Below are positions 1 to 64,000 of a stretch of 64,000 bases of DNA, one piece after another. This DNA is from an uncultured Cohaesibacter sp. (lineage in GTDB: Bacteria > Pseudomonadota > Alphaproteobacteria > Rhizobiales > Cohaesibacteraceae), in assembly GCF_963676275.1 (NCBI RefSeq), contig NZ_OY781091.1, forward strand, positions 4,285,001-4,349,000. The letters are read 5' to 3'. A program made the position numbers and the translations under genes. Below the pieces are notes generated by a model that searched no databases, had not been told where the DNA came from, and saw only the letters and a program-made list of their open reading frames with translations. Within the stretch, counting starts at the first letter, position 1, and every line of letters starts with the position of its first letter.

Positions 1-2297
1 CACGCATGAGCAAAACGCATGATGGCTGCATTGCTCTCCAGCCTGGCGACGGTTGCCGATATCTTCTCTCCATCTGCCAGTTCAAGCTCCACGATCTCAC
101 CAAGGGCCAGCTGGATGGCCGTCTCGACGCGACACCCCTCCTCACTGATCTCCTTGATTGCAGCGCTGGCGCGGTGACCGTCTCCAGCCAATATGGTCAG
201 ATGCATCATCTTGGCTTTCAGATCCGACCGGCGCTCTTCCACATCGCGCGCCACGCTCTGCAGGAAGGTCTCGACTTCCTGTCCGAGCTGACTGGCGGCA
301 TTTGTCAAAAGATCCGCCGCCTGCTCGACCGTGCGCGCTTCGCCAGCAGTCTGCTCGATGATATCAGACGCCCCTTGTGCATTCCTTCTGGCCGCGTCAA
401 CTTCTGTTGAGGCATTCTGAATGGAGCCGGCGATCTGTTGGGTAGAGGATTCCTGCTCTCCGACCGCTGAAGTGATCGATTCCGTTATGGCGCTGATTTC
501 TCCAACCGTCTCTGTAATGCGGGCGATGGACTGCACCGCATTCTCGGTCAGTTGTTGCACTCCGCTGATCTGATTGCCGATTTCTTCAGTCGCCTTGGAC
601 GTTTGGCTGGCCAGATCCTTCACCTCGGAAGCCACGACGGCAAAGCCACGCCCCATTTCGCCCGCGCGCGCCGCTTCGATGGTCGCATTGAGCGCCAACA
701 GATTGGTCTGATCTGCAATATCCCGAATGAGACCAACGACGGTTCCGATGCGCTCCGCCGCTTCCGCAAGCGAACCGACTTCCCGGTTGGTCGCCGTAGC
801 AATCTCGGTTGCCCTGCTGACCATCTCGTTGGCATGCATCGCCCGCCCAGCCACATCTCTGACAGAAGAGACCATATGATCTGTTGCTCCGGCAATCGAC
901 TGCACGTTGGCAGATGCCTCTTGTGAGGCGCGCTCTGCCATATTGGCTTCATTGCTCGCCTGATTGGCAACACCGGACAGGGTCTGCGCCGAGCCCTTCA
1001 TGGAAACGGCCTGACCATCAACAGACTTCAGCGTCTGGTCTATTACATTTCTGAAATTGCCCACCAGTTCTTCCAGCTGCTGCTGCCGGGTACGTTCACG
1101 CGCACGCTCGGACTGCTGCCCGCGCTCAAGCCGCAACCGCTCGATCGCATTGTCACGGAAAATCTCAACTGCCCGCGCCATGCTGCCGATCTCGTCTTTG
1201 CGCTCCTGCCCCAGGATCTTCACATTGGTATCATTCTGCGCAAGATGGGTCATGTTTCGCGCCAAGCGGTTTAGCGGTTTGGTGATCGAGCGCGCAACAA
1301 AATAGGAAAGCCCGATAACCGCTGCCGTCAACAGAAACAGAAGCGTCAAAATCGTCCAGAATTCCCGCTTGGCGTCTCCGGCCAGTTCCGAAGACATAGA
1401 CACTATGCCTGCGGCAATCCGGTCCTCGATGATCTTCATCTGATCAATTCTTCGGGTACTGGCCTCAAACCACTGCGGCCCGCTGATCTCGCTGATGTCG
1501 GCTCCAAAGGGAGAATTATTCGCAACGGCGCGAAAATGATCGACCAGCGCCTGCTCTTCACCATTCAGAATTTGCTGCCAATGCTCCTTTGCCTGCTCAT
1601 GGCCAAAGCGATTGAACATGGTAAGAAACGCACGCTGCATTGCCTCCAGACCGACGAAATTGCGATAGATCGGCTCGACAAAATACCCGGTGCCGAAGCC
1701 GGTTGCCCCCATGGCGCGCTCGATCCCTGCCCGCTCCTTTGCCTGAAGGAACGCAATATAGGACACCATGTGACGCACGATGCGCCCGTCATTGGAAACA
1801 AGAGCCACGCTCTCCACCATATTGAGCAGGTCAGCAATGAGCGGCGTATAATAGGCTGCCATCTCCGGCACTCTTAGCGAAAAGCTGTCGACATCCGATC
1901 TGATGCTTTCCAGCCTGGCCAGTTCCTGCTTTGCCTTCTCAAACGGTTCTCTGAAGCCGGGGAAGTCAAGATCACCTGCCGCATCGGGGATTCCGGTCCG
2001 GAAAGCCTGAAGCGCCTTGTCCGTATCGGCGCGTCTGCCACCGATCGCGTCAGCGAACTTTGCCCCTTTCGAGCCGATGAAGCCAGCAGAGGTCCCGCGC
2101 TCCTTCTGCAATTCATGCACAAGGTCGGAAACCAGCGGTGCCAAAGCCACAACATCGGCAACAGACTGCGCAATAGCAGCCTTCCTGCTTTCCTTCAGCA
2201 GATCAGTGATCCCGACACCAATCACGGCGCAAAGCGGAATCAGGGCAAGAAAGGCAATACGCGCGGAAAGCGTCAGATTTTTGAAAAAGAACGGCAT
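1..2297 (-). CDS. Methyl-accepting chemotaxis protein with NIT sensor and C-terminal PilZ-like domain (3' end cut by window)
   Basis: The reading frame stays open from an ATG at 2297 to the left edge, about 765 codons, so the stop lies outside the window. After a first membrane segment at residues 10-30, the periplasmic part carries the [10 protein letters not shown] signature of the nitrate/nitrite-sensing NIT domain. A second membrane segment lies near residues 313-336, followed by HAMP and a long coiled-coil MCP signalling domain; its conserved tip includes [18 protein letters not shown] near residues 525-545. After the MCP domain, roughly from residue 690, the chain has a PilZ-like pattern with EISEEG as the D/NxSxxG equivalent. 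The RxxxR c-di-GMP motif is not clear, so binding is uncertain. The role is transmembrane chemoreception coupled to CheA/CheW. The NIT ligand is inferred from the family only. Confidence 0.9.
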
Positions 2298-2483
2298 GTC
2301 GAACCCTCAGTTTATCTTTGAAGATATTACGACACGTATAGGTTAAAATTTATAATAAACGCAAATACACAAAAATTGAGCAAGAAACGCAATATTACTC
2401 AACAATAACTGAAATAACAAATACCATTTAAAACAAGTAAACTTCAATAGCAGGAAGAGATAATTATATATCGAGAAATAAAC

Positions 2484-3989
2484 TTAAAATTCACGACCAA
2501 ACTTGGCAAATTTGCCAAGAATATAACCATTCAGCCCCATGATCAGTCCAAGAGAAAGAGGAGAGAAGATCGCCTCTTCCTGAAAGACCCCATTGACCAG
2601 CGCAATCATGGAAATAAAGCATGCAACCGAATGCAGATTGACGCGGCTTATGAAGGAAACGCGATAGGTTTGCAGCGCAATCCAGAAATAAACCGCAAGC
2701 AGGCCAAATGCCGCAAATCCCATTTGATGCAACAGCACCCCAACAGCGCTTTCCATGGCGACAGGCGTTCGCCCCGCATGCTGATAGGCAGACCAGTCAA
2801 GCTCGTTGAAATTGGTCAGCATGTTGCCAGCATCACCGATCCCGTTGCCAAAAGGATAGTCTATGAAATTATAGACCCCTCCCATGAAGCCCAAAACATG
2901 GAAATCGCCGATTTTCAGCCCGGTCACGACACCAAGAATAATATAAATGGCCAGAACGGCCGCCAGCGACCAGATGGCGAAGACCGCACCGAAGAATTTG
3001 CGCGCCATCAGGGCGCAAAAGGAAAGCAACCCCATGATCAGGGCGCCCTTGGCGCTCGCCATGAGCAATAGCGGCACCATCAGAAGGGCCAGATACCAGC
3101 GCTTGTTGGTCACCATAAGAATGGCCAGAAACATCAGCACATAGGCATAGCTGATCGCATGACCATTGGGACCACTCATGCGCAGGATGATGAGGCGGAA
3201 ATCTCCCAGCAGCGGCGTATTGAGAAACTGGATCTTCATCAGATCCAGAATGTCCGTGACGAATTTCCCGGTTTCCTGAGCCGATTTGTCGGCAGCCAGA
3301 TTGAGCATCGCCTGACGATTGGAAAATTCCCACAGCGTCCAGCCATTGGTCAGATCCAGCCACAATCTTCGATCCGACATTTCGATATAGCCCAGAATGA
3401 TCACCACGACAGTCAATATGGTGAAGAAAGGCAGTAGGGGGATCGGCCGCTTGAGCGTTGCCAGAAAGAAGATCTGAAAAACCAGCAGCGGCGTTATGAT
3501 ATTGCGCAGATAGACAATCGCACCTGCCGGGCTCTTGGCCATCCCCAGCAGGAAATAGAAGCCGATCAACGCAAAACCGATCAGACAGACCAGCATGATC
3601 CGGTTGACCAGTCGGCCATAATCGCGCCAGCAAAGCGCATATTGCCCGAACAGCCAGAGCCAGAAGACAGCCGTGGTATAGAAATTATATCCGCGCACGA
3701 AATTATAGTCTTCTTTCGTCAGCAGATATCCGGAAAAGATCGAGATAAAGAAATTCTGGAAGAGCAGCGAAAAAACGACGACCAGCGGAGCATAGGGCGT
3801 AAAGAAAATCACCACCCCGCTCGCCACGACAAATTGCGCCGCAACCGCCAGCAGCGGGCTGACAAAATGAAGAACCAGCGGTAGGACTGTCAGGATAAGG
3901 CACAAGAGGAAGATGATCAGATGCTCGAAAGTGCCCAGCGCGGTTTCATCCGTCGAACCCTGCCCGGCCTCTCCGGAACGGGCCGACAA
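2484..3989 (-). CDS. Polytopic membrane protein, O-antigen ligase/polymerase-like
   Basis: A 501-residue protein with about twelve hydrophobic segments and one larger hydrophilic loop near residues 205-265. Length, topology and the long loop resemble the O-antigen ligase / Wzy polymerase superfamily, but I see no diagnostic motif, so the function is provisional. The start is uncertain: the frame opens after a TAG near 4037 and has no ATG before the hydrophobic region. TTG at 3989 is the best available start, without a clear Shine-Dalgarno sequence. No glycosyltransferase genes flank it; neighbours are a chemoreceptor and a LytTR regulator. It appears to be transcribed alone. Confidence 0.65.
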   Translation of the reverse strand: MSARSGEAGQGSTDETALGTFEHLIIFLLCLILTVLPLVLHFVSPLLAVAAQFVVASGVVIFFTPYAPLVVVFSLLFQNFFISIFSGYLLTKEDYNFVRGYNFYTTAVFWLWLFGQYALCWRDYGRLVNRIMLVCLIGFALIGFYFLLGMAKSPAGAIVYLRNIITPLLVFQIFFLATLKRPIPLLPFFTILTVVVIILGYIEMSDRRLWLDLTNGWTLWEFSNRQAMLNLAADKSAQETGKFVTDILDLMKIQFLNTPLLGDFRLIILRMSGPNGHAISYAYVLMFLAILMVTNKRWYLALLMVPLLLMASAKGALIMGLLSFCALMARKFFGAVFAIWSLAAVLAIYIILGVVTGLKIGDFHVLGFMGGVYNFIDYPFGNGIGDAGNMLTNFNELDWSAYQHAGRTPVAMESAVGVLLHQMGFAAFGLLAVYFWIALQTYRVSFISRVNLHSVACFISMIALVNGVFQEEAIFSPLSLGLIMGLNGYILGKFAKFGREF

Positions 3990-4397
3990 ACCAGATATGA
4001 AGGATGACGAAGCGACAAAAGATCGAATATCAGCCTCCCCTGGCTAGCAACAATCAACGGGTCAAAGCACCAAATCGCTTCAACAATAACCGGCTTCTGT
4101 TAGCAAAGATTTAAGCAAATCCCTGCCCCGGAACCAAGGCTGGCAACGGTTTGGCCTGATAGAAAAATATGCCGAACTGCATGGCTTCTGCACAGACCGG
4201 AATTACCAATCTGGAATGACCATTGAGACTTTCCGCAATCATCATTATTATCTGAAATTATACCTAGGCCATTAGCGATATATCCTTTTTCTTTTTGGTG
4301 ATCTAGATCTAAAAAGAGAAGCAAAACCGTCGTTGCCAAGCTTAGGGGAAAGCGTCATTCACGCAGGGACAGAAAGTCGATCAGGCCTCGTTTTAGC
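3990..4397. other. Intergenic region between divergent genes, no gene seen
   Basis: About 400 bases separate the divergent membrane protein and LytTR regulator genes. Short frames here lack coding character. The segment is AT-rich and should hold promoters for both directions, but I could not assign a convincing -35/-10 pair. Confidence 0.5.
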
Positions 4398-5195
4398 ATG
4401 CAAATAAGATGTTTAATTGTTGATGATGAAAAGCCTGCAAGAGATGAGTTGAGCTACCTGCTCTCCCGTCAGCAAGACATCGACATCCTTGCCGAAGCCG
4501 ACTCGGCACAAGATGCCATCAACCTCAGCCTTGCCCATGAGCCTGATCTGGTCTTTCTCGACATCCAGATGGCCGGCCAGAACGGCTTTGATGTCATCCG
4601 CAATCTGGTGCCGCGCATTGAGAAAGCGCCCATTTTCGTCTTTGTAACCGCTTATGACTCCTACGCGGTCGAAGCCTTCGAAGCCAGCGCCATGGATTAC
4701 ATCCTCAAACCGGTCTCAGAAGAGCGATTGGCCTCGACGCTGGATCGCGTCCGCAAGATGCATGCCGAAACAGAGGATCCGCTCAAGCAGAAGCTGGACA
4801 TGCTGTTGGCTCAGGTGGGCAGACAAAAGCAAATGATCGACAAGCCCGCTCCCACCTATACCAAGGTGTCTGTATTGACCAATGGCCGCATCCGGCTGAT
4901 GGATCCCGATGACATCATCTATTGCGATTGCGAGGATAACAGGGTTTTCGCCCATACCTACGACGCGATTCTGCCTGTATATGGCATCGCCAGCATGGAT
5001 AGAATGGAAGAACATCTGGCCAATACGGGTTTCTTCCGGGCCCATCGCTCCACGCTGGTCAATCTGGACGCCATTTCCGAATTCAGCCCCTGGTTCAATG
5101 GCAAATACAGCCTGACCATGAATGACCAGCAGAAAAGCGAATTGACGGTCAGCCGGTCGCGCGTCAAGGATTTCAAATTGCGCCTCGGCCTATGA
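4398..5195 (+). CDS. LytTR-family response regulator (BtsR/YpdB-like)
   Basis: A 265-residue regulator. The N-terminal receiver domain has the acidic pair D9-D10, the phospho-acceptor D55 in LVFLDIQM, and the conserved K near residue 104 in YILKPV. The C-terminal third, about residues 155-265, has the LytTR DNA-binding pattern, including an FFRAHRSTLVNL segment. The ATG at 4398 leads directly into the receiver strand. The gene precedes the matching LytS-type kinase by 127 bases and a CstA-type permease follows, the arrangement expected of the BtsSR/BtsT pyruvate-response system. Pyruvate as the signal is inferred from that context and not visible in the sequence. Confidence 0.92.
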   Translation: MQIRCLIVDDEKPARDELSYLLSRQQDIDILAEADSAQDAINLSLAHEPDLVFLDIQMAGQNGFDVIRNLVPRIEKAPIFVFVTAYDSYAVEAFEASAMDYILKPVSEERLASTLDRVRKMHAETEDPLKQKLDMLLAQVGRQKQMIDKPAPTYTKVSVLTNGRIRLMDPDDIIYCDCEDNRVFAHTYDAILPVYGIASMDRMEEHLANTGFFRAHRSTLVNLDAISEFSPWFNGKYSLTMNDQQKSELTVSRSRVKDFKLRLGL

Positions 5196-5322
5196 CCGGA
5201 AGAAATGACCGGAAGATCAGCCGCCGACCGGGGAAGGTGGATATAGCCGGATAGCCCTATAGCCGGTGAAACGGGCAGCCTGTTTGAATGCGTGACTTAA
5301 CTTTGAGGGGAGTTGAAGTCTC

Positions 5323-7041
5323 ATGTCGATCGTCGCTTTGATGGCGTTTCTGCTCAAGCAGGTGGCTCTGCTTGTCGCGGGCGCATTTGTTTTGCTGACC
5401 GTCTCGCCGGTACAGGAAATCAACTTCCGCCGCGATTCGTCCTTCAACCGCCTGTTTCTGATCATATTCTTCGGCCTTCTGGGCATTCTCGGCACCTATG
5501 GCGGCAACGAGATATTCAATTCTTTTGCCAATCTGAGGGCCATGGCGGTCATCACCGCCGGCCTGTTCGGCGGCCCGCTGGTCGGCCTTGGGGCCGGGCT
5601 GGTGGCAGGCGGCCACCGCTTCATCATCGATCCATGGGGTTTTTCCGCTCTGGCCTGTAGCCTTGCGACGATTCTGGAGGGGTTTCTGGCCGGATGGCTG
5701 CAACGACACCTCAAGGAACGCGCCATGGACTGGAGCGTCGCCTTTTTCCTCACCATCATCGGAGAAACCATGCATATGGGCATGGTGCTGCTGCTATCGC
5801 GCCCCTTTGACGATGCCCTCGCCCTTGTGCGGGTGATCATGCTGCCGATGCTCATCGGCAATGGCCTCGGCACCGTCCTGTTCGTCCATATCCTCAATTC
5901 AATCAAGGGACTGCGCGAAAGAAAAGCCTCCGATCACACGCAGAAGATCTTCGAAATCGCAAACAGCACGGTGGCCCACCTACGCTCCGGCCTCAGTTGC
6001 GACAGCGCGCAGGCCATGGCCAGCATCATTCTGGAAAGACTGCCCGTGGCAGCCGTATCGGTAACCGACGCCAGCTCGGTCCTCGCCCATGCCGGTGAAG
6101 GTGCCGACCACCATCTGCCCGGCGCGCCCTTTGTCACCAAGGCCACCTTCCGCGTCATCAAGACGGGAGAGGCCATCTTCCTCAAGGAACCGCGCCTCAT
6201 CGGCTGCAGCGATCCCCATTGCCCCTTCACCTCGGCCATCATCGTGCCGCTCAAGAAGAATGAGGAAATCGTCGGCACCCTCAAATTCTACGGCTCGGCC
6301 CATCATGAGCTGAACTCGGTATTGTTTGAACTGGCCAAGGGGCTCACAGACCTCTTTTCCATTCAGCTTGAATTGCAGGATATTCAGGTCAAGGACCGCC
6401 TCTTGGCCCATGCCGAAATCCGCCATCTTCAGGCACAGATCAATCCGCACTTCCTGTTCAATTCGCTCAATACCATAGCCTCTTTCTGCCGCACGGCCCC
6501 GGACAGGGCGCGCGACCTGATTCTGGACCTCTCTCTCTATATGCGGAAAAATCTCGATTCAAGCCGCGGCTTCATTCGCCTGTCCGATGAACTGGACCAG
6601 ATCAATTCCTATCTGGCCATCGAAAAGGCGCGCTTTGGCGAAAGAATTCAGGTCCGGCTGGATATTGAGGACGGCTGTCAGGACTGGCCCATCCCCTCCC
6701 TGATCATCCAGCCACTGGTGGAAAATGCCGTCAAGCATGGCCTCAAGGAGCGTTCCGGGGCTGGAATCGTCGGCCTCAAGATCCATTCCAGTCACAATCA
6801 ACTGCATGTTGCAGTCTATGACGACGGCACAGGCATTCCGGACAATATCCTTTGCTCGCTGCTCGAAAAGCGACAGATCGAATCTCATTCCGAAGGCATA
6901 GGTCTGCGCAATTCCAACCTGCGGCTGGAACATATTTACGGTCCAGAACACAGCATGCAGATATCAACCACCCGCAACAAGGGAACCCATATCAGCTTCT
7001 CGATTCCAAACCGCAGGGAACTGCTGCCTAAAGCCTCCTGA
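5323..7041 (+). CDS. LytS-type sensor histidine kinase with 5TM-LYT domain and GAF domain (BtsS/YpdA-like)
   Basis: A 572-residue kinase. Residues 1-195 form the 5TM_5TMR_LYT membrane sensor, with the typical GLFGGPLVGLGAGLVAG and GNGLG loops. A GAF-like domain follows at about 215-350. The kinase core starts at the His_kinase motif INPHFLFNSLN, with the phospho-acceptor histidine at about residue 376. The N box QPLVENAVKHG lies near 465, and DDGTGIP near 502 is the G1 box. The protein should phosphorylate the LytTR regulator encoded just upstream and respond to an extracellular metabolite. Pyruvate is the candidate because a CstA-family transporter gene lies 208 bases downstream. Confidence 0.93.
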   Translation: MSIVALMAFLLKQVALLVAGAFVLLTVSPVQEINFRRDSSFNRLFLIIFFGLLGILGTYGGNEIFNSFANLRAMAVITAGLFGGPLVGLGAGLVAGGHRFIIDPWGFSALACSLATILEGFLAGWLQRHLKERAMDWSVAFFLTIIGETMHMGMVLLLSRPFDDALALVRVIMLPMLIGNGLGTVLFVHILNSIKGLRERKASDHTQKIFEIANSTVAHLRSGLSCDSAQAMASIILERLPVAAVSVTDASSVLAHAGEGADHHLPGAPFVTKATFRVIKTGEAIFLKEPRLIGCSDPHCPFTSAIIVPLKKNEEIVGTLKFYGSAHHELNSVLFELAKGLTDLFSIQLELQDIQVKDRLLAHAEIRHLQAQINPHFLFNSLNTIASFCRTAPDRARDLILDLSLYMRKNLDSSRGFIRLSDELDQINSYLAIEKARFGERIQVRLDIEDGCQDWPIPSLIIQPLVENAVKHGLKERSGAGIVGLKIHSSHNQLHVAVYDDGTGIPDNILCSLLEKRQIESHSEGIGLRNSNLRLEHIYGPEHSMQISTTRNKGTHISFSIPNRRELLPKAS

Positions 7042-7208
7042 GCCGTCATGCCCGTCTATCAGGGCCGCACGATTCGCCATTCCGGCCCAAGCCGCCAATG
7101 CAGCCCAACTCCGGCTCAATGCATTTCAGCCGCCCGAAACGCCCTCCCAGTCGCTTTCCCTTGGTGCTTTACACTTTATTAACTAGCCTCCCGCCGGGGA
7201 AAGCATTT

Positions 7209-7229
7209 GTGGTTCCGCGTTGGAACCAC
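7209..7229. promoter_or_regulatory. Perfect inverted repeat in front of the cstA-like gene
   Basis: GTGGTTCC-N5-GGAACCAC, a perfect 8-bp inverted repeat, ends 20 bases before the start codon and just before the AAGGAGG ribosome-binding site. It could be an operator for the neighbouring LytTR regulator or another factor, or an mRNA hairpin in the leader that affects translation. There is no T-tract, so it is not an ordinary terminator. Confidence 0.55.
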
Positions 7230-7249
7230 CCCGGTTAAGGAGGAACGGT

Positions 7250-8680
7250 ATGCTTTATTTCTTGCTATGCGTCGGGATACTCATCCTGGGCTATTTCACT
7301 TATGGGGTATTTGTCGAGAAGATCTTCGGCATTCAGCCAGACAGAAAAACCCCCTGCTGGACCAAGGAAGACGGCGTTGACTATATCAACATGCCCACCT
7401 GGAAGGTCTTCTTCATCCAGTTGCTCGATATTGCAGGCCTGGGCCCGATCTTCGGCCCGATTCTTGGCGCGCTCTATGGACCACAGGCCCTGCTATGGAT
7501 CGTGATCGGCTCAATCTTTGCCGGTGGCGTTCACGACTATTTCTCCGGCATGCTTTCCGTTCGCAGTGGCGGCAAGTCGATTCCGGAAGTGGTTGGCGAC
7601 GAAATGGGCCAGTTTGCGCGCCAGACCCTGCGCGTCTTCTCGGTCATCCTCTTGCTGCTGGTTGGCGTGGTCTTCATTCTCGGCCCGGCCAAATTGCTCG
7701 GCAACATGACCGGCTTCAATGTGCAGCTGCTGGTCGCCTGCATCTTCGTTTATTATTTCATCGCAACAGTCCTGCCAATCGACAAGGTCATCGGTCGGCT
7801 CTATCCGATCTTCGGCGCATTGCTGATGTTCATGACCATCGGCATCACCTTCGGCCTCATCTATCATGGCTATGAATTCCTGCCGAACATGGACTTCACC
7901 ACCAATGTCCATCCGGGCGAGCTGCCCCTCTTCCCGCTGCTCTTCATCACGCTGAGCTGTGGCGCTTTGAGTGGCTTCCACTCGACCCAGTCGCCGCTGA
8001 TGGCCCGCTGCATGCGCAATGAGAAGAATGGCCGCGTGGTATTCTATGGCGCCATGATCGCAGAAGGCATCATCGGTCTGGTATGGGCCACCGCAGGCAT
8101 GTCCTTCTATGACAGCCCCGAAGCGCTCAATGCCGTTATCGCTGCCCAGTCTCCTGCCGGCGTCGTCAATCAGGTTTCAACCGAGCTTCTCGGTGTATTT
8201 GGTGGCTTCCTTGCCGTTCTTGGCGTGGTTGTCCTGCCGATCACCAGTGGTGACACCGCCTTCCGCTCGACACGCCTGATTCTGGCAGAGACCCTGAAGC
8301 TCGATCAGACCCAGATCAGGAAACGCCTGCTGATCGCCATTCCGCTGTTCGCAGTGGCCTTTGCCATCAGTCTGGTCGACTTCAACATCATCTGGCGCTA
8401 TTTCGGCTGGTCAAACCAGACCCTGTCGATGCTGGTTCTCTGGAGCGCAGCCATCTGGCTCGCCCGCAAAGGCAAACTGCACTGGATCGCCACGGTGCCT
8501 GCCGTCTTCATGACCGCAGTTGACACCGCCTTCATCCTGCAGGCCAAGATCGGCTTCAATCTGCCGCCTGATATTTCCAATATCGTAGCCGTCATCGTTG
8601 CAGCCATCTCCCTGATCGCATTCCTGATCATGGTGCGGCCAACCGGCGATGTCTCCGAGGGGGCAGAACCGGCAGAATGA
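7250..8680 (+). CDS. cstA: CstA/BtsT-family carbon starvation permease (pyruvate or peptide transporter)
   Basis: A 476-residue polytopic protein of the CstA family. Characteristic stretches include the cytoplasmic loop after membrane segment 1 with WTKEDGVDY, GPIFGPILGALYG, GGVHDYFSGMLSVRSGGKS and SGFHSTQSP. It is shorter than the roughly 700-residue E. coli CstA and BtsT, matching the compact form of the family. The start is set by AAGGAGG at 7236-7242, seven bases before ATG 7250. Family members import pyruvate or peptides with protons. Its position behind a LytS/LytTR pair suggests it is the target of that system. A hairpin with a short T-tract follows at 8741. Confidence 0.92.
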   Translation: MLYFLLCVGILILGYFTYGVFVEKIFGIQPDRKTPCWTKEDGVDYINMPTWKVFFIQLLDIAGLGPIFGPILGALYGPQALLWIVIGSIFAGGVHDYFSGMLSVRSGGKSIPEVVGDEMGQFARQTLRVFSVILLLLVGVVFILGPAKLLGNMTGFNVQLLVACIFVYYFIATVLPIDKVIGRLYPIFGALLMFMTIGITFGLIYHGYEFLPNMDFTTNVHPGELPLFPLLFITLSCGALSGFHSTQSPLMARCMRNEKNGRVVFYGAMIAEGIIGLVWATAGMSFYDSPEALNAVIAAQSPAGVVNQVSTELLGVFGGFLAVLGVVVLPITSGDTAFRSTRLILAETLKLDQTQIRKRLLIAIPLFAVAFAISLVDFNIIWRYFGWSNQTLSMLVLWSAAIWLARKGKLHWIATVPAVFMTAVDTAFILQAKIGFNLPPDISNIVAVIVAAISLIAFLIMVRPTGDVSEGAEPAE

Positions 8681-8740
8681 ACGGATACCGGATGACCTGA
8701 AACAGAACCTTGATGGTCACCCGCATGACCGCAAGGCAAG

Positions 8741-8773
8741 AGCCACGCTGATCCGCAATCAGCGTGGCTTTAT
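8741..8773 (+). terminator. Rho-independent terminator after cstA-like gene
   Basis: A perfect 12-bp stem, AGCCACGCTGAT / ATCAGCGTGGCT, with a 5-base loop, followed by TTTATG. It lies between the convergent cstA-like gene and the transporter gene ending at 8809, and may serve both strands. Confidence 0.8.
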
Positions 8774-8808
8774 GCATCAAGCGCCCGGCAAGATACCTCA
8801 CATCGCCA

Positions 8809-10206
8809 TCAGGCGATCCAGTAGGCGTAAACCAGCACCCAGACCATCAAAAGCGAAACAGAGACAAGAAAATAGGACCGGTTCCAGACCCGGCCAACAT
8901 CAGTGATCGGAATACCGCCAAAGCGGCCGATCATAATGTTGGTTGCGGTGAAGGGTGAGGTCAGTCCGGTCAGAGCCCAGCCACTCAGCATGGCGACAGC
9001 AAAGCAAGAAGGCTCCAGCCCGAACAGCGCCGCATCCGGCAACAGGGGCGCGACCAGCGCAAGGGTCAGGATCGGATTGCCCCCCAACTGCCCCATAACC
9101 GGCATGATCCACAAAAGAGCGATCAGCAGAAGCCACGGCGGCAAAACCGTCAGATCAATGCCCGCCCGCGCCATGAGCGGCACAAGCACCGACGAACCGA
9201 CCACCCCGATATAGCCCGCGCTCATCAGCAAAAGCAGATCGGAACGAAAGGCTGGCAGCTCCTTCTGAACATAATTGACCATACGCAACCGAACGATGCC
9301 AGCATCCCGGAACTGGATATAAAGCCAGCCGATCGAGAGCAGAGGCACCACCACCAGCACGATTCCGACAACCCGGATCCCGAGCAGCATCTCCAGCGCA
9401 AGCACCGGCAACAAAATAATCACCAGCAAGGCGGCAAGCGGCAGCAGGACGGTCCAGCGATGCTGTGAACTGACCCGCTTTGGCGCTGGCCCCGCGCGCG
9501 ACAGCCTTGGCTTGAACAGGGTATCCAGCGCCCACCCCGTGCTCAGCAGGATGGCGGCTGTCACCAATCCCGGCAGGGCAACCGTAATCCAGCTGATGCC
9601 GGGAATGGTCGCAACAGCCATCGCCGTGGAGAAGGCCATCGGCGACCATGGCAGAGCCGAAATGAAGCCGCGCTGAATGGCCAGCAGCATGCGGCGCGTG
9701 CGGATCTGCCGGACCTCTTCGTCCGGCTCATCCTTGCCGCTCGCCAGCGCCAGACTGCCCAACAGTTGGATCGAGCCGAAATTGAGCAACAAGGCATAGA
9801 TCTGGGTACCAAACGAAAGGGATATATAGCGTCGCCCCGGCGGCTGGGCCGCAAGAAACTGTCCCGCTTTCGCCATCGCCGGGGAAGAAGACGCCGCCTC
9901 GCGCAAAACCGCAAGCGCACTGAAGAAGGAAGCGAGAAAGCCGGTTTTGACCACGGCAGCCAGAAGCGCTTCGGACCAATTGTCATTGAACAGCACCAGA
10001 GATGCGGTCAAAGCGGCACAAACCAGAAGAAAAATCCTGCCGCCCCTTGTCGCGCTGGCGGCCATCATCACGACCATGAAGCAAAGGCATATGGCCAAAG
10101 GCAAATGCACCCACTCCATGCCGGTCCATTCCAACAGGGCCTGAAGCACAATGACAGCAACCACGACCCAACCGAAAAAGGGATCAACGAACCGCAAATG
10201 ACGCAT
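8809..10206 (-). CDS. Putative polytopic transporter (ion-transporter-like membrane protein)
   Basis: A 465-residue protein with about eleven or twelve hydrophobic segments. The pattern of two related halves, helix-breaking glycine/proline stretches such as SPMAFSTAMAV and TSPFTATNIM near the ends of the halves, and a central hydrophilic linker (about 225-245) resembles the ion-transporter superfamily that includes ArsB, CitM and GntP-like permeases. I recognise no specific family, so the substrate is unknown. The ATG at 10206 is the first good start. It is transcribed alone, convergent with the cstA-like gene. Confidence 0.7.
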   Translation of the reverse strand: MRHLRFVDPFFGWVVVAVIVLQALLEWTGMEWVHLPLAICLCFMVVMMAASATRGGRIFLLVCAALTASLVLFNDNWSEALLAAVVKTGFLASFFSALAVLREAASSSPAMAKAGQFLAAQPPGRRYISLSFGTQIYALLLNFGSIQLLGSLALASGKDEPDEEVRQIRTRRMLLAIQRGFISALPWSPMAFSTAMAVATIPGISWITVALPGLVTAAILLSTGWALDTLFKPRLSRAGPAPKRVSSQHRWTVLLPLAALLVIILLPVLALEMLLGIRVVGIVLVVVPLLSIGWLYIQFRDAGIVRLRMVNYVQKELPAFRSDLLLLMSAGYIGVVGSSVLVPLMARAGIDLTVLPPWLLLIALLWIMPVMGQLGGNPILTLALVAPLLPDAALFGLEPSCFAVAMLSGWALTGLTSPFTATNIMIGRFGGIPITDVGRVWNRSYFLVSVSLLMVWVLVYAYWIA

Positions 10207-10671
10207 TCAAACCTGCTTTCGTGGAAATGCAACAAGATCTGCCATCAAGGGCAGCCATTCCAGCCTGCCCACAGCAATCCAAACGGCACACCATCTCTGA
10301 CCATTGAATGAAATGAATATGAAATCCCAACACCATGCCACTGCATCGGCATAAATTTTGAGCCAGACGATCCATTACTATGTCAGAAACGCTCCAACTG
10401 AAAGCCCAAACGAACAAAGGCCGCCCTTTCAACAGTCGGCATCCCTTCGCTACAGGCATAAACGTCCCCTCCAAAGCAACCGGAGAGATGGGCGCAAAAC
10501 AATCAACCAATTGCCTTGGTGATGATCAGTAAAACTTCTGATAGAATACAACCAACATCAATAACAACACCAGAGCCTCCCCCAAAGCGATATCCGGCAA
10601 GCAAAGATTCGGAGCGCACAAGATCTGCAATTCAACAATTTTCGTCAATTCCATCAATCTGGAGAGATCCG
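10207..10671. other. Divergent intergenic region, transporter / patatin
   Basis: No gene or RNA recognised. An in-frame extension of the patatin gene runs back to 10516 with TTG and GTG codons and ATG at 10522. It is rich in Pro, Ser and Thr, lacks a Shine-Dalgarno sequence and is not part of the patatin fold, so I treat it as leader. Confidence 0.4.
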
Positions 10672-12435
10672 ATGAAAGAATGTGACTTGATCATGAAGGG
10701 CGGCATCACCTCCGGCGTCGTATACCCATTCGCCATATCAGAATTGGCAAAACAATATAGATTGCGCAATATCGGCGGCACCTCTGCCGGAGCAATCGGC
10801 GCCGTCTTCGCCGCAGCGGCGGAATATCGCCGACAAAGTGATAAAAGCATGGCAGGATTTGAGGAGATCGAGTCGGTTGCCGAAGAAATAGGATGCATAT
10901 TGCAGGATCTGTTCCAGCCCACGCCCTCACTGCAGCCGCTCTATGCGGTATTGATGGCCAATCTGGAAGCAAAAACCCGGATGGGAAAATTGCTGGCAAT
11001 GATCCGCGCCGCTCTCACAGCCTGCCTCACCGAAGTCATGATCGCCGGGGCCATTGGCGCGATCATCCTGTTCTCGGCCTTTCTGCTAGGCAATGTCGCC
11101 CTTGGCATACTCGGTTTCCTTCTCTTCATTCTCATCGCCGCAAGTCTCATCCTGATGCGCTTCTATCGTCTGATCATCAAGGAGCTCCCGGCAAATGATT
11201 TCGGCATCTGCTCTGGCAAAACCGTCTCTGGCAAGGACTCTCCGGGATTTTCCGACTGGATCGCAAACAGGATCGACACCATCGCCGGTCTCTATAAAAA
11301 AGGCGCCCCTCCGACCGGTCTTCTGACGGTAGGCGCTCTGAGAGAAAAGGGCATCGTCATATCGGCCATGACAACCGATCTCTCCTCTGCGAGACCATAT
11401 CGACTGCCCATGCAAAGCAGCATTCATTTCTTCAGCAGGAAGGAATTCGAGAAGCTGTTTCCCGACTATATTGTCGACTATCTCTGCGAAAAGGGAGGAA
11501 AAAGCCAATATGAGGTCACGGACGCCGATGTCCCCAAAGACCTGTACAAGCTGCCGGTCGGCGATGATTTCCCGGTGCTGCTGGTCGCCCGCATGAGCCT
11601 GAGCTTTCCGGGGCTTATCCGCGCCGTACCCCTCTGGCGAGTAGACTATGCCCGTCGGACAGACGAAGGCGCCCCGATGCAACGTTGCCTCTTTTCAGAT
11701 GGCGGCATTTCGTCAAACTTCCCGATCCATTTCTTCGATGCGATGCTGCCAAGCCGTCCAACTTTCGGCATCTCTTTGACCTCTCTGGAGCCGCATCACA
11801 AAGACGAACGCATCGACTTGCCGACGAAAGGAAGACAAAGCACCAGCCAGCCGATCCGGCAGGTTGAGGGAATATCAGGTTTCCTCTCCGCAATATTCAA
11901 TACAGCCAAGGACTGGCAGGACAGCATGCAGTCGCTCCTGCCCGGCTACGCAGAACGCATCGTTTCCATACGTCTGGACGACAGCACCGAAGGCGGGATG
12001 CATCTCAATATGGACAAAGACACGGTCAGGAAGCTGACCTCTTACGGTCAGCAGGCCGGACAAACCCTGCTGACCCGCTTCTCATTCGACCAGCACAGAT
12101 ATAATCGCGCCATATCGATCCTTCCCGCCCTCGCCCGGGAACTGGTCTCTGTGCATGAGATATACGAGAAGGGGCAGCCAGCAGATGGGCAGGAAATGAG
12201 CTATCCCGATATTCTAAAACATCTGGAGCTAAGCCATTATGAAAATTCGGCTGAATGGCGGGAGCAAAATCTTGACCGCTTTGCGCGGGATCTCTCCAGC
12301 CTCGGCGCAAAGCCCTATACAATCAATCTGAAAGCTGCCATCAGCGATGCCGATATAGCCGCCATTCCATCTAGCGACAGCAAAATCAGGCTCGTCGCTC
12401 TGGCTGACCGCGTCCCACGGCCGCCTCGCAGCTAG
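10672..12435 (+). CDS. Patatin-like phospholipase with an internal membrane hairpin
   Basis: Start at ATG 10672 is chosen because GGAGAG lies five bases upstream and the patatin fold begins at once; ATG 10522 is an alternative. In the 587-residue form, KGGITSGVVYP (residues 9-19) is the oxyanion region. GTSAG at 36-40 is the nucleophile elbow with S38. SDGGISSNFP supplies the catalytic Asp (about D343) of the Ser-Asp dyad. Residues 120-166 are strongly hydrophobic and form two membrane segments between the two catalytic motifs, which is unusual for patatins. The expected activity is acyl ester hydrolysis of membrane lipids at the inner membrane. It stands alone. Confidence 0.85.
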   Translation: MKECDLIMKGGITSGVVYPFAISELAKQYRLRNIGGTSAGAIGAVFAAAAEYRRQSDKSMAGFEEIESVAEEIGCILQDLFQPTPSLQPLYAVLMANLEAKTRMGKLLAMIRAALTACLTEVMIAGAIGAIILFSAFLLGNVALGILGFLLFILIAASLILMRFYRLIIKELPANDFGICSGKTVSGKDSPGFSDWIANRIDTIAGLYKKGAPPTGLLTVGALREKGIVISAMTTDLSSARPYRLPMQSSIHFFSRKEFEKLFPDYIVDYLCEKGGKSQYEVTDADVPKDLYKLPVGDDFPVLLVARMSLSFPGLIRAVPLWRVDYARRTDEGAPMQRCLFSDGGISSNFPIHFFDAMLPSRPTFGISLTSLEPHHKDERIDLPTKGRQSTSQPIRQVEGISGFLSAIFNTAKDWQDSMQSLLPGYAERIVSIRLDDSTEGGMHLNMDKDTVRKLTSYGQQAGQTLLTRFSFDQHRYNRAISILPALARELVSVHEIYEKGQPADGQEMSYPDILKHLELSHYENSAEWREQNLDRFARDLSSLGAKPYTINLKAAISDADIAAIPSSDSKIRLVALADRVPRPPRS

Positions 12436-12790
12436 GCGGAGAAGCGCAATTTCTCGCCTGTCCACCCTGTGGGGCGGACAGGCAAAACACGTTCCAGCGT
12501 TTGACATTCCTGCCCACCGCCAATCACATCGCTTTTTACACAATCTGTAACTTGCACCTATTTTCTGAGTGTCACCCCAGCCGGTCATACTTCCAACCGG
12601 CTGTTGCCTGAAACAAATTCAACCAATGAGGGATTTGCAATAAAAAGCCAAAACCGGAGGTTCGGTAAAAGAGGGTTAAAAGGCGCATACTTATTGGGAA
12701 CTCCAAGGTGCGTCTTGCCTTTTGATCGAAGCTGCGTTCTCTTGTGGGGGGTAAAAATCCTTGCCTCTTTTTAAAGGGAAAGCGTCTTTA
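12436..12790. other. Intergenic region after patatin gene
   Basis: No gene seen. An inverted repeat GCCTGTCC / GGACAGGC at about 12456-12483 follows the patatin stop; it lacks a T-tract on the plus strand, so termination is uncertain. The remainder is leader for the next gene. Confidence 0.45.
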
Positions 12791-13723
12791 ATGAATTCCA
12801 GTTTTTATGTGCCTTTTGCTTTCATTCTCACCATTGCCACTCCATTGACAGCCCATGCAGACTATTCGGAACGGTGCCCTCAGGAAGAAGGCTATTATTA
12901 CACCAACAACCGCCATTCCAAAAACCCGGTAGAAGGCGGTTTCATCTCCTATGACGCTGAAATCTCTGATGACATTTGGGTCGGCAAGAATGCCGCTGTT
13001 TGCGGCTTTGCCACCGTCACAAACAGGGCAAGAATTCTGGGGCGCTCCATCATTTGCGGCGATGCGCAAGTTATGGGGAAACATGCCAAAATTACCGGAT
13101 ATGCAAAAATCTGTGGCGATGCAGTCGTCGACGGGACACAAAATGAAGTCACGATGAAGGGCTATTTTGAAACCGATACCGGCCTTTACGATAGCGGCAG
13201 CTACCCCAGAGCAGATAAGGCCGAAGCCAGGCTGGAAGCCGTAGAAAGGCTTCTCGAAGCGATCAATGGACGACAATTTTCCTTTTATGTCGGATATGAA
13301 AAGCAAGACCTCAGAGGGCTTTATCACACAACAACCAAAGCAGCCATTCCCAATAAATCTTACCCCTGCAATATAGAGATCAATACGCATTGGAAGATTG
13401 AGGCAATGAAGGGATATGAAAGCAAAGAAACGGAGAAAGACTGGGAATATAAGATAAACCTTAAGAATATAGCGGAAATATCGGACACGCCATCTTCTCC
13501 TGAATATAATTTCAATACCGCGCGCGAAAAATTTTATGAAACAATTTTCTCAATCTCAACGGATGAGAATTCCTCAATAAAGCTGACCAAAAAGCTCAAA
13601 AACTCCAAGCAAGAAGACAGTTACCTCAAGACAGGGAAAATTCATCTCCGATCCAATCTGAAATCCGAAGCTTTTGAAGGCATCGAGTTGATCAAGGATG
13701 CCAAAACGGCATGCTCTCAATAG
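12791..13723 (+). CDS. Secreted protein with N-terminal left-handed beta-helix-like repeats
   Basis: A 310-residue protein with a signal peptide; cleavage is predicted after TAHA at residue 23. ATG 12791 is preferred to TTG 12761 because AAAGGGAA lies about ten bases upstream and the signal peptide then has a normal length. Residues 45-115 show a hexapeptide-like periodicity of small and hydrophobic residues (VGKNAAVCG, ATVTNRARI, AQVMGKHAKI, AKICGDAVV) as in left-handed beta-helices. The remaining 190 residues are hydrophilic, lysine-rich and unassigned. Four cysteines in the repeat region could form disulfides. Function unknown. The gene is more AT-rich than its neighbours, a mild sign of transfer. 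Confidence 0.7.
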   Translation: MNSSFYVPFAFILTIATPLTAHADYSERCPQEEGYYYTNNRHSKNPVEGGFISYDAEISDDIWVGKNAAVCGFATVTNRARILGRSIICGDAQVMGKHAKITGYAKICGDAVVDGTQNEVTMKGYFETDTGLYDSGSYPRADKAEARLEAVERLLEAINGRQFSFYVGYEKQDLRGLYHTTTKAAIPNKSYPCNIEINTHWKIEAMKGYESKETEKDWEYKINLKNIAEISDTPSSPEYNFNTAREKFYETIFSISTDENSSIKLTKKLKNSKQEDSYLKTGKIHLRSNLKSEAFEGIELIKDAKTACSQ

Positions 13724-13774
13724 CCTTGCGCCACAACCAATTGAAATATTGATTTTATTGAGGAAAATGGGAAA

Positions 13775-13851
13775 TGGTGACCCCGGCGCGATTCGAACGC
13801 ACGACCTACCGCTTAGGAGGCGGTTGCTCTATCCTGCTGAGCTACGGGGCC
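13775..13851 (-). tRNA. tRNA-Arg (anticodon CCT)
   Basis: A full 77-nt cloverleaf: acceptor GGCCCCG / CGGGGTC (one G-T pair), D arm GCTC/GAGC, anticodon arm ACCGC-CTCCTAA-GCGGT with anticodon CCT, T arm GTGCG-TTCGAAT-CGCGC, discriminator A and encoded CCA. It reads AGG codons. It lies between two secreted-protein genes, and no duplicated 3' end was noticed nearby to suggest an integrated element. Confidence 0.97.
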
Positions 13852-14100
13852 CGTTTTCATATGATCGGCCAGCTGCGTCATCTGTCCTTTGGCGACTGAC
13901 ATATTCGCAATGGCAGCGCACCAGACTTATGTTGCCCTGAAGAATTTGCTATAATCCAGTTCAGTTCAGGCACAGCCTTGACCGGCATTTTAAAAACGCT
14001 GTCGCTCTGTATCATTTCAACAAACCCAGATCAACCTGCCATACTCGCAATTTGGCAATTGTCCGTTTCGATTCAATCATTTTTAGAACAAGTCGTTCCA

Positions 14101-14940
14101 GTGCATATCAACCCTCCTGCCCTGACAGCCAGCCTGCTGTTGCTCGTCCATCCTGCATGGAGTGCAGACATCTCTGCTGACCCCAACCCCTGCCTTGCAG
14201 GCATGGCAGAGACAGAGCTGTCCGTAAACGCAGATTACGACACCCCGATCGGCATCAAACAACCAGATGGTCCTTCTTACCGATTGGCAGCTCTGGTGGC
14301 AGAACAGCTGACAAGCAAAAAACTGCAAAGGGAGAGGGAAAGACTGATCAAGGCCTTCATCAACAGGGAAGCGCCATTGGCCTTCCATGCAGCCGATGCA
14401 AAGCCGGACCGCTATGGCCGAAAGGAGGCCTTCATCGCCCTAAAGGAAAAAGGCGAAGAGGGGAACAATCCGCATCTTTTGCAAGAGGCTCTCATCTCGG
14501 CTGGGTTGGCCCGGGTTTCTCTCGACAATCTGACAGATGCCTGCGCCTGTCACCTGCTGACATTGGAGAGTGAAGCAAGGTCCGCCAGAACTGGCTTGTG
14601 GAAATTATCTGGCTATCATGTAAAAAAAGCGGATGCGCTCCACCTTTCTGCCATTGTATCCACCTACCAGATAATTTCGGATAACGTCCTGTCGGTGCAT
14701 CGCAACGCGGATGGAACGAGCTATCTGAATTTTGGCGACAACTGGTATGAAGATTTCACCATTTCTCTGAATAAAAAGGCCCTTCAAAACTGGGAAGCCA
14801 AAAATAAAATACTGGATGATTTGCAGAACAAGCCCATATATGTTCGTGGCTGGGTAGAAGATCGTGGGGGGCCATTGATTCCTGTCCAACATGCCTATCA
14901 GCTGCAATATGTGGGAGATAATTGCCAAGTGAAGCAATAG
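14101..14940 (+). CDS. Exported staphylococcal-nuclease-like (thermonuclease family) protein
   Basis: The frame is open from TTG 13978, but GTG 14101 gives a compact signal peptide ending near HPAWSADISA, so I prefer it (279 residues); neither start has a strong ribosome-binding site. The middle part has SNase-fold features: DRYGRKEAFI, a helix with LLQEALISAGLARV, and an E-x-x-AR-x-x-x-x-GLW segment before the end of the domain. The usual first catalytic Arg/Asp positions are not obvious, so activity is uncertain. The C-terminal 90 residues look like a small OB-like domain with DGTSYLNFGDNW, as in alphaproteobacterial homologues. The 3' end overlaps the frame of the next gene. Confidence 0.7.
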   Translation: MHINPPALTASLLLLVHPAWSADISADPNPCLAGMAETELSVNADYDTPIGIKQPDGPSYRLAALVAEQLTSKKLQRERERLIKAFINREAPLAFHAADAKPDRYGRKEAFIALKEKGEEGNNPHLLQEALISAGLARVSLDNLTDACACHLLTLESEARSARTGLWKLSGYHVKKADALHLSAIVSTYQIISDNVLSVHRNADGTSYLNFGDNWYEDFTISLNKKALQNWEAKNKILDDLQNKPIYVRGWVEDRGGPLIPVQHAYQLQYVGDNCQVKQ

Positions 14941-15071
14941 ACCAAGCTGAGGCAAGCATTCCAAAAAAGAATAAGACGATGGCCGCATTTGCGGCAAATG
15001 GGAATAATCGGGCAGACAGAAGCCAAGGCACGCATGGGGACGCAAGAGTGAGCACACAACGCCACGGAATA

Positions 15072-16523
15072 ATGAAGACGGCAGGAGTAGTTTGCCTCTC
15101 CTTCATGCTTCTTGCTGGCTGCAAAAGCCTGATGATCGGCTCCGAAGAGCCGACCATATCCGGCGTTGCTCCGGCGGGTCTCTCCCCCACTGACAGCGTG
15201 GAACGCGCAATCGGCGCCAAGGAACATCCCAAAATCATCAAGGCCTATGGCGGTGCCTATGAGAATCGCAAGCTCGAAGAAATGGTGTCAGAGCTGGTTG
15301 GCCGTCTGGTCGCCAGTTCCAGCGAACCCAGTCGCCCCTATCGCGTCACCATCCTGAATTCGCCAACAGTCAATGCCTTTGCCCTGCCCGGTGGCTATCT
15401 CTATGTCACCCGTGGCCTGATTGCGTTGGCCAATGACAAGGCCGAGCTGGCGGCCGTATTGGCCCATGAAATGGCCCATGTAACCTCGCGCCATGCCCTC
15501 GCCAGAGCGGAAGAGCGGCAAAAGACCGAGCTGGTTTCCAAAGTCATGGACAAGATGGTCAGCGAGCGGACAAAGGGCGAAACCATCAAGGCGCGCCAGC
15601 TGGTGACATTGGCAAGCTTCAGCCAGGTGCAGGAGCTGGAAGCCGACAAGATCGGCATTGAAACGGCCTATCTTTCCGGCCTCGACCCATTTGCAGCAAG
15701 CCGCTTCCTGCAAACCATGGGTGACTACGCGCAATATTTGACCGGTCGCCCCGAAGAGGGAAGCAAATCCAATTTTCTCTCGAGCCATCCGGCCACTCCC
15801 GAGCGCATCAAGGCGGCCATTTTCGCAGCCAGACGCTATGGCGGACCCGATATCGGAACCCGCGAGCGAGAGGACTATCTGGAAGCCATCGACGGCATCC
15901 TGTTTGGCGATTCCCCGGACGAGGGCTTCGTAAGGGGACACACCTATATCCACCCGAATCTGCGCATACGCTTCAGCCCACCTGATGGCTATCGCCTCGA
16001 AAACACCTCCAAGGCGGTTCTGGCGGTTGCGCAGGACAGCTCCGCGATGCGATTTGACGGCGTCAATGTCAGCCCGGATGTGCCCCTCACCCGCTATCTC
16101 GCTTCCGGCTGGGTCACCGGTCTGATCACCGGTTCGATTCGCGAACAGGTCATCAATGGTCACCCCGCCGTGCTCGCCGCGGCAGAAGCCAAGGGCTGGA
16201 CATTCCGCATTGCGCTCATTCGCGTCAACACCGCGACTTATCGCTTCGTCTTCGCCACCACCACTCCCAATGCCGATTTTGAAAGCGCCATTGCCGAGAC
16301 GGTCAACAGTTTCCAGACTCTGAGTGCAGATCAGGCAAGAGCCTACAAACCCCTCAGAATCACCGTCGTGACCACAGGCTATGGCGACACTGTGGAATCA
16401 ATGGCCAGACGCATGGTCGGCACTGACGAACGACTTGAGCTCTTCCGCATTCTCAACGATATCAAGCCGGACCAGCAGCTCCAACGCGATCAGAAGATCA
16501 AGCTTGTCACGCCGATGAACTGA
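15072..16523 (+). CDS. M48-family zinc metalloprotease lipoprotein with C-terminal LysM-like domain
   Basis: ATG 15072 gives a lipoprotein signal with lipobox LLAGC, so the mature protein is probably membrane-anchored in the envelope. GTG 15048, behind GGGGA, is an alternative start eight codons earlier. The zinc site HEMAH is at residues 132-136, and the third ligand comes from ELEADKIG about 60 residues later, as in the M48 (BepA/LoiP-like) family. The C-terminal 55 residues resemble a LysM peptidoglycan-binding module. The expected role is quality control or turnover of envelope proteins. The gene follows the nuclease-like gene closely and may share its transcript. A strong hairpin terminator lies downstream. 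Confidence 0.9.
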   Translation: MKTAGVVCLSFMLLAGCKSLMIGSEEPTISGVAPAGLSPTDSVERAIGAKEHPKIIKAYGGAYENRKLEEMVSELVGRLVASSSEPSRPYRVTILNSPTVNAFALPGGYLYVTRGLIALANDKAELAAVLAHEMAHVTSRHALARAEERQKTELVSKVMDKMVSERTKGETIKARQLVTLASFSQVQELEADKIGIETAYLSGLDPFAASRFLQTMGDYAQYLTGRPEEGSKSNFLSSHPATPERIKAAIFAARRYGGPDIGTREREDYLEAIDGILFGDSPDEGFVRGHTYIHPNLRIRFSPPDGYRLENTSKAVLAVAQDSSAMRFDGVNVSPDVPLTRYLASGWVTGLITGSIREQVINGHPAVLAAAEAKGWTFRIALIRVNTATYRFVFATTTPNADFESAIAETVNSFQTLSADQARAYKPLRITVVTTGYGDTVESMARRMVGTDERLELFRILNDIKPDQQLQRDQKIKLVTPMN

Positions 16524-16612
16524 TATCCGGCTGCCCGGGCATGATGCCTCATGCCCCTGACCGGACACCGGCTGGCGTCCCGCGGTCTGCAAAAGACAAT
16601 GCCCTCAATAAA

Positions 16613-16645
16613 AAATCCCGGAAGCGGGGTCCGCTTCCGGGATTT
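16613..16645. terminator. Bidirectional terminator between M48 gene and carD
   Basis: A perfect 15-bp stem, AAATCCCGGAAGCGG / CCGCTTCCGGGATTT, with loop GGT. It lies between the converging M48 and carD genes, and the A and T ends of the stem give U-tracts in both directions. Confidence 0.9.
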
Positions 16646-16688
16646 ATCAAACCATGAAGTCACCTCAGATGATGCGTCAGACGCATCA

Positions 16689-17243
16689 TTATGCGGCAAC
16701 TTCCTCTTCGCTCTTGCTGGCGCCACGACGTGGCCCCTTGGAGAGATTCTTCTCGATCAGATGCACGGCTTCGGTGGTGGACAGCTTGCGAATAGCGGCC
16801 ACTTCACGAGCCATCCGATCGATGGCAGCTTCATAAAGCTGACGTTCAGAATATGACTGCTCTGGCTGAGTATCAGAACGATAAAGATCGCGCACGACTT
16901 CTGCGATGGAATGCAAATCACCCGAGTTGATTTTTGCTTCATATTCCTGCGCGCGGCGACTCCACATGGTGCGCTTGATACGAGCGCGCCCTGTTACCGT
17001 CGTCAATGCTTTTTCAACGGATTCTTCATCCGACAATTTGCGCATGCCAACCGAGGCGATCTTGCCCGTTGGAACCCGCAAGGTCATTTTGTCCTGCTCA
17101 AAATTGATAACGAACAGCTCGAGAGAGAGGCCAGCAACTTCCTGTTCCTCGATATTGACGATTTGACCTACACCATGTGCCGGATAAACAATATATTCGT
17201 TGATTTTAAAGCCCTGACGTTGGGTGGCTTTTTTGATTGCCAT
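16689..17243 (-). CDS. carD: CarD/CdnL-family RNA polymerase-binding regulator
   Basis: A 184-residue CarD family protein. The N-terminal Tudor-like domain, about residues 12-72, begins with the conserved YIVYPAHGVGQI and binds the RNA polymerase beta lobe. The helical C-terminal domain carries the minor-groove tryptophan W94 in TMWSRR. CarD stabilises open complexes, especially at rRNA and ribosomal-protein promoters. The gene is in the usual alphaproteobacterial order after fdxA, but a 500-base gap with its own FNR/FixK-like box and terminator separates the two here, so carD likely has its own promoter. Confidence 0.95.
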   Translation of the reverse strand: MAIKKATQRQGFKINEYIVYPAHGVGQIVNIEEQEVAGLSLELFVINFEQDKMTLRVPTGKIASVGMRKLSDEESVEKALTTVTGRARIKRTMWSRRAQEYEAKINSGDLHSIAEVVRDLYRSDTQPEQSYSERQLYEAAIDRMAREVAAIRKLSTTEAVHLIEKNLSKGPRRGASKSEEEVAA

Positions 17244-17472
17244 ACGCTTGAAACTCCCGCGTCACATATTCCGAGCGGACACCCTGCCCGCTGGATTTTC
17301 CAAAAACAAAAGAGGGTGCTCCCTCTTTGTCTGCATACTTTCAGATAAAACCGGTTTTGAGCCCGTCTGATAATAGAGGCTCGTTCCGGCATTGTTTTTT
17401 CGCTTCTAAATGAGATAGGCACACGTATGTGGATTGCGTACTTTCACATTGCATCTCGCTCAAAATACGCAT

Positions 17473-17496
17473 AAAAAAACTCCTGAAGCAGGAGCC
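17473..17496 (-). terminator. Intrinsic terminator of candidate small RNA
   Basis: On the minus strand, CTCCTG-CTT-CAGGAG followed by TTTTTTT: a 6-bp GC-rich stem with a tight loop and a 7-base T-tract. It lies 230 bases upstream of carD and does not follow any recognised gene. Confidence 0.75.
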
Positions 17497-17524
17497 ATAT
17501 ACCTTCCTTTATCAGCTGATTGAG
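17473..17524 (-). ncRNA. Candidate anaerobically regulated small RNA
   Basis: A perfect FNR/FixK palindrome centred at 17565.5 is followed on the minus strand by a weak -10 region (TGATAT or TATCCT near 17527-17535), at the spacing of a class II FNR promoter. About 50 bases later comes a hairpin with a run of seven T. No conserved gene lies between. The same segment also encodes a possible 12-residue peptide (ATG at 17498, stop at 17460) behind AAGGAAGG. Transcription and product are inferred. Confidence 0.45.
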
Positions 17525-17558
17525 GGAGGATATCACATTTTTGCATATTTTCCAAACT

Positions 17559-17572
17559 TTGATTGTGATCAA
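17559..17572. promoter_or_regulatory. Perfect FNR/FixK-type binding site
   Basis: TTGAT-TGTG-ATCAA matches the FNR/FixK consensus TTGAT-N4-ATCAA at all ten positions. It is 316 bases upstream of carD and past the fdxA terminator, so it most simply controls the short candidate RNA ending at 17473, or a long carD leader. Confidence 0.75.
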
Positions 17573-17681
17573 ATTTGCAATCGCGTCTCCTTCCACACTC
17601 CCAAAGCCTTATAGACACTGGTAAAAGCGCAGATTTCTGCTCTTTTCAATCAGCCAATTTGTCTGTTTTATGACGAACAAA

Positions 17682-17715
17682 AAAGCCGGTCGCTCAGCAA
17701 TTGGCGCCCGGCTTT
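17682..17715 (-). terminator. Rho-independent terminator of fdxA
   Basis: On the minus strand, AAAGCCGG and CCGGCTTT form the stem with an inner GCG/CGC extension, followed by TTTTTTG. It begins 30 bases after the fdxA stop and separates fdxA from the carD region. Confidence 0.9.
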
Positions 17716-17744
17716 GCTATTCTAATATTGCATAACTACCATTC

Positions 17745-18080
<336 letters not shown>

Positions 18081-18520
18081 CACAAACTCCGCACAGGATG
18101 CAGCTTGGTCTCTGCATTCGCTAAAAATGGTCTATCACGGGAGGATTATCCATCTGTTCGCCTGCTTCCTGCCAACCGCCATCTCCATTGATGGCAAGCT
18201 AGAAGCATCGCCCTTCAGATAAATAGGTAACACCACTCCCATTCGAGTTATGTTCTAGCTATCGCTTTTGCGCCCGGCGTTCAAGCAATAACCGAGGATA
18301 AATTGCGCCACCGATGCAGCGCCCGGATTCGACGCCCACAGCCTCAAGGCCCGACCGGACCCTATCCCGACCCGGGAGTGGAAAGTATCAAATCGCTTGC
18401 CACTTTTACAAATGAAAGATGCATTCACAAGTCCGCATTTCAGCCTATAGCCATCTTCCGTGAAAAATGGACAATTTCCCGTGAAAAACCACCCGCTTTC
18501 CTAAAAGCTTACTGGAAAAC
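18081..18520. other. Intergenic region upstream of fdxA with paired direct repeats
   Basis: No gene recognised. CCGTGAAAAA occurs at 18458-18467 and again at 18479-18488, a 21-base period (two helical turns), just after the S4 gene stop. The rest is presumed fdxA leader and promoter. Confidence 0.4.
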
Positions 18521-18910
18521 CTACTCAAACGGGCCCTGTTTCAGGCGCATCAACTGGCGGCGGTCTCTCTTCGTTGGACGCCCCGTATGCGCTTCATGTT
18601 CAATCCCGGTCTGTGGCCCGTCGGACCGCGCTTCCGGCGCAGGACTGAGATCCTTGTAAAGCAATTGGGCTTCCGGCGCCGGTCCTCTGCGGCTTCCAAG
18701 GGCCACAACTTCGAGAATGCGGATATGGCCTGCCTTGGCAATCGTGAGGACATCGCCGGGCTTGACCTGACGACTGGCTGCGGAGACCTTGTCCTTGTTC
18801 ACGCGCACATTGCCAGCGGTCACCAGTTTCGCGGCCAGACTTCTTGTCTTGGCGACCCGCGCGAACCAGAGCCACTTGTCGATACGCAGTTTTGAACTTT
18901 CCTCGCTCAT
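18521..18910 (-). CDS. S4-domain RNA-binding protein (Hsp15-like)
   Basis: A 129-residue protein from ATG 18910. Residues 7-70 form the S4 domain with RIDKWLWFARV, KTRSLAAKLV and GNVRVN, characteristic of the heat-shock protein 15 family that binds stalled 50S subunits carrying nascent chains. The C-terminal tail is basic and includes RPTKRDRRQL, typical of the family. An upstream TTG at 18967 is in frame but lies inside a terminator-like hairpin. The gene follows the helicase gene by under 100 bases, with the hairpin between. Confidence 0.93.
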   Translation of the reverse strand: MSEESSKLRIDKWLWFARVAKTRSLAAKLVTAGNVRVNKDKVSAASRQVKPGDVLTIAKAGHIRILEVVALGSRRGPAPEAQLLYKDLSPAPEARSDGPQTGIEHEAHTGRPTKRDRRQLMRLKQGPFE

Positions 18911-18922
18911 CGCACACCAAAT

Positions 18923-18970
18923 AAAAAGGCATGCCACCGGGCCGCCTCTATTGCGACCTTGCGGCATGCC
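18923..18970 (-). terminator. Terminator-like hairpin after helicase gene
   Basis: Two copies of the self-complementary GGCATGCC (18928-18935 and 18963-18970) can pair across a 27-base loop, and the minus strand continues with TTTTTAT. It may attenuate readthrough from the helicase gene into the S4 gene. Confidence 0.6.
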
Positions 18971-19007
18971 ATTGATCAGATCAACAGTCTGTCCCTTTGA
19001 AACAGGC

Positions 19008-22000
19008 CTATTTCTTGTTGTCCAGATTCGCTTTCAGAGCGGCCAAAGCTGCAAATGGCGAATCGGGATCTGCCACCTTCTCGGGTTTGCGCGGAGCCTG
19101 ATCAGGACGCTTGCCACGCCCCTTGTCGCCACCACCAGAGCGGTTGCCACCCTTGAAGCCGCCCTCAGAGCGCGGACCATTGCGTTTGCCACCTTTGCGG
19201 AAATCCTTCTGACCGTCCTTCTGGCCATCTCTCTGACCATCACGCGGACCGGATTTCGCGCCTGTTCTGGGTCGATGCCCGGAGCGATTCGGACGACGAT
19301 CACCGCGTCCGCCCGGACGCCAGATCTCGAGCCATTTCTCTTCTTCCTCAGCCGCTTCAGCACTCGCATCTGCATCCGTAACAGCTGCTTCTGTGCCCTC
19401 AGATACAGGTGTACTATCCTGTGGAGAACTGACCTCGGCGACGGCTTCAGCAGCCTCTTCGCCCTCGGCCGGAACTGATTCTGAAGCATTTTCAGCAGCA
19501 GCTTCACCTTCCGAAGCCTCTGCAGAGGCATCCCCCACAGCCTCTTTCGGCTCGATTTTGCGTCTCTCGACGCGATAGCCCAGAGACTTGAGAATAGTGG
19601 AGAAATCTTCCCCTGCGCATCCCAGCAGCGAGGTCATCGCAACCGTAACCGTGAAGCCCCGGTCCATCACGCCTTCAGGTGCTTCCGGCGTTTCTTCCGT
19701 CGGACGCCAGCTGAGCAGCGGACGGATAAGATCAGCCAGACGCTCGAGAATATCGATGCGCACAGCCCGCTTGCCATAGACGCCAAAACCAACAGTCTTG
19801 TAGAGCGCCACAGAGACATCTTCATTGACCGGAATGGACGTGCGCCCCGATGCCGACAGCGATGGCACCTCGACCACACCTTCCTGCTCGATGCCGCCAT
19901 TATGCAGCGCCCACATCATGACCAGCAGCGTGCTGGGAGCGGGCTTGAGCAGCGCCGGAACATAGATATGATATGCCCCGAAGCGAACCCCGAACTTGCG
20001 CAGGGAAGCGCGCGCATCCTGATCCAGCGAACGGACATCTTCCGCAACCGTCCGACGATCCAGAATGCCAAGATTTTCAACGAGTTGGAACGCCAAACCC
20101 TTAGCAATTCCATCAAGTTCCTCGGTGCCGGAAAGCTCAACGAGCGGCTGCAGCAGCAGGCTGATATGATTGGTGAGCCACAGGTTAATACGGGACTGCA
20201 CATTCTCCAGCGCCGCACCGCTCAGACCTTCATCGGCCAGCACCGTCAGCCTCGGTTTCAACACCGTATCGCCAGCCACCAGCTTGGCAATCGGAGCACC
20301 CTGCCAACGCAGCATGCCGTCCCCAGACAGCAGAAACTGATCATTGGCCGCTCCGGCTATTTTTTCCGATCTGTTTTCGAATTCCACAGACAGGACCTTC
20401 TGCGCAGCGGCATGAATGGCTTTGGCATCGTTGCCTTCGGCACTCACATCGGGCGCAAAGCGAAATCCATGCAATTGACCAACATGCTGGCCTTCCACCA
20501 TCACGTCACCGGCAGGAGTAATTTCCGCTTCGAGCATTGCTTTTTCTCTCAGACGTTTCATCAATACACTAGTGCGCCTATCCAGGAAGCGCTTGGTAAG
20601 TCGCTCATGCAGGGCGTCTGACAGACGATCCTCCACGGCTCTGGTCTTCTCTTGCCACAAAAGGGGATCATCTAGCCACCCCTTTTTGTTAGCAACAAAG
20701 GTCCAAGTGCGGATATGTGCAATTCTATTGGCGAGTGTGTCAATATCGCCATCAATTCTATCCGCATATGAAATTTGTGCAGCAAGCCAATCCTGAGACA
20801 AAGTGCCTCGCTCTTCCAGCTGCTGGAACAGCATACCAATCAATTCGGCATGATTGGTAGGTGCAATTTTGCGATAGTCCGGCACCTGACAAACATCCCA
20901 CAGCAATTTGAGCTGTTCACTCTCATGCACACGGCGTCGGATATCCCTATTCTTGTATAAAAGTTCAAGCGCCTGCAAATCGCTCGCAGGAAGGGCGCGC
21001 GTCAAACCCGGCAGACCGGGCGCCTGCTCCAGCGAGGCAATCAGATCGCCATAGCTGGCAAAGTCAAGCTGCCGACTGCGCCATTGCAGCATCTTGATCG
21101 GCTGAAAGACATGCATTTCCAGTTGCTCGACCAGATCATCCTCGAAGGGAGCCACCCGGCCTGTGACCCCGAAGGTGCCATCACGGGTGTGCCGCCCGGC
21201 CCGGCCGGCAATCTGGGCCAGTTCCGGCGCGGTCAGCCGTCGATGCTGGAAACCGTCAAATTTCTTCTCCGCCGCAAAGGCGATATGATCCAGATCGAGA
21301 TTGAGCCCCATGCCGATGGCATCGGTCGCTATCAGATGATCCACATCCCCATTCTGGAAAAGCTCCACCTGCGCATTGCGCGTGCGCGGACTGAGGCTTC
21401 CCATCACGACAGCCGCCCCGCCCCGCTGGCGTCGGACAAGCTCGGCGATGGCATAGACATCATTGACCGAAAAGGTGACCACCGCAGACCGCCGCGGCAA
21501 GCGGGAGAGCTTTTTCTGGCCGATATAGCAGAGCTGGGACAAGCGAGGCCGGGTGATGATCGTCGCATGCGGCAGCAGCATCTCGATCATCGGCTTCATG
21601 GTCTCTGCGCCCAGCAGCAGCGTTTCTTCCCGCCCGCGCAAATGCAGCAAGCGATCTGTGAAGACATGACCACGCTCAAAATCTGACGCCAACTGCACTT
21701 CGTCAATCGCAACGAAGGCCACATCGGCCTCGGCGGGCATCGCCTCGACCGTGCAGACATGATAGCGCGCCCCGTCCGGTACGATACGCTCTTCACCGGT
21801 GTGCAGCGCGACGAGATCCTTGCCGACCTTGGCCACCAGCTTGCCATAGACCTCGCGCGCCAACAGGCGCAAGGGAAGGCCGATAATGCCGGAGGAATGG
21901 GCAACCATGCGCTCGATGGCCATATAGGTCTTGCCGGTGTTGGTCGGCCCCAGAACGGCCGTCACACGGCCTTGCGCACCGCCTGTGGCGGGTTTTCCAC

Positions 22001-22472
22001 CAAACTCGTTACCCCAGCCGGGCGCTCTTGTGGCCAGAGAATCAGCTTTTACTCTCTCTGGGGAAGATGCAGGCGACAAAGGCGAGGCAATCTCGGACCG
22101 AACAGCAGCAGAAATTCCCTGACTGACAGGAGGACTGGCAGGCGAGCTGGCAGGAACACTGGCGGGAGAATGGCTGCGAGCCTCGGCCTTGTCGGCTGCC
22201 TTTGCCTTTTCTTCCATCTGCCGCAAGGCGTCGCCATCAGAGCCTGCCTTGCCGCGCCGCCCCAGCGCCGTTCCCTGCGATTGGGCATGGCGCATAAGCT
22301 CGGCCTCTATGCCGGAAAAGCCTCTGGCCGGATCGGCCAATTCCGCCCGCCTGTTCGCAGCAGCGCGGCTTGCCTTCTCTGCTTCGGCCTTTCTGTCACG
22401 CTCTTTTTTCAGGGATTGCCCGAATTCAGCCAGTGAAGCAAAGGGGGAATCGCTATCAGTTTTCTTGCTCAT
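19008..22472 (-). CDS. Suv3-like DExH RNA helicase with long disordered ends
   Basis: A 1154-residue helicase. Residues 1-165 are charged and Ala/Ser/Pro-rich. The ATPase core has Walker A GPTNTGKT (K181), motif II DEVQ near 257, and motif VI AGRAGRHTRDG near 430, matching the mitochondrial Suv3-type helicases common in alphaproteobacteria. The C-terminal 200 residues are an acidic Ala/Glu segment followed by a basic Gly/Arg/Lys/Asp repeat region (RDGQKDGQK, GGFKGGNRSGGG). This is a plausible flexible RNA-binding tail. The probable role is RNA unwinding during decay or ribosome-associated remodelling. It heads the conserved helicase-S4-fdxA-carD neighbourhood. Confidence 0.93.
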   Translation of the reverse strand: MSKKTDSDSPFASLAEFGQSLKKERDRKAEAEKASRAAANRRAELADPARGFSGIEAELMRHAQSQGTALGRRGKAGSDGDALRQMEEKAKAADKAEARSHSPASVPASSPASPPVSQGISAAVRSEIASPLSPASSPERVKADSLATRAPGWGNEFGGKPATGGAQGRVTAVLGPTNTGKTYMAIERMVAHSSGIIGLPLRLLAREVYGKLVAKVGKDLVALHTGEERIVPDGARYHVCTVEAMPAEADVAFVAIDEVQLASDFERGHVFTDRLLHLRGREETLLLGAETMKPMIEMLLPHATIITRPRLSQLCYIGQKKLSRLPRRSAVVTFSVNDVYAIAELVRRQRGGAAVVMGSLSPRTRNAQVELFQNGDVDHLIATDAIGMGLNLDLDHIAFAAEKKFDGFQHRRLTAPELAQIAGRAGRHTRDGTFGVTGRVAPFEDDLVEQLEMHVFQPIKMLQWRSRQLDFASYGDLIASLEQAPGLPGLTRALPASDLQALELLYKNRDIRRRVHESEQLKLLWDVCQVPDYRKIAPTNHAELIGMLFQQLEERGTLSQDWLAAQISYADRIDGDIDTLANRIAHIRTWTFVANKKGWLDDPLLWQEKTRAVEDRLSDALHERLTKRFLDRRTSVLMKRLREKAMLEAEITPAGDVMVEGQHVGQLHGFRFAPDVSAEGNDAKAIHAAAQKVLSVEFENRSEKIAGAANDQFLLSGDGMLRWQGAPIAKLVAGDTVLKPRLTVLADEGLSGAALENVQSRINLWLTNHISLLLQPLVELSGTEELDGIAKGLAFQLVENLGILDRRTVAEDVRSLDQDARASLRKFGVRFGAYHIYVPALLKPAPSTLLVMMWALHNGGIEQEGVVEVPSLSASGRTSIPVNEDVSVALYKTVGFGVYGKRAVRIDILERLADLIRPLLSWRPTEETPEAPEGVMDRGFTVTVAMTSLLGCAGEDFSTILKSLGYRVERRKIEPKEAVGDASAEASEGEAAAENASESVPAEGEEAAEAVAEVSSPQDSTPVSEGTEAAVTDADASAEAAEEEEKWLEIWRPGGRGDRRPNRSGHRPRTGAKSGPRDGQRDGQKDGQKDFRKGGKRNGPRSEGGFKGGNRSGGGDKGRGKRPDQAPRKPEKVADPDSPFAALAALKANLDNKK

Positions 22473-22920
22473 GGGCCTGGCATTGATCTAGCTCTGAGCC
22501 AATCGGAACAAAAGTCGGCTCAGTCATTGTCATCATAAAAGCAATAGGGCTCCCAATCGGAACACCGCACGCTCGTCTGTAAATCAGATAGTCACCCCAG
22601 AGCCCGATAGCAACAACAAAGCATGGGCCAAGAGCTGACGCGCCCTATCATTGCAACAATTATACCCCATGTGCAACGGCAGAAGCGCCCAACAGGCTGT
22701 AGAATCGCTTATGGACAAAATTTACGAGAGCCAGAGACAAATTAACCAATAGAACGAGTCTGGAACGAATCATGGCCGAATCGCTGACTTACTCAGGTTT
22801 CGCCTTTGTTCTTGCAAGATATAGATAACGACATGATGACAGATACAAGATATTGCAAAAGCCAAATATTGCAAGAAACCGGGTACCAGAAGGCCAGAAT
22901 GAAAAGCGTTAAAATTTTAA

Positions 22921-22992
22921 ACAAGACGCCCCAAAATGAAACAAACCGCCCTTTGTAAAGGAGTTAACTTTGGGGCCACCACAAGACGCCCC
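22921..22992. repeat. Direct repeats flanking a potential stem-loop
   Basis: The 12-base sequence ACAAGACGCCCC is present twice with a 60-base period. Between the copies GCCCCAAA can pair with TTTGGGGC, and an inner CCTTT pairs with AAAGG. Function unknown. Confidence 0.6.
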
Positions 22993-23362
22993 GCATTAAC
23001 CTTTTGAACGCAGACAGAACAAAGTCAGCACGAATCGCTGATGGAACGATGTTTTTATTTTGTTCTGTCTAAATATATGAAAATACCGAGCTGGCGCACC
23101 ATATCTAGTCCCCCTCCAACCGGCAAAACCGGGCCCACGTTTGGCATCAAGCAAAGCCGTTAAGACAATTTCCCGATTTGATACAGAATTGGCCACAAGA
23201 GTGGACGCGCGCTTGCATTTTGCAATTGAGCAACAAAGCAAGAGGGCCAAGAGCGGGATTCGCCCGAGCCGGACAGTCATAAAACGAGAACAGGAGAGAG
23301 GAGAGCAGAAAGGGAGACAGAGAGGCAGGAAGCCCCAAGCCTGCCCATAGGAACAAGGCAAT

Positions 23363-23386
23363 AAAAAAGGGGCCATTGGCCCCTTG
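23363..23386 (-). terminator. Rho-independent terminator of DUF3108 gene
   Basis: On the minus strand, AAGGGGCC-AAT-GGCCCCTT followed by TTTTATT, about 60 bases after the stop codon of the DUF3108 gene. Confidence 0.9.
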
Positions 23387-23447
23387 TCATGAATTCTCGG
23401 TCCTGTGTCTGTTGTCGCCGACACCTGCCAGAATCTATTTCCAGACT

Positions 23448-24314
23448 CTACTGAATGGAGACTTCCCGAGCATTGAGCACCATGCGACCGACCATGGTGC
23501 CGATCTGAAGCCGATAAACAGCAACAACAGGCTCATCACCAACCGGAATGAACCAGGCCTCCAGATCCTTGTTGTCTTCCATATATTTGGTGCTCTTCTT
23601 GTTGGGACGATGCCCGGCAACAAATCGGATTCGCGCCCCGCAGACCGTTGCGGGTCCATTATAGGCATTCTTCAGGGAAGACCGGATCTCCTTGGTTTCC
23701 TTGTAGAAAAGCTCGATATTATAGCGCCAACGCCCGTCAAACATGCGAACGGTGCGATCACAAACGGCCTTGCCCACCCTGTCTTCGTTCGAGCGCACAG
23801 ACATCAACAGGCCACTGAGTGGATCAACGATACCGCGCGTGTGAACCCGTTGCAGAGGGATGCGATCAGAATGCCGGGAGAGTGGCGGCGAGGCGGAAAA
23901 CTCGCTGACATTGCCCGACCGCATGGCGATCTGCACCACATTGTGAATCTTGTCTTCCCGGGAATTGAGCGCATACATGGTCGGCAGCATCCGGTCGCCG
24001 CTGAAAGACCCCTTGCTGACCGCGCGCCCCTTGCTGTCGATGAAAAGACGGGAAATTCCGGAGGTTTTGGCAAAGGCATCAATGGAATAATTATGGCCCT
24101 TGACCGAAGCATCAACCGACCCGCTACCGACGGGAATTCCTGCTATCGAAATGGAAAAGCTGGCATCGATATCGGTTGCCTGCGCCTCAGGCGCAAGGCT
24201 GTTCAATCCGAGCATCGCCCCGACAATAACGGCAGCGCGCATGGATGAGACCCATTTTCTACCCCGCAGCGGACAAATACCATTTTCTGAGGTCATGCGT
24301 TTCCACTCAAGCAT
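23448..24314 (-). CDS. DUF3108 domain-containing exported protein
   Basis: Family DUF3108: a beta-rich periplasmic protein of unknown function, commonly encoded divergently from rpmB in Rhizobiales, as here. The signal peptide core is VIVGAMLGLNSLAPEAQA, giving a mature start near TDIDASFSISIAGI. ATG 24314 gives 288 residues with a long basic n-region; ATG 24296 and ATG 24242 are in frame, and 24242 gives a more usual signal peptide, so the start is unsettled. The C-terminal half contains the typical VCDRTVRMFDGRWRYNIE and DEPVVAVYRLQIGT segments. A strong terminator follows. Confidence 0.85.
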   Translation of the reverse strand: MLEWKRMTSENGICPLRGRKWVSSMRAAVIVGAMLGLNSLAPEAQATDIDASFSISIAGIPVGSGSVDASVKGHNYSIDAFAKTSGISRLFIDSKGRAVSKGSFSGDRMLPTMYALNSREDKIHNVVQIAMRSGNVSEFSASPPLSRHSDRIPLQRVHTRGIVDPLSGLLMSVRSNEDRVGKAVCDRTVRMFDGRWRYNIELFYKETKEIRSSLKNAYNGPATVCGARIRFVAGHRPNKKSTKYMEDNKDLEAWFIPVGDEPVVAVYRLQIGTMVGRMVLNAREVSIQ

Positions 24315-24864
24315 GGTCTTCCCCAACACCCTTCATCTAAAGCACGCTTGCCCGGTCGAACAAGGCGGCCAAATTGACCAATTCAGATCAGGCAGCAAAA
24401 AGGCCCGGTCTCGACAGGCAGGATGCATCTGCCCAAAATGCCACGGATTTGTCGGGGGAATTTCCCCGGCGATCTCCGCAAGCCTTCATGGCACACACAG
24501 TCTCCACACTCTCACTGAATATGGTTAACAAATTGCGATCAGCTTCACCAGACTGCGCAAGAGACAGAAGATTGCGGCAAATTTACAACCAATGCCGCTT
24601 TTCTTATGCACGCTCTTCAACATGCCGGGGTAAAAATGCGAGCAGATACCCATTGAAAAACATCAGCAGTTCCGGGATTATTCGGGAAATAAGTCAGAAT
24701 CTTGAAAAGAACATGCGAAAGCACCCGGAAATGCTTGACGAGCGACGCAAGGATCACTATACCGGGGCGACTTTCCGTCTCAATGCAGTCTGCGGAGCGG
24801 CGGAACACAGAACAGAAAATGAGCGGGCGCCATTGGCGTCCTACTAATTTGTGAGGGATTTTCC
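24315..24864. other. Divergent intergenic region DUF3108 / rpmB
   Basis: No convincing gene. A frame at 24374-24847 has no recognisable domain and overlaps the rpmB promoter. The rpmB leader is about 95 bases long by the promoter listed separately. Confidence 0.45.
24735..24763 (+). promoter_or_regulatory. Sigma70-type promoter of rpmB
   Basis: TTGACG (24735-24740), a 17-base spacer and TATACC (24758-24763) give a near-consensus housekeeping promoter. The predicted start near 24770 leaves a leader of about 95 bases before rpmB. Confidence 0.65.
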
Positions 24865-25155
24865 ATGGCACGTCGCTGTGAACTGACCGGTAAAGGCGTT
24901 CAGTCCGGTAACAATGTCAGCCACGCAAAAAACAGAACCCGCCGTCGCTTTCTGCCAAACCTGGTGAATGTGACTCTGCTGAGCGAAACCCTCGGCACTG
25001 GTTTCAAGATGCGCGTCAGCGCTCACGCTTTGCGTTCTGTTGAACATCGTGGCGGCCTTGACGCTTTCCTGGCCAAAGCCAAAGAAGCAGATCTGTCGGC
25101 CAATGCGCTGCTGATCAAAAAGAAGATTGAAAAAGCACAGGTACCTGCATCTTGA
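24865..25155 (+). CDS. rpmB: 50S ribosomal protein L28
   Basis: A 96-residue L28. It begins [20 protein letters not shown] and continues with the [12 protein letters not shown] segment, both family hallmarks; the cysteine at position 5 belongs to the N-terminal motif of this family. The ATG at 24865 has GAGGGA-like bases upstream. The length is typical for alphaproteobacteria, which have a slightly longer C-terminus than E. coli. It is a structural protein of the large subunit near the tRNA exit region. It is transcribed from its own promoter, and a hairpin terminator separates it from the following transporter gene. Confidence 0.98.
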
Positions 25156-25202
25156 TGCAGTATCGGATTATTTCGATAATCTGGCTTGATCGTTAAGAAG
25201 CA

Positions 25203-25222
25203 GCGCCTCTTTTGGCGCTGTT
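25203..25222 (+). terminator. Rho-independent terminator after rpmB
   Basis: CAGCGCC-TCTTTT-GGCGCTG followed by TTTTCAT, about 50 bases after the rpmB stop. Confidence 0.8.
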
Positions 25223-25282
25223 TTCATATTCACGCTGCTTTGGGCTTCTCCCATTCGCGGCCAACATCAAGGAGGGTGACAT

Positions 25283-25918
25283 ATGGTTGCTACTCGAAAA
25301 AATCTTGGCCTGTCCGTTCTGGCCATGGTGGGCGTCGTTGCGGCGTCCAATTATCTCGTCCAATTCCCGTTCGAACCATTCGGCCTGCAGGATCTCCTCA
25401 CATGGGGAGCCTTCACCTATCCAATGGCTTTTCTGGTAACGGACCTGACCAACCGCAAATGCGGCCCGAAAAACGCCCGCATCGTCGTTGCCGCCGGTTT
25501 TGCCATTGCCGTTCTGATTTCCATCTGGCTGGCCACTCCGCGCATCGCGATTGCCTCAGGCTCGGCCTTTCTGGTTGCCCAGCTGCTGGATATCACCATT
25601 TTCAACCGTCTGCGTCGCAACAGCTGGTGGAAGGCCCCTCTGGCATCTTCCTTCTTCGGCTCGGTGCTCGATACGGTGGTTTTCTTCGGCATCAGCTTTG
25701 CTGCCTCTTTCGCCTTTCTGGATACAGGCTTTGGCATGGCGCCTGACATGTTCCCCACCGAAGCCTCTTCGCTTCTCAGCCTTGGCATCATCGATGCGCC
25801 GCGCTGGGTCAGCTGGGCCATCGTGGACTATTCCTGCAAGATGTTTGTCGCACTGCTGATGCTGGCCCCATATCGGCTGCTGCTCAGCCGTCAGGACGCC
25901 CTGACGGTTGCTGCCTGA
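25283..25918 (+). CDS. Queuosine precursor transporter (VUT/YhhQ family)
   Basis: A 211-residue membrane protein with about six hydrophobic segments. The family signature FTYPMAFLVTDLTNRKCGPKN at residues 43-63 identifies the VUT/QPTR family, which imports preQ0/preQ1 or queuine for tRNA queuosine synthesis. The later segments GSVLDTVVFFGISF and DYSCKMFVALLML also fit. AAGGAGG at 25269-25275 fixes ATG 25283 as the start. No queuosine biosynthesis genes are adjacent; it stands between rpmB and an esterase gene on the other strand. I see no preQ1 riboswitch in the 60-base leader after the rpmB terminator. Confidence 0.9.
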   Translation: MVATRKNLGLSVLAMVGVVAASNYLVQFPFEPFGLQDLLTWGAFTYPMAFLVTDLTNRKCGPKNARIVVAAGFAIAVLISIWLATPRIAIASGSAFLVAQLLDITIFNRLRRNSWWKAPLASSFFGSVLDTVVFFGISFAASFAFLDTGFGMAPDMFPTEASSLLSLGIIDAPRWVSWAIVDYSCKMFVALLMLAPYRLLLSRQDALTVAA

Positions 25919-25960
25919 GAGGCCAGCCAGAAGGCAAGCCCAAAACCCTACCAGTCCCCG

Positions 25961-25997
25961 CCATCAAGCCATCAAGCCATCAAGCCATCAAGCCATC
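25961..25997. repeat. Tandem 8-bp repeat CCATCAAG
   Basis: CCATCAAG is repeated four times head to tail, with a partial fifth copy, just after the queuosine transporter gene. It lies between convergent genes. It is a simple satellite likely to vary in copy number. Confidence 0.9.
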
Positions 25998-26089
25998 GGC
26001 AAGATGATAACGGATGAATGACAATCAAACCGGTCTAGCCCGCTTCCCAATCTTTTTTCGCTCAAGAAAGACCTGATAGCCTAAAAGCC

Positions 26090-27154
26090 CTAAGGCTGCG
26101 CAGGCAGGCGGAATTGCAGCAATATGGTGTCCTGAATGAAATTGAAATTGTCGTCGGACATGAGCGTAACAAGGCTATCGCCCTCTCCCATCGGTTGAAT
26201 GTCGAGGGCTTCCATATTGTCGATTCCATCGCCCAAATTGGCACGGAACAGAAGATCGCTGCGGGTCATGTCCCCCGCCCGGAAATCCTTCGCATCTATC
26301 TGCCTCAGCTGGACGACCAGCCCGCCCAGAAGCGAGAAATTCCTCTCGAGAATGATCAGATCCCCTTGCTGCGTGAAAGCTGCATCACTTGCCAATAGCT
26401 CACCCGACTGCGGCAGGCTGAAGCGCTTGGGCGCACCGCTGCCGACAATCCAGCCAACAATCTTGCCATCCTGCGGCTTTTCCGAAAGCAGAATAAATCC
26501 CCCGGCATAAGGACTGCTATTGGGAATGGTTGCGATTGCCTCCAGCCCCCGATTGGCCTGATTGGCAGCATCAATCTCGGCATTCAGCGGCAAGCGCCCC
26601 TCAAGGCGCAACAGGGCGTTCCCCTGCATGCTGTAGCGGGTCACGCGGGTATCGCCCTCAAAGCTGACAAAGGCTTGCCCATCCTTGAGCGCCAGCCCTT
26701 CGGAATCCCTGCGCCATTGCGGCAATTCCGCCCCGATGCCGGGCAGCATCCGCATGGAAGCATCCGTGATGGCGACAGGACGCCCGTCCTTGAGCGCCAG
26801 CTTTGCAGAAAGCATGCTTCCCCTGTCACTGATGGCAACAAAATGTTCCCGATCAACAAAGGCAAGCCCGGAAAAGCCACCAAAGGCGGGCTCATCGCTG
26901 GAAAGCTTCAGCCCGCCGATCCATTCCAGCTTGCCATAGCTTTGCCGTTCGGACGCCGATCGGCCACCCAGCGGTGCAAGCTGCTGGGCCACCACATCAA
27001 TGGCCAAGGCGCGCGGTGCGGCCTTGGGCAAGGCAGCAAGCGGAGAGGCACGACTGGTCAGAAAGAAAGCGGCGACCAGCAGCGCCAAAAAACAAAAGCA
27101 GGCTGTCGCAAACAGCCTGCCCATTCTGAAAAATCCGATTCTTACAAACCGCAT
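26090..27154 (-). CDS. Esterase-like activity of phytase family protein
   Basis: A 354-residue exported protein of the phytase-like esterase family, a beta-propeller-like fold of poorly defined substrate. The N-terminus MRFVRIGFFRMG plus a hydrophobic stretch at residues 14-32 is a signal peptide or anchor. Conserved features include FGGFSGLAFVDREHFVAISDRG, RDSEGLALKDG, NRGLEAIATIP and DNMEALDIQP. The ATG at 27154 lies four bases after the cobT stop, so the two genes are probably cotranscribed. This pairing with cobT is usual in Rhizobiales. A role in cobalamin metabolism is not indicated by the family. Confidence 0.88.
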   Translation of the reverse strand: MRFVRIGFFRMGRLFATACFCFLALLVAAFFLTSRASPLAALPKAAPRALAIDVVAQQLAPLGGRSASERQSYGKLEWIGGLKLSSDEPAFGGFSGLAFVDREHFVAISDRGSMLSAKLALKDGRPVAITDASMRMLPGIGAELPQWRRDSEGLALKDGQAFVSFEGDTRVTRYSMQGNALLRLEGRLPLNAEIDAANQANRGLEAIATIPNSSPYAGGFILLSEKPQDGKIVGWIVGSGAPKRFSLPQSGELLASDAAFTQQGDLIILERNFSLLGGLVVQLRQIDAKDFRAGDMTRSDLLFRANLGDGIDNMEALDIQPMGEGDSLVTLMSDDNFNFIQDTILLQFRLPAQP

Positions 27155-27158
27155 GCCG

Positions 27159-29054
27159 CTACCGTCTCCGCAAACGTCGCGAAGGGGCATGTGTTTCTCT
27201 GGCGGCATTCTCGTCAAACAGCTCGGCCAGCTTCTCGGTCATGGCACCACCAAGCTCTTCGGCATCAATGATCGTCAGCGCCCGTTTATAATAGCGCGTC
27301 ACATCATGACCAATACCGATGGCCAGCAGATTGACCGGTGACCGCGTCTCGATTTCCTCGATCACTTCGCGCAGATGCTTTTCCAGATAGGTGCCCGCAT
27401 TGACCGACAGGGTCGAATCATCCACCGGCGCTCCATCGGAAATCATCATCAGGATCTTGCGTTGCTCCGGACGCATCAACAGCCGCTTATGTGCCCAATC
27501 CAGCGCCTCGCCGTCTATATTCTCCTTGAGCAATCCCTCGCGCATCATCAGACCAAGATTGCGCCGCGACCGCCGCCACGGGCTGTCCGCCGATTTGTAA
27601 ATGATGTGCCTGAGATCATTAAGACGTCCCGGATTGGCAGGCTTGTCGGCCTTCAGCCACGCCTCGCGCGACTGTCCGCCCTTCCAGGCTTTGGTGGTAA
27701 AGCCGAGAATCTCGACCTTGACATTGCATCGCTCCAGAGTCCGGGCCAGAATGTCGGCACAAACGGCAGCAATGGAAATGGGACGCCCGCGCATGGACCC
27801 CGAATTGTCGAGCAACAGCGTCACCACAGTATCGCGAAACTCGGTATCCTGCTCCCATTTGAAGGACAGCGGACGCATCGGATCGGTGACCACGCGGGTA
27901 AGCCTTGCGGTATCCAGCAATCCCTCTTCGAGATCGAAATCCCAACCGCGATTCTGCTGGGCCAGCAGGCGGCGCTGCAAGCGGTTGGCAAGCCGGGCAA
28001 CGACCTGATGCATATTCTGCAACTGCTTGTCCAGATGCCCGCGCAGCCGGTCCAGCTCTGCCTGCTCGCACAGTTCCTCGGCATGAATGACTTCGTCAAA
28101 AGCGCGCGAGAAAACCTTATAGCCCGTATCCGGTTCATTCTTGCCATGCTCGGGCGGCCTGATGGCATCGCCGAAGTCATCGCCATTCAGATCCTCGAAA
28201 TCATCGAGATCCTGACTGGTCTGCTCATCGGACTCCGATTGCCCGCCTTCCACATCATCAGACCCGGCTTCCTGCTGCTGCTGGTCTTCCTGCTCGCCAC
28301 TCTCGGCATCGTCAGACTTGTTGCTGCTTTCAGCATCTTCCTCAGAGCCATTTTCGGTGTCGTCGGCATTCTCTTCGCTGTCTTCGGCTTCTCCGCCAAT
28401 ATCATCGGCAACATCGAGGTCAGCCAGCACCCGACGCAAATGGCGGGCGAATTTGGCCTGATCAAGCAGATCCTCGCCAAGACTGTCCAGACTGTCGCCG
28501 GCGGTTTCTTCCACCCAGCCGCGCCACTGTTCCACCAGATGATGGGCCGAGGCGGGAATGGGGGTTCCGGTCAGCTTTTCGCGCACCAGCAGGGAAAGAA
28601 CATGATCCAGCGGCGCTTCTTCAAAACGGGAAGAATCGCCCGTAACAAAGCGGCTATAACGATCTTCCAGCATCGCCGAGACATTCTGGGCAAGACCTGC
28701 CATGCGCTGTGAGCCGATCGCCTCGACGCGCGCCTGCTCGACCGCATCGAAAACAACTCTTGCCCGCGCGCCATCAGGGGCGAGCTTGGCATGGATGCGG
28801 GGATCATGACAGGCAACCCGCATGGCAAGGCTGTCCGCCTGCCCGCGCAGAATGGCCGCCTTTTCCCGCGTCAGCGCCCGGGGCGGCTCGGGCAGACGCG
28901 CCTGCCCGTTGATCAGCATCGGTCGGTCGGCGGAAAAATGCACATCCAGTTCGACCGGACCGGCAATCGCCCTGAGCGTTCCGCTCACCGATTGCTTGAA
29001 CCGTTCATTTGGATCAACCGACCCACCCAGTTTGGATGAAGACTTGCTCGACAT
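27159..29054 (-). CDS. cobT: Cobaltochelatase subunit CobT
   Basis: A 631-residue CobT, the large regulatory subunit of the aerobic CobNST cobaltochelatase that inserts cobalt into hydrogenobyrinic acid a,c-diamide. The order is: N-terminal helical domain; an acidic linker of Glu, Asp, Ser and Gln at about 225-300; and a C-terminal von Willebrand factor A domain with the MIDAS motif DNSGSMRG near residue 414. The arginine-rich tail RRLRRR ends the protein. cobS lies 51 bases upstream and the phytase-like gene follows. CobN is not encoded in this window. Confidence 0.97.
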
Positions 29055-29105
29055 AGCTGATTATTCCCGCCTGTTCCCACTTGATCGATGCCCGGACGGC
29101 AGCTA

Positions 29106-30092
29106 TCAGCTCACCGCCACATTCAGGGACGATTCAGGCAATTCCTCGCCGAAGCAACGCTGATAGAATTCAGCCACCAGCGGCTGTTCCAGTTCATCGC
29201 ACTTATTCAGGAAGGTAACCCGGAAGGCAAAACCCAGATTGCCGAAGATTTCGGCATTCTCGGCCCATGTGATCACCGAGCGCGGGCTCATGACGGTGGA
29301 GAGATCGCCATTCATGAAGGCGTTGCGCGTCAGATCGGCGACCCGCACCATCTTGTTGGCCACATCCTTGCCCTCTTCGCCAGCCAGCGACTTCACCTTG
29401 GCCAGCACGATATTGACTTCATTGTCATGCGGCAAATAGTTGAGCGTGGTAACAATCGACCAGCGGTCCATCTGGCCCTGGTTGATCTGCTGCGTGCCGT
29501 GATAAAGACCGGAGGTATCCCCCAGCCCGACCGTGTTGGCCGTGGCAAACAGGCGGAAGGCCGGATGCGGACGGATCACGCGATTCTGGTCCAGAAGCGT
29601 CAGACGACCGGCCACTTCCAGCACGCGCTGGATGACGAACATCACATCAGGGCGCCCCGCATCATATTCGTCAAACACCAGCGCCACATTATTCTGCAGC
29701 GCCCATGGCAAGATGCCATCACGGAACTCGGTGATCTGCTTGCCGTCCTTGAGCACGATCGCATCCTTGCCGATCAGATCGATACGGGAGATATGGCTGT
29801 CCAGATTGACGCGCACGCAAGGCCAGTTGAGGCGAGCCGCCACCTGTTCGATATGGGAGGATTTGCCCGTGCCGTGATAACCGGAAATCATCACGCGCCG
29901 GTTATGGGCAAAGCCGGCAAGGATTGCCAGAGTGGTTTCCCTGTCAAACAGATAGTCCGGATCAAAATCGGGCACATGATCGCTGCGTTCACTGAAAGCG
30001 GGAACCTTCAAATCGATATCGATGCCAAATACTTCGCGCACAGACACTTCGGTATCCGGCAAATTGGAATTCTCGTTGCTCATATCATTCAT
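29106..30092 (-). CDS. cobS: Cobaltochelatase subunit CobS
   Basis: A 328-residue AAA+ ATPase. Walker A is GYHGTGKSS at residues 71-79, Walker B is VFDEYDAG near 133-140, and the sensor/arginine-finger region includes [14 protein letters not shown]. CobS forms ring complexes with CobT that drive CobN in cobalt chelation. The start is either ATG 30092 or ATG 30083 (three codons later). It heads the cobS-cobT-esterase transcript. Confidence 0.97.
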
Positions 30093-30361
30093 AACACTGC
30101 TCTGGATGAGGCCGCCCTAAACTCGCTTATGCATCACTGGAAAGGGTGTGATCAAACTCTGAAATGGCCTTCTGGAAAAGCCCAGCTGCTCGTTGGGCAA
30201 CTTAAAGCAAACAGGACCGAAAAGGAAAGGAAAGATTGCCACTTTCTGTCTGCAGCGCCAAAAAGACATCAATCGGCATCGCAGTCAAGAGCCATACGGC
30301 AATCCGGATCGGATGGTATCGAGGCGGTCCGGCCCGAAAGGGCCAGACCAAAATCGTGTCA

Positions 30362-30991
30362 TCAGCAATAGCCGCCTGCACGCAGGGTATTATAGGCCGC
30401 GATCACATCCTGTAGACGTTCCTCGCAAGCCCGATCCCCCTTGTTGAGGTCAGGATGGTTTTCCTTCAGCAACCGCTTATAGGCGCGTTTGACATCGTCA
30501 GACGAAGCCGGAAGGGTCAGGCCCAGTGTCTCGAATGCCTTGGCCTCCAGTGGCCGCAGCTTGCGGGTCTGGCCCTGATGGCGCGAACGGCGCTTCATCC
30601 GCTCGGCGGCGCGCTGGGCACGACCATCCGAAAAGCCGGAAGTTTCCCAGCTCTTGCCCATGGTTTCACCCGCCTGCCCGGTGGCATTGCCCCAGGCATT
30701 GACACCCATTTTCCAGGTCGGGCGATCGCCCGTTGCCGTGCTGGCCTTGGCATCATCTGCCGAAGCATCATCCATGCCGGTAAAATAATTGTAGTTCCTG
30801 TTGAACTCACGGGCATGCGCTTCGCAGAAATTATGATATTCGCGGCCGTCTGAGCCACGTTTGGGAGCCTTGCAGCCCCCCTTCTTTTCACACCCAGGCC
30901 ACTCGCACGTTTCTTCTTGCTGTTGCTTTTTACGACGGTCTGCATCAGGCTTGATACGGATGGAGTCGAACAGTTTCGAGTCGAGGTTCAT
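30362..30991 (-). CDS. C-terminal J-domain protein with N-terminal Cys/His cluster
   Basis: A 209-residue protein with the J domain at the C-terminus, about residues 150-209, with HPD at 179-181. It begins MNLDSKLFDSIRIKP, a conserved start in Rhizobiales homologues. C29, C34, C40, H53, C56 and H59 could bind zinc. The middle region has aromatic and glycine-rich segments (NRNYNYFTGM, WKMGVNAWGN). It presumably recruits DnaK to an unknown client. It lies upstream of cobS and divergent from bolA, an arrangement conserved in the order. Confidence 0.92.
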   Translation of the reverse strand: MNLDSKLFDSIRIKPDADRRKKQQQEETCEWPGCEKKGGCKAPKRGSDGREYHNFCEAHAREFNRNYNYFTGMDDASADDAKASTATGDRPTWKMGVNAWGNATGQAGETMGKSWETSGFSDGRAQRAAERMKRRSRHQGQTRKLRPLEAKAFETLGLTLPASSDDVKRAYKRLLKENHPDLNKGDRACEERLQDVIAAYNTLRAGGYC

Positions 30992-31307
30992 GAATCTATG
31001 CTTGTCTCCGGACGCCGGTTATTTCTAGTTCCGGTTTTCTAAAGTGTATGATCAAGGAGATCCGCTGCGCTGGAAAGTCAGCGCCGGGACACTCCGAGTT
31101 ACGGGTTTCAACACGCGCTTTACCATGACAGGCATAAAGGCTTGTCAAAAGCGGCGTCGAGGATGACAGGATCTCACATTGCAAAAAGAGCAATCCGAAT
31201 GCGACGTCTATTGCAAAAAGGAAATATCAATCCCATTTGCAGTAAGATAACAAAGAGACCCAAATCACCCCAAAATCAGGAAGTGCAACAGTTCACCATT
31301 CCCAGCC
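30992..31307. other. Divergent intergenic region J-domain gene / bolA
   Basis: About 315 bases with no recognisable gene. It should contain the promoters for both directions, but no clear element was identified. Confidence 0.4.
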
Positions 31308-31568
31308 ATGACCGTCAAGCAGAACATAGAGAAAAAATTGAACAATCAACTTCAGCCCACAATGTTAGAGGTGATTGATGAATCAGACCTTCATATAGGT
31401 CATGAACATGCCAGACCTGAAGGTGAAACCCATTTCAGGATCCGGATCGCAAGTCCCCTCTTTGCCAGTCTGTCTCGGGTTCAGGCCCACAGAATGGTGC
31501 ATGATACTATCAAAGAAGAGCTTGAAGGTCCAATCCATGCGCTGGCTCTGGAAACCATCAGGCCCTGA
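31308..31568 (+). CDS. bolA: BolA family protein
   Basis: An 86-residue BolA-like protein. The fold spans nearly the whole chain, with the conserved HFRIRIASPLFASLSRVQAHRMV and the invariant RVQAHR turn followed by a helix. The histidine in the loop near HIGHEHARPEG is a possible iron-sulfur ligand. BolA proteins pair with monothiol glutaredoxins in iron-sulfur handling and affect envelope and stress responses. The gene lies divergent from the J-domain gene and convergent with the CorC-like gene, with only 24 bases between stop codons. Confidence 0.94.
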   Translation: MTVKQNIEKKLNNQLQPTMLEVIDESDLHIGHEHARPEGETHFRIRIASPLFASLSRVQAHRMVHDTIKEELEGPIHALALETIRP

Positions 31569-31574
31569 AGAGGA

Positions 31575-31592
31575 CCGCCCGAAACCGGGCGG
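31575..31592. terminator. GC-rich hairpin between bolA and corC-like gene
   Basis: CCGCCCG-AAAC-CGGGCGG fills the 24-base gap between the two convergent stop codons. There is no T-tract, so it may only partly terminate or protect the 3' ends. Confidence 0.55.
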
Positions 31593-32855
31593 CTATTGAA
31601 CCGGGGTGATCCGCAGCGAGGTAATCCTGTTCCTTTCCTTGCGCAACACCCGGAAACGGAAATTATAGAAGGTGAAGCCCTGCCCCGGTTCGGGAATCTG
31701 CCGCGCTTCATGGATCACCAGTCCCGCGATTGTCGTGGCTTCCTCATCGGGCAATTTCCAGTCGAGCGCCCGGTTCAGGTCTCGTATGGGCACAGAACCG
31801 TCCACCAGCACCGATCCGTCCGGCTCCTTGCGAACGCCCTTGACGTCGATATCATGCTCGTCGGCAATGTCCCCCACGATCTCCTCGATGATATCCTCCA
31901 GCGTCACCAGTCCCATCACCTCGCCATATTCGTCAACCACGAGAGCAAAATGGCTCTTGCGCTTGAGAAAGGCATTGAGCTGGGCTTTCAGGCTGGTGGT
32001 ATCGGGCACATACCATGGCTCGGAAGCAACGGCGACGATGTCCAGATCCTTGGCCTCGCCCCTCACCTCGGCCAGCGCCCGCAAGACATCCTTGGCATGC
32101 AATATGCCGATGAAATTGTCCTGCTCGCCCTGCCAGAGCGGAATACGGGTAAACTGGCTCCTGAGCACCTGATCGACAATGGACTCCGGCCCGTCATCGA
32201 GATTGATGGACATGACATTGGTGCGATGGACCATCACGTCCGAGACATCCAGTTCGGCCAGATCGAGAAGGCCGCCAAACCGGTCCCTGTCCGCCTTGAC
32301 CACACTGCCTTCCATATGCAGCAGATCGACCGCACCGCGCAGCTCATCCTGACCGGACTGCAAGGCATTCCCCTTGGCCTCGACGCCGAGATTGGCAATG
32401 ATCCGGTTGACCACCCATTCCACAGCAGCCATGGCTGGCCCGAAGATCTTGGTGATCACACGGACATAGGGACCAACGCGCAAGGCAAAGCTGTCCGGAT
32501 CGGAAATGGCCCATGTCTTTGGCAGCACCTCGGCAAAAACCAGCACCACGACGGTCATAACCAGCGTGGCATAGACCACACCGGTTTGCCCGAACAGATG
32601 AATGAACAGGCTGGTAGCCAGCGCCGAGGCCAGAATATTGACCATATTGTTGCCCAGCAGCAGGGAGCCGATCATCCGCTCCTTGATCTGCAACAGCTGA
32701 TTGACAGCCTCAGCCCCCGGTTCGCCATTCTTTTCCTTCTGATGCATGCGCGCCCGCGAAGCCGCGGTCAGCGCCGTCTCCGAGCCGGAAAAGAAGCCCG
32801 ACATGACAATCAAAATCAAAATAGCCAGAGCAGTCAGCCAAAGCCCGGTAGCCAT
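31593..32855 (-). CDS. HlyC/CorC (CNNM/UPF0053) family transporter
   Basis: A 420-residue protein: DUF21 membrane domain with four hydrophobic segments in residues 1-180, a CBS pair at about 195-325, and a CorC_HlyC domain at the C-terminus with VDGSVPIRDLN. The family is linked to magnesium or cobalt efflux. The start codon overlaps the aroB stop (TGATG), which implies translational coupling. The order aroK-aroB-corC-like is conserved in Rhizobiales. The N-terminal hydrophobic helix may double as a signal anchor. Confidence 0.93.
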   Translation of the reverse strand: MATGLWLTALAILILIVMSGFFSGSETALTAASRARMHQKEKNGEPGAEAVNQLLQIKERMIGSLLLGNNMVNILASALATSLFIHLFGQTGVVYATLVMTVVVLVFAEVLPKTWAISDPDSFALRVGPYVRVITKIFGPAMAAVEWVVNRIIANLGVEAKGNALQSGQDELRGAVDLLHMEGSVVKADRDRFGGLLDLAELDVSDVMVHRTNVMSINLDDGPESIVDQVLRSQFTRIPLWQGEQDNFIGILHAKDVLRALAEVRGEAKDLDIVAVASEPWYVPDTTSLKAQLNAFLKRKSHFALVVDEYGEVMGLVTLEDIIEEIVGDIADEHDIDVKGVRKEPDGSVLVDGSVPIRDLNRALDWKLPDEEATTIAGLVIHEARQIPEPGQGFTFYNFRFRVLRKERNRITSLRITPVQ

Positions 32856-33973
32856 CAGACCAGTTTCTCCTCAAGGAAAGCACGCACAGCGGCAGGATCA
32901 ACACCCTTTTCAACGAAGGACTGCCCAAGGCCCCGCGTCAGAATGAAATTCAGATTTCCCCGCGACACTTTCTTGTCCTGCGCGATATAATCCATCAGCA
33001 GGTCCACCTTGGGCAATTGTCCCGGAATATCCCTTATATGGGTAGGCAACCCCACGGCCTGCAAGTGGGCAATGACACGCTCTGTCACGGCCGGATCGCA
33101 AAGCCCCAGCCGAGCGGAAAAGTTATGCGCCAGAACCATGCCGATGGACACGCCTTCGCCATGCACGATTCTTGCGGCATCATATTCCGCCATGCCTTCC
33201 AGCGCATGGCCGAAAGTATGCCCGAGATTGAGCAGCGCACGCTGGTTGGCTTCTTTCTCGTCGGCAGCCACCACATCGGCCTTGGCCTGACAGGAGCGGG
33301 CAATCGCTTCCTCGCGCTCGGGGCCACCATCAAAAATGCCCTGCCAGTTGGCTTCCAGCCATTCAAAGAAATCAGGCTGGTTGATCAGACCATATTTGGC
33401 CACTTCGGCATAACCTGCCTTGAAATCGCGTGGTGTCAGCGTGTCCAGAACGGCCGTATCGGCCAGCACCAGATGCGGCTGATTGAACAGGCCCAGCAGA
33501 TTCTTGCCATGACTGGTATTGATCCCCGTCTTGCCACCAACCGAGCTGTCCACCTGCGAGAGCAACGTTGTGGGCACCTGAATGAAACGCATGCCACGAC
33601 GGATGATACCGGCGACAAAACCGGCCAGATCGCCAATGACCCCGCCACCAAGCGCGATCACGATATCGCCGCGCTCAAGCCTGCTGTCCAGCACGGCATC
33701 GCAGGCTTTCATCAGGCCTTGATAGCTTTTGCTCTTCTCGCCCGGCTCCATGACGATGACATGATATTCGATGCCAGCCTTGTTGAGGGATTCTTCTGCG
33801 GTGTCGAGATGCAACCGCGCCACATTGGCATCGGTGATGATGACGGCGCGAGAAGAGGGAAACTGCGCCTTGAAAGCCTCGCCAAGACCGCCAAGGATCG
33901 ACCGCCCGATCAGAATATCATAGCTGCGCTCGTCAAGATCGACACGAACCGTATGCGTAACACCATCCATCAT
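32855..33973 (-). CDS. aroB: 3-dehydroquinate synthase
   Basis: A 372-residue AroB, the second step of the shikimate pathway (DAHP to 3-dehydroquinate, NAD- and zinc-dependent). The NAD-binding segment GGGVIGDLAGFVAG and the following PTTLLSQVDSSVGGKTGIN are diagnostic. Zinc ligands are in the segments around HTFGHALE and HGEGVSIG. The first two codons are both ATG. The gene lies 121 bases after aroK and overlaps the CorC-like gene by one base, so the three probably form one transcript. Confidence 0.98.
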   Translation of the reverse strand: MMDGVTHTVRVDLDERSYDILIGRSILGGLGEAFKAQFPSSRAVIITDANVARLHLDTAEESLNKAGIEYHVIVMEPGEKSKSYQGLMKACDAVLDSRLERGDIVIALGGGVIGDLAGFVAGIIRRGMRFIQVPTTLLSQVDSSVGGKTGINTSHGKNLLGLFNQPHLVLADTAVLDTLTPRDFKAGYAEVAKYGLINQPDFFEWLEANWQGIFDGGPEREEAIARSCQAKADVVAADEKEANQRALLNLGHTFGHALEGMAEYDAARIVHGEGVSIGMVLAHNFSARLGLCDPAVTERVIAHLQAVGLPTHIRDIPGQLPKVDLLMDYIAQDKKVSRGNLNFILTRGLGQSFVEKGVDPAAVRAFLEEKLV

Positions 33974-34094
33974 TTCACTTCCTCAATCGACTAAAACGAT
34001 AATCATATCCCGACAGGCCCAAAACCGCATGCAGTCTTGACTATGCATGACAATGGCAAGGATGCAAGGCGCTCGCGGGAGCGCGGCAGGCTGA

Positions 34095-34688
34095 TCAATC
34101 CTTGTCGGCAGAAATGCCGGCATAATCTTCCAGCGCCTCGATCACCGACAGAACGATGCGATCATGCGGGGCTTCCTTGGACAGCACCATGACATCCGCC
34201 GTTGCATAAACGGGATAACGCTCATCCATCAGACGCCGCATCACCCCTTCAGGGTCGGGATCCTTGAGCAAGGGCCGATGAGACCGGCGCCGGACGCGCT
34301 CCATCAGCACATCGAATTCGGCTTTCAGCCAGACCGATACGCCCCGCTCGGCCACAAGCTCGCGGGTTTCTTCATTCATCCACGCGCCACCACCGGTCGC
34401 GATCACCTGATCGCCTTCATCAAGCAACCGTGCAATCACGCGCTTTTCACCGTCGCGAAAATGGGCCTCGCCATGCTGATCGAAAATTTCGGCAATGGTC
34501 ATGTTGGCAGCGGCTTCGATTTCATGATCGGCATCACGAAAGGGAATGGACAGCTTCTTTGCAAGACGCCGACCAATGGTCGTCTTTCCAGCCCCCATAA
34601 GACCGACAAGCACGATGGGGCGGCCACCAAGGGCTTCCAGAATCCGCGCTCCCCGCTCATTATTACCTGCTGTCTTCGATTCCGCCAT
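34095..34688 (-). CDS. aroK: Shikimate kinase
   Basis: A 197-residue AroK, which phosphorylates shikimate at the 3-OH. The P-loop GLMGAGKTT is at residues 29-37. The shikimate-binding DADHEIE and the Walker-B-like GGGAWMN follow, and the lid arginines are in RRRSHRPLL. A 20-residue N-terminal extension precedes the core, as in other Rhizobiales. It is the first gene of the aroK-aroB-corC-like unit and lies divergent from the small membrane protein gene. Confidence 0.98.
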   Translation of the reverse strand: MAESKTAGNNERGARILEALGGRPIVLVGLMGAGKTTIGRRLAKKLSIPFRDADHEIEAAANMTIAEIFDQHGEAHFRDGEKRVIARLLDEGDQVIATGGGAWMNEETRELVAERGVSVWLKAEFDVLMERVRRRSHRPLLKDPDPEGVMRRLMDERYPVYATADVMVLSKEAPHDRIVLSVIEALEDYAGISADKD

Positions 34689-34927
34689 ATGTGTCCCTGA
34701 GCCCGTGCATCCTGTCCCGTTAAAGATCGGCTCAGGTTTGCGCCGGAAAGGCCAAATCTGTCAAGCAACCATTTCAATTTCAAGGCTTTCAAAGCAGCAC
34801 CGTCCCCAATTCAGCCAAAATGAATTGGAAAGAGACGTCAAACAAATGACATTAACAGTTTATTGATGCTAGATTGATGTCTGGTCACCACAAGACCATT
34901 GCCGAAACCGAAATCAAGGATTGTTCC

Positions 34928-35068
34928 ATGCCAAGTCTGATCAAAGCGCTTGTATTTCTTCTTGTTCTGGGCGGACTGGTCGCTGGCGGGATCTTCGCGC
35001 TGGCCAATTTCGTCGAACCGACACAGCGCGAAATGGTCGTGCGCATTCCCGCAAAAACCATCAATTGA
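34928..35068 (+). CDS. Conserved small single-span membrane protein upstream of xerD
   Basis: A 46-residue protein with ATG 34928 and AAGGA eight bases upstream. A single hydrophobic helix (about residues 6-28) is followed by the short tail FVEPTQREMVVRIPAK. A protein of this size and pattern is found between aroK and xerD in many Rhizobiales and is sometimes mislabelled a histidine kinase. Function unknown. An upstream ATG at 34874 is in frame but would disrupt the short hydrophobic N-terminus. Confidence 0.75.
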   Translation: MPSLIKALVFLLVLGGLVAGGIFALANFVEPTQREMVVRIPAKTIN

Positions 35069-35154
35069 AGCGGCCGGACGAGGCTAACCAAGCAGGCCAC
35101 TCCCCGACCCGACCAAACCATTCCCGGTAAAGCCCCACTATCTGAGATGCATTC

Positions 35155-36123
35155 GTGACACTGGCAAACCATCAGGCCATTCATCTGTTTCTGGATTCGA
35201 TGAGCGCGGAAAAAGGCGCCTCAAAGAATACTCTTGATGCCTATCAACGCGATCTTGATGATCTGAGCGACTATCTCAACACACAGGATATCAGCTTTGA
35301 GGCCTGTCTGGACGAGAATCTGCGCGCCTATCTGGGCGATCTGGCCGAAAGGGATCTCGCCGCCTCCAGTGTTGCTCGCAAGATTTCATCCATAAGACAA
35401 TTATTCCGCTTTCTCTATCGCGACGGTTTCCGCCCCGACGATCCCTCCACCATGCTCAAGGCCCCCAAGCGCGCCCGTCCGCTGCCGAAGATCCTGACCG
35501 TGCAGGAGGTTGACCGCCTGATCGAAGCGGCCCGCTTCAACGCCTCGCTGGCCGGGCCAACCCCGAAACGCCAGATCCGCGCCATGCGCCTCTATGTGCT
35601 GCTCGAATTACTCTACGCGACGGGATTGCGCGTCTCCGAACTGGTCACCCTGCCCGCCTCGGCGGCGCATATGGACGGGCATTTTCTCTCGGTCATCGGC
35701 AAGGGCAACAAGGAGCGTCTGGTCCCCCTGTCAGACAGGGCCAAGGAGGCCATGCGCAGCTATCGCGCCATGCTCAAGACGACGGGTGCCCCGAGAAATT
35801 CCAGCGCCCAGCCATGGCTCTTTCCCTCTTCCAGCAAGGAGGGCCATTTCACGCGGCAGGCTTTCGCACGCGAACTCAAGGCAATGGCAGCCGATGTCGG
35901 CCTCAACGCCGCTTCCGTCTCCCCCCATGTGCTGCGCCATGCCTTCGCCAGCCATCTGTTGCAGAATGGGGCTAACCTGCGCGCCGTTCAGAAGCTTCTG
36001 GGCCATAGCGATATTTCGACAACCCAGATCTACACCCATATCATGGATGAAAGGCTGATCGAGCTGGTTGAAAATCACCACCCGCTATCGGCCCAGTTCA
36101 AGACGAAAAAAGATCAGGACTGA
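35155..36123 (+). CDS. xerD: Site-specific tyrosine recombinase XerD
   Basis: A 322-residue XerD with a GTG start. The N-terminal SAM-like domain is at residues 5-90. The catalytic set is complete: R159 in ATGLRVSEL, K185 region IGKGNKERLVP, H258, R261 in HVLRHAFASH, H284 in LGHSDISTTQIY and nucleophile Y293. With XerC it resolves chromosome dimers at dif. It follows the small membrane protein gene by 86 bases. The conserved chromosomal position argues against a phage or integron integrase. Confidence 0.97.
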   Translation: MTLANHQAIHLFLDSMSAEKGASKNTLDAYQRDLDDLSDYLNTQDISFEACLDENLRAYLGDLAERDLAASSVARKISSIRQLFRFLYRDGFRPDDPSTMLKAPKRARPLPKILTVQEVDRLIEAARFNASLAGPTPKRQIRAMRLYVLLELLYATGLRVSELVTLPASAAHMDGHFLSVIGKGNKERLVPLSDRAKEAMRSYRAMLKTTGAPRNSSAQPWLFPSSSKEGHFTRQAFARELKAMAADVGLNAASVSPHVLRHAFASHLLQNGANLRAVQKLLGHSDISTTQIYTHIMDERLIELVENHHPLSAQFKTKKDQD

Positions 36124-36416
36124 ACAATCACCCCACAGCAGAACCTAATTCCGCCACGGTCTTAATCATAGTTGTTGTTAATGGCGCAAAGCGCATTCGT
36201 AATTCTGTCTGTTGCTTGACAGTCGGACAGAAAAAAGGCCAACGTGGCCGCGACATTTCAGTCGCGCCGCTCTATAAAGGGCTCTATAAAGAAAAAGGCG
36301 TGAAAATGGCGCTGCTCTGTGCTACCTCGTCCCGCCAATGCGCCGGGGCTCCATGGCAATGCCGGAGAATGAGGTGCCGCAGATACCAATAGGAAAGAAG
36401 TTGGATCAAACCCGTT

Positions 36417-37370
36417 ATGCATAGTTATCTGGAATTCGAGAAGCCCGTAGCTGACCTTGAAGGCAAAGTGCAGGAATTGCTTGTCTTGCAGAAGACCGGC
36501 CAAGCAGTTGACGTGGGTGACGAAATCAAACGTTTGCAGAAAAAGGCAGAAAACGCCCTCAAGGATCTCTATGCCAATCTGACCCCATGGCACAAAACCC
36601 AGATCGCCCGCCACCCGGACCGTCCCCATTTCAAGGATTATGTCTCCGATCTGATCGAGGAATTCACCCCTCTGGCTGGCGACCGCAAATTTGCCGAGGA
36701 TGAGGCCATTCAGGCCGGCTTCGGTCGCTTCCGTGGCCGCCCCGTTGCCATCATCGGGCAGGAAAAGGGCAGCGACACGGAAAGCCGCCTGCGCCACAAT
36801 TTCGGCATGGCGCGTCCGGAAGGATATCGCAAGGCGGTGCGCATCATGGAGTTGGCCGACCGCTTCAACATGCCGCTGATCACCTTCGTTGATACCGCCG
36901 GGGCCTATCCGGGCATTGGCGCAGAAGAGCGCGGCCAGTCCGAGGCAATCGCCCGCTCCACCGATGCCTGTCTGGCACTTGGCACACCAAGCGTTGCCAC
37001 GATCATCGGGGAAGGCGGCTCAGGCGGCGCAATTGCAATTGCCACAGCCAACCGCGTGCTGATGCTCGAACATTCCATCTATAGCGTGATCTCTCCTGAA
37101 GGAGCCGCATCCATCCTCTGGCGCGATTCCACCCGCGCCGAAGATGCCGCCACCACCATGAAGATCACCGCTCAGGATCTGATGGATATGGATATCATCG
37201 ACCGGATCATCACCGAGCCTGTCGGCGGCGCCCATCGGGACAAGAAAACGGTCATCAAGCGGGCTGGCAACATGATCGCCGATTGCCTTGCCGAATTTGA
37301 AGGCATGGACAAGGCGGCAATCCGCAAGCTGCGGCGCGAGAAATTTCTCGCCATCGGCTCCAAGCTCTAG
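36417..37370 (+). CDS. accA: Acetyl-CoA carboxylase carboxyltransferase subunit alpha
   Basis: A 317-residue AccA. The N-terminus MHSYLEFEKPVADLEGKV is typical. The crotonase-fold core includes IGQEKG, FVDTAGAYPGIGAEERGQ, IGEGGSGGAIAI and SVISPEGAASILW, which shape the oxyanion holes and the interface with AccD. It transfers the carboxyl from biotin to acetyl-CoA in fatty acid synthesis. The 290-base gap before it holds a GCGAC/GTCGC hairpin and a doubled GCTCTATAAAG (36269-36279 and 36281-36291). A terminator follows. Confidence 0.98.
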   Translation: MHSYLEFEKPVADLEGKVQELLVLQKTGQAVDVGDEIKRLQKKAENALKDLYANLTPWHKTQIARHPDRPHFKDYVSDLIEEFTPLAGDRKFAEDEAIQAGFGRFRGRPVAIIGQEKGSDTESRLRHNFGMARPEGYRKAVRIMELADRFNMPLITFVDTAGAYPGIGAEERGQSEAIARSTDACLALGTPSVATIIGEGGSGGAIAIATANRVLMLEHSIYSVISPEGAASILWRDSTRAEDAATTMKITAQDLMDMDIIDRIITEPVGGAHRDKKTVIKRAGNMIADCLAEFEGMDKAAIRKLRREKFLAIGSKL

Positions 37371-37805
37371 CAACAAGAGCGCAGGACCACCGACAAGGCC
37401 GATGGCCAACCAATCAGGCGACGGGAAAATCCTGTCGCCTTTTCAATGTCCAATGAGAGTACCCGATCAGACTGCGCGACAGATCGGCAAAACAGAGATC
37501 CGGGCAGCACCGAAAACGCTACCAAAGATCGCAAAAACCATTCATACACGCAATCGCCACACTCTGGCCAGATTGCAGATTCAACATGCAGTAACCAACT
37601 ATCAATCTGTTTTGGCTAACTTTTATTAAATAGTGACAATCCTGATAGCGAGCAGGCAGCAAAGAAGCAGGGGAACACCAGACCGCTCCCGATTATGTGA
37701 CGGGTCAATCCTTGCAGAAATTCCGGTTGCGTGGCAGAAGGATAGTGCATGGAGCAAGTGAAGGTGAATCAGGGCTTCTGCGTAAAAGAGGACACCAAGA
37801 ATTTT
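37371..37805. other. Intergenic region accA / L,D-transpeptidase
   Basis: Apart from the accA terminator, no gene or RNA is recognised. An in-frame ATG at 37749 behind AAGGA could lengthen the transpeptidase N-terminus by 19 residues. Confidence 0.4.
37416..37443 (+). terminator. Rho-independent terminator of accA
   Basis: AGGCGAC and GTCGCCT form the stem, extended by GGG/TCC across an A-rich loop and followed by TTTTC. It starts 45 bases after the accA stop. Confidence 0.85.
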
Positions 37806-39044
37806 ATGGTCCATAAAGTCGTTTTGCTTCTGGCGCTGATGGGCAGCCTTGCCTTGAGCGCCTGCAATCCTGAACTGATCGAAGATGGCAAGGCCTCCCA
37901 GCCCCTGCCGATCAAGCTCAAGCACGAGATTCAGAAGATCGGCTCCACTGAAAGCGCTCCCCTTTATATCCGCATTTTCAAGGAAGAGTCTGTTCTGGAG
38001 GCCTGGAAGCAGACAAAGGACGGCACATACGCCCTGCTCAAGACCTATCCGATCTGCGCTTATTCAGGCGAAATCGGGCCCAAGAAGCAGGAAGGCGACC
38101 GTCAGGCCCCGGAAGGCTTCTATAACATCACGCCCGGCCAGATGAATCCGCGCTCCAGCTATTATCTGTCCTTCAATATCGGCTATCCCAACAAGTTCGA
38201 TCGCTCCTATGGCCGCACCGGCGCACATCTGATGGTGCATGGATCCTGCTCCTCACGGGGCTGCTACGCCATGGAAGATGAACAGATCGCTGAAATCTAC
38301 GCTCTGGGGCGCGAGGCCTTTGATGGCGGTCAGCGCTCCTTTGCCGTTCACGCCTTCCCCTTCCGCATGACACCGGAAAATATGGCCCGTGTGCGCAACA
38401 ACGAGAATTTCGCTTTCTGGCAGAATCTGAAAAATGGCTATGACCATTTCCAGATTACCCATGTGCCGCCAAAGGTGGAAGTCTGCAACCGCACCTATGT
38501 CTTTGATCCGGAAGGATCTGGCCGCTTCAATGCGACCGGGCCATGCCCGGACTATTCGCTCGATCCGACCCTGCTCGCCTCCCTGCAAAAGCTGCGCACA
38601 GAAGAGAATGTCCGCTTCAGTCAGGCAGTCCAGAAACTCGAAACGGAAGACCAGAAGGCAGAGGCCAAGGCAGCCGACACCATGCTCGAAGCCCAGCTGG
38701 ATATTCTTCAGCGCAAGGATCGTATTGCCGAGGGAAAAGATCCCGATGGCTTCCTGGCCGGTCTGCTCAAGAGCGCACCAGCATCGCAGGCGACAGCGTC
38801 CCAGACATCGGGCGTCCAAACCGCAGATGCGGAAATTCAGGCCACCCAGCAAAGCCAGCCTGCCCAGAATGCCGGCGCGCCAGCCTCCAACAGTTTCTTC
38901 TCCAAACTGGGCTCTGCCATCAGTTCACCCTTCAAGCCGATTATTGGCGCGAATGGCAGCGAAGCAGGGGATACTGAAGCCGGAAATGCCGAGGCCGGTG
39001 AGGAAGTCGTCACCCTGTCAACCCTGCCCGAAGCCCGCAACTAG
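37806..39044 (+). CDS. YafK-like L,D-transpeptidase lipoprotein
   Basis: ATG 37806 gives a standard lipoprotein signal with lipobox LSAC (C20); ATG 37749, with a better ribosome-binding site, would add 19 residues. The L,D-transpeptidase catalytic domain at about 45-250 ends in HGSCSSRGCYAM (H145, C153), the YafK-type variant of the HGxxSxGC motif. Preceding elements include YPICAYSGEIGPK and APEGFYNI. The C-terminal 160 residues are low-complexity, rich in Ala, Gln, Glu and Ser, with a coiled-coil-like stretch. The enzyme either crosslinks peptidoglycan or, as known for YafK/DpaA, releases bound lipoprotein. Confidence 0.9.
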   Translation: MVHKVVLLLALMGSLALSACNPELIEDGKASQPLPIKLKHEIQKIGSTESAPLYIRIFKEESVLEAWKQTKDGTYALLKTYPICAYSGEIGPKKQEGDRQAPEGFYNITPGQMNPRSSYYLSFNIGYPNKFDRSYGRTGAHLMVHGSCSSRGCYAMEDEQIAEIYALGREAFDGGQRSFAVHAFPFRMTPENMARVRNNENFAFWQNLKNGYDHFQITHVPPKVEVCNRTYVFDPEGSGRFNATGPCPDYSLDPTLLASLQKLRTEENVRFSQAVQKLETEDQKAEAKAADTMLEAQLDILQRKDRIAEGKDPDGFLAGLLKSAPASQATASQTSGVQTADAEIQATQQSQPAQNAGAPASNSFFSKLGSAISSPFKPIIGANGSEAGDTEAGNAEAGEEVVTLSTLPEARN

Positions 39045-39116
39045 CCCAGACTGGTCTGGCAGATGTGAGCTGCCATCAGGATCAAAAGAAAGACCAAAAG
39101 GCAGGATGAAATGCAA

Positions 39117-39139
39117 AGAGGGTGCCGCAACCACCCTCT
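39117..39139. terminator. Hairpin between transpeptidase and chemoreceptor genes
   Basis: AGAGGGTG and CACCCTCT form an 8-bp stem in the gap between the convergent genes. The T-tracts are short on both strands. Confidence 0.55.
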
Positions 39140-39194
39140 CTTCATATCTGCATTTCCCAAATATCGGTATTTCCTAGAAGATGTCTGGCACCTG

Positions 39195-40694
39195 TCAGCT
39201 CACCCTGTAGGCAAGCCGCAGACCACCCCAATGGCGACCGTCGACATAGATCGGCGCAGACACATCCTTCATCAGCACATAATTGCCGCCGCCCATGTCC
39301 CGGCGATAGGTCTGCAACAGGAAAGGCTCTTTATTCTGCCCGGCAGCAAGCCCGACCCTGTCATTGAAGATGCGACGATTGCGGCAATTGGCAGCATTCC
39401 AGACCGGGTCTTTGCCCTGCGGTTTGGAAAAGGCCTTGTTATGGGTCGGCAAATAGCCATTCTTGTCGACAGCTGCCACAAAGACCACGCTTTCATGCTC
39501 GGCCACGATCGGCTCCTGAAACTGGGGCATGACGCGATCGGTCATTTCCGTGAAGGGAGCCATCACCTGCTCAGGATTGGAACCGGCAATCGGTGTATAG
39601 CTGGAATCGAACATATCCTTGAGGGAAATGCGCCCTGCCCTGATCTCTTCGTCAAAGGCCTTGCCGATTTCCCCGGCCAGTCGCTGCACCGACTGGATGC
39701 AGAAGGTATTCTCCGTTTCCACACCGGCCAGCGAGGATTCCGCGATCATCTTGTCCGAGGTCGCAACGGCCTTCAGAAGCCGTTTGCTGGCCTTGTTGAG
39801 CCCGGACTGGGTGATATCGAACGACTTGTGCACGGCGTCCACGTCACCCACCAAACTGGACAGCGAGCTGTTATTCTCGGCCACCTGCGTCTTGATGGCA
39901 GCAGACGTCTCCCGGATGGTGTTGAAGGCCTGATCAAGCTCCTGAATGACATCCTGCATCGAAGCGGTACTGCTTTCCACTTCTCCCATATAGCTGGTCG
40001 CTTCATCGCTGAGGGAAATCAGGGCTTCGGCTTCGCTGTCCAGATCACTCAGGGTCGCGCCGATCTTTTCGGTTGCCTTGCTGGTCTGTCCGGCAAGCGC
40101 CTTCACTTCCGAGGCAACCACAGCAAAGCCCTTGCCCGCTTCTCCGGCGCGCGCCGCCTCGATGGTTGCATTGAGCGCAAGCAGATTGGTCTGCCGGGCA
40201 ATGGCATCAATCGCGCTGGCGACATCCCTCACCGAGGAAAAAGCCTCCTGCAGCCCTTGCAGCTGGGCACTGATACCGGTGATCGCCCGCATCAACTCAT
40301 CGACCTTTTCCAGCGTATTTTCGGACATTTGCCGACTGCGCCCGACATCGTTCGAGGTCTGCTCGGCAATTTCATAGGAACGGCTGGCGGATTCCAGAAT
40401 ATGGTCATTGGTAGCCTGCACTTCCTCGGAGGCCGAGACCAATTGCGACAGGGACTTGAAGCATGCTCCTGTTTCCAGATTGAGCATTTCCACTTCACCG
40501 GCGACGTCGGCCATTTCCTGTCCCAGACCATCGAGATCGCCAATCAGGCTGGCGAGCCCTTCGCATTCTTCCGAACTGGACAGCAAAGCCCCATTGCCCC
40601 CTTGTGCAAATTGCACCTGATCACTCTCGTCTGCTTCGACAAACGCATTCTGACCATTTTGCGAGATTATTTTCTCTTTAGCGAACCCAAACAA
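39195..40694 (-). CDS. Soluble methyl-accepting chemotaxis protein with C-terminal Cache-like sensor domain
   Basis: A 499-residue receptor without any membrane segment. The MCP signalling domain fills residues 60-300 with the hairpin tip [20 protein letters not shown]. The C-terminal 150 residues contain [20 protein letters not shown], the end motif of single Cache-like domains otherwise found outside the cell, so the sensor here would be cytoplasmic. The start is TTG 40694, supported by GGGAGG eight bases upstream; no ATG exists before the signalling helices. It is expected to join cytoplasmic receptor arrays and read an internal metabolite. Confidence 0.88.
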
Positions 40695-40964
40695 ATCCAG
40701 CGCCTCCCGAGCGACCTCTAGATAATTTTCATTTTATTCAATTTAATAAATATCAATCCTGGGTAAACATAACTGGTAAATAAAAAATTTTGTCACTATA
40801 GAAATACTTATCTCAAAAATAGGAAAATCAATTCTTTATTGGAGACATATGACCATAATTGGTTATAAATCAACTTTTAGGTTATATCCCACTCACCAAT
40901 ACAACAGACCGTAAATTTACCATCTGAACAAGGCGCTTGACTCCCGAAAAACAAAAAGATAGAT

Positions 40965-40982
40965 GATACGTTATAACATTTC
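40965..40982. promoter_or_regulatory. Zur-like operator of znuA
   Basis: A GTTATAAC core flanked by GATAC and ATTTC makes an 18-base imperfect palindrome close to the alphaproteobacterial Zur box (GTTATAACAT type). It ends six bases before the first possible znuA ATG, where a repressor would block expression when zinc is plentiful. Confidence 0.65.
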
Positions 40983-40988
40983 ATTTTC

Positions 40989-42095
40989 ATGAATATCCAT
41001 GAAAAGTCCACGAGAAGGCAACCGTTGCAGATCATGAAAAAACCTGCCCATTTCTCCATATTGACCGCCGCATCCGCGCTCTTTCTGACAGCCGCCGCAA
41101 TCCATTCGGCTGAGGCCGCCCCCAAGGTAGCAACCTCCATTGCGCCGGTTTATTCAATCACCGCAGCCATCATGAAAGGTGTTGGAACACCAGCCCTGCT
41201 CATTGATCAGGCAACCTCGCCGCATTCAGCCAAATTGCAGCCCTCAGACGCCAAAGCCCTGCAAGAGGCCGATCTTGTGGTCTGGATCGGCGAGCATCTC
41301 AGCCCCAGCCTTGCCAAACCGATCGAAACGCTGCCCGAGAAGGCCCAGATCCTGACATTGAGTGAAATTGATGGCCTGACCGAGCTGGACGTCCGCACGG
41401 GAGGCAACTGGGAAAAACATGTTCATGATCACGAAGAACATGAAGGGGATCATGATGCGCATGAAGAAGATCATGATCATGATCATGAAGCCCACGAAGC
41501 CCATTCAGATGATCACGACGAAGAACATGATCACGATGCCGATGAGGATCACGAGGCGCATGAACACGACCATGGCGGCCACGATCCCCATATCTGGCTT
41601 GATCCACAAAATGGCATCATCATGGCCAAAGCCATTACCGAGAAGCTGGTCGCGCTGGATGGCGCCAACGCCGAGCGCTATCAGGCCAATGAAAAAGCAT
41701 TTGAGGCGACGCTCAGCGCTGCAATTGATGACATCAAACCAGAGCTTCAGGCCATCAGCGACAGACCCTATATCGTCTTCCATGACGCCTATCATTATTA
41801 TGAGAACCGCTTCGGAATTTCGGCGACAGGCTCTGTCATGCTGCAGCCCGGCGTCGCCCCCGGCGTTGCCCGCATTCGCGAAATTCGCAGCAAGCTCAAG
41901 GAGCTCAATGTTGTCTGCATCATGGCCGAACCACAATTCTCAGACAAGATTCTCGGGACGCTGGTGGAAGGCTCCGACACCAAGATCGGCCAGATGGACC
42001 CCCTTGGCACCAATCTCGCGCTCGGCCCCGATCTCTATGTCGAGTTGATGAAATACAATGCCGACAAGCTGTATGAGTGTCTGAAAAAAGACTGA
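40989..42095 (+). CDS. znuA: ZnuA-type zinc ABC transporter substrate-binding protein with His/Asp/Glu-rich loop
   Basis: A periplasmic zinc-binding protein of cluster A-I; 368 residues from ATG 40989 or 353 from ATG 41034, which has the more standard signal peptide (MKKPAHFS to HSAEA). H79 in SPHSAKLQPS is the first metal ligand. The flexible loop at about 142-202 has alternating His, Asp and Glu. HDPHIWLDP and the FHDAYHYYENRF histidine supply the others. The loop is longer and more acidic than in many ZnuA proteins. No znuB or znuC is adjacent. A Zur-like box precedes it and a terminator follows. Confidence 0.95.
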   Translation: MNIHEKSTRRQPLQIMKKPAHFSILTAASALFLTAAAIHSAEAAPKVATSIAPVYSITAAIMKGVGTPALLIDQATSPHSAKLQPSDAKALQEADLVVWIGEHLSPSLAKPIETLPEKAQILTLSEIDGLTELDVRTGGNWEKHVHDHEEHEGDHDAHEEDHDHDHEAHEAHSDDHDEEHDHDADEDHEAHEHDHGGHDPHIWLDPQNGIIMAKAITEKLVALDGANAERYQANEKAFEATLSAAIDDIKPELQAISDRPYIVFHDAYHYYENRFGISATGSVMLQPGVAPGVARIREIRSKLKELNVVCIMAEPQFSDKILGTLVEGSDTKIGQMDPLGTNLALGPDLYVELMKYNADKLYECLKKD

Positions 42096-42180
42096 GAATG
42101 GCTATCACGATCAGGCCGTTTGACGTCATTGCCCTTTCCCGATCAAGATAATCGGCAATCACGGATGCTCACAAGCAGGG

Positions 42181-42204
42181 AAAGCGGGTAGAGATACCCG
42201 CTTT
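42181..42204 (+). terminator. Rho-independent terminator of znuA
   Basis: AAAGCGGGTA-GAGA-TACCCGCTTT followed by TCTT, a perfect 10-bp stem 85 bases after the znuA stop. It shows that znuA is not cotranscribed with anything downstream. Confidence 0.88.
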
Positions 42205-42278
42205 TCTTATGCCCATATCATCGCACAATCTCATGGTCATGTTTCCTCATGGTCATGCTTCAGGCCAGCGATTGCTGA

Positions 42279-43121
42279 TCAGTCCCCCTTTTTCAGGTAA
42301 TCATAGCCGAAACCGAGGATTTTCGGATCGATCGGTGCAAGCAGAGACTGATCCTTTTTGGGATAAGGCAGCTCGTTGAGCAGATAACGCAACATATTGA
42401 GCCGGGCTCGCCGCTTGTCATTGGCGCGCAGAACGATCCATGGCGAATGGTCCTTGTGTGTCGCCTTCAGCATCCTGTTGCGTGCTTCGGTATATTCGTC
42501 CCACTTGTCCAGTGCCTCCAGATCGATAGGCGAAAGCTTCCAATGCTTGAGAGGACTGTGGCGACGGTCATGGAACCGCTTGAGCTGCATCTCGCGACCG
42601 ATATTGAGCCAGAATTTGAACAGGCGCGTCCCGCTGTCACGCACCATCTTTTCAAAGCGAGGCGCATCGAGCAGAAATTTCTCCGTTTGCTCGGGTGTGC
42701 TGAAACCCATCACCGGCTCCACCCCGGCCCGGTTATACCATGAGCGATCAAACAGCACGATTTCGCCTCTGGTCGGCAACTGCTGGGCATAACGCTGGAA
42801 ATACCATTGCCCGCGCTCCACGTCGCTTGGCTTGGAAAGCGCCACGGAACGGACATTGCGCGGATTGGTATATTGCGTGATCACCTTGATGCAGCCCCCC
42901 TTGCCAGCAGCATCACGCCCTTCAAACACGCAGACGACACGCTCGCCCGTTTCCCTGACCCATTCCTGCGCCTTGACCAGCTCGATTTGCAGCGCTTCGA
43001 GTTCCTCGTCATATTTGCTGCGCTTGAGCTTGTCCTTGTAAGGATAGCCCCCGCTTTTCATGGTTTCCTTTTCGAGCGCCTCGGGAAATTCCGGATTATC
43101 CAGATCAAATTCCAACGTCAT
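42279..43121 (-). CDS. ppk2: Polyphosphate kinase 2
   Basis: A 280-residue PPK2 of the short class. Walker A is GRDAAGKGG (residues 68-76), the conserved VALSKPSD follows, then the Walker B/lid start FDRSWYNRAG (D125-R131), and the C-terminal RRHSPLKHWKLSPID and KDHSPWIVLRANDKRRARLN. It uses polyphosphate to phosphorylate nucleoside diphosphates (or the reverse). The length and motifs fit one-domain PPK2, but the class (ADP or GDP preference) cannot be read with certainty. It stands alone, convergent with znuA. Confidence 0.96.
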   Translation of the reverse strand: MTLEFDLDNPEFPEALEKETMKSGGYPYKDKLKRSKYDEELEALQIELVKAQEWVRETGERVVCVFEGRDAAGKGGCIKVITQYTNPRNVRSVALSKPSDVERGQWYFQRYAQQLPTRGEIVLFDRSWYNRAGVEPVMGFSTPEQTEKFLLDAPRFEKMVRDSGTRLFKFWLNIGREMQLKRFHDRRHSPLKHWKLSPIDLEALDKWDEYTEARNRMLKATHKDHSPWIVLRANDKRRARLNMLRYLLNELPYPKKDQSLLAPIDPKILGFGYDYLKKGD

Positions 43122-43348
43122 GTTTGTATCTCAACCTCATATTGAAAAGCGTTCTGCAGCAAAGCCTACTGCCGGGCCGGTCAAGACACCAGCCCATAAC
43201 TGTACAAGGCCTCAATTGCTACACATGTGTAATAGAACCGATTGCGCCCATGGAAGCGATTGAGTTCACCCTCGAATTCCAGTAGACCCGAATAATATCA
43301 TATAGCTTGAGTTCCATGCCCGCTTCCCTTTCGCAAGAGGATCATCCC

Positions 43349-45898
43349 GTGCCCCATATCACGCCCGTTCGTCGCCTTCTGATCATGATGAATCTGGCTC
43401 TTTGCCTGCTGCTTGGAGGCTTGTCACTGGCTGGCGCTCAGGATCCTGCCCCGACAGGTGCGAAAGTAACGGACTCGCTGATTGCCCGCCTCGATCAGGT
43501 GGAAGCAACCCTGTCCCGGGACGCGCTTTCGGATGCGGCCTATGCCAATCTCAGAACAGAGCTCTCCGATATCAAGACACAAGCGACCGCCCAGCAAACC
43601 CAGCTGCAACCACAGCTGCAGGAAACCAGCGCCCGCTTCGATGCGCTCAAACCGGCAGAAGAAAAGGAAGGAACCGAGGCCAACAGCGAAACCGAGGAAT
43701 TGTCCAAGAGGCGACAGGAGCTGGAAGCGCAGATTTCCGAACTTGACGCCCAGTTGAAGCTTACCAGTTCGACGCTGGTCCGCACCGAGCAATTGAGCAA
43801 CCGCATCACGGTGGCTCGGCAGGAGCGTTTCACCAACCAGTTGCTGGCACGCAGCAATTCCATTCTCGACCCCACATTATGGGTCAAGGGACTGTCCGGA
43901 CTTGTCACCACATGGCAGGTAACGGTCACCCTGATGGTTGACTGGATGAGCTATCTGATCACCAAGGCGGCCGATCAGATCTGGCAGATTCTGGCGACAT
44001 TGACCTTTGTCTTCCTGCTGATCTTCGGCCCATTGCGCATCCTGCTATTTACCGGTCTGTCGCGCCTTGCCAGTCTGGAAGCACCCACCGCGCTGCAACG
44101 CAGCTATTTCGCAAGCTGGGCGATTTTGGTCTACACCATCTTTCCCGTTGCGGTGCTCTGGGCGATCACGCTCATTCTGAGCAATGCCAATCTGTTGCCG
44201 ATACGCATAGAGCTGCTGCTTGATCACCTGTCCTTCGTGTTATTCTCCGGCTCTCTTTCTTATGGTCTGGCGCGTGTGCTGCTGGCTCCCGGACGCCCGG
44301 CCTATCGGCTGCTCAATCTGGAAACCGGCGATGCAACCCGCCTGTTCAGCATCGCACTGGCGCTCATCATCACCTTCATGGTCGAAACCATGTTTGATGA
44401 AGTGGACGAGATTCTCTTTGCTCCGCTTGAGACGACAATCTTCATCAATGGGGCCGCATCCGTTCTCGTCGCCGTGATTGTCTCCCTTGGCCTGCGCATG
44501 CTGATTGCCGCACAGCCAGACCAGACAGGCGTTCTGGATTTCGAGGAGGAAAAACAGAATGGCTTTTCCCTGCCGCGTTTCATTCGCTTCCTGCAGCCGC
44601 TTGTCTGGCTGATCTGCCTGATCATCGCCGCCGCCCCGATACTGGGCTATGTCTCGCTGGGGGCCTTTGTTGCCGAACAGCTCGGACGCCTGTTCATCAT
44701 TATGGGCCTGTTGGGCATTTTCTCCGCCCTGATCGACAATTTCCTGGTCGAATATCTAAGCTCGACCGAAGGCCCCAAACAACGCATTTCAAAAGCGATG
44801 GGGGTTTCCTCCGGGGCTGTCAATCAGCTGGGCGTGTTGCTCAATGGTATCTTGCGGGTCTTTCTCTATATCAGCGCCGCATTACTGATCTTCACTCCAT
44901 GGGGAGTGGAGTCCACAGACTTCCTGACATCCCTGAAAAATGCCATTTTCAGCGTCAAGCTCGGTGATCTGACGATTTCGCCAATCAACATTCTGGGTGC
45001 GCTGGTTGTCTTTGTCATTGCCATCGTGCTGCTCAAGAGCGTCGAACGCTGGATCGAGACACGCTGGCTGCCCGCCACCAATCTCGACAGCGGCCTCAAA
45101 AGCTCGATCCAGACAAGTCTTGGCTATCTGGGAGTGATCATGGCCGCCATGATCGCCTTCTCCTATATGGGACTGGATCTTTCAAACATTGCACTGGTAG
45201 CCGGTGCGCTCTCTGTTGGTATCGGCTTCGGCCTTCAGAGCATCGTCAACAATTTCGTCTCCGGTCTGATCCTGCTGGTGGAACGCCCCATCAAGACCGG
45301 CGACTGGGTCGTTGTTGGTGCCGATCAGGGCTATATCAAGAAAATCTCCGTTCGCGCCACCAAGATCGAAACCTTTGATCGGGCAACTGTGGTGGTCCCC
45401 AACTCCGAACTGATCTCCAACCGCGTCATGAACTGGATGCATAATGGCTCGATGGGCCGCATCATCGTACCGATCGGGGTGTCCTATGATGCCGATCCGG
45501 AGCGCGTACGCGAGATCCTGCTCGAAGTGGCAGAAGCCAATGGCTATGTCACCAGCTATCCCTCTCCTGTCGTTTATTTCATGGATTTCGGCGCCTCCTC
45601 GCTTGATTTCGAGCTGCGCTGCTTCGTTCAGGATGTCAACAATTCCATGACCGCAAAAAGCGATCTGCGCTTTGCCATCTTCCGTGCTATGAAGGAGGCC
45701 AAGATCGAAATCCCCTTCCCGCAGCAGGATATCCATGTCCGCTCGGTGACGATGCCCGAAGAGCTCAAAGAGGCAACAACCGAGCTGCAAAAAAAGCCTA
45801 GGAAAAGAAAAGCCCGCCCTAAAGCAGACGAAATTGATATAGAGGATGTCGCCGCAACTGACTTTGCAGACGGGGATGGCGATGCTGCCGAAAACTAA
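43349..45898 (+). CDS. Large MscS-type mechanosensitive channel with DUF3772 domain
   Basis: The start is GTG 43349, with AGAGGA seven bases upstream, giving a signal peptide that ends near LSLAGAQ; ATG 43316 is in frame eleven codons earlier. The mature protein begins with a periplasmic coiled-coil region of about 125 residues (DUF3772). About eight membrane segments follow. The MscS core comes last: the pore helix region GALSVGIGFGLQSIVNNFVSG, then VERPIKTGDWVVV and the beta and alpha/beta cytoplasmic domains. A basic KKPRKRKARPKAD tail ends it. It is a tension-gated release channel of the MscK/YjeP class. The stop overlaps the start of the CAP gene. Confidence 0.94.
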   Translation: MPHITPVRRLLIMMNLALCLLLGGLSLAGAQDPAPTGAKVTDSLIARLDQVEATLSRDALSDAAYANLRTELSDIKTQATAQQTQLQPQLQETSARFDALKPAEEKEGTEANSETEELSKRRQELEAQISELDAQLKLTSSTLVRTEQLSNRITVARQERFTNQLLARSNSILDPTLWVKGLSGLVTTWQVTVTLMVDWMSYLITKAADQIWQILATLTFVFLLIFGPLRILLFTGLSRLASLEAPTALQRSYFASWAILVYTIFPVAVLWAITLILSNANLLPIRIELLLDHLSFVLFSGSLSYGLARVLLAPGRPAYRLLNLETGDATRLFSIALALIITFMVETMFDEVDEILFAPLETTIFINGAASVLVAVIVSLGLRMLIAAQPDQTGVLDFEEEKQNGFSLPRFIRFLQPLVWLICLIIAAAPILGYVSLGAFVAEQLGRLFIIMGLLGIFSALIDNFLVEYLSSTEGPKQRISKAMGVSSGAVNQLGVLLNGILRVFLYISAALLIFTPWGVESTDFLTSLKNAIFSVKLGDLTISPINILGALVVFVIAIVLLKSVERWIETRWLPATNLDSGLKSSIQTSLGYLGVIMAAMIAFSYMGLDLSNIALVAGALSVGIGFGLQSIVNNFVSGLILLVERPIKTGDWVVVGADQGYIKKISVRATKIETFDRATVVVPNSELISNRVMNWMHNGSMGRIIVPIGVSYDADPERVREILLEVAEANGYVTSYPSPVVYFMDFGASSLDFELRCFVQDVNNSMTAKSDLRFAIFRAMKEAKIEIPFPQQDIHVRSVTMPEELKEATTELQKKPRKRKARPKADEIDIEDVAATDFADGDGDAAEN

Positions 45899-46469
45899 GA
45901 TCTATCCAGTAGTGGCAGCCATGCTGACACTGCTGCTTTCAAGCTGCTCACAGGGACCGGACATGAGTTCTCCGGCCATGTATACCAATCTTGGCCAGGG
46001 GGGTGTCAGCGTTGATCCTCAGGAAGCGCTTACGATACTCAATGCCTATCGGCAGAAAAACGGCCTCTCGACACTGACCCTGAGCGACAAGCTCAATGCA
46101 GCGGCGCAGGAAGAGGCGGATGCCATGGCAAAGGCCGTCAAGGTCAGCCATGCCCTGACCCCGGAACTGACCCTGATCAAGCGCCTTGAACGCACAGGCT
46201 ATCAGCCGGTGCTGGCAACGGAGAATATCGGCGCAGGCTATTATTCCCTTGCGGAAGCCTTCTCTGGCTGGCGCGATTCAAGTCGCCACAACGAGAATAT
46301 GCTCAAGCCAGGCATGACCCAGATGGGCATTGCCACCCAATATCGCGGCGATGCGAAATACAAGGTCTTCTGGTCGCTCATTCTGGCCAAGCCGGATGAC
46401 ACGCCGGATCAGCCCACACCAGCAGGCATGCAGCCTCAAACGCGCCCAAGTGCCCTTTTCGCCCAATAG
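45882..46469 (+). CDS. CAP-domain (SCP/PR1-like) lipoprotein
   Basis: A 195-residue lipoprotein with lipobox LLSSC (C22) from ATG 45882; ATG 45876 is an alternative. The CAP/SCP domain at about 50-170 shows ILNAYRQKNGL, the histidine in KVSHAL, ENIGAGYYSLAEAFSGWRDSSRHNENML and GIATQYR, in the expected order. Bacterial members are extracytoplasmic proteins of uncertain function. The 5' end overlaps the MscS gene by 17 bases, suggesting coupling. The 3' end overlaps the convergent acyltransferase-like gene by 34 bases. Confidence 0.9.
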   Translation: MLPKTKIYPVVAAMLTLLLSSCSQGPDMSSPAMYTNLGQGGVSVDPQEALTILNAYRQKNGLSTLTLSDKLNAAAQEEADAMAKAVKVSHALTPELTLIKRLERTGYQPVLATENIGAGYYSLAEAFSGWRDSSRHNENMLKPGMTQMGIATQYRGDAKYKVFWSLILAKPDDTPDQPTPAGMQPQTRPSALFAQ

Positions 46470-47542
46470 CGTGCGCTGTCTCTGGCGACATAAGCCCCTC
46501 GCAAACCATGTGAGGCAACCATGCCGAATGTGCTGAGCGGAATGAACAGCAACGCCAGAGACCGACGCCCGGCCCAAATATGCTCGGCAACCATATGCCC
46601 GCTATCGGCCAGACTGTCGATATAATCGATATCAGGATCGGAAATCGCCTGATGACTGGCTTCCAGCAGGATCTGGACACCGGGAGAATAGCGCCGATAG
46701 ACGTCATCCATGCCGGTTTTCCACGTGAACAGGCCACGCCCGGAACGGAATGACACCAGCCCGGAAATGCAATGCCCGTTGAGCATCATCAGATCAATCT
46801 GGGCCCGCTCTCTTGCAATCATTTGCGGAAATACGGTCCGGGCGAACGCACTAAGGCCGGGCTCGACAGCCAGAGCGGTTCCTGCACTGGCCTTCCAGCC
46901 GGACGCCTCAACACGGAAAAAGGCTTCTATTGCGTCATCAGGACCCAAGCCATCGCGGGTGCTTTCAAATGTCACCTCCCCCAAATCGGCCAGCCTGCGC
47001 CATTGCCTTTGGGTCGTTTTGCGCTTGTTGCGGCTGACATGAAGCCCGCCGTCTTCTTCGCCAACTGCGCCTGAGGAACAATTCAGAAAAGCCCGGCTAT
47101 GCTGCCTCGCCATCACAATCTGGGAACGATCGGAACTCAGCCCCAATCTTTTCGAAAGCCAACTGTCGATCCAGCCCAACTCTCGTGCCTGCAAGGGGAA
47201 ATAGGGCCACAGCAACACATCGGCTCTGGCGGCATCGGCAAGTTGATCCAGTGCGGCGTGAAAGGCTGTTTCCTGGCGTTCATGACGACCATCAGGATTC
47301 CAGAAGGCTCCGCCAATCGGGCTGCTGCCATGAGAAAGAAAGCGGGCGACAGGAATCCCCAGAGTACCGGCATCGCGCAGCAACTCGTAGGGCAGCAGAT
47401 AGCCATCGGTCTCAACGCAATGAAGCGCTCCCCTCGTGAAAAGCCCTTCGCTGGCACGCAGGAAAACATCATCGACAAACGGATTGTCAAAGCGATCAGT
47501 CAAACAGTTCAAATCCTGAATGGCCCTCGTTTTCTGCAGCAT
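46436..47542 (-). CDS. CelD/BioF2-like GNAT acyltransferase
   Basis: About 368 residues from ATG 47542, or GTG 47545 at better spacing from AGGAG. The protein has the double GNAT fold of the CelD/BioF2-like family. The segment SRNKRKTTQRQWRRLADLGEVTFE at about 170-195 and the later LDIDYIDSL-type strand are typical. Members are thought to acylate cell-surface polysaccharides or to ligate amino acids, but the substrate here is unknown. The gene is convergent with the CAP lipoprotein gene, sharing 34 bases, and divergent from the TusA-like gene. Confidence 0.82.
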   Translation of the reverse strand: MLQKTRAIQDLNCLTDRFDNPFVDDVFLRASEGLFTRGALHCVETDGYLLPYELLRDAGTLGIPVARFLSHGSSPIGGAFWNPDGRHERQETAFHAALDQLADAARADVLLWPYFPLQARELGWIDSWLSKRLGLSSDRSQIVMARQHSRAFLNCSSGAVGEEDGGLHVSRNKRKTTQRQWRRLADLGEVTFESTRDGLGPDDAIEAFFRVEASGWKASAGTALAVEPGLSAFARTVFPQMIARERAQIDLMMLNGHCISGLVSFRSGRGLFTWKTGMDDVYRRYSPGVQILLEASHQAISDPDIDYIDSLADSGHMVAEHIWAGRRSLALLFIPLSTFGMVASHGLRGAYVARDSARYWAKRALGRV

Positions 47543-47887
47543 CACGCTAGATCTCCTGCAAAGCAAGATTCAAGTGCGTGGGTTGAAACCAATTGGAAAA
47601 GGTCATTCTTTCACAAATCCGTTGCTGAAAGGCAAAAAATAGCCAAGCCTGAGACCAAATTGTAATAATTACAGAGTGCGTTTTATTCTTTTCAACTATC
47701 AGGGTTAGTATATACATAAAATGCCGCGGAAAAAATCGGATCGTTAATTATTGGTTAATCTCAACCGGTAAGCGGCTCCGCCGGTTAACCCAAACAAGCT
47801 TGAGGCCTTGCACAATCTTGCCAACTGGCACCCCGGATGCCCGCGCCCCCGGCCTTGAGAAAAGTCGGCCAATCTGAAAGGAAATCG
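47543..47887. other. Divergent intergenic region acyltransferase / tusA-like
   Basis: AT-rich, no gene recognised. It includes TAGTATATACATAA, which may serve as a -10 region for one of the two flanking genes. Confidence 0.4.
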
Positions 47888-48118
47888 ATGAGAGATCTGG
47901 ATTTGACCGGTCTCAAATGCCCCCTGCCGGTTCTGCATACTCAAAAGGCACTCGCTCAACTTGAGGCAGGCGCCCGACTGCGCGTGACCGCAAGCGATCC
48001 CATGGCCTCCATCGACATTCCCCATTTCTGCACACAGAAGGGCCATCGGCTGATGGAGCAGTCACAGATTGACAGCTCTCTGATTTTCATCATTGAAAAA
48101 GGCAGCAAGATGGCTTGA
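47888..48118 (+). CDS. TusA/SirA-like sulfur carrier protein
   Basis: A 76-residue TusA-fold protein from ATG 47888, with AAAGGA upstream. The signature LDLTGLKCPLPVL places the active cysteine at C11 in the CPxP motif. The C-terminal half with TASDPMASIDIPHFC matches the family, which relays persulfide sulfur for tRNA thiolation or molybdenum cofactor synthesis. It stands alone, so its partner is unknown. Its stop lies 70 bases from the convergent D,D-carboxypeptidase gene. Confidence 0.93.
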   Translation: MRDLDLTGLKCPLPVLHTQKALAQLEAGARLRVTASDPMASIDIPHFCTQKGHRLMEQSQIDSSLIFIIEKGSKMA

Positions 48119-48188
48119 TGGGGAGCGGCCCGTCACGCGACACCCTGCCCTGCCACTTGAATTTTTCTCGCTAGGAAACCGCGATATA

Positions 48189-49430
48189 TCAGGGTTTGGC
48201 GCGCGGCAATTCAGCCAGCCGGACATTCGACCCCTTTTGCTGCTTGACTGGAATTCCAGCCTTCTGGCGCGGGGCATAGAGAGGAAGCTGCTCCAAACTT
48301 CTGGGCAGAATGACTGGCTGCTCGGCAGAACGCACACCGGCATAGACGCGCACCGGCTCCATCAGCTTGACACGGGGGGCTAGATAGCTGCTGCTATATT
48401 TGACCTGCGGGCTCCATTTGACCTGCCCATTGGGGCAAACCACCGGGCTCATGTCGGCAACGGCACTGATGGGACCAAAGGCCGCTTCCTGAGCAATCGA
48501 CACCCCGGCACCTGCGCGCATATCCTGCCGCTGGAACCCTTCCGTCAGCAGGAAAGCAGCCGTCTCTGCCCGAATCTGCGAATTTGGAGCCCCCATGACA
48601 ACCGCCAGCAACTGCCGGCCATTGCGGCGCGCCGTCGCCACGATATTATAGCCCGAGGCGCAAACGAAACCGGTCTTCATGCCATTGGCTCCGCGAAAGC
48701 GCTCAAGCAGCGTATTGTAGGAACGCAGCACTGTCTTGCCATGACGAATGGCAGGAATCTGGAACAGATAGCTATATTGCGGATATTCCACCAGCAGCTG
48801 ACGCGCAATCAGCGCCATATCCCGCGCCGAAGACACATGGCCCGAAGCATAAAGGCCGTTGGCATTGACGAAATGGGAAGCATGCATACCCAGACGCTGC
48901 GCTTCAGCATTCATCCGGGCCGCAAATCCGGCCTCACTGCCACCAACCCGCTCGGCAAGCGCTGCCGCAATGTCATTGGCCGATTTCACGATCATCATCC
49001 GGATGGCATTGCCCACGGTCAGCTGGGTACCGACCGGAAAACCCATCTTTGCAGGCGGATAGGACAGTGCATGCTTGGAAACGGTCAGCACGCTATCCTC
49101 GGAAATCTCACCGGTCTCGATGGCCTTGAAAATCACATAGGCTGTCATCAGCTTGGTCAGGGAAGCAGGATACCATTTTCGGTTGGCGTCACGCTGATAA
49201 AGCACATTGCCGCTCTCCACATCCATCAGCAAGATCGGATTGGGCGAGATCTTCAATTCCGGCAGGACCTTCTGGCTTTCTGTCGCCGCGCTTGCTCTGA
49301 CGAACTGCAAGGACGCAATCAGCCCGAGCGATAAACTCAGCATCAGGCAAAGACAGGCAAGAAAAAACGAGCGCAGGCGCGCCTGAAAAGAAGGCAATCG
49401 CAGAGATCTGATGACGGAAAGGTCGATCAT
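48189..49430 (-). CDS. D-alanyl-D-alanine carboxypeptidase (DacF/PBP5-6-like)
   Basis: A 413-residue S11 peptidase with a signal peptide (hydrophobic core at about 21-43). The three penicillin-binding motifs are SLTK (S90, K93), SAN (150-152) and KTG (252-254). The C-terminal domain after residue 300 is proline- and lysine-rich and ends without an obvious amphipathic anchor. The enzyme trims the terminal D-Ala of peptidoglycan pentapeptides. ATG 49430 has GGAG upstream at a long spacing; TTG 49448 is in frame. Confidence 0.94.
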   Translation of the reverse strand: MIDLSVIRSLRLPSFQARLRSFFLACLCLMLSLSLGLIASLQFVRASAATESQKVLPELKISPNPILLMDVESGNVLYQRDANRKWYPASLTKLMTAYVIFKAIETGEISEDSVLTVSKHALSYPPAKMGFPVGTQLTVGNAIRMMIVKSANDIAAALAERVGGSEAGFAARMNAEAQRLGMHASHFVNANGLYASGHVSSARDMALIARQLLVEYPQYSYLFQIPAIRHGKTVLRSYNTLLERFRGANGMKTGFVCASGYNIVATARRNGRQLLAVVMGAPNSQIRAETAAFLLTEGFQRQDMRAGAGVSIAQEAAFGPISAVADMSPVVCPNGQVKWSPQVKYSSSYLAPRVKLMEPVRVYAGVRSAEQPVILPRSLEQLPLYAPRQKAGIPVKQQKGSNVRLAELPRAKP

Positions 49431-49748
49431 GAAGAAAGAAAACTCCAAAAGCGGGCAATGGCGTGATGAATGATCCTGCCCCTCTCTAACCCAAGATCAT
49501 GGCATGAACAAGGGAGATGAGAGACAAAGCCGCACAATCCCAATCATAAAAATCGCTCCCTTGACAGGCCAGCAAAGAGTGCGGAGAAGCCCTTATTCGC
49601 CGACAAAATATCTTGCCCCTCCCTAGCCATATGACTAATCTGCTCTCCATTGCATGGCGGCGAATAAAGCCATGTCTTGCTATGGAATAAAATATACACA
49701 CTTGTCCGACTGCTGAGAAATCGTCCCGGAAAACCAAAGGTCAATCCA
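49431..49748. other. Divergent intergenic region carboxypeptidase / M20 hydrolase
   Basis: No gene recognised in about 300 bases. An upstream in-frame extension of the M20 gene to 49677 lacks a ribosome-binding site. Confidence 0.4.
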
Positions 49749-50915
49749 ATGCCCATAATCAATCGAATTGCTGAATTTCAGAACCAAATCAAGAAAGTGC
49801 GCCAGGACCTTCACGAATATCCGGAACTGCAATATGACGTTCACAAGACAACGACCCGCATCATCGCCGAATTGAAATCCTTTGGCATCACCAACATCAC
49901 CTCTGGTGTCGGCCAGTCAGGTGTCGTTGCTGTTATTCAGGGCAAGAGCAACAAGTCCGGACGCACCATCGGCCTGCGCGCCGACATGGACGCCCTGCCG
50001 CTGAAGGAAACCACCGGCAAGCCCTACGCTTCCAAAGTCGACGGCAAGATGCATGCCTGCGGCCATGACGGCCATACCTCGATGCTGCTGGCAGCGGCCA
50101 AATATCTCCAAGAAACCCGCAATTTCGATGGCGAAGTTGTCCTGATCTTCCAGCCAGCCGAGGAAGGTGGCGGTGGCGCTCGGGCCATGGTTGAAGACGG
50201 CCTGATGGATCGCTGGAATATCGAACAGGTTTATGGCATGCATAACTGGCCGGGTGTGCCGCTGGGCGCTTTCGAGATCTGCCCCGGCGCGCTGATGGCA
50301 TCGGCCGACCGCATTTACATCAATGTCGAGGGCAAGGGTGGCCATGCCGCGAAACCGCATGAATGCATCGATACGGTGCTGGTCATCTCGGCCATCATTC
50401 AGGCCATCCAGTCCATTGCCAGCCGCAATGTCGATCCTCAGAAATCGATTGTGGTTTCCCTTTGCCATGTGGAAGCGGGCTTTACCGACAATGTGATCCC
50501 GCAGACCGGCCTCATCGAAGGCACCGTGCGCACCCTCGACCCTGAGGTCCGCATCATGGCCGAAAAGCGCCTCAAGGAAATCGTCGAAGGCACGGCAGCC
50601 ATCTATGGCGCCAAGGCAACGCTCGATTACAAGCGCGACTATCCGGTTACCGTCAACCATCCGGCCCAGACAGAAACCGCCGTCAAGGTGGCCAAATCCA
50701 TCGCCGGAGCAGACAAGGTGAATGACAAATTCGTCGCCACCATGGGCGCTGAAGACTTTTCCTTCATGCTGCAAGAACGCCCCGGAGCCTTCATCTTCAT
50801 CGGCAATGGCGATTCCGCACCGCTGCATCATCCCGATTATGATTTCAACGATGAAGTCATCCCCATCGGCGCCTCTTACTGGGCAAAACTGATCGAAGAG
50901 CTGCTGCCAGCCTGA
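49749..50915 (+). CDS. M20-family amidohydrolase (hippurate/IAA-amino-acid hydrolase type)
   Basis: A 388-residue metallohydrolase from ATG 49749 (AAAGG nine bases upstream). Conserved family segments are HEYPELQYDVHKTT, GLRADMDALPLKE, HACGHDGHTSMLL (metal ligands C/H), EPAEEGGGGARAM-type FQPAEEGGGGA, HNWPGVPLG, and ATMGAEDFSFML near the end. The cysteine ligand position marks the M20D subfamily, which hydrolyses N-acyl amino acids such as hippurate. A single protein chain appears intact. A terminator follows at once, so it is not cotranscribed with the TauE gene. Confidence 0.95.
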   Translation: MPIINRIAEFQNQIKKVRQDLHEYPELQYDVHKTTTRIIAELKSFGITNITSGVGQSGVVAVIQGKSNKSGRTIGLRADMDALPLKETTGKPYASKVDGKMHACGHDGHTSMLLAAAKYLQETRNFDGEVVLIFQPAEEGGGGARAMVEDGLMDRWNIEQVYGMHNWPGVPLGAFEICPGALMASADRIYINVEGKGGHAAKPHECIDTVLVISAIIQAIQSIASRNVDPQKSIVVSLCHVEAGFTDNVIPQTGLIEGTVRTLDPEVRIMAEKRLKEIVEGTAAIYGAKATLDYKRDYPVTVNHPAQTETAVKVAKSIAGADKVNDKFVATMGAEDFSFMLQERPGAFIFIGNGDSAPLHHPDYDFNDEVIPIGASYWAKLIEELLPA

Positions 50916-50925
50916 TGAACATAAA

Positions 50926-50957
50926 AAGGAGCCGGAGCCTTGAAGGGTCCGGCTTTT
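50926..50957 (+). terminator. Rho-independent terminator after M20 gene
   Basis: GGAGCCGGA and TCCGGCTTTTTT-type arms pair across GCCTTGAAGGG, followed by TTTTTT. It begins eleven bases after the stop codon. Confidence 0.88.
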
Positions 50958-51003
50958 TTGATCGATTGCCTTTGCAAAACGAAACGAAAAGAGACGATAG
51001 CCC

Positions 51004-51771
51004 TTGCTGGAAGCCCTGCCCTTCTTTGCCAACAGTCAACTTGGCGAGCTCACGCTCTGGGGCCTCATCATTGCCAGCTTTTTCACCTCGGCCTTTACCG
51101 CAGCCTTCGGCATTGGCGGCGGTATAGCGCTGCTGGCCATTCTGGGCATGGTCATTCCCGTTACCACGCTCATTCCCCTGCATGGTATGGTGCAGATGGG
51201 GTCAAATGCCGGGCGAGCCTGGCATCTGCGCCCCCATATCAACTGGCGTCTGATCAGGCTTTTCCTGCTCGGAGCCATAATCGGAACCATGATCGGCTCC
51301 CAGATTGTCGTCGCCCTGCCCGATGCCTTGCTCAAGATCATTCTGGCCCTGTTCGTGCTGGCCATCACATGGCTTCCCACCCCGCGCCTGATTGCCAGCG
51401 GCAACGGTTTTCTGGGCATTGGCGCTGTGATTGCCTCGATCATCGGCATGTTTGTCGGGGCCACCGGGCCGCTGATAGCCGCCTTGATCTCGGGCAGAAT
51501 TGGTGAGCGTCAGGGGGTCGTCGCCACCCATGCGACAGCCATGACCCTGTCGCATGGCCTCAAGATCATCGCCTTCGGCTTTATCGGCTTTGTCTATACC
51601 GACTGGCTGGGCCTCATCTGTGCCATGATCCTTTCGGGATATCTAGGCACCCTCACCGGCGCCAGACTGCTCCATGTCATGGACGAGATCCTGTTTCGCA
51701 AGATATTCAGGGTGATCATCACAGCGCTGGCTCTATTGATGCTGTTTGGCGGGCTCAACAGCCTCATTTGA
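51004..51771 (+). CDS. TauE/SafE-family sulfite/anion exporter-like permease
   Basis: A 255-residue membrane protein with about eight hydrophobic segments in two similar halves. Each half has the family's glycine-rich loop: FGIGGGIALLAILG in the first and IIGMFVGATGPLIA in the second. The TTG start at 51004 is supported by AAGAGA upstream; there is no earlier ATG in the frame. Members export sulfite, sulfoacetate or other organosulfonates, but assignment within the family is weak. The 3' end overlaps the convergent ABC ATPase gene by 39 bases. Confidence 0.9.
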   Translation: MLEALPFFANSQLGELTLWGLIIASFFTSAFTAAFGIGGGIALLAILGMVIPVTTLIPLHGMVQMGSNAGRAWHLRPHINWRLIRLFLLGAIIGTMIGSQIVVALPDALLKIILALFVLAITWLPTPRLIASGNGFLGIGAVIASIIGMFVGATGPLIAALISGRIGERQGVVATHATAMTLSHGLKIIAFGFIGFVYTDWLGLICAMILSGYLGTLTGARLLHVMDEILFRKIFRVIITALALLMLFGGLNSLI

Positions 51772-52482
51772 CGCAGTCACGAGCGCCTGCTCTAACCGGG
51801 CGACGAATGCGGAGCGCGCCTCTTGGCCCGCCTCCTCTTCAGCCCTATCGAAACTGGCCATGATGCGAGCCGGAGAGGAAGACAACACCATTGTCCTGTC
51901 CGCCAGAATTGCCGCATCGCGCGCATCATGGGTGACCATCAGAATGCCCATTCCCCTTGTTCTGACCCGCGCCTCAAGCAGCGTCAGCATCTGCCCCACC
52001 AAAGCATGATCAAGGGCATGGAAGGGCTCATCCAGCAGCAGCAATTCCGGCTCGCCCACCAGCGCGCGGGCCAGAGAAACCCTCTGGCGCATGCCACCGG
52101 ACAATTGATGGGGGAATTGCTGATGACAGTCTTGCGGCAGCCCCACCGCCGCCAGCATCGCCAGCGCCTTTTCCTCTCTCGCCCGCCGAGACATTTCCTG
52201 CCCCTTCAGCGCGAAGGCGACATTATCCCGCGCGTTACGCCATGGCAGCAGCAGCGGATCCTGAAACATCGCCGCGACCCGGCCTGTATGGCGAACGACC
52301 GCGCCGCAGTCCGGCTCAAGCAGCCCCATCGCCAGAGACAGCAAAGTCGTCTTGCCACAGCCTGACGGCCCCATAAGCGCCAATACCTGTTGCCTCTTGC
52401 AGGTGATATCGACAGATGCCAGCACGGCCCTTTCCCCATAGGCGAAATCGACGCCAGCCATTTCGAGCAGCACATCACCCAT
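51733..52482 (-). CDS. NitT/TauT-type ABC transporter ATP-binding protein
   Basis: A 249-residue ABC ATPase from ATG 52482. Walker A is GPSGCGKT (38-45), the Q loop is in MFQDPLLLPW, the signature is LSGGMRQR (127-134), and Walker B is LLLLDEPFHALD. The QDPLLLPW pattern is typical of the nitrate/sulfonate/taurine importer class. The start overlaps the end of the permease gene by eight bases. It is the last gene of a three-gene importer operon. A longer frame to 52650 is antisense-like low-complexity and is rejected. Confidence 0.95.
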   Translation of the reverse strand: MGDVLLEMAGVDFAYGERAVLASVDITCKRQQVLALMGPSGCGKTTLLSLAMGLLEPDCGAVVRHTGRVAAMFQDPLLLPWRNARDNVAFALKGQEMSRRAREEKALAMLAAVGLPQDCHQQFPHQLSGGMRQRVSLARALVGEPELLLLDEPFHALDHALVGQMLTLLEARVRTRGMGILMVTHDARDAAILADRTMVLSSSPARIMASFDRAEEEAGQEARSAFVARLEQALVTASNEAVEPAKQHQ

Positions 52483-53269
52483 GGCTGTCGCCCTCTTTCT
52501 CACCGCGCCAGACATGCATCCGCTCGCGCACCAGACGCAACAGCAATTGATCCAGCAGCAGCAGGATCGCCACCACCACCAGAACCCAGGCCAGCAATTG
52601 CGCCGTATCCACCCGCGCCCGCGCCGCCGCGATGCCATCCCCGATGCCAACAGATCCGGAAAGCAGTTCCGCCATGATGGAAACCTTCCATGACATGGCC
52701 AGCGTGGTGGCCAGAGCCGGATAGAGATAGGCCAGCATATGCGGGAAATAGATATCCGTTAGCATCGCCATGGGAGGCGTCTTGAAAGCCCGCGCCATCC
52801 GCGCCAGATCATCATCAAGCGAGCGCACCGCCTGCACGGCACCAGCAAAGATCATCGGTGCCGTTGCCACGGACACCGTGAAGACAACCGCCCAGCGGCC
52901 TCCGAACCACAACAGTGCCAGCACCACCCATGCGATGGCCGGAATGCCGATCAGAATGATCGCCAGCGGCTGCAACAGATGCCGAAGATCCTCATACCGT
53001 CCGGCAAGCCCGCCAGCCAGCACGCCAACAACCACACTGATGCACCAGCCTGCCAGCGCATTGAAGGCGGTCGCCTTGAGCGCCGCAGCGACCTCCCCGC
53101 GCCCAATCAGGCTGGCGAGAGCGGCAAGGGTTTCTCCAAGTCCGGGCAGAACCAGCGAACCATAGGCCAGATGGCCAAGCTGCCACAAGGCCAGCAGCAA
53201 GCCGATGCCCACTGCAGAAAGGATGACAGGCCGCAAGATCAAAGGCGCTCTTTGTGGGGTTTGCTTCAC
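52475..53269 (-). CDS. NitT/TauT-type ABC transporter permease
   Basis: A 264-residue inner-membrane permease with six hydrophobic segments. The cytoplasmic EAA-like loop appears as RMARAFKTPPMAMLTDIYFPHMLAYLYPAL, as expected for the BPD_transp_1 fold. It pairs with the ATPase downstream (overlap of eight bases) and the binding protein upstream (three bases apart), so the operon is complete: binding protein, permease, ATPase. The substrate is unknown. Family members carry nitrate, cyanate, sulfonates or pyrimidine precursors. Confidence 0.93.
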   Translation of the reverse strand: MKQTPQRAPLILRPVILSAVGIGLLLALWQLGHLAYGSLVLPGLGETLAALASLIGRGEVAAALKATAFNALAGWCISVVVGVLAGGLAGRYEDLRHLLQPLAIILIGIPAIAWVVLALLWFGGRWAVVFTVSVATAPMIFAGAVQAVRSLDDDLARMARAFKTPPMAMLTDIYFPHMLAYLYPALATTLAMSWKVSIMAELLSGSVGIGDGIAAARARVDTAQLLAWVLVVVAILLLLDQLLLRLVRERMHVWRGEKEGDSHG

Positions 53270-53272
53270 CTC

Positions 53273-54304
53273 TCACCCCCAATAGAATTCCGCGGCCGGT
53301 TTGCCTCCCCCCACGATGCCCGGATCAAGGCTCATGAGATGGTCGAAATAGAGCTCTATGTCAGCACGCGCCTCCTTGGCGCTTTGCACATCCAGATGCA
53401 CGAAAGGCAGCGAAGCGGCGATCACCGGCGCTGGCAACGGCAGGCTTTGCGCAGCCAGTGCCCCCGCCTCCTGCCAATGGTCTCTGGTCCATTGCCCTGC
53501 CTTGACGCAAGCCTCGTGAACCGCCCTCACTATCTCGGGCTTTTCCTCAAGAAAGGCCGGATTGACCGCAAGTCCGACCTGTGGAATGCGGGGACCTCGA
53601 CCGGTATGCCTGCCATAAACCTCGGTGATATCAATGGACCGGTAAAGCGGCAGTCCGGCCTTTTTTGCCCGGAACAGCGCCGCCGTTGAGGCCGGTTCAT
53701 GCAAAATCGCCACATCGCCCCGCCCGGCCAGATAAAGCGGCACCGCCTCGCCCGGAGAGCCGACATAATCAAGGCGCACATCCTTTTCCGGATCCAGCCC
53801 CGACCATTTCAGCACCAGACGAAAAAGCAGATCCGGCGCTTCATTCTTGTTCGACAGCAACACATGCTTGCCTGCCAGATCCTCGATTCTTTCTATCCCC
53901 TCCTCGCGGGCCATCACATAGAGCACGCCCCAGGTCACCACATTGACCATCACCGTGCCCGCCCCGCGATTGAAGAAATTGGCCGCTGCATAGCTCGAGG
54001 TGGCAAACAGCTTGAAATCACCCGATGCGATGCCCGCCCGCATCTGGTCGGTGCTTTTCCAGACATCAAAGCGCGTCCCCGGCGCAAGCGCTTCCAGATC
54101 ACCGGACGCCACCGCGCGGGCAAAAATGGCCGACGGAGAGGCCGGAATTCCCCATAATGTCAAAGCCTCCGCCTCGGCCCTTGCCGAAAGCGTGCCCCCT
54201 AGCAAACCGAACGGGCTCAGAGATGCAGCCGCAACAGCCCCCAGCCCGGCGCCCCATTTGAGCATATTGCGACGATCGAGCCGTGACTGTGATGAAAAAG
54301 ACAT
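53273..54304 (-). CDS. NitT/TauT-type ABC substrate-binding protein with Tat-like signal
   Basis: A 343-residue periplasmic binding protein. The N-terminus has a twin-arginine signal, DRRNMLKWGAG, followed by an Ala/Gly-rich hydrophobic stretch and a cleavage site near SARAEA. Residues 46-330 form a type 2 binding fold of the NMT1/SsuA class (GIPASPSAIFARAVASGD, YAAANFFNRGAG, LAGRGDVAILHEPAS). It is the first gene of the importer. It is divergent from the [FeFe]-hydrogenase operon, with 550 bases between. No residue reveals the ligand. Confidence 0.9.
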   Translation of the reverse strand: MSFSSQSRLDRRNMLKWGAGLGAVAAASLSPFGLLGGTLSARAEAEALTLWGIPASPSAIFARAVASGDLEALAPGTRFDVWKSTDQMRAGIASGDFKLFATSSYAAANFFNRGAGTVMVNVVTWGVLYVMAREEGIERIEDLAGKHVLLSNKNEAPDLLFRLVLKWSGLDPEKDVRLDYVGSPGEAVPLYLAGRGDVAILHEPASTAALFRAKKAGLPLYRSIDITEVYGRHTGRGPRIPQVGLAVNPAFLEEKPEIVRAVHEACVKAGQWTRDHWQEAGALAAQSLPLPAPVIAASLPFVHLDVQSAKEARADIELYFDHLMSLDPGIVGGGKPAAEFYWG

Positions 54305-54401
54305 CTGCCAACCTCCTCATTGAAACAAGGCAAAGCCATGCAGCAACAACAGCATCATTTCCGCCCAAGCAGAACCGTTTTTGAATTTAAATCACGGAAA
54401 C

Positions 54402-54417
54402 TGGTCCCAAAGGACCA
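54402..54417. promoter_or_regulatory. Inverted repeat upstream of ABC importer operon
   Basis: TGGTCC-CAAA-GGACCA, a perfect 6-bp inverted repeat, about 100 bases upstream of the substrate-binding protein gene. It is a candidate operator for an unidentified dimeric regulator. Confidence 0.5.
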
Positions 54418-54669
54418 TATTCAACAACTCAAATGAACAATAAGACTAAAGTATTGGCGCATGTAAATATTACCAAAGTAACCAGCCGCCTCATCAAGGT
54501 AACGGCACCCCATTTCAGCTTGGAATAACTCCTGACTTTGCCTTAAGCCATTTAAGTTTCTTCAGCTTTTCAAAAACGCAGAAATATACACCGCCAAAAG
54601 CCGCTAAAAATTCGGAAGTTGAATTAATTTGCCGCCCTCGGACATCCCCCCGCTCTCCGTTTAGCGGTT

Positions 54670-54683
54670 TGATTTACCTCAAG
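54670..54683 (+). promoter_or_regulatory. FNR/FixK-type binding site of the hydrogenase operon
   Basis: TTGAT-TTAC-CTCAA matches TTGAT-N4-ATCAA at nine of ten conserved positions. It is centred at 54676.5. A weak -10 (CATATC, 54708-54713) places transcription initiation near 54720, about 43 bases downstream, a class II FNR arrangement. It is 174 bases before the flavoprotein start codon. Confidence 0.7.
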
Positions 54684-54764
54684 ATTTTTACCCATCTCTG
54701 CTCAAACATATCAGCAAACAACATAACGGAATTGTCCATCGGGTGGATCCACAAGGAAGGCATC

Positions 54765-54893
54765 GTGTCAGCTTCGGGACATTCTGAATCCAGCAGCCCG
54801 CATCCTGATACGGCTCCTTCAAACCAATTTGATATTATCAAGCGACGGGGGTCACTGTGGCACAAGTGGTGTATGGCGTTTGGGATGGAGTAG
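54765..54893 (+). CDS. Possible small leader protein of the hydrogenase operon (42 residues)
   Basis: A GTG at 54765 preceded by AAGGAAGG at four bases opens a 42-codon frame ending inside the next gene, with a 37-base overlap. The product is hydrophilic, rich in Ser and Pro at the N-terminus and basic with KRRGSLWHKW at the C-terminus. No homology is recognised. The strong ribosome-binding site and the overlap suggest translational coupling to the flavoprotein, but the frame could be accidental. Confidence 0.3.
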   Translation: MSASGHSESSSPHPDTAPSNQFDIIKRRGSLWHKWCMAFGME

Positions 54894-56854
54894 TCCATGA
54901 TGCAGAGCGGAATCTGCCTGACAAGGACACTCCTCTGGCAGCGCTGAGAAATTTCGACGAGTTTGACGAAGGCAATGCGGTTCGCGCCTTCTTCGCGGAC
55001 AGGGGCTTTTTTGTCTTCGATGAAACCGTCAGTCTGGTCGATGGACTTTTCCATTACATGAGCAAGGCGGCTGAGCAGTCCTGCGGGGCCTGCACCCCAT
55101 GCCGCATGGGTACCGTTCTGATACGGGACGCACTGGACAAGATGCGCCGCGGCCTTGATACGCCTCTCGATTTCGATGACATCGAGCTGTTGGGCGAGCA
55201 GATGAAGGAAACCTCCCTTTGCGGATTGGGGCAAACCTGCTGCGTCGCGCTGCTGGAGGTCATCAGGCATTTTCGCGCCCGGATCGAGAAAGAAGTGGCA
55301 AACCATCTGCCCATCCGCGCCCAGCATGGCATGGCCTATATGACGGCCCCCTGCATCGAAGCCTGCCCCTCCAAGGTCAATGTGCCACGCTATATCGACT
55401 ATATTCGTGATGGCAAACCGGAGAATTCCCTCGGCGTCCTGTTGCAGAAATATCCCATGGCCGCCACATGCGGCCGCGTCTGCGTGCGCTATTGCGAACA
55501 GGCCTGTCGGCGCAAATTCGTTGACGAGGCGGTGGGCATCAAGACCCTCAAGCGCTTCGTTGCCGACCAGCAGAAAGGCTCGCACGCCCTCAAATTCACC
55601 CGCGAAATGATCCAGAAGCCGCTGGCAGACGGCATGAAGGTCGCCGTCATCGGCGCGGGCCCGGCAGGCATTTCCTGCGCCTATCACCTGCTGCTGCATG
55701 GTTATCATGTCGATGTCTTTGAAAAGCAGGACAAGGCAGGCGGCATGGCCCAGATCGGCATCCCGAACTATCGCCTGCCCAAGGATACGCTCGCCATGGA
55801 AACCGACATCATCGTCGATCTGGGCGGTCGCTTCCTGTTTGGCCAGCAACTGGGGACCGACTTCACCATCGACGATCTGTTCCAGCGCGGCTACAAGGCC
55901 ATTTTCCTCGGCCTTGGCTGTCAGGAAGGCACCATGCTGGGCCTGACAGACGAAGAGAAGGTCCGGGAGGGCTATTTCACCGGCATCGACTTCCTGCTCA
56001 AGGTGCATGACCATGTCGACGGTATCGACACCTTCCAGCTCAAGGGCGATGTGGTTGTCGTCGGCGGAGGCAATGTCGCCATGGACTGCGTCCGGTCCGC
56101 CGTGCGGCTCGGCGCGAAAAATGCCCATCTCGTCTATCGCCGCACCCGCGATGCAATGCCAGCCGATATCGAGGAAGTGGAAGAGGCCGAGAAGGAAGAT
56201 ATCGACTTCCACACACTCTGCACCCCCACCCGCATCCTGTCCGAAAATGGCAGGATCACCGGCATAGAGCTTGTCGAGATGGAGGAAACAGAACCGGACG
56301 AAAGCGGCCGTCGCAATGTCCGCCCAATTCCCGGCACAGAACATGTCATGCCCTGCTCAACGGTCATCGCCGCCATTGGTCAGCAGGTGGAAAGCCAGGA
56401 GATCATCGCCGGCGAGGGCATCGACTTCAACAAATGGAAATGCGTGGAGGCGGACAAGTCCCTGACCACCTCGCGGCCCGGCGTTTTCGCCGGAGGTGAC
56501 TGCGTCACCGGCCCTTCAACCCTCATCTATGCCATGTCCGCAGGGCTCAAGGCTGCGCGCAGCATTGATGACTGGATCCAGTTCGGCACGCCGCGCTTCT
56601 TCAAGCGCTCCCGCATGCGCGAGTTGATCAACCAGAATGCCTTTCTGGCCAATGACGCGGTCGAAACGCCCGTGCGCAACGGCTATCGCGTTCACAATCC
56701 GGCGCTTGATCCGGAACTGCGCAAGAAGATGTTCGGCGAGGTGGAACAGACCATCAGTCTGTCAGACGCCTACAAGGAGGCACAACGCTGCATGCGCTGC
56801 TATCGCCTCTATTCCGTGATCACCAAGCATTCCATCCCCGAAGGAGCGGCCTGA
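54857..56854 (+). CDS. NAD(P)H-dependent flavoprotein: NuoF-type 4Fe-4S domain fused to GltD-like oxidoreductase (SfrB-like), hydrogenase partner
   Basis: A 665-residue protein with GTG start and GGGGG just upstream. Residues 60-135 resemble the C-terminal iron-sulfur domain of NuoF: SCGACTPCRMG (C76, C79, C82) and C122 in SLCGLG. From about 160 on it matches the glutamate-synthase small-subunit fold, with cysteines C166, C170, C205, C209, C213 and C217, FAD-binding IGAGPAG (266-271) and NAD(P)-binding VGGGNVAMD plus YRRTRDAMPA, whose arginines suggest NADPH. The complete NuoF flavin domain is absent. This architecture is that of SfrB, a known NADPH-oxidising module. It is three bases upstream of the hydrogenase and probably its electron partner. 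Confidence 0.93.
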   Translation: MAQVVYGVWDGVVHDAERNLPDKDTPLAALRNFDEFDEGNAVRAFFADRGFFVFDETVSLVDGLFHYMSKAAEQSCGACTPCRMGTVLIRDALDKMRRGLDTPLDFDDIELLGEQMKETSLCGLGQTCCVALLEVIRHFRARIEKEVANHLPIRAQHGMAYMTAPCIEACPSKVNVPRYIDYIRDGKPENSLGVLLQKYPMAATCGRVCVRYCEQACRRKFVDEAVGIKTLKRFVADQQKGSHALKFTREMIQKPLADGMKVAVIGAGPAGISCAYHLLLHGYHVDVFEKQDKAGGMAQIGIPNYRLPKDTLAMETDIIVDLGGRFLFGQQLGTDFTIDDLFQRGYKAIFLGLGCQEGTMLGLTDEEKVREGYFTGIDFLLKVHDHVDGIDTFQLKGDVVVVGGGNVAMDCVRSAVRLGAKNAHLVYRRTRDAMPADIEEVEEAEKEDIDFHTLCTPTRILSENGRITGIELVEMEETEPDESGRRNVRPIPGTEHVMPCSTVIAAIGQQVESQEIIAGEGIDFNKWKCVEADKSLTTSRPGVFAGGDCVTGPSTLIYAMSAGLKAARSIDDWIQFGTPRFFKRSRMRELINQNAFLANDAVETPVRNGYRVHNPALDPELRKKMFGEVEQTISLSDAYKEAQRCMRCYRLYSVITKHSIPEGAA

Positions 56855-56857
56855 GCC

Positions 56858-58717
56858 ATGTGTACCACCGAGCCTATCAGCCATGCCGGGCGCAACGCAG
56901 CCGAGGCAACCATCAAGCTGCAGATCAACAACAAGCAATGCATGGCCTTTACCAACGAGACGATCCTGTCCTGCGCCCGTCGCCACGATATCTATATCCC
57001 GACCCTGTGCGAACTGGATGACATTGATCATACTCCGGGCACATGCCGCGTCTGCGTCGTCGAGATCACCCATTCGGGCCATCACGGCGCCCAGATCGTC
57101 ACCTCCTGCAACACGCCGGTCCGCGAAGGCATGACCGTCCAGACCCGCAGCCAGAAGGCTCGCGACATGCAGCGGCTTCAGGTCGAACTGCTGATGGCCG
57201 ACCATCTGCAGGATTGCGCCACCTGCATTCGCCATGGCAATTGCGAATTGCAGGATGTCGCCCAATATGTCGGGCTCAAGGAAAACCGCTTCTTTGATCG
57301 GCAATTGGCCGAAAGCCGCCCGCTGGATGAAGCATCCACATCGATGATCCGCGACATGCGCCGCTGCATCCGCTGCCAGCGCTGCGTTGCCATCTGTCGC
57401 TATCATCAGGGCATCGACGCCCTTGTCATCGAAGGCACCGGCAATGACCGGGTTGTCGCCCTGCGCGACGCCGGTGATCCGGCAAGCAATATCTGCGTTT
57501 CCTGCGGCCAGTGCGTTCTGGTCTGCCCCACCGGAGCCTTGGGAGAGCGCGACGAGACAGACCGCGCCCTTGACTATATCTGCGATCCGGAGATTACCAC
57601 CGTGGTCCAGTTCGCCCCGGCGGTCAGGGTTGCCTTTGGCGAGGAATTCGGCATGCCCGCTGGCACCAATGTCGAGGGGCATGTGATCGCGGCCTGTCGC
57701 AAGATCGGGGTGGATATCGTGCTCGACACCAATTTTGCCGCCGACGTGGTCATCATGGAAGAGGGTACCGAATTGCTCGGACGCCTGAAGGAAGGGCGCA
57801 AACCGACCTTCACCTCCTGCTGCCCGGCATGGATCAATTTTGCCGAGACCCATTATCCCGATATCCTTCCGCTGCTCTCGTCAACCAAATCGCCGCAACA
57901 GGTGCTCTCGACCATTGCCAAGAGCTATCTGCCGGAAAAACAGGATATCGCGGCGGACAAGATCCGCGTCATTTCCATCATGCCCTGCATCGCCAAGAAG
58001 GACGAGGCCGCCCGCCCCCAGCTGGGCTCTCTGGGCAATCAGGATACGGATGTGGTTCTGACCACCCGCGAATTTGCCCGCCTCTTGCGGCGCGAGGGCA
58101 TCGATCTTCAAACCATCAAGCCATCCAGCTTCGACAATCCCTACATGAGCGAATATTCCGGCGCCGGAGCCATTTTCGGCACCACCGGCGGCGTGATGGA
58201 AGCCGCAGTCCGCACCATCTATTCGGTGGTCAATGGCAAGGAACTGGACAAGGTGGAACTGAGCCAGTTGCGCGGCTTCGAGGGCATTCGCGAGGCAACG
58301 GTTGATCTGGGTGGCCCGATCGGTGAGGTCAAGGTGGCCATGGTGCATGGCCTTGGTGACACCCGCAAACTGGTGGACATGGTCCGCTCCGGTCAGGCCG
58401 ATTATGATTTCATCGAAGTGATGGCCTGCCCCGGCGGATGCGTTGATGGCGGCGGCTCCCTGCGCTCGAAAAAGGCCTATCTGCCTCTCGCCATGGCCCG
58501 GCGCGAGACGATCTATAATGTCGACCGCAAGAAAAATGTGCGCCAGTCACACAAGAATGAGCAGGTTCAGGCGCTCTATCGGGATTTTCTCGATGCGCCC
58601 AACTCGGAGAAGGCCCATCACCTGCTGCATACCCATTATGAAGATCGCCGCAAGGAGCTTCAGCACACGGTCAAGGAAATCTGGGACAATCTGTCCATGA
58701 GTTCCGTCCTCTACTGA
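56858..58717 (+). CDS. hydA: [FeFe]-hydrogenase, CpI-like multi-cluster catalytic subunit
   Basis: A 619-residue [FeFe]-hydrogenase. N-terminal [2Fe-2S] ligands C51, C63, C66, C84; histidine-ligated cluster H116, C120, C123, C129; two [4Fe-4S] motifs C170/C173/C176/C180 and C213/C216/C219/C223. H-cluster motifs: L1 TSCCPAW (C321, C322), L2 MPCIAKK (C377, K380), L3 MACPGGC (C524, C528). The proton route of CpI is kept: C321, E302, S341 and E305. L3 continues GGGSLRSKK where most have GGGQP. Overall like the clostridial M3 type. It is soluble, with no signal or Tat motif. Maturation genes hydE, hydF and hydG are not in this window. A terminator follows. Confidence 0.97.
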   Translation: MCTTEPISHAGRNAAEATIKLQINNKQCMAFTNETILSCARRHDIYIPTLCELDDIDHTPGTCRVCVVEITHSGHHGAQIVTSCNTPVREGMTVQTRSQKARDMQRLQVELLMADHLQDCATCIRHGNCELQDVAQYVGLKENRFFDRQLAESRPLDEASTSMIRDMRRCIRCQRCVAICRYHQGIDALVIEGTGNDRVVALRDAGDPASNICVSCGQCVLVCPTGALGERDETDRALDYICDPEITTVVQFAPAVRVAFGEEFGMPAGTNVEGHVIAACRKIGVDIVLDTNFAADVVIMEEGTELLGRLKEGRKPTFTSCCPAWINFAETHYPDILPLLSSTKSPQQVLSTIAKSYLPEKQDIAADKIRVISIMPCIAKKDEAARPQLGSLGNQDTDVVLTTREFARLLRREGIDLQTIKPSSFDNPYMSEYSGAGAIFGTTGGVMEAAVRTIYSVVNGKELDKVELSQLRGFEGIREATVDLGGPIGEVKVAMVHGLGDTRKLVDMVRSGQADYDFIEVMACPGGCVDGGGSLRSKKAYLPLAMARRETIYNVDRKKNVRQSHKNEQVQALYRDFLDAPNSEKAHHLLHTHYEDRRKELQHTVKEIWDNLSMSSVLY

Positions 58718-58772
58718 TAGCAAGCCAGCCCGGTCAGGTCGCAGCTTTCCGGATAAAGAGATCACCAGACAA

Positions 58773-58802
58773 AAACGCCTCGGGGAAATCCCCGGGGCGT
58801 TT
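58773..58802. terminator. Terminator between hydrogenase and signalling genes
   Basis: AAACGCCTCGGGG / CCCCGGGGCGTTT form a 13-bp stem with one G-T pair and loop AAAT, followed by TTCATTTT. It lies between the converging hydrogenase and receiver-domain genes and may act in both directions. Confidence 0.85.
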
Positions 58803-58875
58803 CATTTTATCCGCTCCTTTATGCGCTCCCCTATCCGCTCTCAAGAGCGAAAAGCAGGCATGGCATTGGACCAAT

Positions 58876-60054
58876 TCAATTCTGAAGATCGTAATTGAGG
58901 GGCACCTGACAGGAGATCTCGAGATTGTGCCCCGAATAGCCGACCGTCCAGTCGCCATTGAGAAGCTGCAAGATATGCTCGGCCACCAGCATGCTCCCTG
59001 CCCGTTCCGCACCGAACAGATAGGCCAGACTGATTGTTCCTGACAAATCGAACTTGCGAACATCGCTATCCTGCTCTTCTGTCGCGCCGAATTCCGATAT
59101 GAATATCTCCAGAAATTCCGGGCCCAACTCGTAGCTGACGGCCACATTGGCATTGTCTCCGGAATGGCGCATCGCACCACGCAACATCACAATCAGCAAT
59201 TCCCTGAGCAATCTCTCATCGCTCAGAATGATCGAATCCGCCACATGCTCGCAAAAGCTCAGAGACTTGCCGAACTGTTCGGCCTCATAGCGGCAATCCT
59301 CCACCACCTGCGCCAAGAGCACGCTGACATCAAACGGCCTGAGCTTGACCGCATCATCTTTTTTCAATGTCGCAAGCCCTGCCCTGACAGAGGATACCTC
59401 ATTGCGCAAGGAAGCGATCTGCTCAAGCGCATCACCAATCAGCGCCTCGGTCTCTTCGCTTCGCCCCGCCTTCAGCGCATCCAGAGCCAGAACGGCAAAG
59501 CCGTGCGATTGATCCAATCCGCCATTGAGATGCTTGAGCCATCCAGAAATCTGATCGGCATCAAGCTGCTTCTGATGATGTTCTGATCGTGATTTGCTCG
59601 CGATTTGCGCGATATTGCGCAGCATGCCTTCAAGCATCTTGGCCGAAAGCTCCTGCTTGGCCAGAAACAGATCGGCCCCGGCCTTCAGGCTGGCATCCTG
59701 AAACTGATCATCGTCCAGCGAAGACATAACGACGATTGTCCCGCCATTGCCACCGCTCTTTCGCAGCGACGAGACGAGAGAAACCGACGAATCCTCCCCC
59801 ATCCAGTAATCAAACAGATAAAGATCGAAGCTCTTTGCAGCGCAAAGGGACTCCGCTTGCTTGAGCGAGCTGGCAATCTCGACATCAAACTGAAACCCGT
59901 CCATTTGCTGCAAGAGCCAGCGCACATAACGCCTGTCAATGGGATCATCATCCAGCAGCAGGCAGGAAAGATGAACCTCCTGCCCTACGGATCGAGACAT
60001 CCGCTTCAGCTCATTGGCCATCCCTTCGGCTTGATTAATCCAGACAGAACACAT
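58876..60054 (-). CDS. Receiver domain fused to a degenerate histidine-kinase-like ATPase domain
   Basis: A 392-residue cytoplasmic protein. The receiver domain at about 28-145 begins SCLLLDDDPIDRRYVRWLL with the acidic pair and has the phospho-acceptor aspartate in DLYLFDYWMG. A helical region follows and then an ATPase-like fold. The position of the N box reads LLRELLIVMLRGAMRHS, where glycine replaces the Mg-binding Asn, and no clear G1 box DxGxG is present. It therefore looks unable to bind ATP normally and may act as a receiver-coupled scaffold or phosphatase. It is encoded 58 bases after the second kinase-like gene and convergent with the hydrogenase gene. Confidence 0.85.
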   Translation of the reverse strand: MCSVWINQAEGMANELKRMSRSVGQEVHLSCLLLDDDPIDRRYVRWLLQQMDGFQFDVEIASSLKQAESLCAAKSFDLYLFDYWMGEDSSVSLVSSLRKSGGNGGTIVVMSSLDDDQFQDASLKAGADLFLAKQELSAKMLEGMLRNIAQIASKSRSEHHQKQLDADQISGWLKHLNGGLDQSHGFAVLALDALKAGRSEETEALIGDALEQIASLRNEVSSVRAGLATLKKDDAVKLRPFDVSVLLAQVVEDCRYEAEQFGKSLSFCEHVADSIILSDERLLRELLIVMLRGAMRHSGDNANVAVSYELGPEFLEIFISEFGATEEQDSDVRKFDLSGTISLAYLFGAERAGSMLVAEHILQLLNGDWTVGYSGHNLEISCQVPLNYDLQN

Positions 60055-60112
60055 CTGAAAGCCCCCGTGAATCAGAATATCGTCACGAAAAGGATAGTTT
60101 AAAAATCAAAAA

Positions 60113-60808
60113 TCACAAACATATATCAACAACAATATGATCAGTTACATTTTTCCCAAATATTACACTGACCACAAGGCGGTCACATATCGCATTACAT
60201 TGGTGCAACAACAATAAATCAGAGATATTATCGGAATTATACTGTTCAAACTCAGACAAAAAGCTTCCATCCTGAAAATCAGCAACATCAGATGCTTCTT
60301 TCGTCACCAAACGAAAAATCGGATGGGCTTCCTCCTTGGCCAAATAGCTCACCTCAACCCGCCCTCCAGCGAGCAAGGACAGAGGCTTCAGTGAAAAAAG
60401 TTGCTGAACAAGCTGACCGAAAAAAGCGGGATCCGTCTTTACAATAACCGGCTCTTCCATGTCGGACAAAACGGGTTCAAATTGCAGGCCTTCCATTTCG
60501 GCCAACACCAGCGCGCTAAGATCAACAGGCTGGATGTCGAGCGGCTTGCAGAGCGCATCGGAATAGGCTCGCAGGGATTGGCTCACGTCACCAAGATATT
60601 TGGCTTTTTCCTGAACGAGCCCGAGCATGAAGAGAGCGTCTTGATCAAGACTGTCCCGATTCTCGGCAACAAACAGCTCAAGCAGCTGCGCAATCTGCCG
60701 GATCGGAGCCTTGACATCATGCGCCACCCTGCGCGAGATCTCATAGGGAGACGAAGCCGATCCATCTCTGGTAAAATTGACTGGCTTGCTTGGCTTTTGC
60801 TTGCTCAT
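60113..60808 (-). CDS. HisKA-type histidine phosphotransfer/kinase-like protein with degenerate ATPase domain
   Basis: A 231-residue protein. Residues 25-85 form a dimerisation helix pair with the H box VAHDVKAPIR, as in histidine kinases. The following domain is too small for HATPase, and the N-box region reads DPAFFGQLVQQLFSLKPLSL without the Asn. No G boxes are seen. Together this suggests a histidine phosphotransfer or scaffolding role, similar in principle to ChpT. It lies between the receiver protein and a small gene on the same strand, and faces the CheB-CheR gene. The ATG at 60808 has no rival. Confidence 0.8.
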   Translation of the reverse strand: MSKQKPSKPVNFTRDGSASSPYEISRRVAHDVKAPIRQIAQLLELFVAENRDSLDQDALFMLGLVQEKAKYLGDVSQSLRAYSDALCKPLDIQPVDLSALVLAEMEGLQFEPVLSDMEEPVIVKTDPAFFGQLVQQLFSLKPLSLLAGGRVEVSYLAKEEAHPIFRLVTKEASDVADFQDGSFLSEFEQYNSDNISDLLLLHQCNAICDRLVVSVIFGKNVTDHIVVDICL

Positions 60809-60932
60809 GGCCCCTCAATATCATTATCGACAGGCAAACCTGTCGGTCACTGCGCCAGCTTATCGAAAGCGGAACAGCTGTTTCCACGGCGAGAAAAAGG
60901 ATGAGCAGAAATATCAAAAGAGAATAACATAT

Positions 60933-61148
60933 TCACTTTGTAGTGCAGATATTTCTCAAAGAAGCAGAATGCGCACAAACACGCCGGGAAATATCCCGCA
61001 AAGACCGACTGGCCTCCAGCAAGGTCTGTGAGCGCAAAATATAATCATTGCTCTGCGTCTGCGCACAAAGCTCTATGCTTCTCGAAAGAGACTGCGCGCT
61101 CAATTTCCATTGATCAAGCGCGAAAAGAATTTGATCTTCTTTTGTCAT
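60933..61148 (-). CDS. Small helical protein in the signalling cluster
   Basis: A 71-residue hydrophilic protein from ATG 61148 (TTG 61169 is in frame). It is predicted helical, rich in Ser, Leu, Arg and Gln, with two cysteines and no domain I recognise. There is no strong ribosome-binding site. Its position 124 bases upstream of the kinase-like gene, on the same strand, suggests a shared transcript. It may be a partner in phosphorelay or an accidental frame. Confidence 0.45.
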   Translation of the reverse strand: MTKEDQILFALDQWKLSAQSLSRSIELCAQTQSNDYILRSQTLLEASRSLRDISRRVCAHSASLRNICTTK

Positions 61149-61390
61149 CACTCTGTCACTTTTGCCCAAAAATCAGAAAAACCACATTTTCATGCGATCA
61201 CTCTATTTATATTATGGTTAATTAGGTGTTAATGTTAAATACAAGCTCTAGACGCAACAATATAAGATAATTTTTTTTCTTTTAAAGAGAGACAAACAAC
61301 AAGCTATAATCAAATTCTAGTCAGAAACGTCAATAACAGGATCACCCTACAGCTAAGCAATATATTTCATTCCTTGGGGGAGGATTGTAA

Positions 61391-64000
61391 ATGAGTAAAG
61401 ACACTGAATCTTCAACAGCTTCTACCGAGGAAAAGAAGACCAGCGGGAAAAAGAGAGCCAGGAAACAACCGGACGAGAAACCACTAGACCAAGAACAACC
61501 ATCGCCCGAAGCGAACAAGAATATTCAGCCGGAAGATCTCGATGATCAGGCCGTTTCCGAGAATGAAGACAAGCCAACGCGAATCGTTGGCATCGGTGCT
61601 TCGGCTGGTGGACTGGAGCCGATCGAGCAGTTTTTTGATGCCATGCCCGCCAATCCCGGCATGGCCTTTGTCATCATCCAGCATCTTTCCCCCAATTTCC
61701 AATCCATGATGGATCAGTTGATTGCGCGCCACACCCACATGCGCATTGTGCATGCTGAAGATCAGATGGAAATCGAGCCCAATGTCATCTATCTCAATCC
61801 CCCCCGGACAGAACTGACCCTCAAGAATGGCAAGCTGGCAGCAACAACATATCCTGACAATGACATGCTCAGCCTGCCCATCGATGCCTTTTTCACCTCT
61901 CTGGCGAAAGAAGAGGACGAACTCGCCATCGGCATCGTTCTTTCAGGCACCGGTTCAGACGGGACAAAAGGCTGCCAGCAAATTGTCCAGCATGGAGGCG
62001 TGGTGATCGCGCAAGAGCCATCCACGGCAAAATTCGATTCCATGCCCCGCAAGGTGATCGACACCATCACCACCGCGCACGCCGCGGAAGTGAGCGACAT
62101 GCCGGAAATCCTCGAGGCCATCATCAAAGGAACGGAACTGCCGAATCTGGAACCGGAGACGTCATTCGAAGACGATCCGGAAACCAACATCCTGACCCTC
62201 CTGCAAAAATCCTACGGCACCGACTTCACCTATTACAAGAATGCGACGATCCATCGCCGTATCCAGCGACGGGCCTTGCTCAAACGTCACCCCGGCCTTG
62301 ATTTTTACTATAAATGCCTGCTTTTCGACAAAAAGGAGATGGATACGCTCTATTGCGACCTGCTGATTGGCGTCACCCAGTTTTTCAGGGACAAGGAAGC
62401 GTTCGAAGTCCTCAAAACAAAAGTGCTGCCGGAACTGGTTGCGAAAATGACGCCCGAACGCCAGATCCGGCTCTGGGTGCCCGGCTGCGCCACCGGCGAA
62501 GAGCCCTATTCCATCGCCATTCTGATCAGCGAAATTGCCAAGCGCAACGGCCTTGCCCTTAATCTGAAAATCTTTGCAACCGACATCCATTTCCGCTCCC
62601 TAGAGATCGCCGCTGCGGGGAGTTACGACGCCGAAAGCGTAACGCATATCCCCGAGCCCCTCTTGACTGAATATTTCGAAGTCGTGAATAATCGCTATCA
62701 GGTCAAGAAAAGTCTCAGAAGGCTGGTTGTCTTCTCAACCCAAAATCTACTCAAGGACCCTCCCTTTACCAAGATCGACTGCATTTCCTGCCGCAACCTT
62801 ATGATCTATTTTAACGAACCGGCGCAGCGCAAGGTTCTGTCCCTGTTCCATTTCTCGCTCAAGAAGGATGGTTTCCTGTTTCTTGGCTCCAGCGAAACGG
62901 TGGGCAATCTCGACAGGGAATTCACCTCCATCGACAAGAGATGGCGGATTTTCCAGAAAATGAAAAACAGCCAGTTACACAGTTCCGCCTTCCTGATGCC
63001 AACCTCTTCGCGCTTGAGAAACGACAGCGAGGAAGAATTTTCCTTACGTGAGACGCGATCCCACAATCTGGCCGCCGCCAAGAAGGAAAGCCTCACCCGT
63101 CAGGCCCTGTATGGAGCCTATGACTGGCTGCTGGAGCATTACGCCCCCACCGGCCTTCTCATCAACGAGATGGGCGAATTGCTGCATGTCTTCGGAAATG
63201 CAGATCGCTTCCTGCAAGTGCGCAACGGTCTTTTCAGCAACCGCATAGTCGACATGGTGCACAAGGATCTCAAGCTCGTCATCACCTCCGGCATCGAACG
63301 GGCTTTGGCAATTGGCAACGATTCCGAGTTCGAACGCACGGTTGAAATAGAGGATCTGGACAAGAACAGCATCAGGCTGACCTTAACGGTCACCAGAGTG
63401 CTGAATATCGAGACCCATAACATCTTCCTGCTGATCACTCTGGCAGAGAAAAAGGAAAGCTATTCGGAACGGTCCATCAACAGTGAAACACCCCCCATTG
63501 TCGAAAATAGAGAGATCTACACCAGCAGGATCACCGAACTGGAGCATGAGCTTCGCTCGACGGGAGAAAGCCTGCAAACAACCATCGAGGAACTGGAGAC
63601 CAGCAACGAAGAGCTGCAAGCGACGAATGAAGAACTGACTGCCTCCAACGAGGAACTCCAGAGCACCAATGAAGAACTCCATTCGGTCAATGAAGAGCTT
63701 TATACCGTCAGTGCCGAGCATCAGCGCAAGATTGTTGAACTGACGGAAATGACCGACGATATGGAAAATCTGCTGCGCAGCACGCAGATTGGCACCATAT
63801 TTCTGGACGAAGAAGCCAAGATCCGACGCTTCACGCCAGCATCAACCAAAGCCTTCAACCTGGTACCCCATGATGTCGGCCGACCGATAAGCCACATCAC
63901 CTGCCGTTTTGACAATGAAGGCCTGCCCGAAGAGACCTTGCAAACGATCAGGACCGGCATTCCCCGCTCAAGAGAAGTCGAATGCGACGGAGTGATCTAT
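61391..64000 (+). CDS. CheB-CheR fusion with coiled coil and PAS domain (3' end cut by window)
   Basis: The frame from ATG 61391 remains open at the right edge (870 codons). After a 60-residue charged leader comes a CheB methylesterase domain with GIGASAGG (S71), VIIQHLSP (H98) and GTGSDGTKG (D190). A CheR methyltransferase follows at about 260-540, with the SAM-binding [12 protein letters not shown] near 364 and a helical N-terminal subdomain. Then comes a linker domain, an EEL-rich heptad coiled coil ([12 protein letters not shown] and relatives) at about 720-780, and the start of a PAS domain. Such proteins usually end in a kinase or more PAS domains outside chemotaxis operons. It is divergent from the three small signalling genes. 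Confidence 0.93.

Follow-up and report, generated by a model that had tools for sequence, protein, structure and literature searches.

HydE, HydF and HydG are, to our knowledge, taken as indispensable for [FeFe]-hydrogenases, and protists without HydEFG are a long-standing puzzle. A similar question is raised by two adjoining genes, FP and HYD, in a 64,000-nucleotide stretch of DNA (the window) from a Cohaesibacter-like, marine-type bacterium with a single-contig genome: can they encode a hydrogenase in a genome with no detectable maturase genes? The features of the locus, with their basis in parentheses, are as follows.

51733..52650, minus strand: ATPase of the linked ABC importer, ORF as listed (PF00005, synteny)
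52475..53269, minus strand: permease of the linked ABC importer (PF00528, synteny)
53273..54304, minus strand: SBP, NitT/TauT-like substrate-binding protein with twin-arginine-type leader (leader, PDB, linkage)
54669..54682, plus strand: FNR/FixK-like site TTGATTTACCTCAA, one mismatch (motif match, conserved block)
54857..56854, plus strand: FP, flavoprotein of 665 aa, NuoF C-terminal 4Fe-4S domain and GltD-like FAD/NADP module (Pfam, NCBIfam, PDB, alignment)
56858..58717, plus strand: HYD, group A [FeFe]-hydrogenase catalytic subunit of 619 aa with NuoG-like N-terminal clusters (Pfam, NCBIfam, PDB, sites)
58773..58802, plus strand: terminator-like hairpin after HYD, 13 pairs (hairpin)

HYD passed the group A model TIGR02512 with 518.2 bits (curated cut-off 405.95) and matched PF02906 with 299.5 bits and PF02256 with 78.2 bits, in addition to NuoG-type 2Fe-2S and 4Fe-4S domains. 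When aligned to CpI, it was found to keep C299, C300, C355, C499 and C503 (CpI numbering), as well as E279, E282, R286, S319, K358, M353 and M497; the H-cluster and proton-path roles of these positions are presumed to be those of CpI. The original prediction had placed the H-cluster motifs and the CpI proton-path residues in this one gene, and the alignment, Pfam and TIGR02512 confirmed it. Comparison was extended to 40 active-site and proton-path sites, picked as conserved hydrogenase positions (43 were listed at first, of which 386, 390 and 414 were dropped). At 38 of these sites HYD agrees with CpI; the two exceptions, 232 (S to A) and 268 (I to T), are shared by two HydA1 sequences.

FP contains PF10589 (NuoF 4Fe-4S domain, residues 66-145), PF14691 and PF07992. 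It lacks the FMN/NADH-binding part of NuoF, and among the PDB matches listed NuoF-type chains were covered at their C-terminal part only. The motifs GxGNVAMD and YRRT, which we read as an NADP-type site, are present in all 12 aligned FPs; judged by this nucleotide motif, FP is a predicted NADP(H)-using flavoprotein of the GltD type, and the predicted fusion of a NuoF domain to a GltD-like module with such a site is borne out. Comparison of 13 aligned loci supports GTG at 54857 as the start, since GTG (five Cohaesibacter) or ATG (the other eight) stands at the same place in all of them. At the strict threshold of E ≤ 1e-120, FP relatives were found across the phylum in one of 398 sampled genomes, namely its own. 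Chance is excluded for the identification of FP and HYD by the domain scores and by purifying selection (see below).

The two ORFs are 3 bases apart, as had been predicted, and the hairpin 3' of HYD would close a two-gene unit. The FNR/FixK-like site is within a block kept in five Cohaesibacter, the versions of the other four being more degenerate; the motif is weak, with 6 such matches in the window against 3.3 expected. No known RNA family was detected upstream of the pair at the gathering threshold, and one match below it, to a family of human lncRNA, was put down to chance. Neighbour clusters occurring in at least three loci, as called by a mechanical gene caller, comprised the pair, the importer and two further ORFs: a short one in four loci, which may be antisense, and an RND-type one in three loci of a type that we take to be Pleomorphomonadaceae.

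Among solved structures, HYD is nearest by sequence to HydA1 (504 and 498 bits) of the electron-bifurcating/NADH-dependent HydABC enzymes (T. kivui 8a6t, A. woodii 7q4v; HydDB A3, NCBIfam 'A6'), with which it shares the NuoG-like N-terminal clusters; against NF040763 (NADH-dependent hydrogenase A6) it scored 723.6 bits, under the cut-off of 765. The pair is unlike the trimeric HydABC because it has no NuoF FMN/NADH domain and no NuoE-type subunit, with a GltD-type partner instead, and no genes of either type adjoin it; in this respect the predicted distinctness of the two-gene unit holds. The GltD domain of FP is shared with NfnA- and StnABC-type proteins (9n5u and 8oh5, the latter presumably StnABC), whose modules sit in other complexes; SfrB we take to be the label of a further protein sharing this domain. 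HydDB group A2 is 'glutamate synthase-linked (putative)' (PMC5037454), with a GltD-type protein beside the catalytic subunit, and the rule seeks this protein downstream and excludes NuoF. The pair resembles A2 in the adjoining GltD-type protein, but this partner is upstream and carries the NuoF 4Fe-4S domain.

A genome without maturation genes had been named as one refutation of the original prediction, and profile searches of the own genome found no HydE, HydF or HydG over cut-off; HypF was also absent (E ≤ 1e-30). Weak radical-SAM matches in this genome, one with the HydG and three with the HydE model, are CofH, CofG and HutW, which were ruled out as hidden maturases, each being above the cut-off of its own model. 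As a control, each maturase model found one of 14 control genomes over cut-off, the HydF one being Thermotoga maritima. Among the 34 genomes in the order sample that carry a hydrogenase, HydG and HydF were both present in 18 (the same genomes) and both missing in 16, a split that makes an assembly gap unlikely. HydF was found in 1/15 genomes of named relatives, and HydE in 3/33 genomes examined, all three known HydF carriers. Together, the order sample and the named relatives gave 27 distinct genomes having the pair and no detected maturases; HydE, HydF and HydG were all searched in 16 of these, and for the remaining 11 the search took in HydF and HydE (the HydG search covered genomes other than the named ones reached via loci L043-L058, and the maturase counts are for loci other than L048). 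HypF is missing (E ≤ 1e-30) in nine of the 27, the own genome included, which rules out that a HypF-derived Fe(CN)/CO unit serves as the replacement throughout. Among the named carriers, Cohaesibacter haloalkalitolerans and C. marisflavi have HypF, and Tropicimonas isoalkanivorans is HypF-negative. Thus, of the predicted NADPH-linked two-subunit hydrogenase, the group A subunit and the GltD-type partner with its NADP-type site stood, whereas no HydE, HydF or HydG was found in the genome. Either an unknown maturation route operates or the protein falls outside what is normally meant by a hydrogenase.

We favour the first reading, with a probability of roughly 45 per cent: the pair would be a two-subunit [FeFe]-hydrogenase of group A, A2-like and linked to NADP(H), from a clade that once used HydEFG; one derived lineage of this clade, to which the own genome belongs, keeps the complete H-cluster site without HydE, HydF and HydG. 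Electrons would pass between NADPH/NADP+ and the GltD part of FP, through its FAD and its two 4Fe-4S clusters, on to the NuoF-type 4Fe-4S cluster (C76, C79, C82, C122), and from there through the NuoG-type chain of HYD to the H-cluster, coupling H2 with NADP(H). The [2Fe] unit would be made or obtained by a non-HydEFG route, in nine of the genomes without HypF too. Four genomes (G165, G266, G282 and G310) have HydG and HydF, and in each of them the only PF02906 protein detected is that of the pair, so the pair's ancestral chemistry most likely involved a HydEFG-made cluster.

The main competitor, which we regard as possible and almost as probable, is that the lineage left H2: the H-site would hold its [4Fe-4S] part only or another metal, without a CO/CN diiron site, and HYD would use NADPH to reduce a different compound, perhaps the one that the linked importer takes up. 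Besides the missing maturases in 27 genomes, changes in HYD itself fit such a shift. In the HYD tree, where CpI and two HydA1 are the only characterised enzymes, the pair forms a separate, long-stemmed clade (support 100), which goes part of the way towards the phylogeny that had been proposed as a check; within it, 26 of the 27 maturase-less genomes are in one monophyletic group, the crown (support 100, stem 0.216). Three cysteines, C28, C242 and C280, were gained on the crown stem, and the column of CpI 509, directly after the last H-cluster motif, has S in 28/28 crown rows and T or H in seven maturase-positive ones. Against a departure from H2, proton-path and diiron-pocket residues did not change: all 40 listed sites are invariant across 26 crown sequences, compared with 201/354 H-domain columns (57%), and all four H-cluster cysteines are retained in 29/29 maturase-less rows (27 distinct). 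Maturase-positive relatives vary at the 40 sites at least as much as the crown (H at 286, I at 296). A point on the other side is that the sites were selected as conserved ones, and site 414, one of those dropped, is variable in the crown (G in 18/28 rows, A in 10/28). The HYD site is unchanged since the ancestor, which most likely used a HydEFG-made cluster. The pair alignment covers 7/18 maturase-positive genomes, and the HYD alignment leaves out 21/66 loci, 17 because they were taken for duplicate or partial copies (L001, L024, L027, L030, L034-L042, L047, L068-L070) and four because they belong to the second-hydrogenase type (L014, L016, L020, L021); L034 (G393) and L069 (G324, partial) are in fact non-duplicates, and in each of these two, L177 and L178, a single one of the 40 sites (296 or 286) departs from HYD.

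The Tat-type ABC importer (51733-54304) upstream of the pair, unmentioned in the original prediction, bears on the same choice. The SBP leader matches PF10518 slightly under the cut-off, SBP has weak matches only to solved structures (nitrate- and sulphonate-binding proteins), and the true start of the ATPase is probably further downstream because the listed ORF overlaps the permease. Close importer orthologues occur in 24/34 hydrogenase genomes and in 0/363 others, and the SBP and HYD trees both place Rhodopseudomonas inside Rhodovulum (88/74 and 100/90), which suggests that HYD may have moved together with the importer by transfer. Both observations would suit a reductase of an imported compound, but the importer is also in 12/18 maturase-positive genomes; with its absence from 4/27 maturase-less ones, this leaves it unsupported as a simple replacement of HydEFG. 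According to PMC4967309, the hydrogenases of Rhodospirillum rubrum, which lack maturases, were thought inactive or differently employed, which also favours a departure from H2; a hydrogenase gene without HydEFG is likewise described for protists (PMC9161772). The pair shares this feature with both cases, and would differ in belonging to a bacterial clade that spans many genera, has maturase-positive sisters and comes with a linked importer. Searches of the open-access literature listed nothing on this clade.

We know of no other biological route to a CO/CN/azadithiolate diiron unit. No alternative maturase candidate was seen beside the pair, where the importer alone is conserved across genera. 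In vitro work calls the HydF cluster essential (PMC12752695). These points are counted against maturation without HydEFG. Returning to the hydrogenase reading, its more specific form is tentative, and we hold it slightly less probable than the loss of H2 chemistry: the lineage would have dispensed with HydEFG (some hosts also lack HypF) and would assemble or obtain the diiron unit by a fourth route, in a single transition marked by the three new cysteines, and the importer may feed this route.

That maturases are present and were missed, being too divergent or on replicons outside the assemblies, is improbable. Several assemblies are drafts, and in G313 the contig with a second hydrogenase stops some 1.6 kb beyond the match, which may leave its hyd genes in a gap. 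However, six maturase-less genomes (G000, G175, G197, G288, G302 and G316) are single contigs, in 18 genomes from the same order these models do detect HydG and HydF, and HydF matches in the own genome reach model positions 5-170 of 392 only. Among plasmid records, six matched HydF and nine had HYD relatives, none of them alphaproteobacterial (the HydF search may lack records close to the genome of the window). A decaying relic without function, which the absent maturases might suggest, is hardly credible in view of dN/dS values of 0.036-0.101 by set in maturase-less HYDs (median 0.042 among nine Cohaesibacter HYDs), the lack of stops inside the PF02906 matches listed and the tree placements suggesting transfer with the importer.

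The question can be tested directly, because the alphaproteobacteria of this clade, in which the active site is frozen and maturase genes are undetectable, are culturable. If the hydrogenase reading is true, H-cluster assembly has another route, which would be useful for biotechnology. If instead the lineage left H2, the fold of hydrogenases has a conserved use other than hydrogenase activity, which sequence classifiers would report as H2 metabolism.

The original prediction had described a flavoprotein gene (FP) followed by that of an [FeFe]-hydrogenase catalytic subunit (HYD), and both were confirmed:

54857-56854, + strand: FP, C-terminal 4Fe-4S domain of NuoF joined to a GltD-type FAD/NADP module
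56858-58717, + strand: HYD, [FeFe]-hydrogenase of group A, NuoG-like cluster domains at the N-terminus

Domain and PDB matches indicate that the FMN/NADH part of NuoF is absent from FP, for which the name SfrB-like comes from the original prediction. Among solved structures, HYD is closest in sequence to the HydA1 proteins of T. kivui and A. woodii. FP is 96% and 94% identical to that of two named Cohaesibacter, and the genome is therefore called Cohaesibacter-like. The GC content of the cassette (0.59-0.61) exceeds that of the window (2-kb mean 0.55, sd 0.031). The ORFs after HYD (58876-64000), by eye response-regulator-like and histidine-kinase-like with a large CheB/CheR-like one, are syntenic in three relatives and elsewhere lie outside the cassette.

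The proposal of a two-subunit, soluble NADPH-linked hydrogenase, distinct from the trimeric bifurcating enzymes, stood as regards the group A catalytic subunit and the GltD-type partner lacking the NuoF FMN/NADH part, but the maturases HydE, HydF and HydG, for which a genome search had been proposed, were not found. In this genome, a single contig of 5.03 Mb that is 99.99% complete, none of the three models gave a match over cut-off; each exceeded it in 1 of 14 control genomes. The one HydG match and three HydE matches proved to be CofH, CofG and HutW, not maturases, and the 11 HydF matches were confined to model positions 5-170 of 392. CofG, CofH and CofD are present at 7156-10767 of locus L129 (G000:C1, about 2,033,156-2,036,767), and inspection by eye suggests that the ORFs downstream encode the remaining steps of F420 synthesis and an oxidoreductase dependent on F420.

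PF02906 was detected in 34 of 397 genomes of the order. HydG was over cut-off in 18 of these and HydF in the same 18; the other 16 were 13 genomes of the same genus, this one included, and G060, G097 and G313. Relatives of FP occurred at 16 loci, in Cohaesibacter, Rhodobium, Rhodovulum, Tropicimonas, Aliiruegeria, Rhodopseudomonas, Oryzibacter and one MAG; HydF was found in one of the 15 genomes searched (Oryzibacter), and HydE in 3 of 33 examined (G282, G310 and Oryzibacter). Since three named genomes duplicate order genomes, as judged by identical HypF coordinates (G397/G149, G398/G330, G401/G060), the maturase-less genomes number 27 distinct ones; in 16 of them HydE, HydF and HydG were all searched, and in the other 11 HydF and HydE. 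HypF was not found in nine of the 27, including this one. HydF matched six of 72,556 records in a plasmid collection, none alphaproteobacterial. Divergent PF02906 proteins at L125 (G302:C1:3445451) and G203:C1:522517 scored 107.9 and 88.6 bits, with a normal hydrogenase also in the genome. G313 also encodes another, distinct [FeFe]-hydrogenase that shares 40% identity with HYD (L111, G313:C18), and shortly past this gene the contig ends; HydEFG were not detected in G313 either.

The 35 pair sequences group as a single clade of the HYD tree (support 100, stem 1.22), and within it a crown of 27 tips, 26 maturase-less and one without status call, is set apart (support 100, stem 0.216). Outside the crown lay maturase-positive Oryzibacter and the g99, g100 and f28 genomes; the branching order of maturase-positive members was in part weakly supported (68, 30, 99, 98). 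HydG stands beside HYD in G266 and G165. The simplest history is loss of HydEFG within a clade once served by them. Apart from the crown and deeper in the tree stands the maturase-less G313, whose missing maturases may reflect an assembly gap.

Median dN/dS of HYD was 0.036-0.101 in sets from maturase-less genomes (one, Aliiruegeria, includes a genome without status call); two maturase-positive pairs gave 0.085-0.086. Across 26 crown sequences none of the 40 listed H-cluster and proton-path sites varied, compared with invariance at 201 of the 354 columns of the H-domain (hypergeometric 2.3e-11, which shows no more than an absence of drift at these sites, because the list was made up of positions already regarded as conserved in the reference hydrogenase CpI; 43 were first listed and three left out, one of which, position 414, varies). 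This frozen pocket speaks for a hydrogenase and against the main rival, in which the same fold, lacking the CO/CN diiron unit, would reduce another substrate; the lack of any known route to the CO/CN ligands without HydEFG speaks in turn for the rival, which is judged only slightly less likely.

Ten HYD columns set the crown, in which 93% or more of 29 rows share them (two rows are duplicates and one lacks a status call), apart from eight deeper members, where they are absent. Among the ten are three newly gained cysteines, C28 (29/29 rows), C242 (28/29) and C280 (28/29), none among the 40 sites; at HYD's own cysteine share, three in ten would arise with a probability of 0.006, an approximate value, since the columns had been inspected beforehand. 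FP had 14 crown-specific columns (23 and 7 sequences), none of them cysteine.

An ABC importer, comprising a substrate-binding protein (SBP) with Tat-type leader, a permease and an ATPase, adjoins the pair in the window and at 15 of 16 FP-relative loci, in more than one orientation. SBPs of at least 53% identity occurred in 24 genomes of the order sample, all of them hydrogenase genomes (24 of 34). The 363 genomes without hydrogenase had none, and the next-best matches were at 41%. The SBP lay within about 5 kb on a hydrogenase contig in 22 of these 24 genomes, and in G346 and G393 on another, small contig. It was missing in 4 of 27 maturase-less (G084, G197, G355, G313) and 6 of 18 maturase-positive genomes. 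Both SBP and HYD trees place Rhodopseudomonas within Rhodovulum, suggesting that the cassette was transferred as one unit, without HydEFG.

Mechanical gene calling recovered the SBP paralogue in 12 of 16 paralogue regions examined, and nine of the 12 lay near members of a cluster, one being NnrS (PF05940). At L161, L162, L163, L169, L171, L172, L173, L175 and L176, paralogues of about 31-41% identity accompany ABC genes and this NnrS-type cluster (one member tested). Some regions also carry DUF2478, ApbE or TonB-dependent receptors, of which one is nearest a copper-receptor model, although it scores under that model's cut-off. These surroundings hint at metal or nitrogen-oxide themes, naming no ligand, and the paralogues are perhaps an importer family with such a theme.

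HydDB lists group A2 as 'glutamate synthase-linked (putative), undetermined role' (PMC5037454, in part). Passages of PMC4967309 relate that R. rubrum-type hydrogenases were held inactive or otherwise used because maturases were missing, and report maturases in Pleomorphomonas and others; passages of PMC9161772 describe eukaryotes that possess hydrogenases yet lack maturases, citing claims of activity in the absence of the latter. A term search of PMC6288185, which reviews multimeric [FeFe]-hydrogenases, returned no occurrence of 'glutamate synthase', 'SfrB' or 'alphaproteobacteria'. Among the open-access matches listed (title and start of abstract; one listing covered 12 of 93 papers) there was no paper on the maturase-less Cohaesibacter/Rhodovulum/Rhodopseudomonas clade or its importer.

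The best reading of these sequences, given a probability of roughly 0.45, is a putative hydrogenase linked to NADP(H), with a diiron unit that would come from a source other than HydEFG. The point of interest is the absence of maturases beside a frozen active site, together with a dedicated importer.
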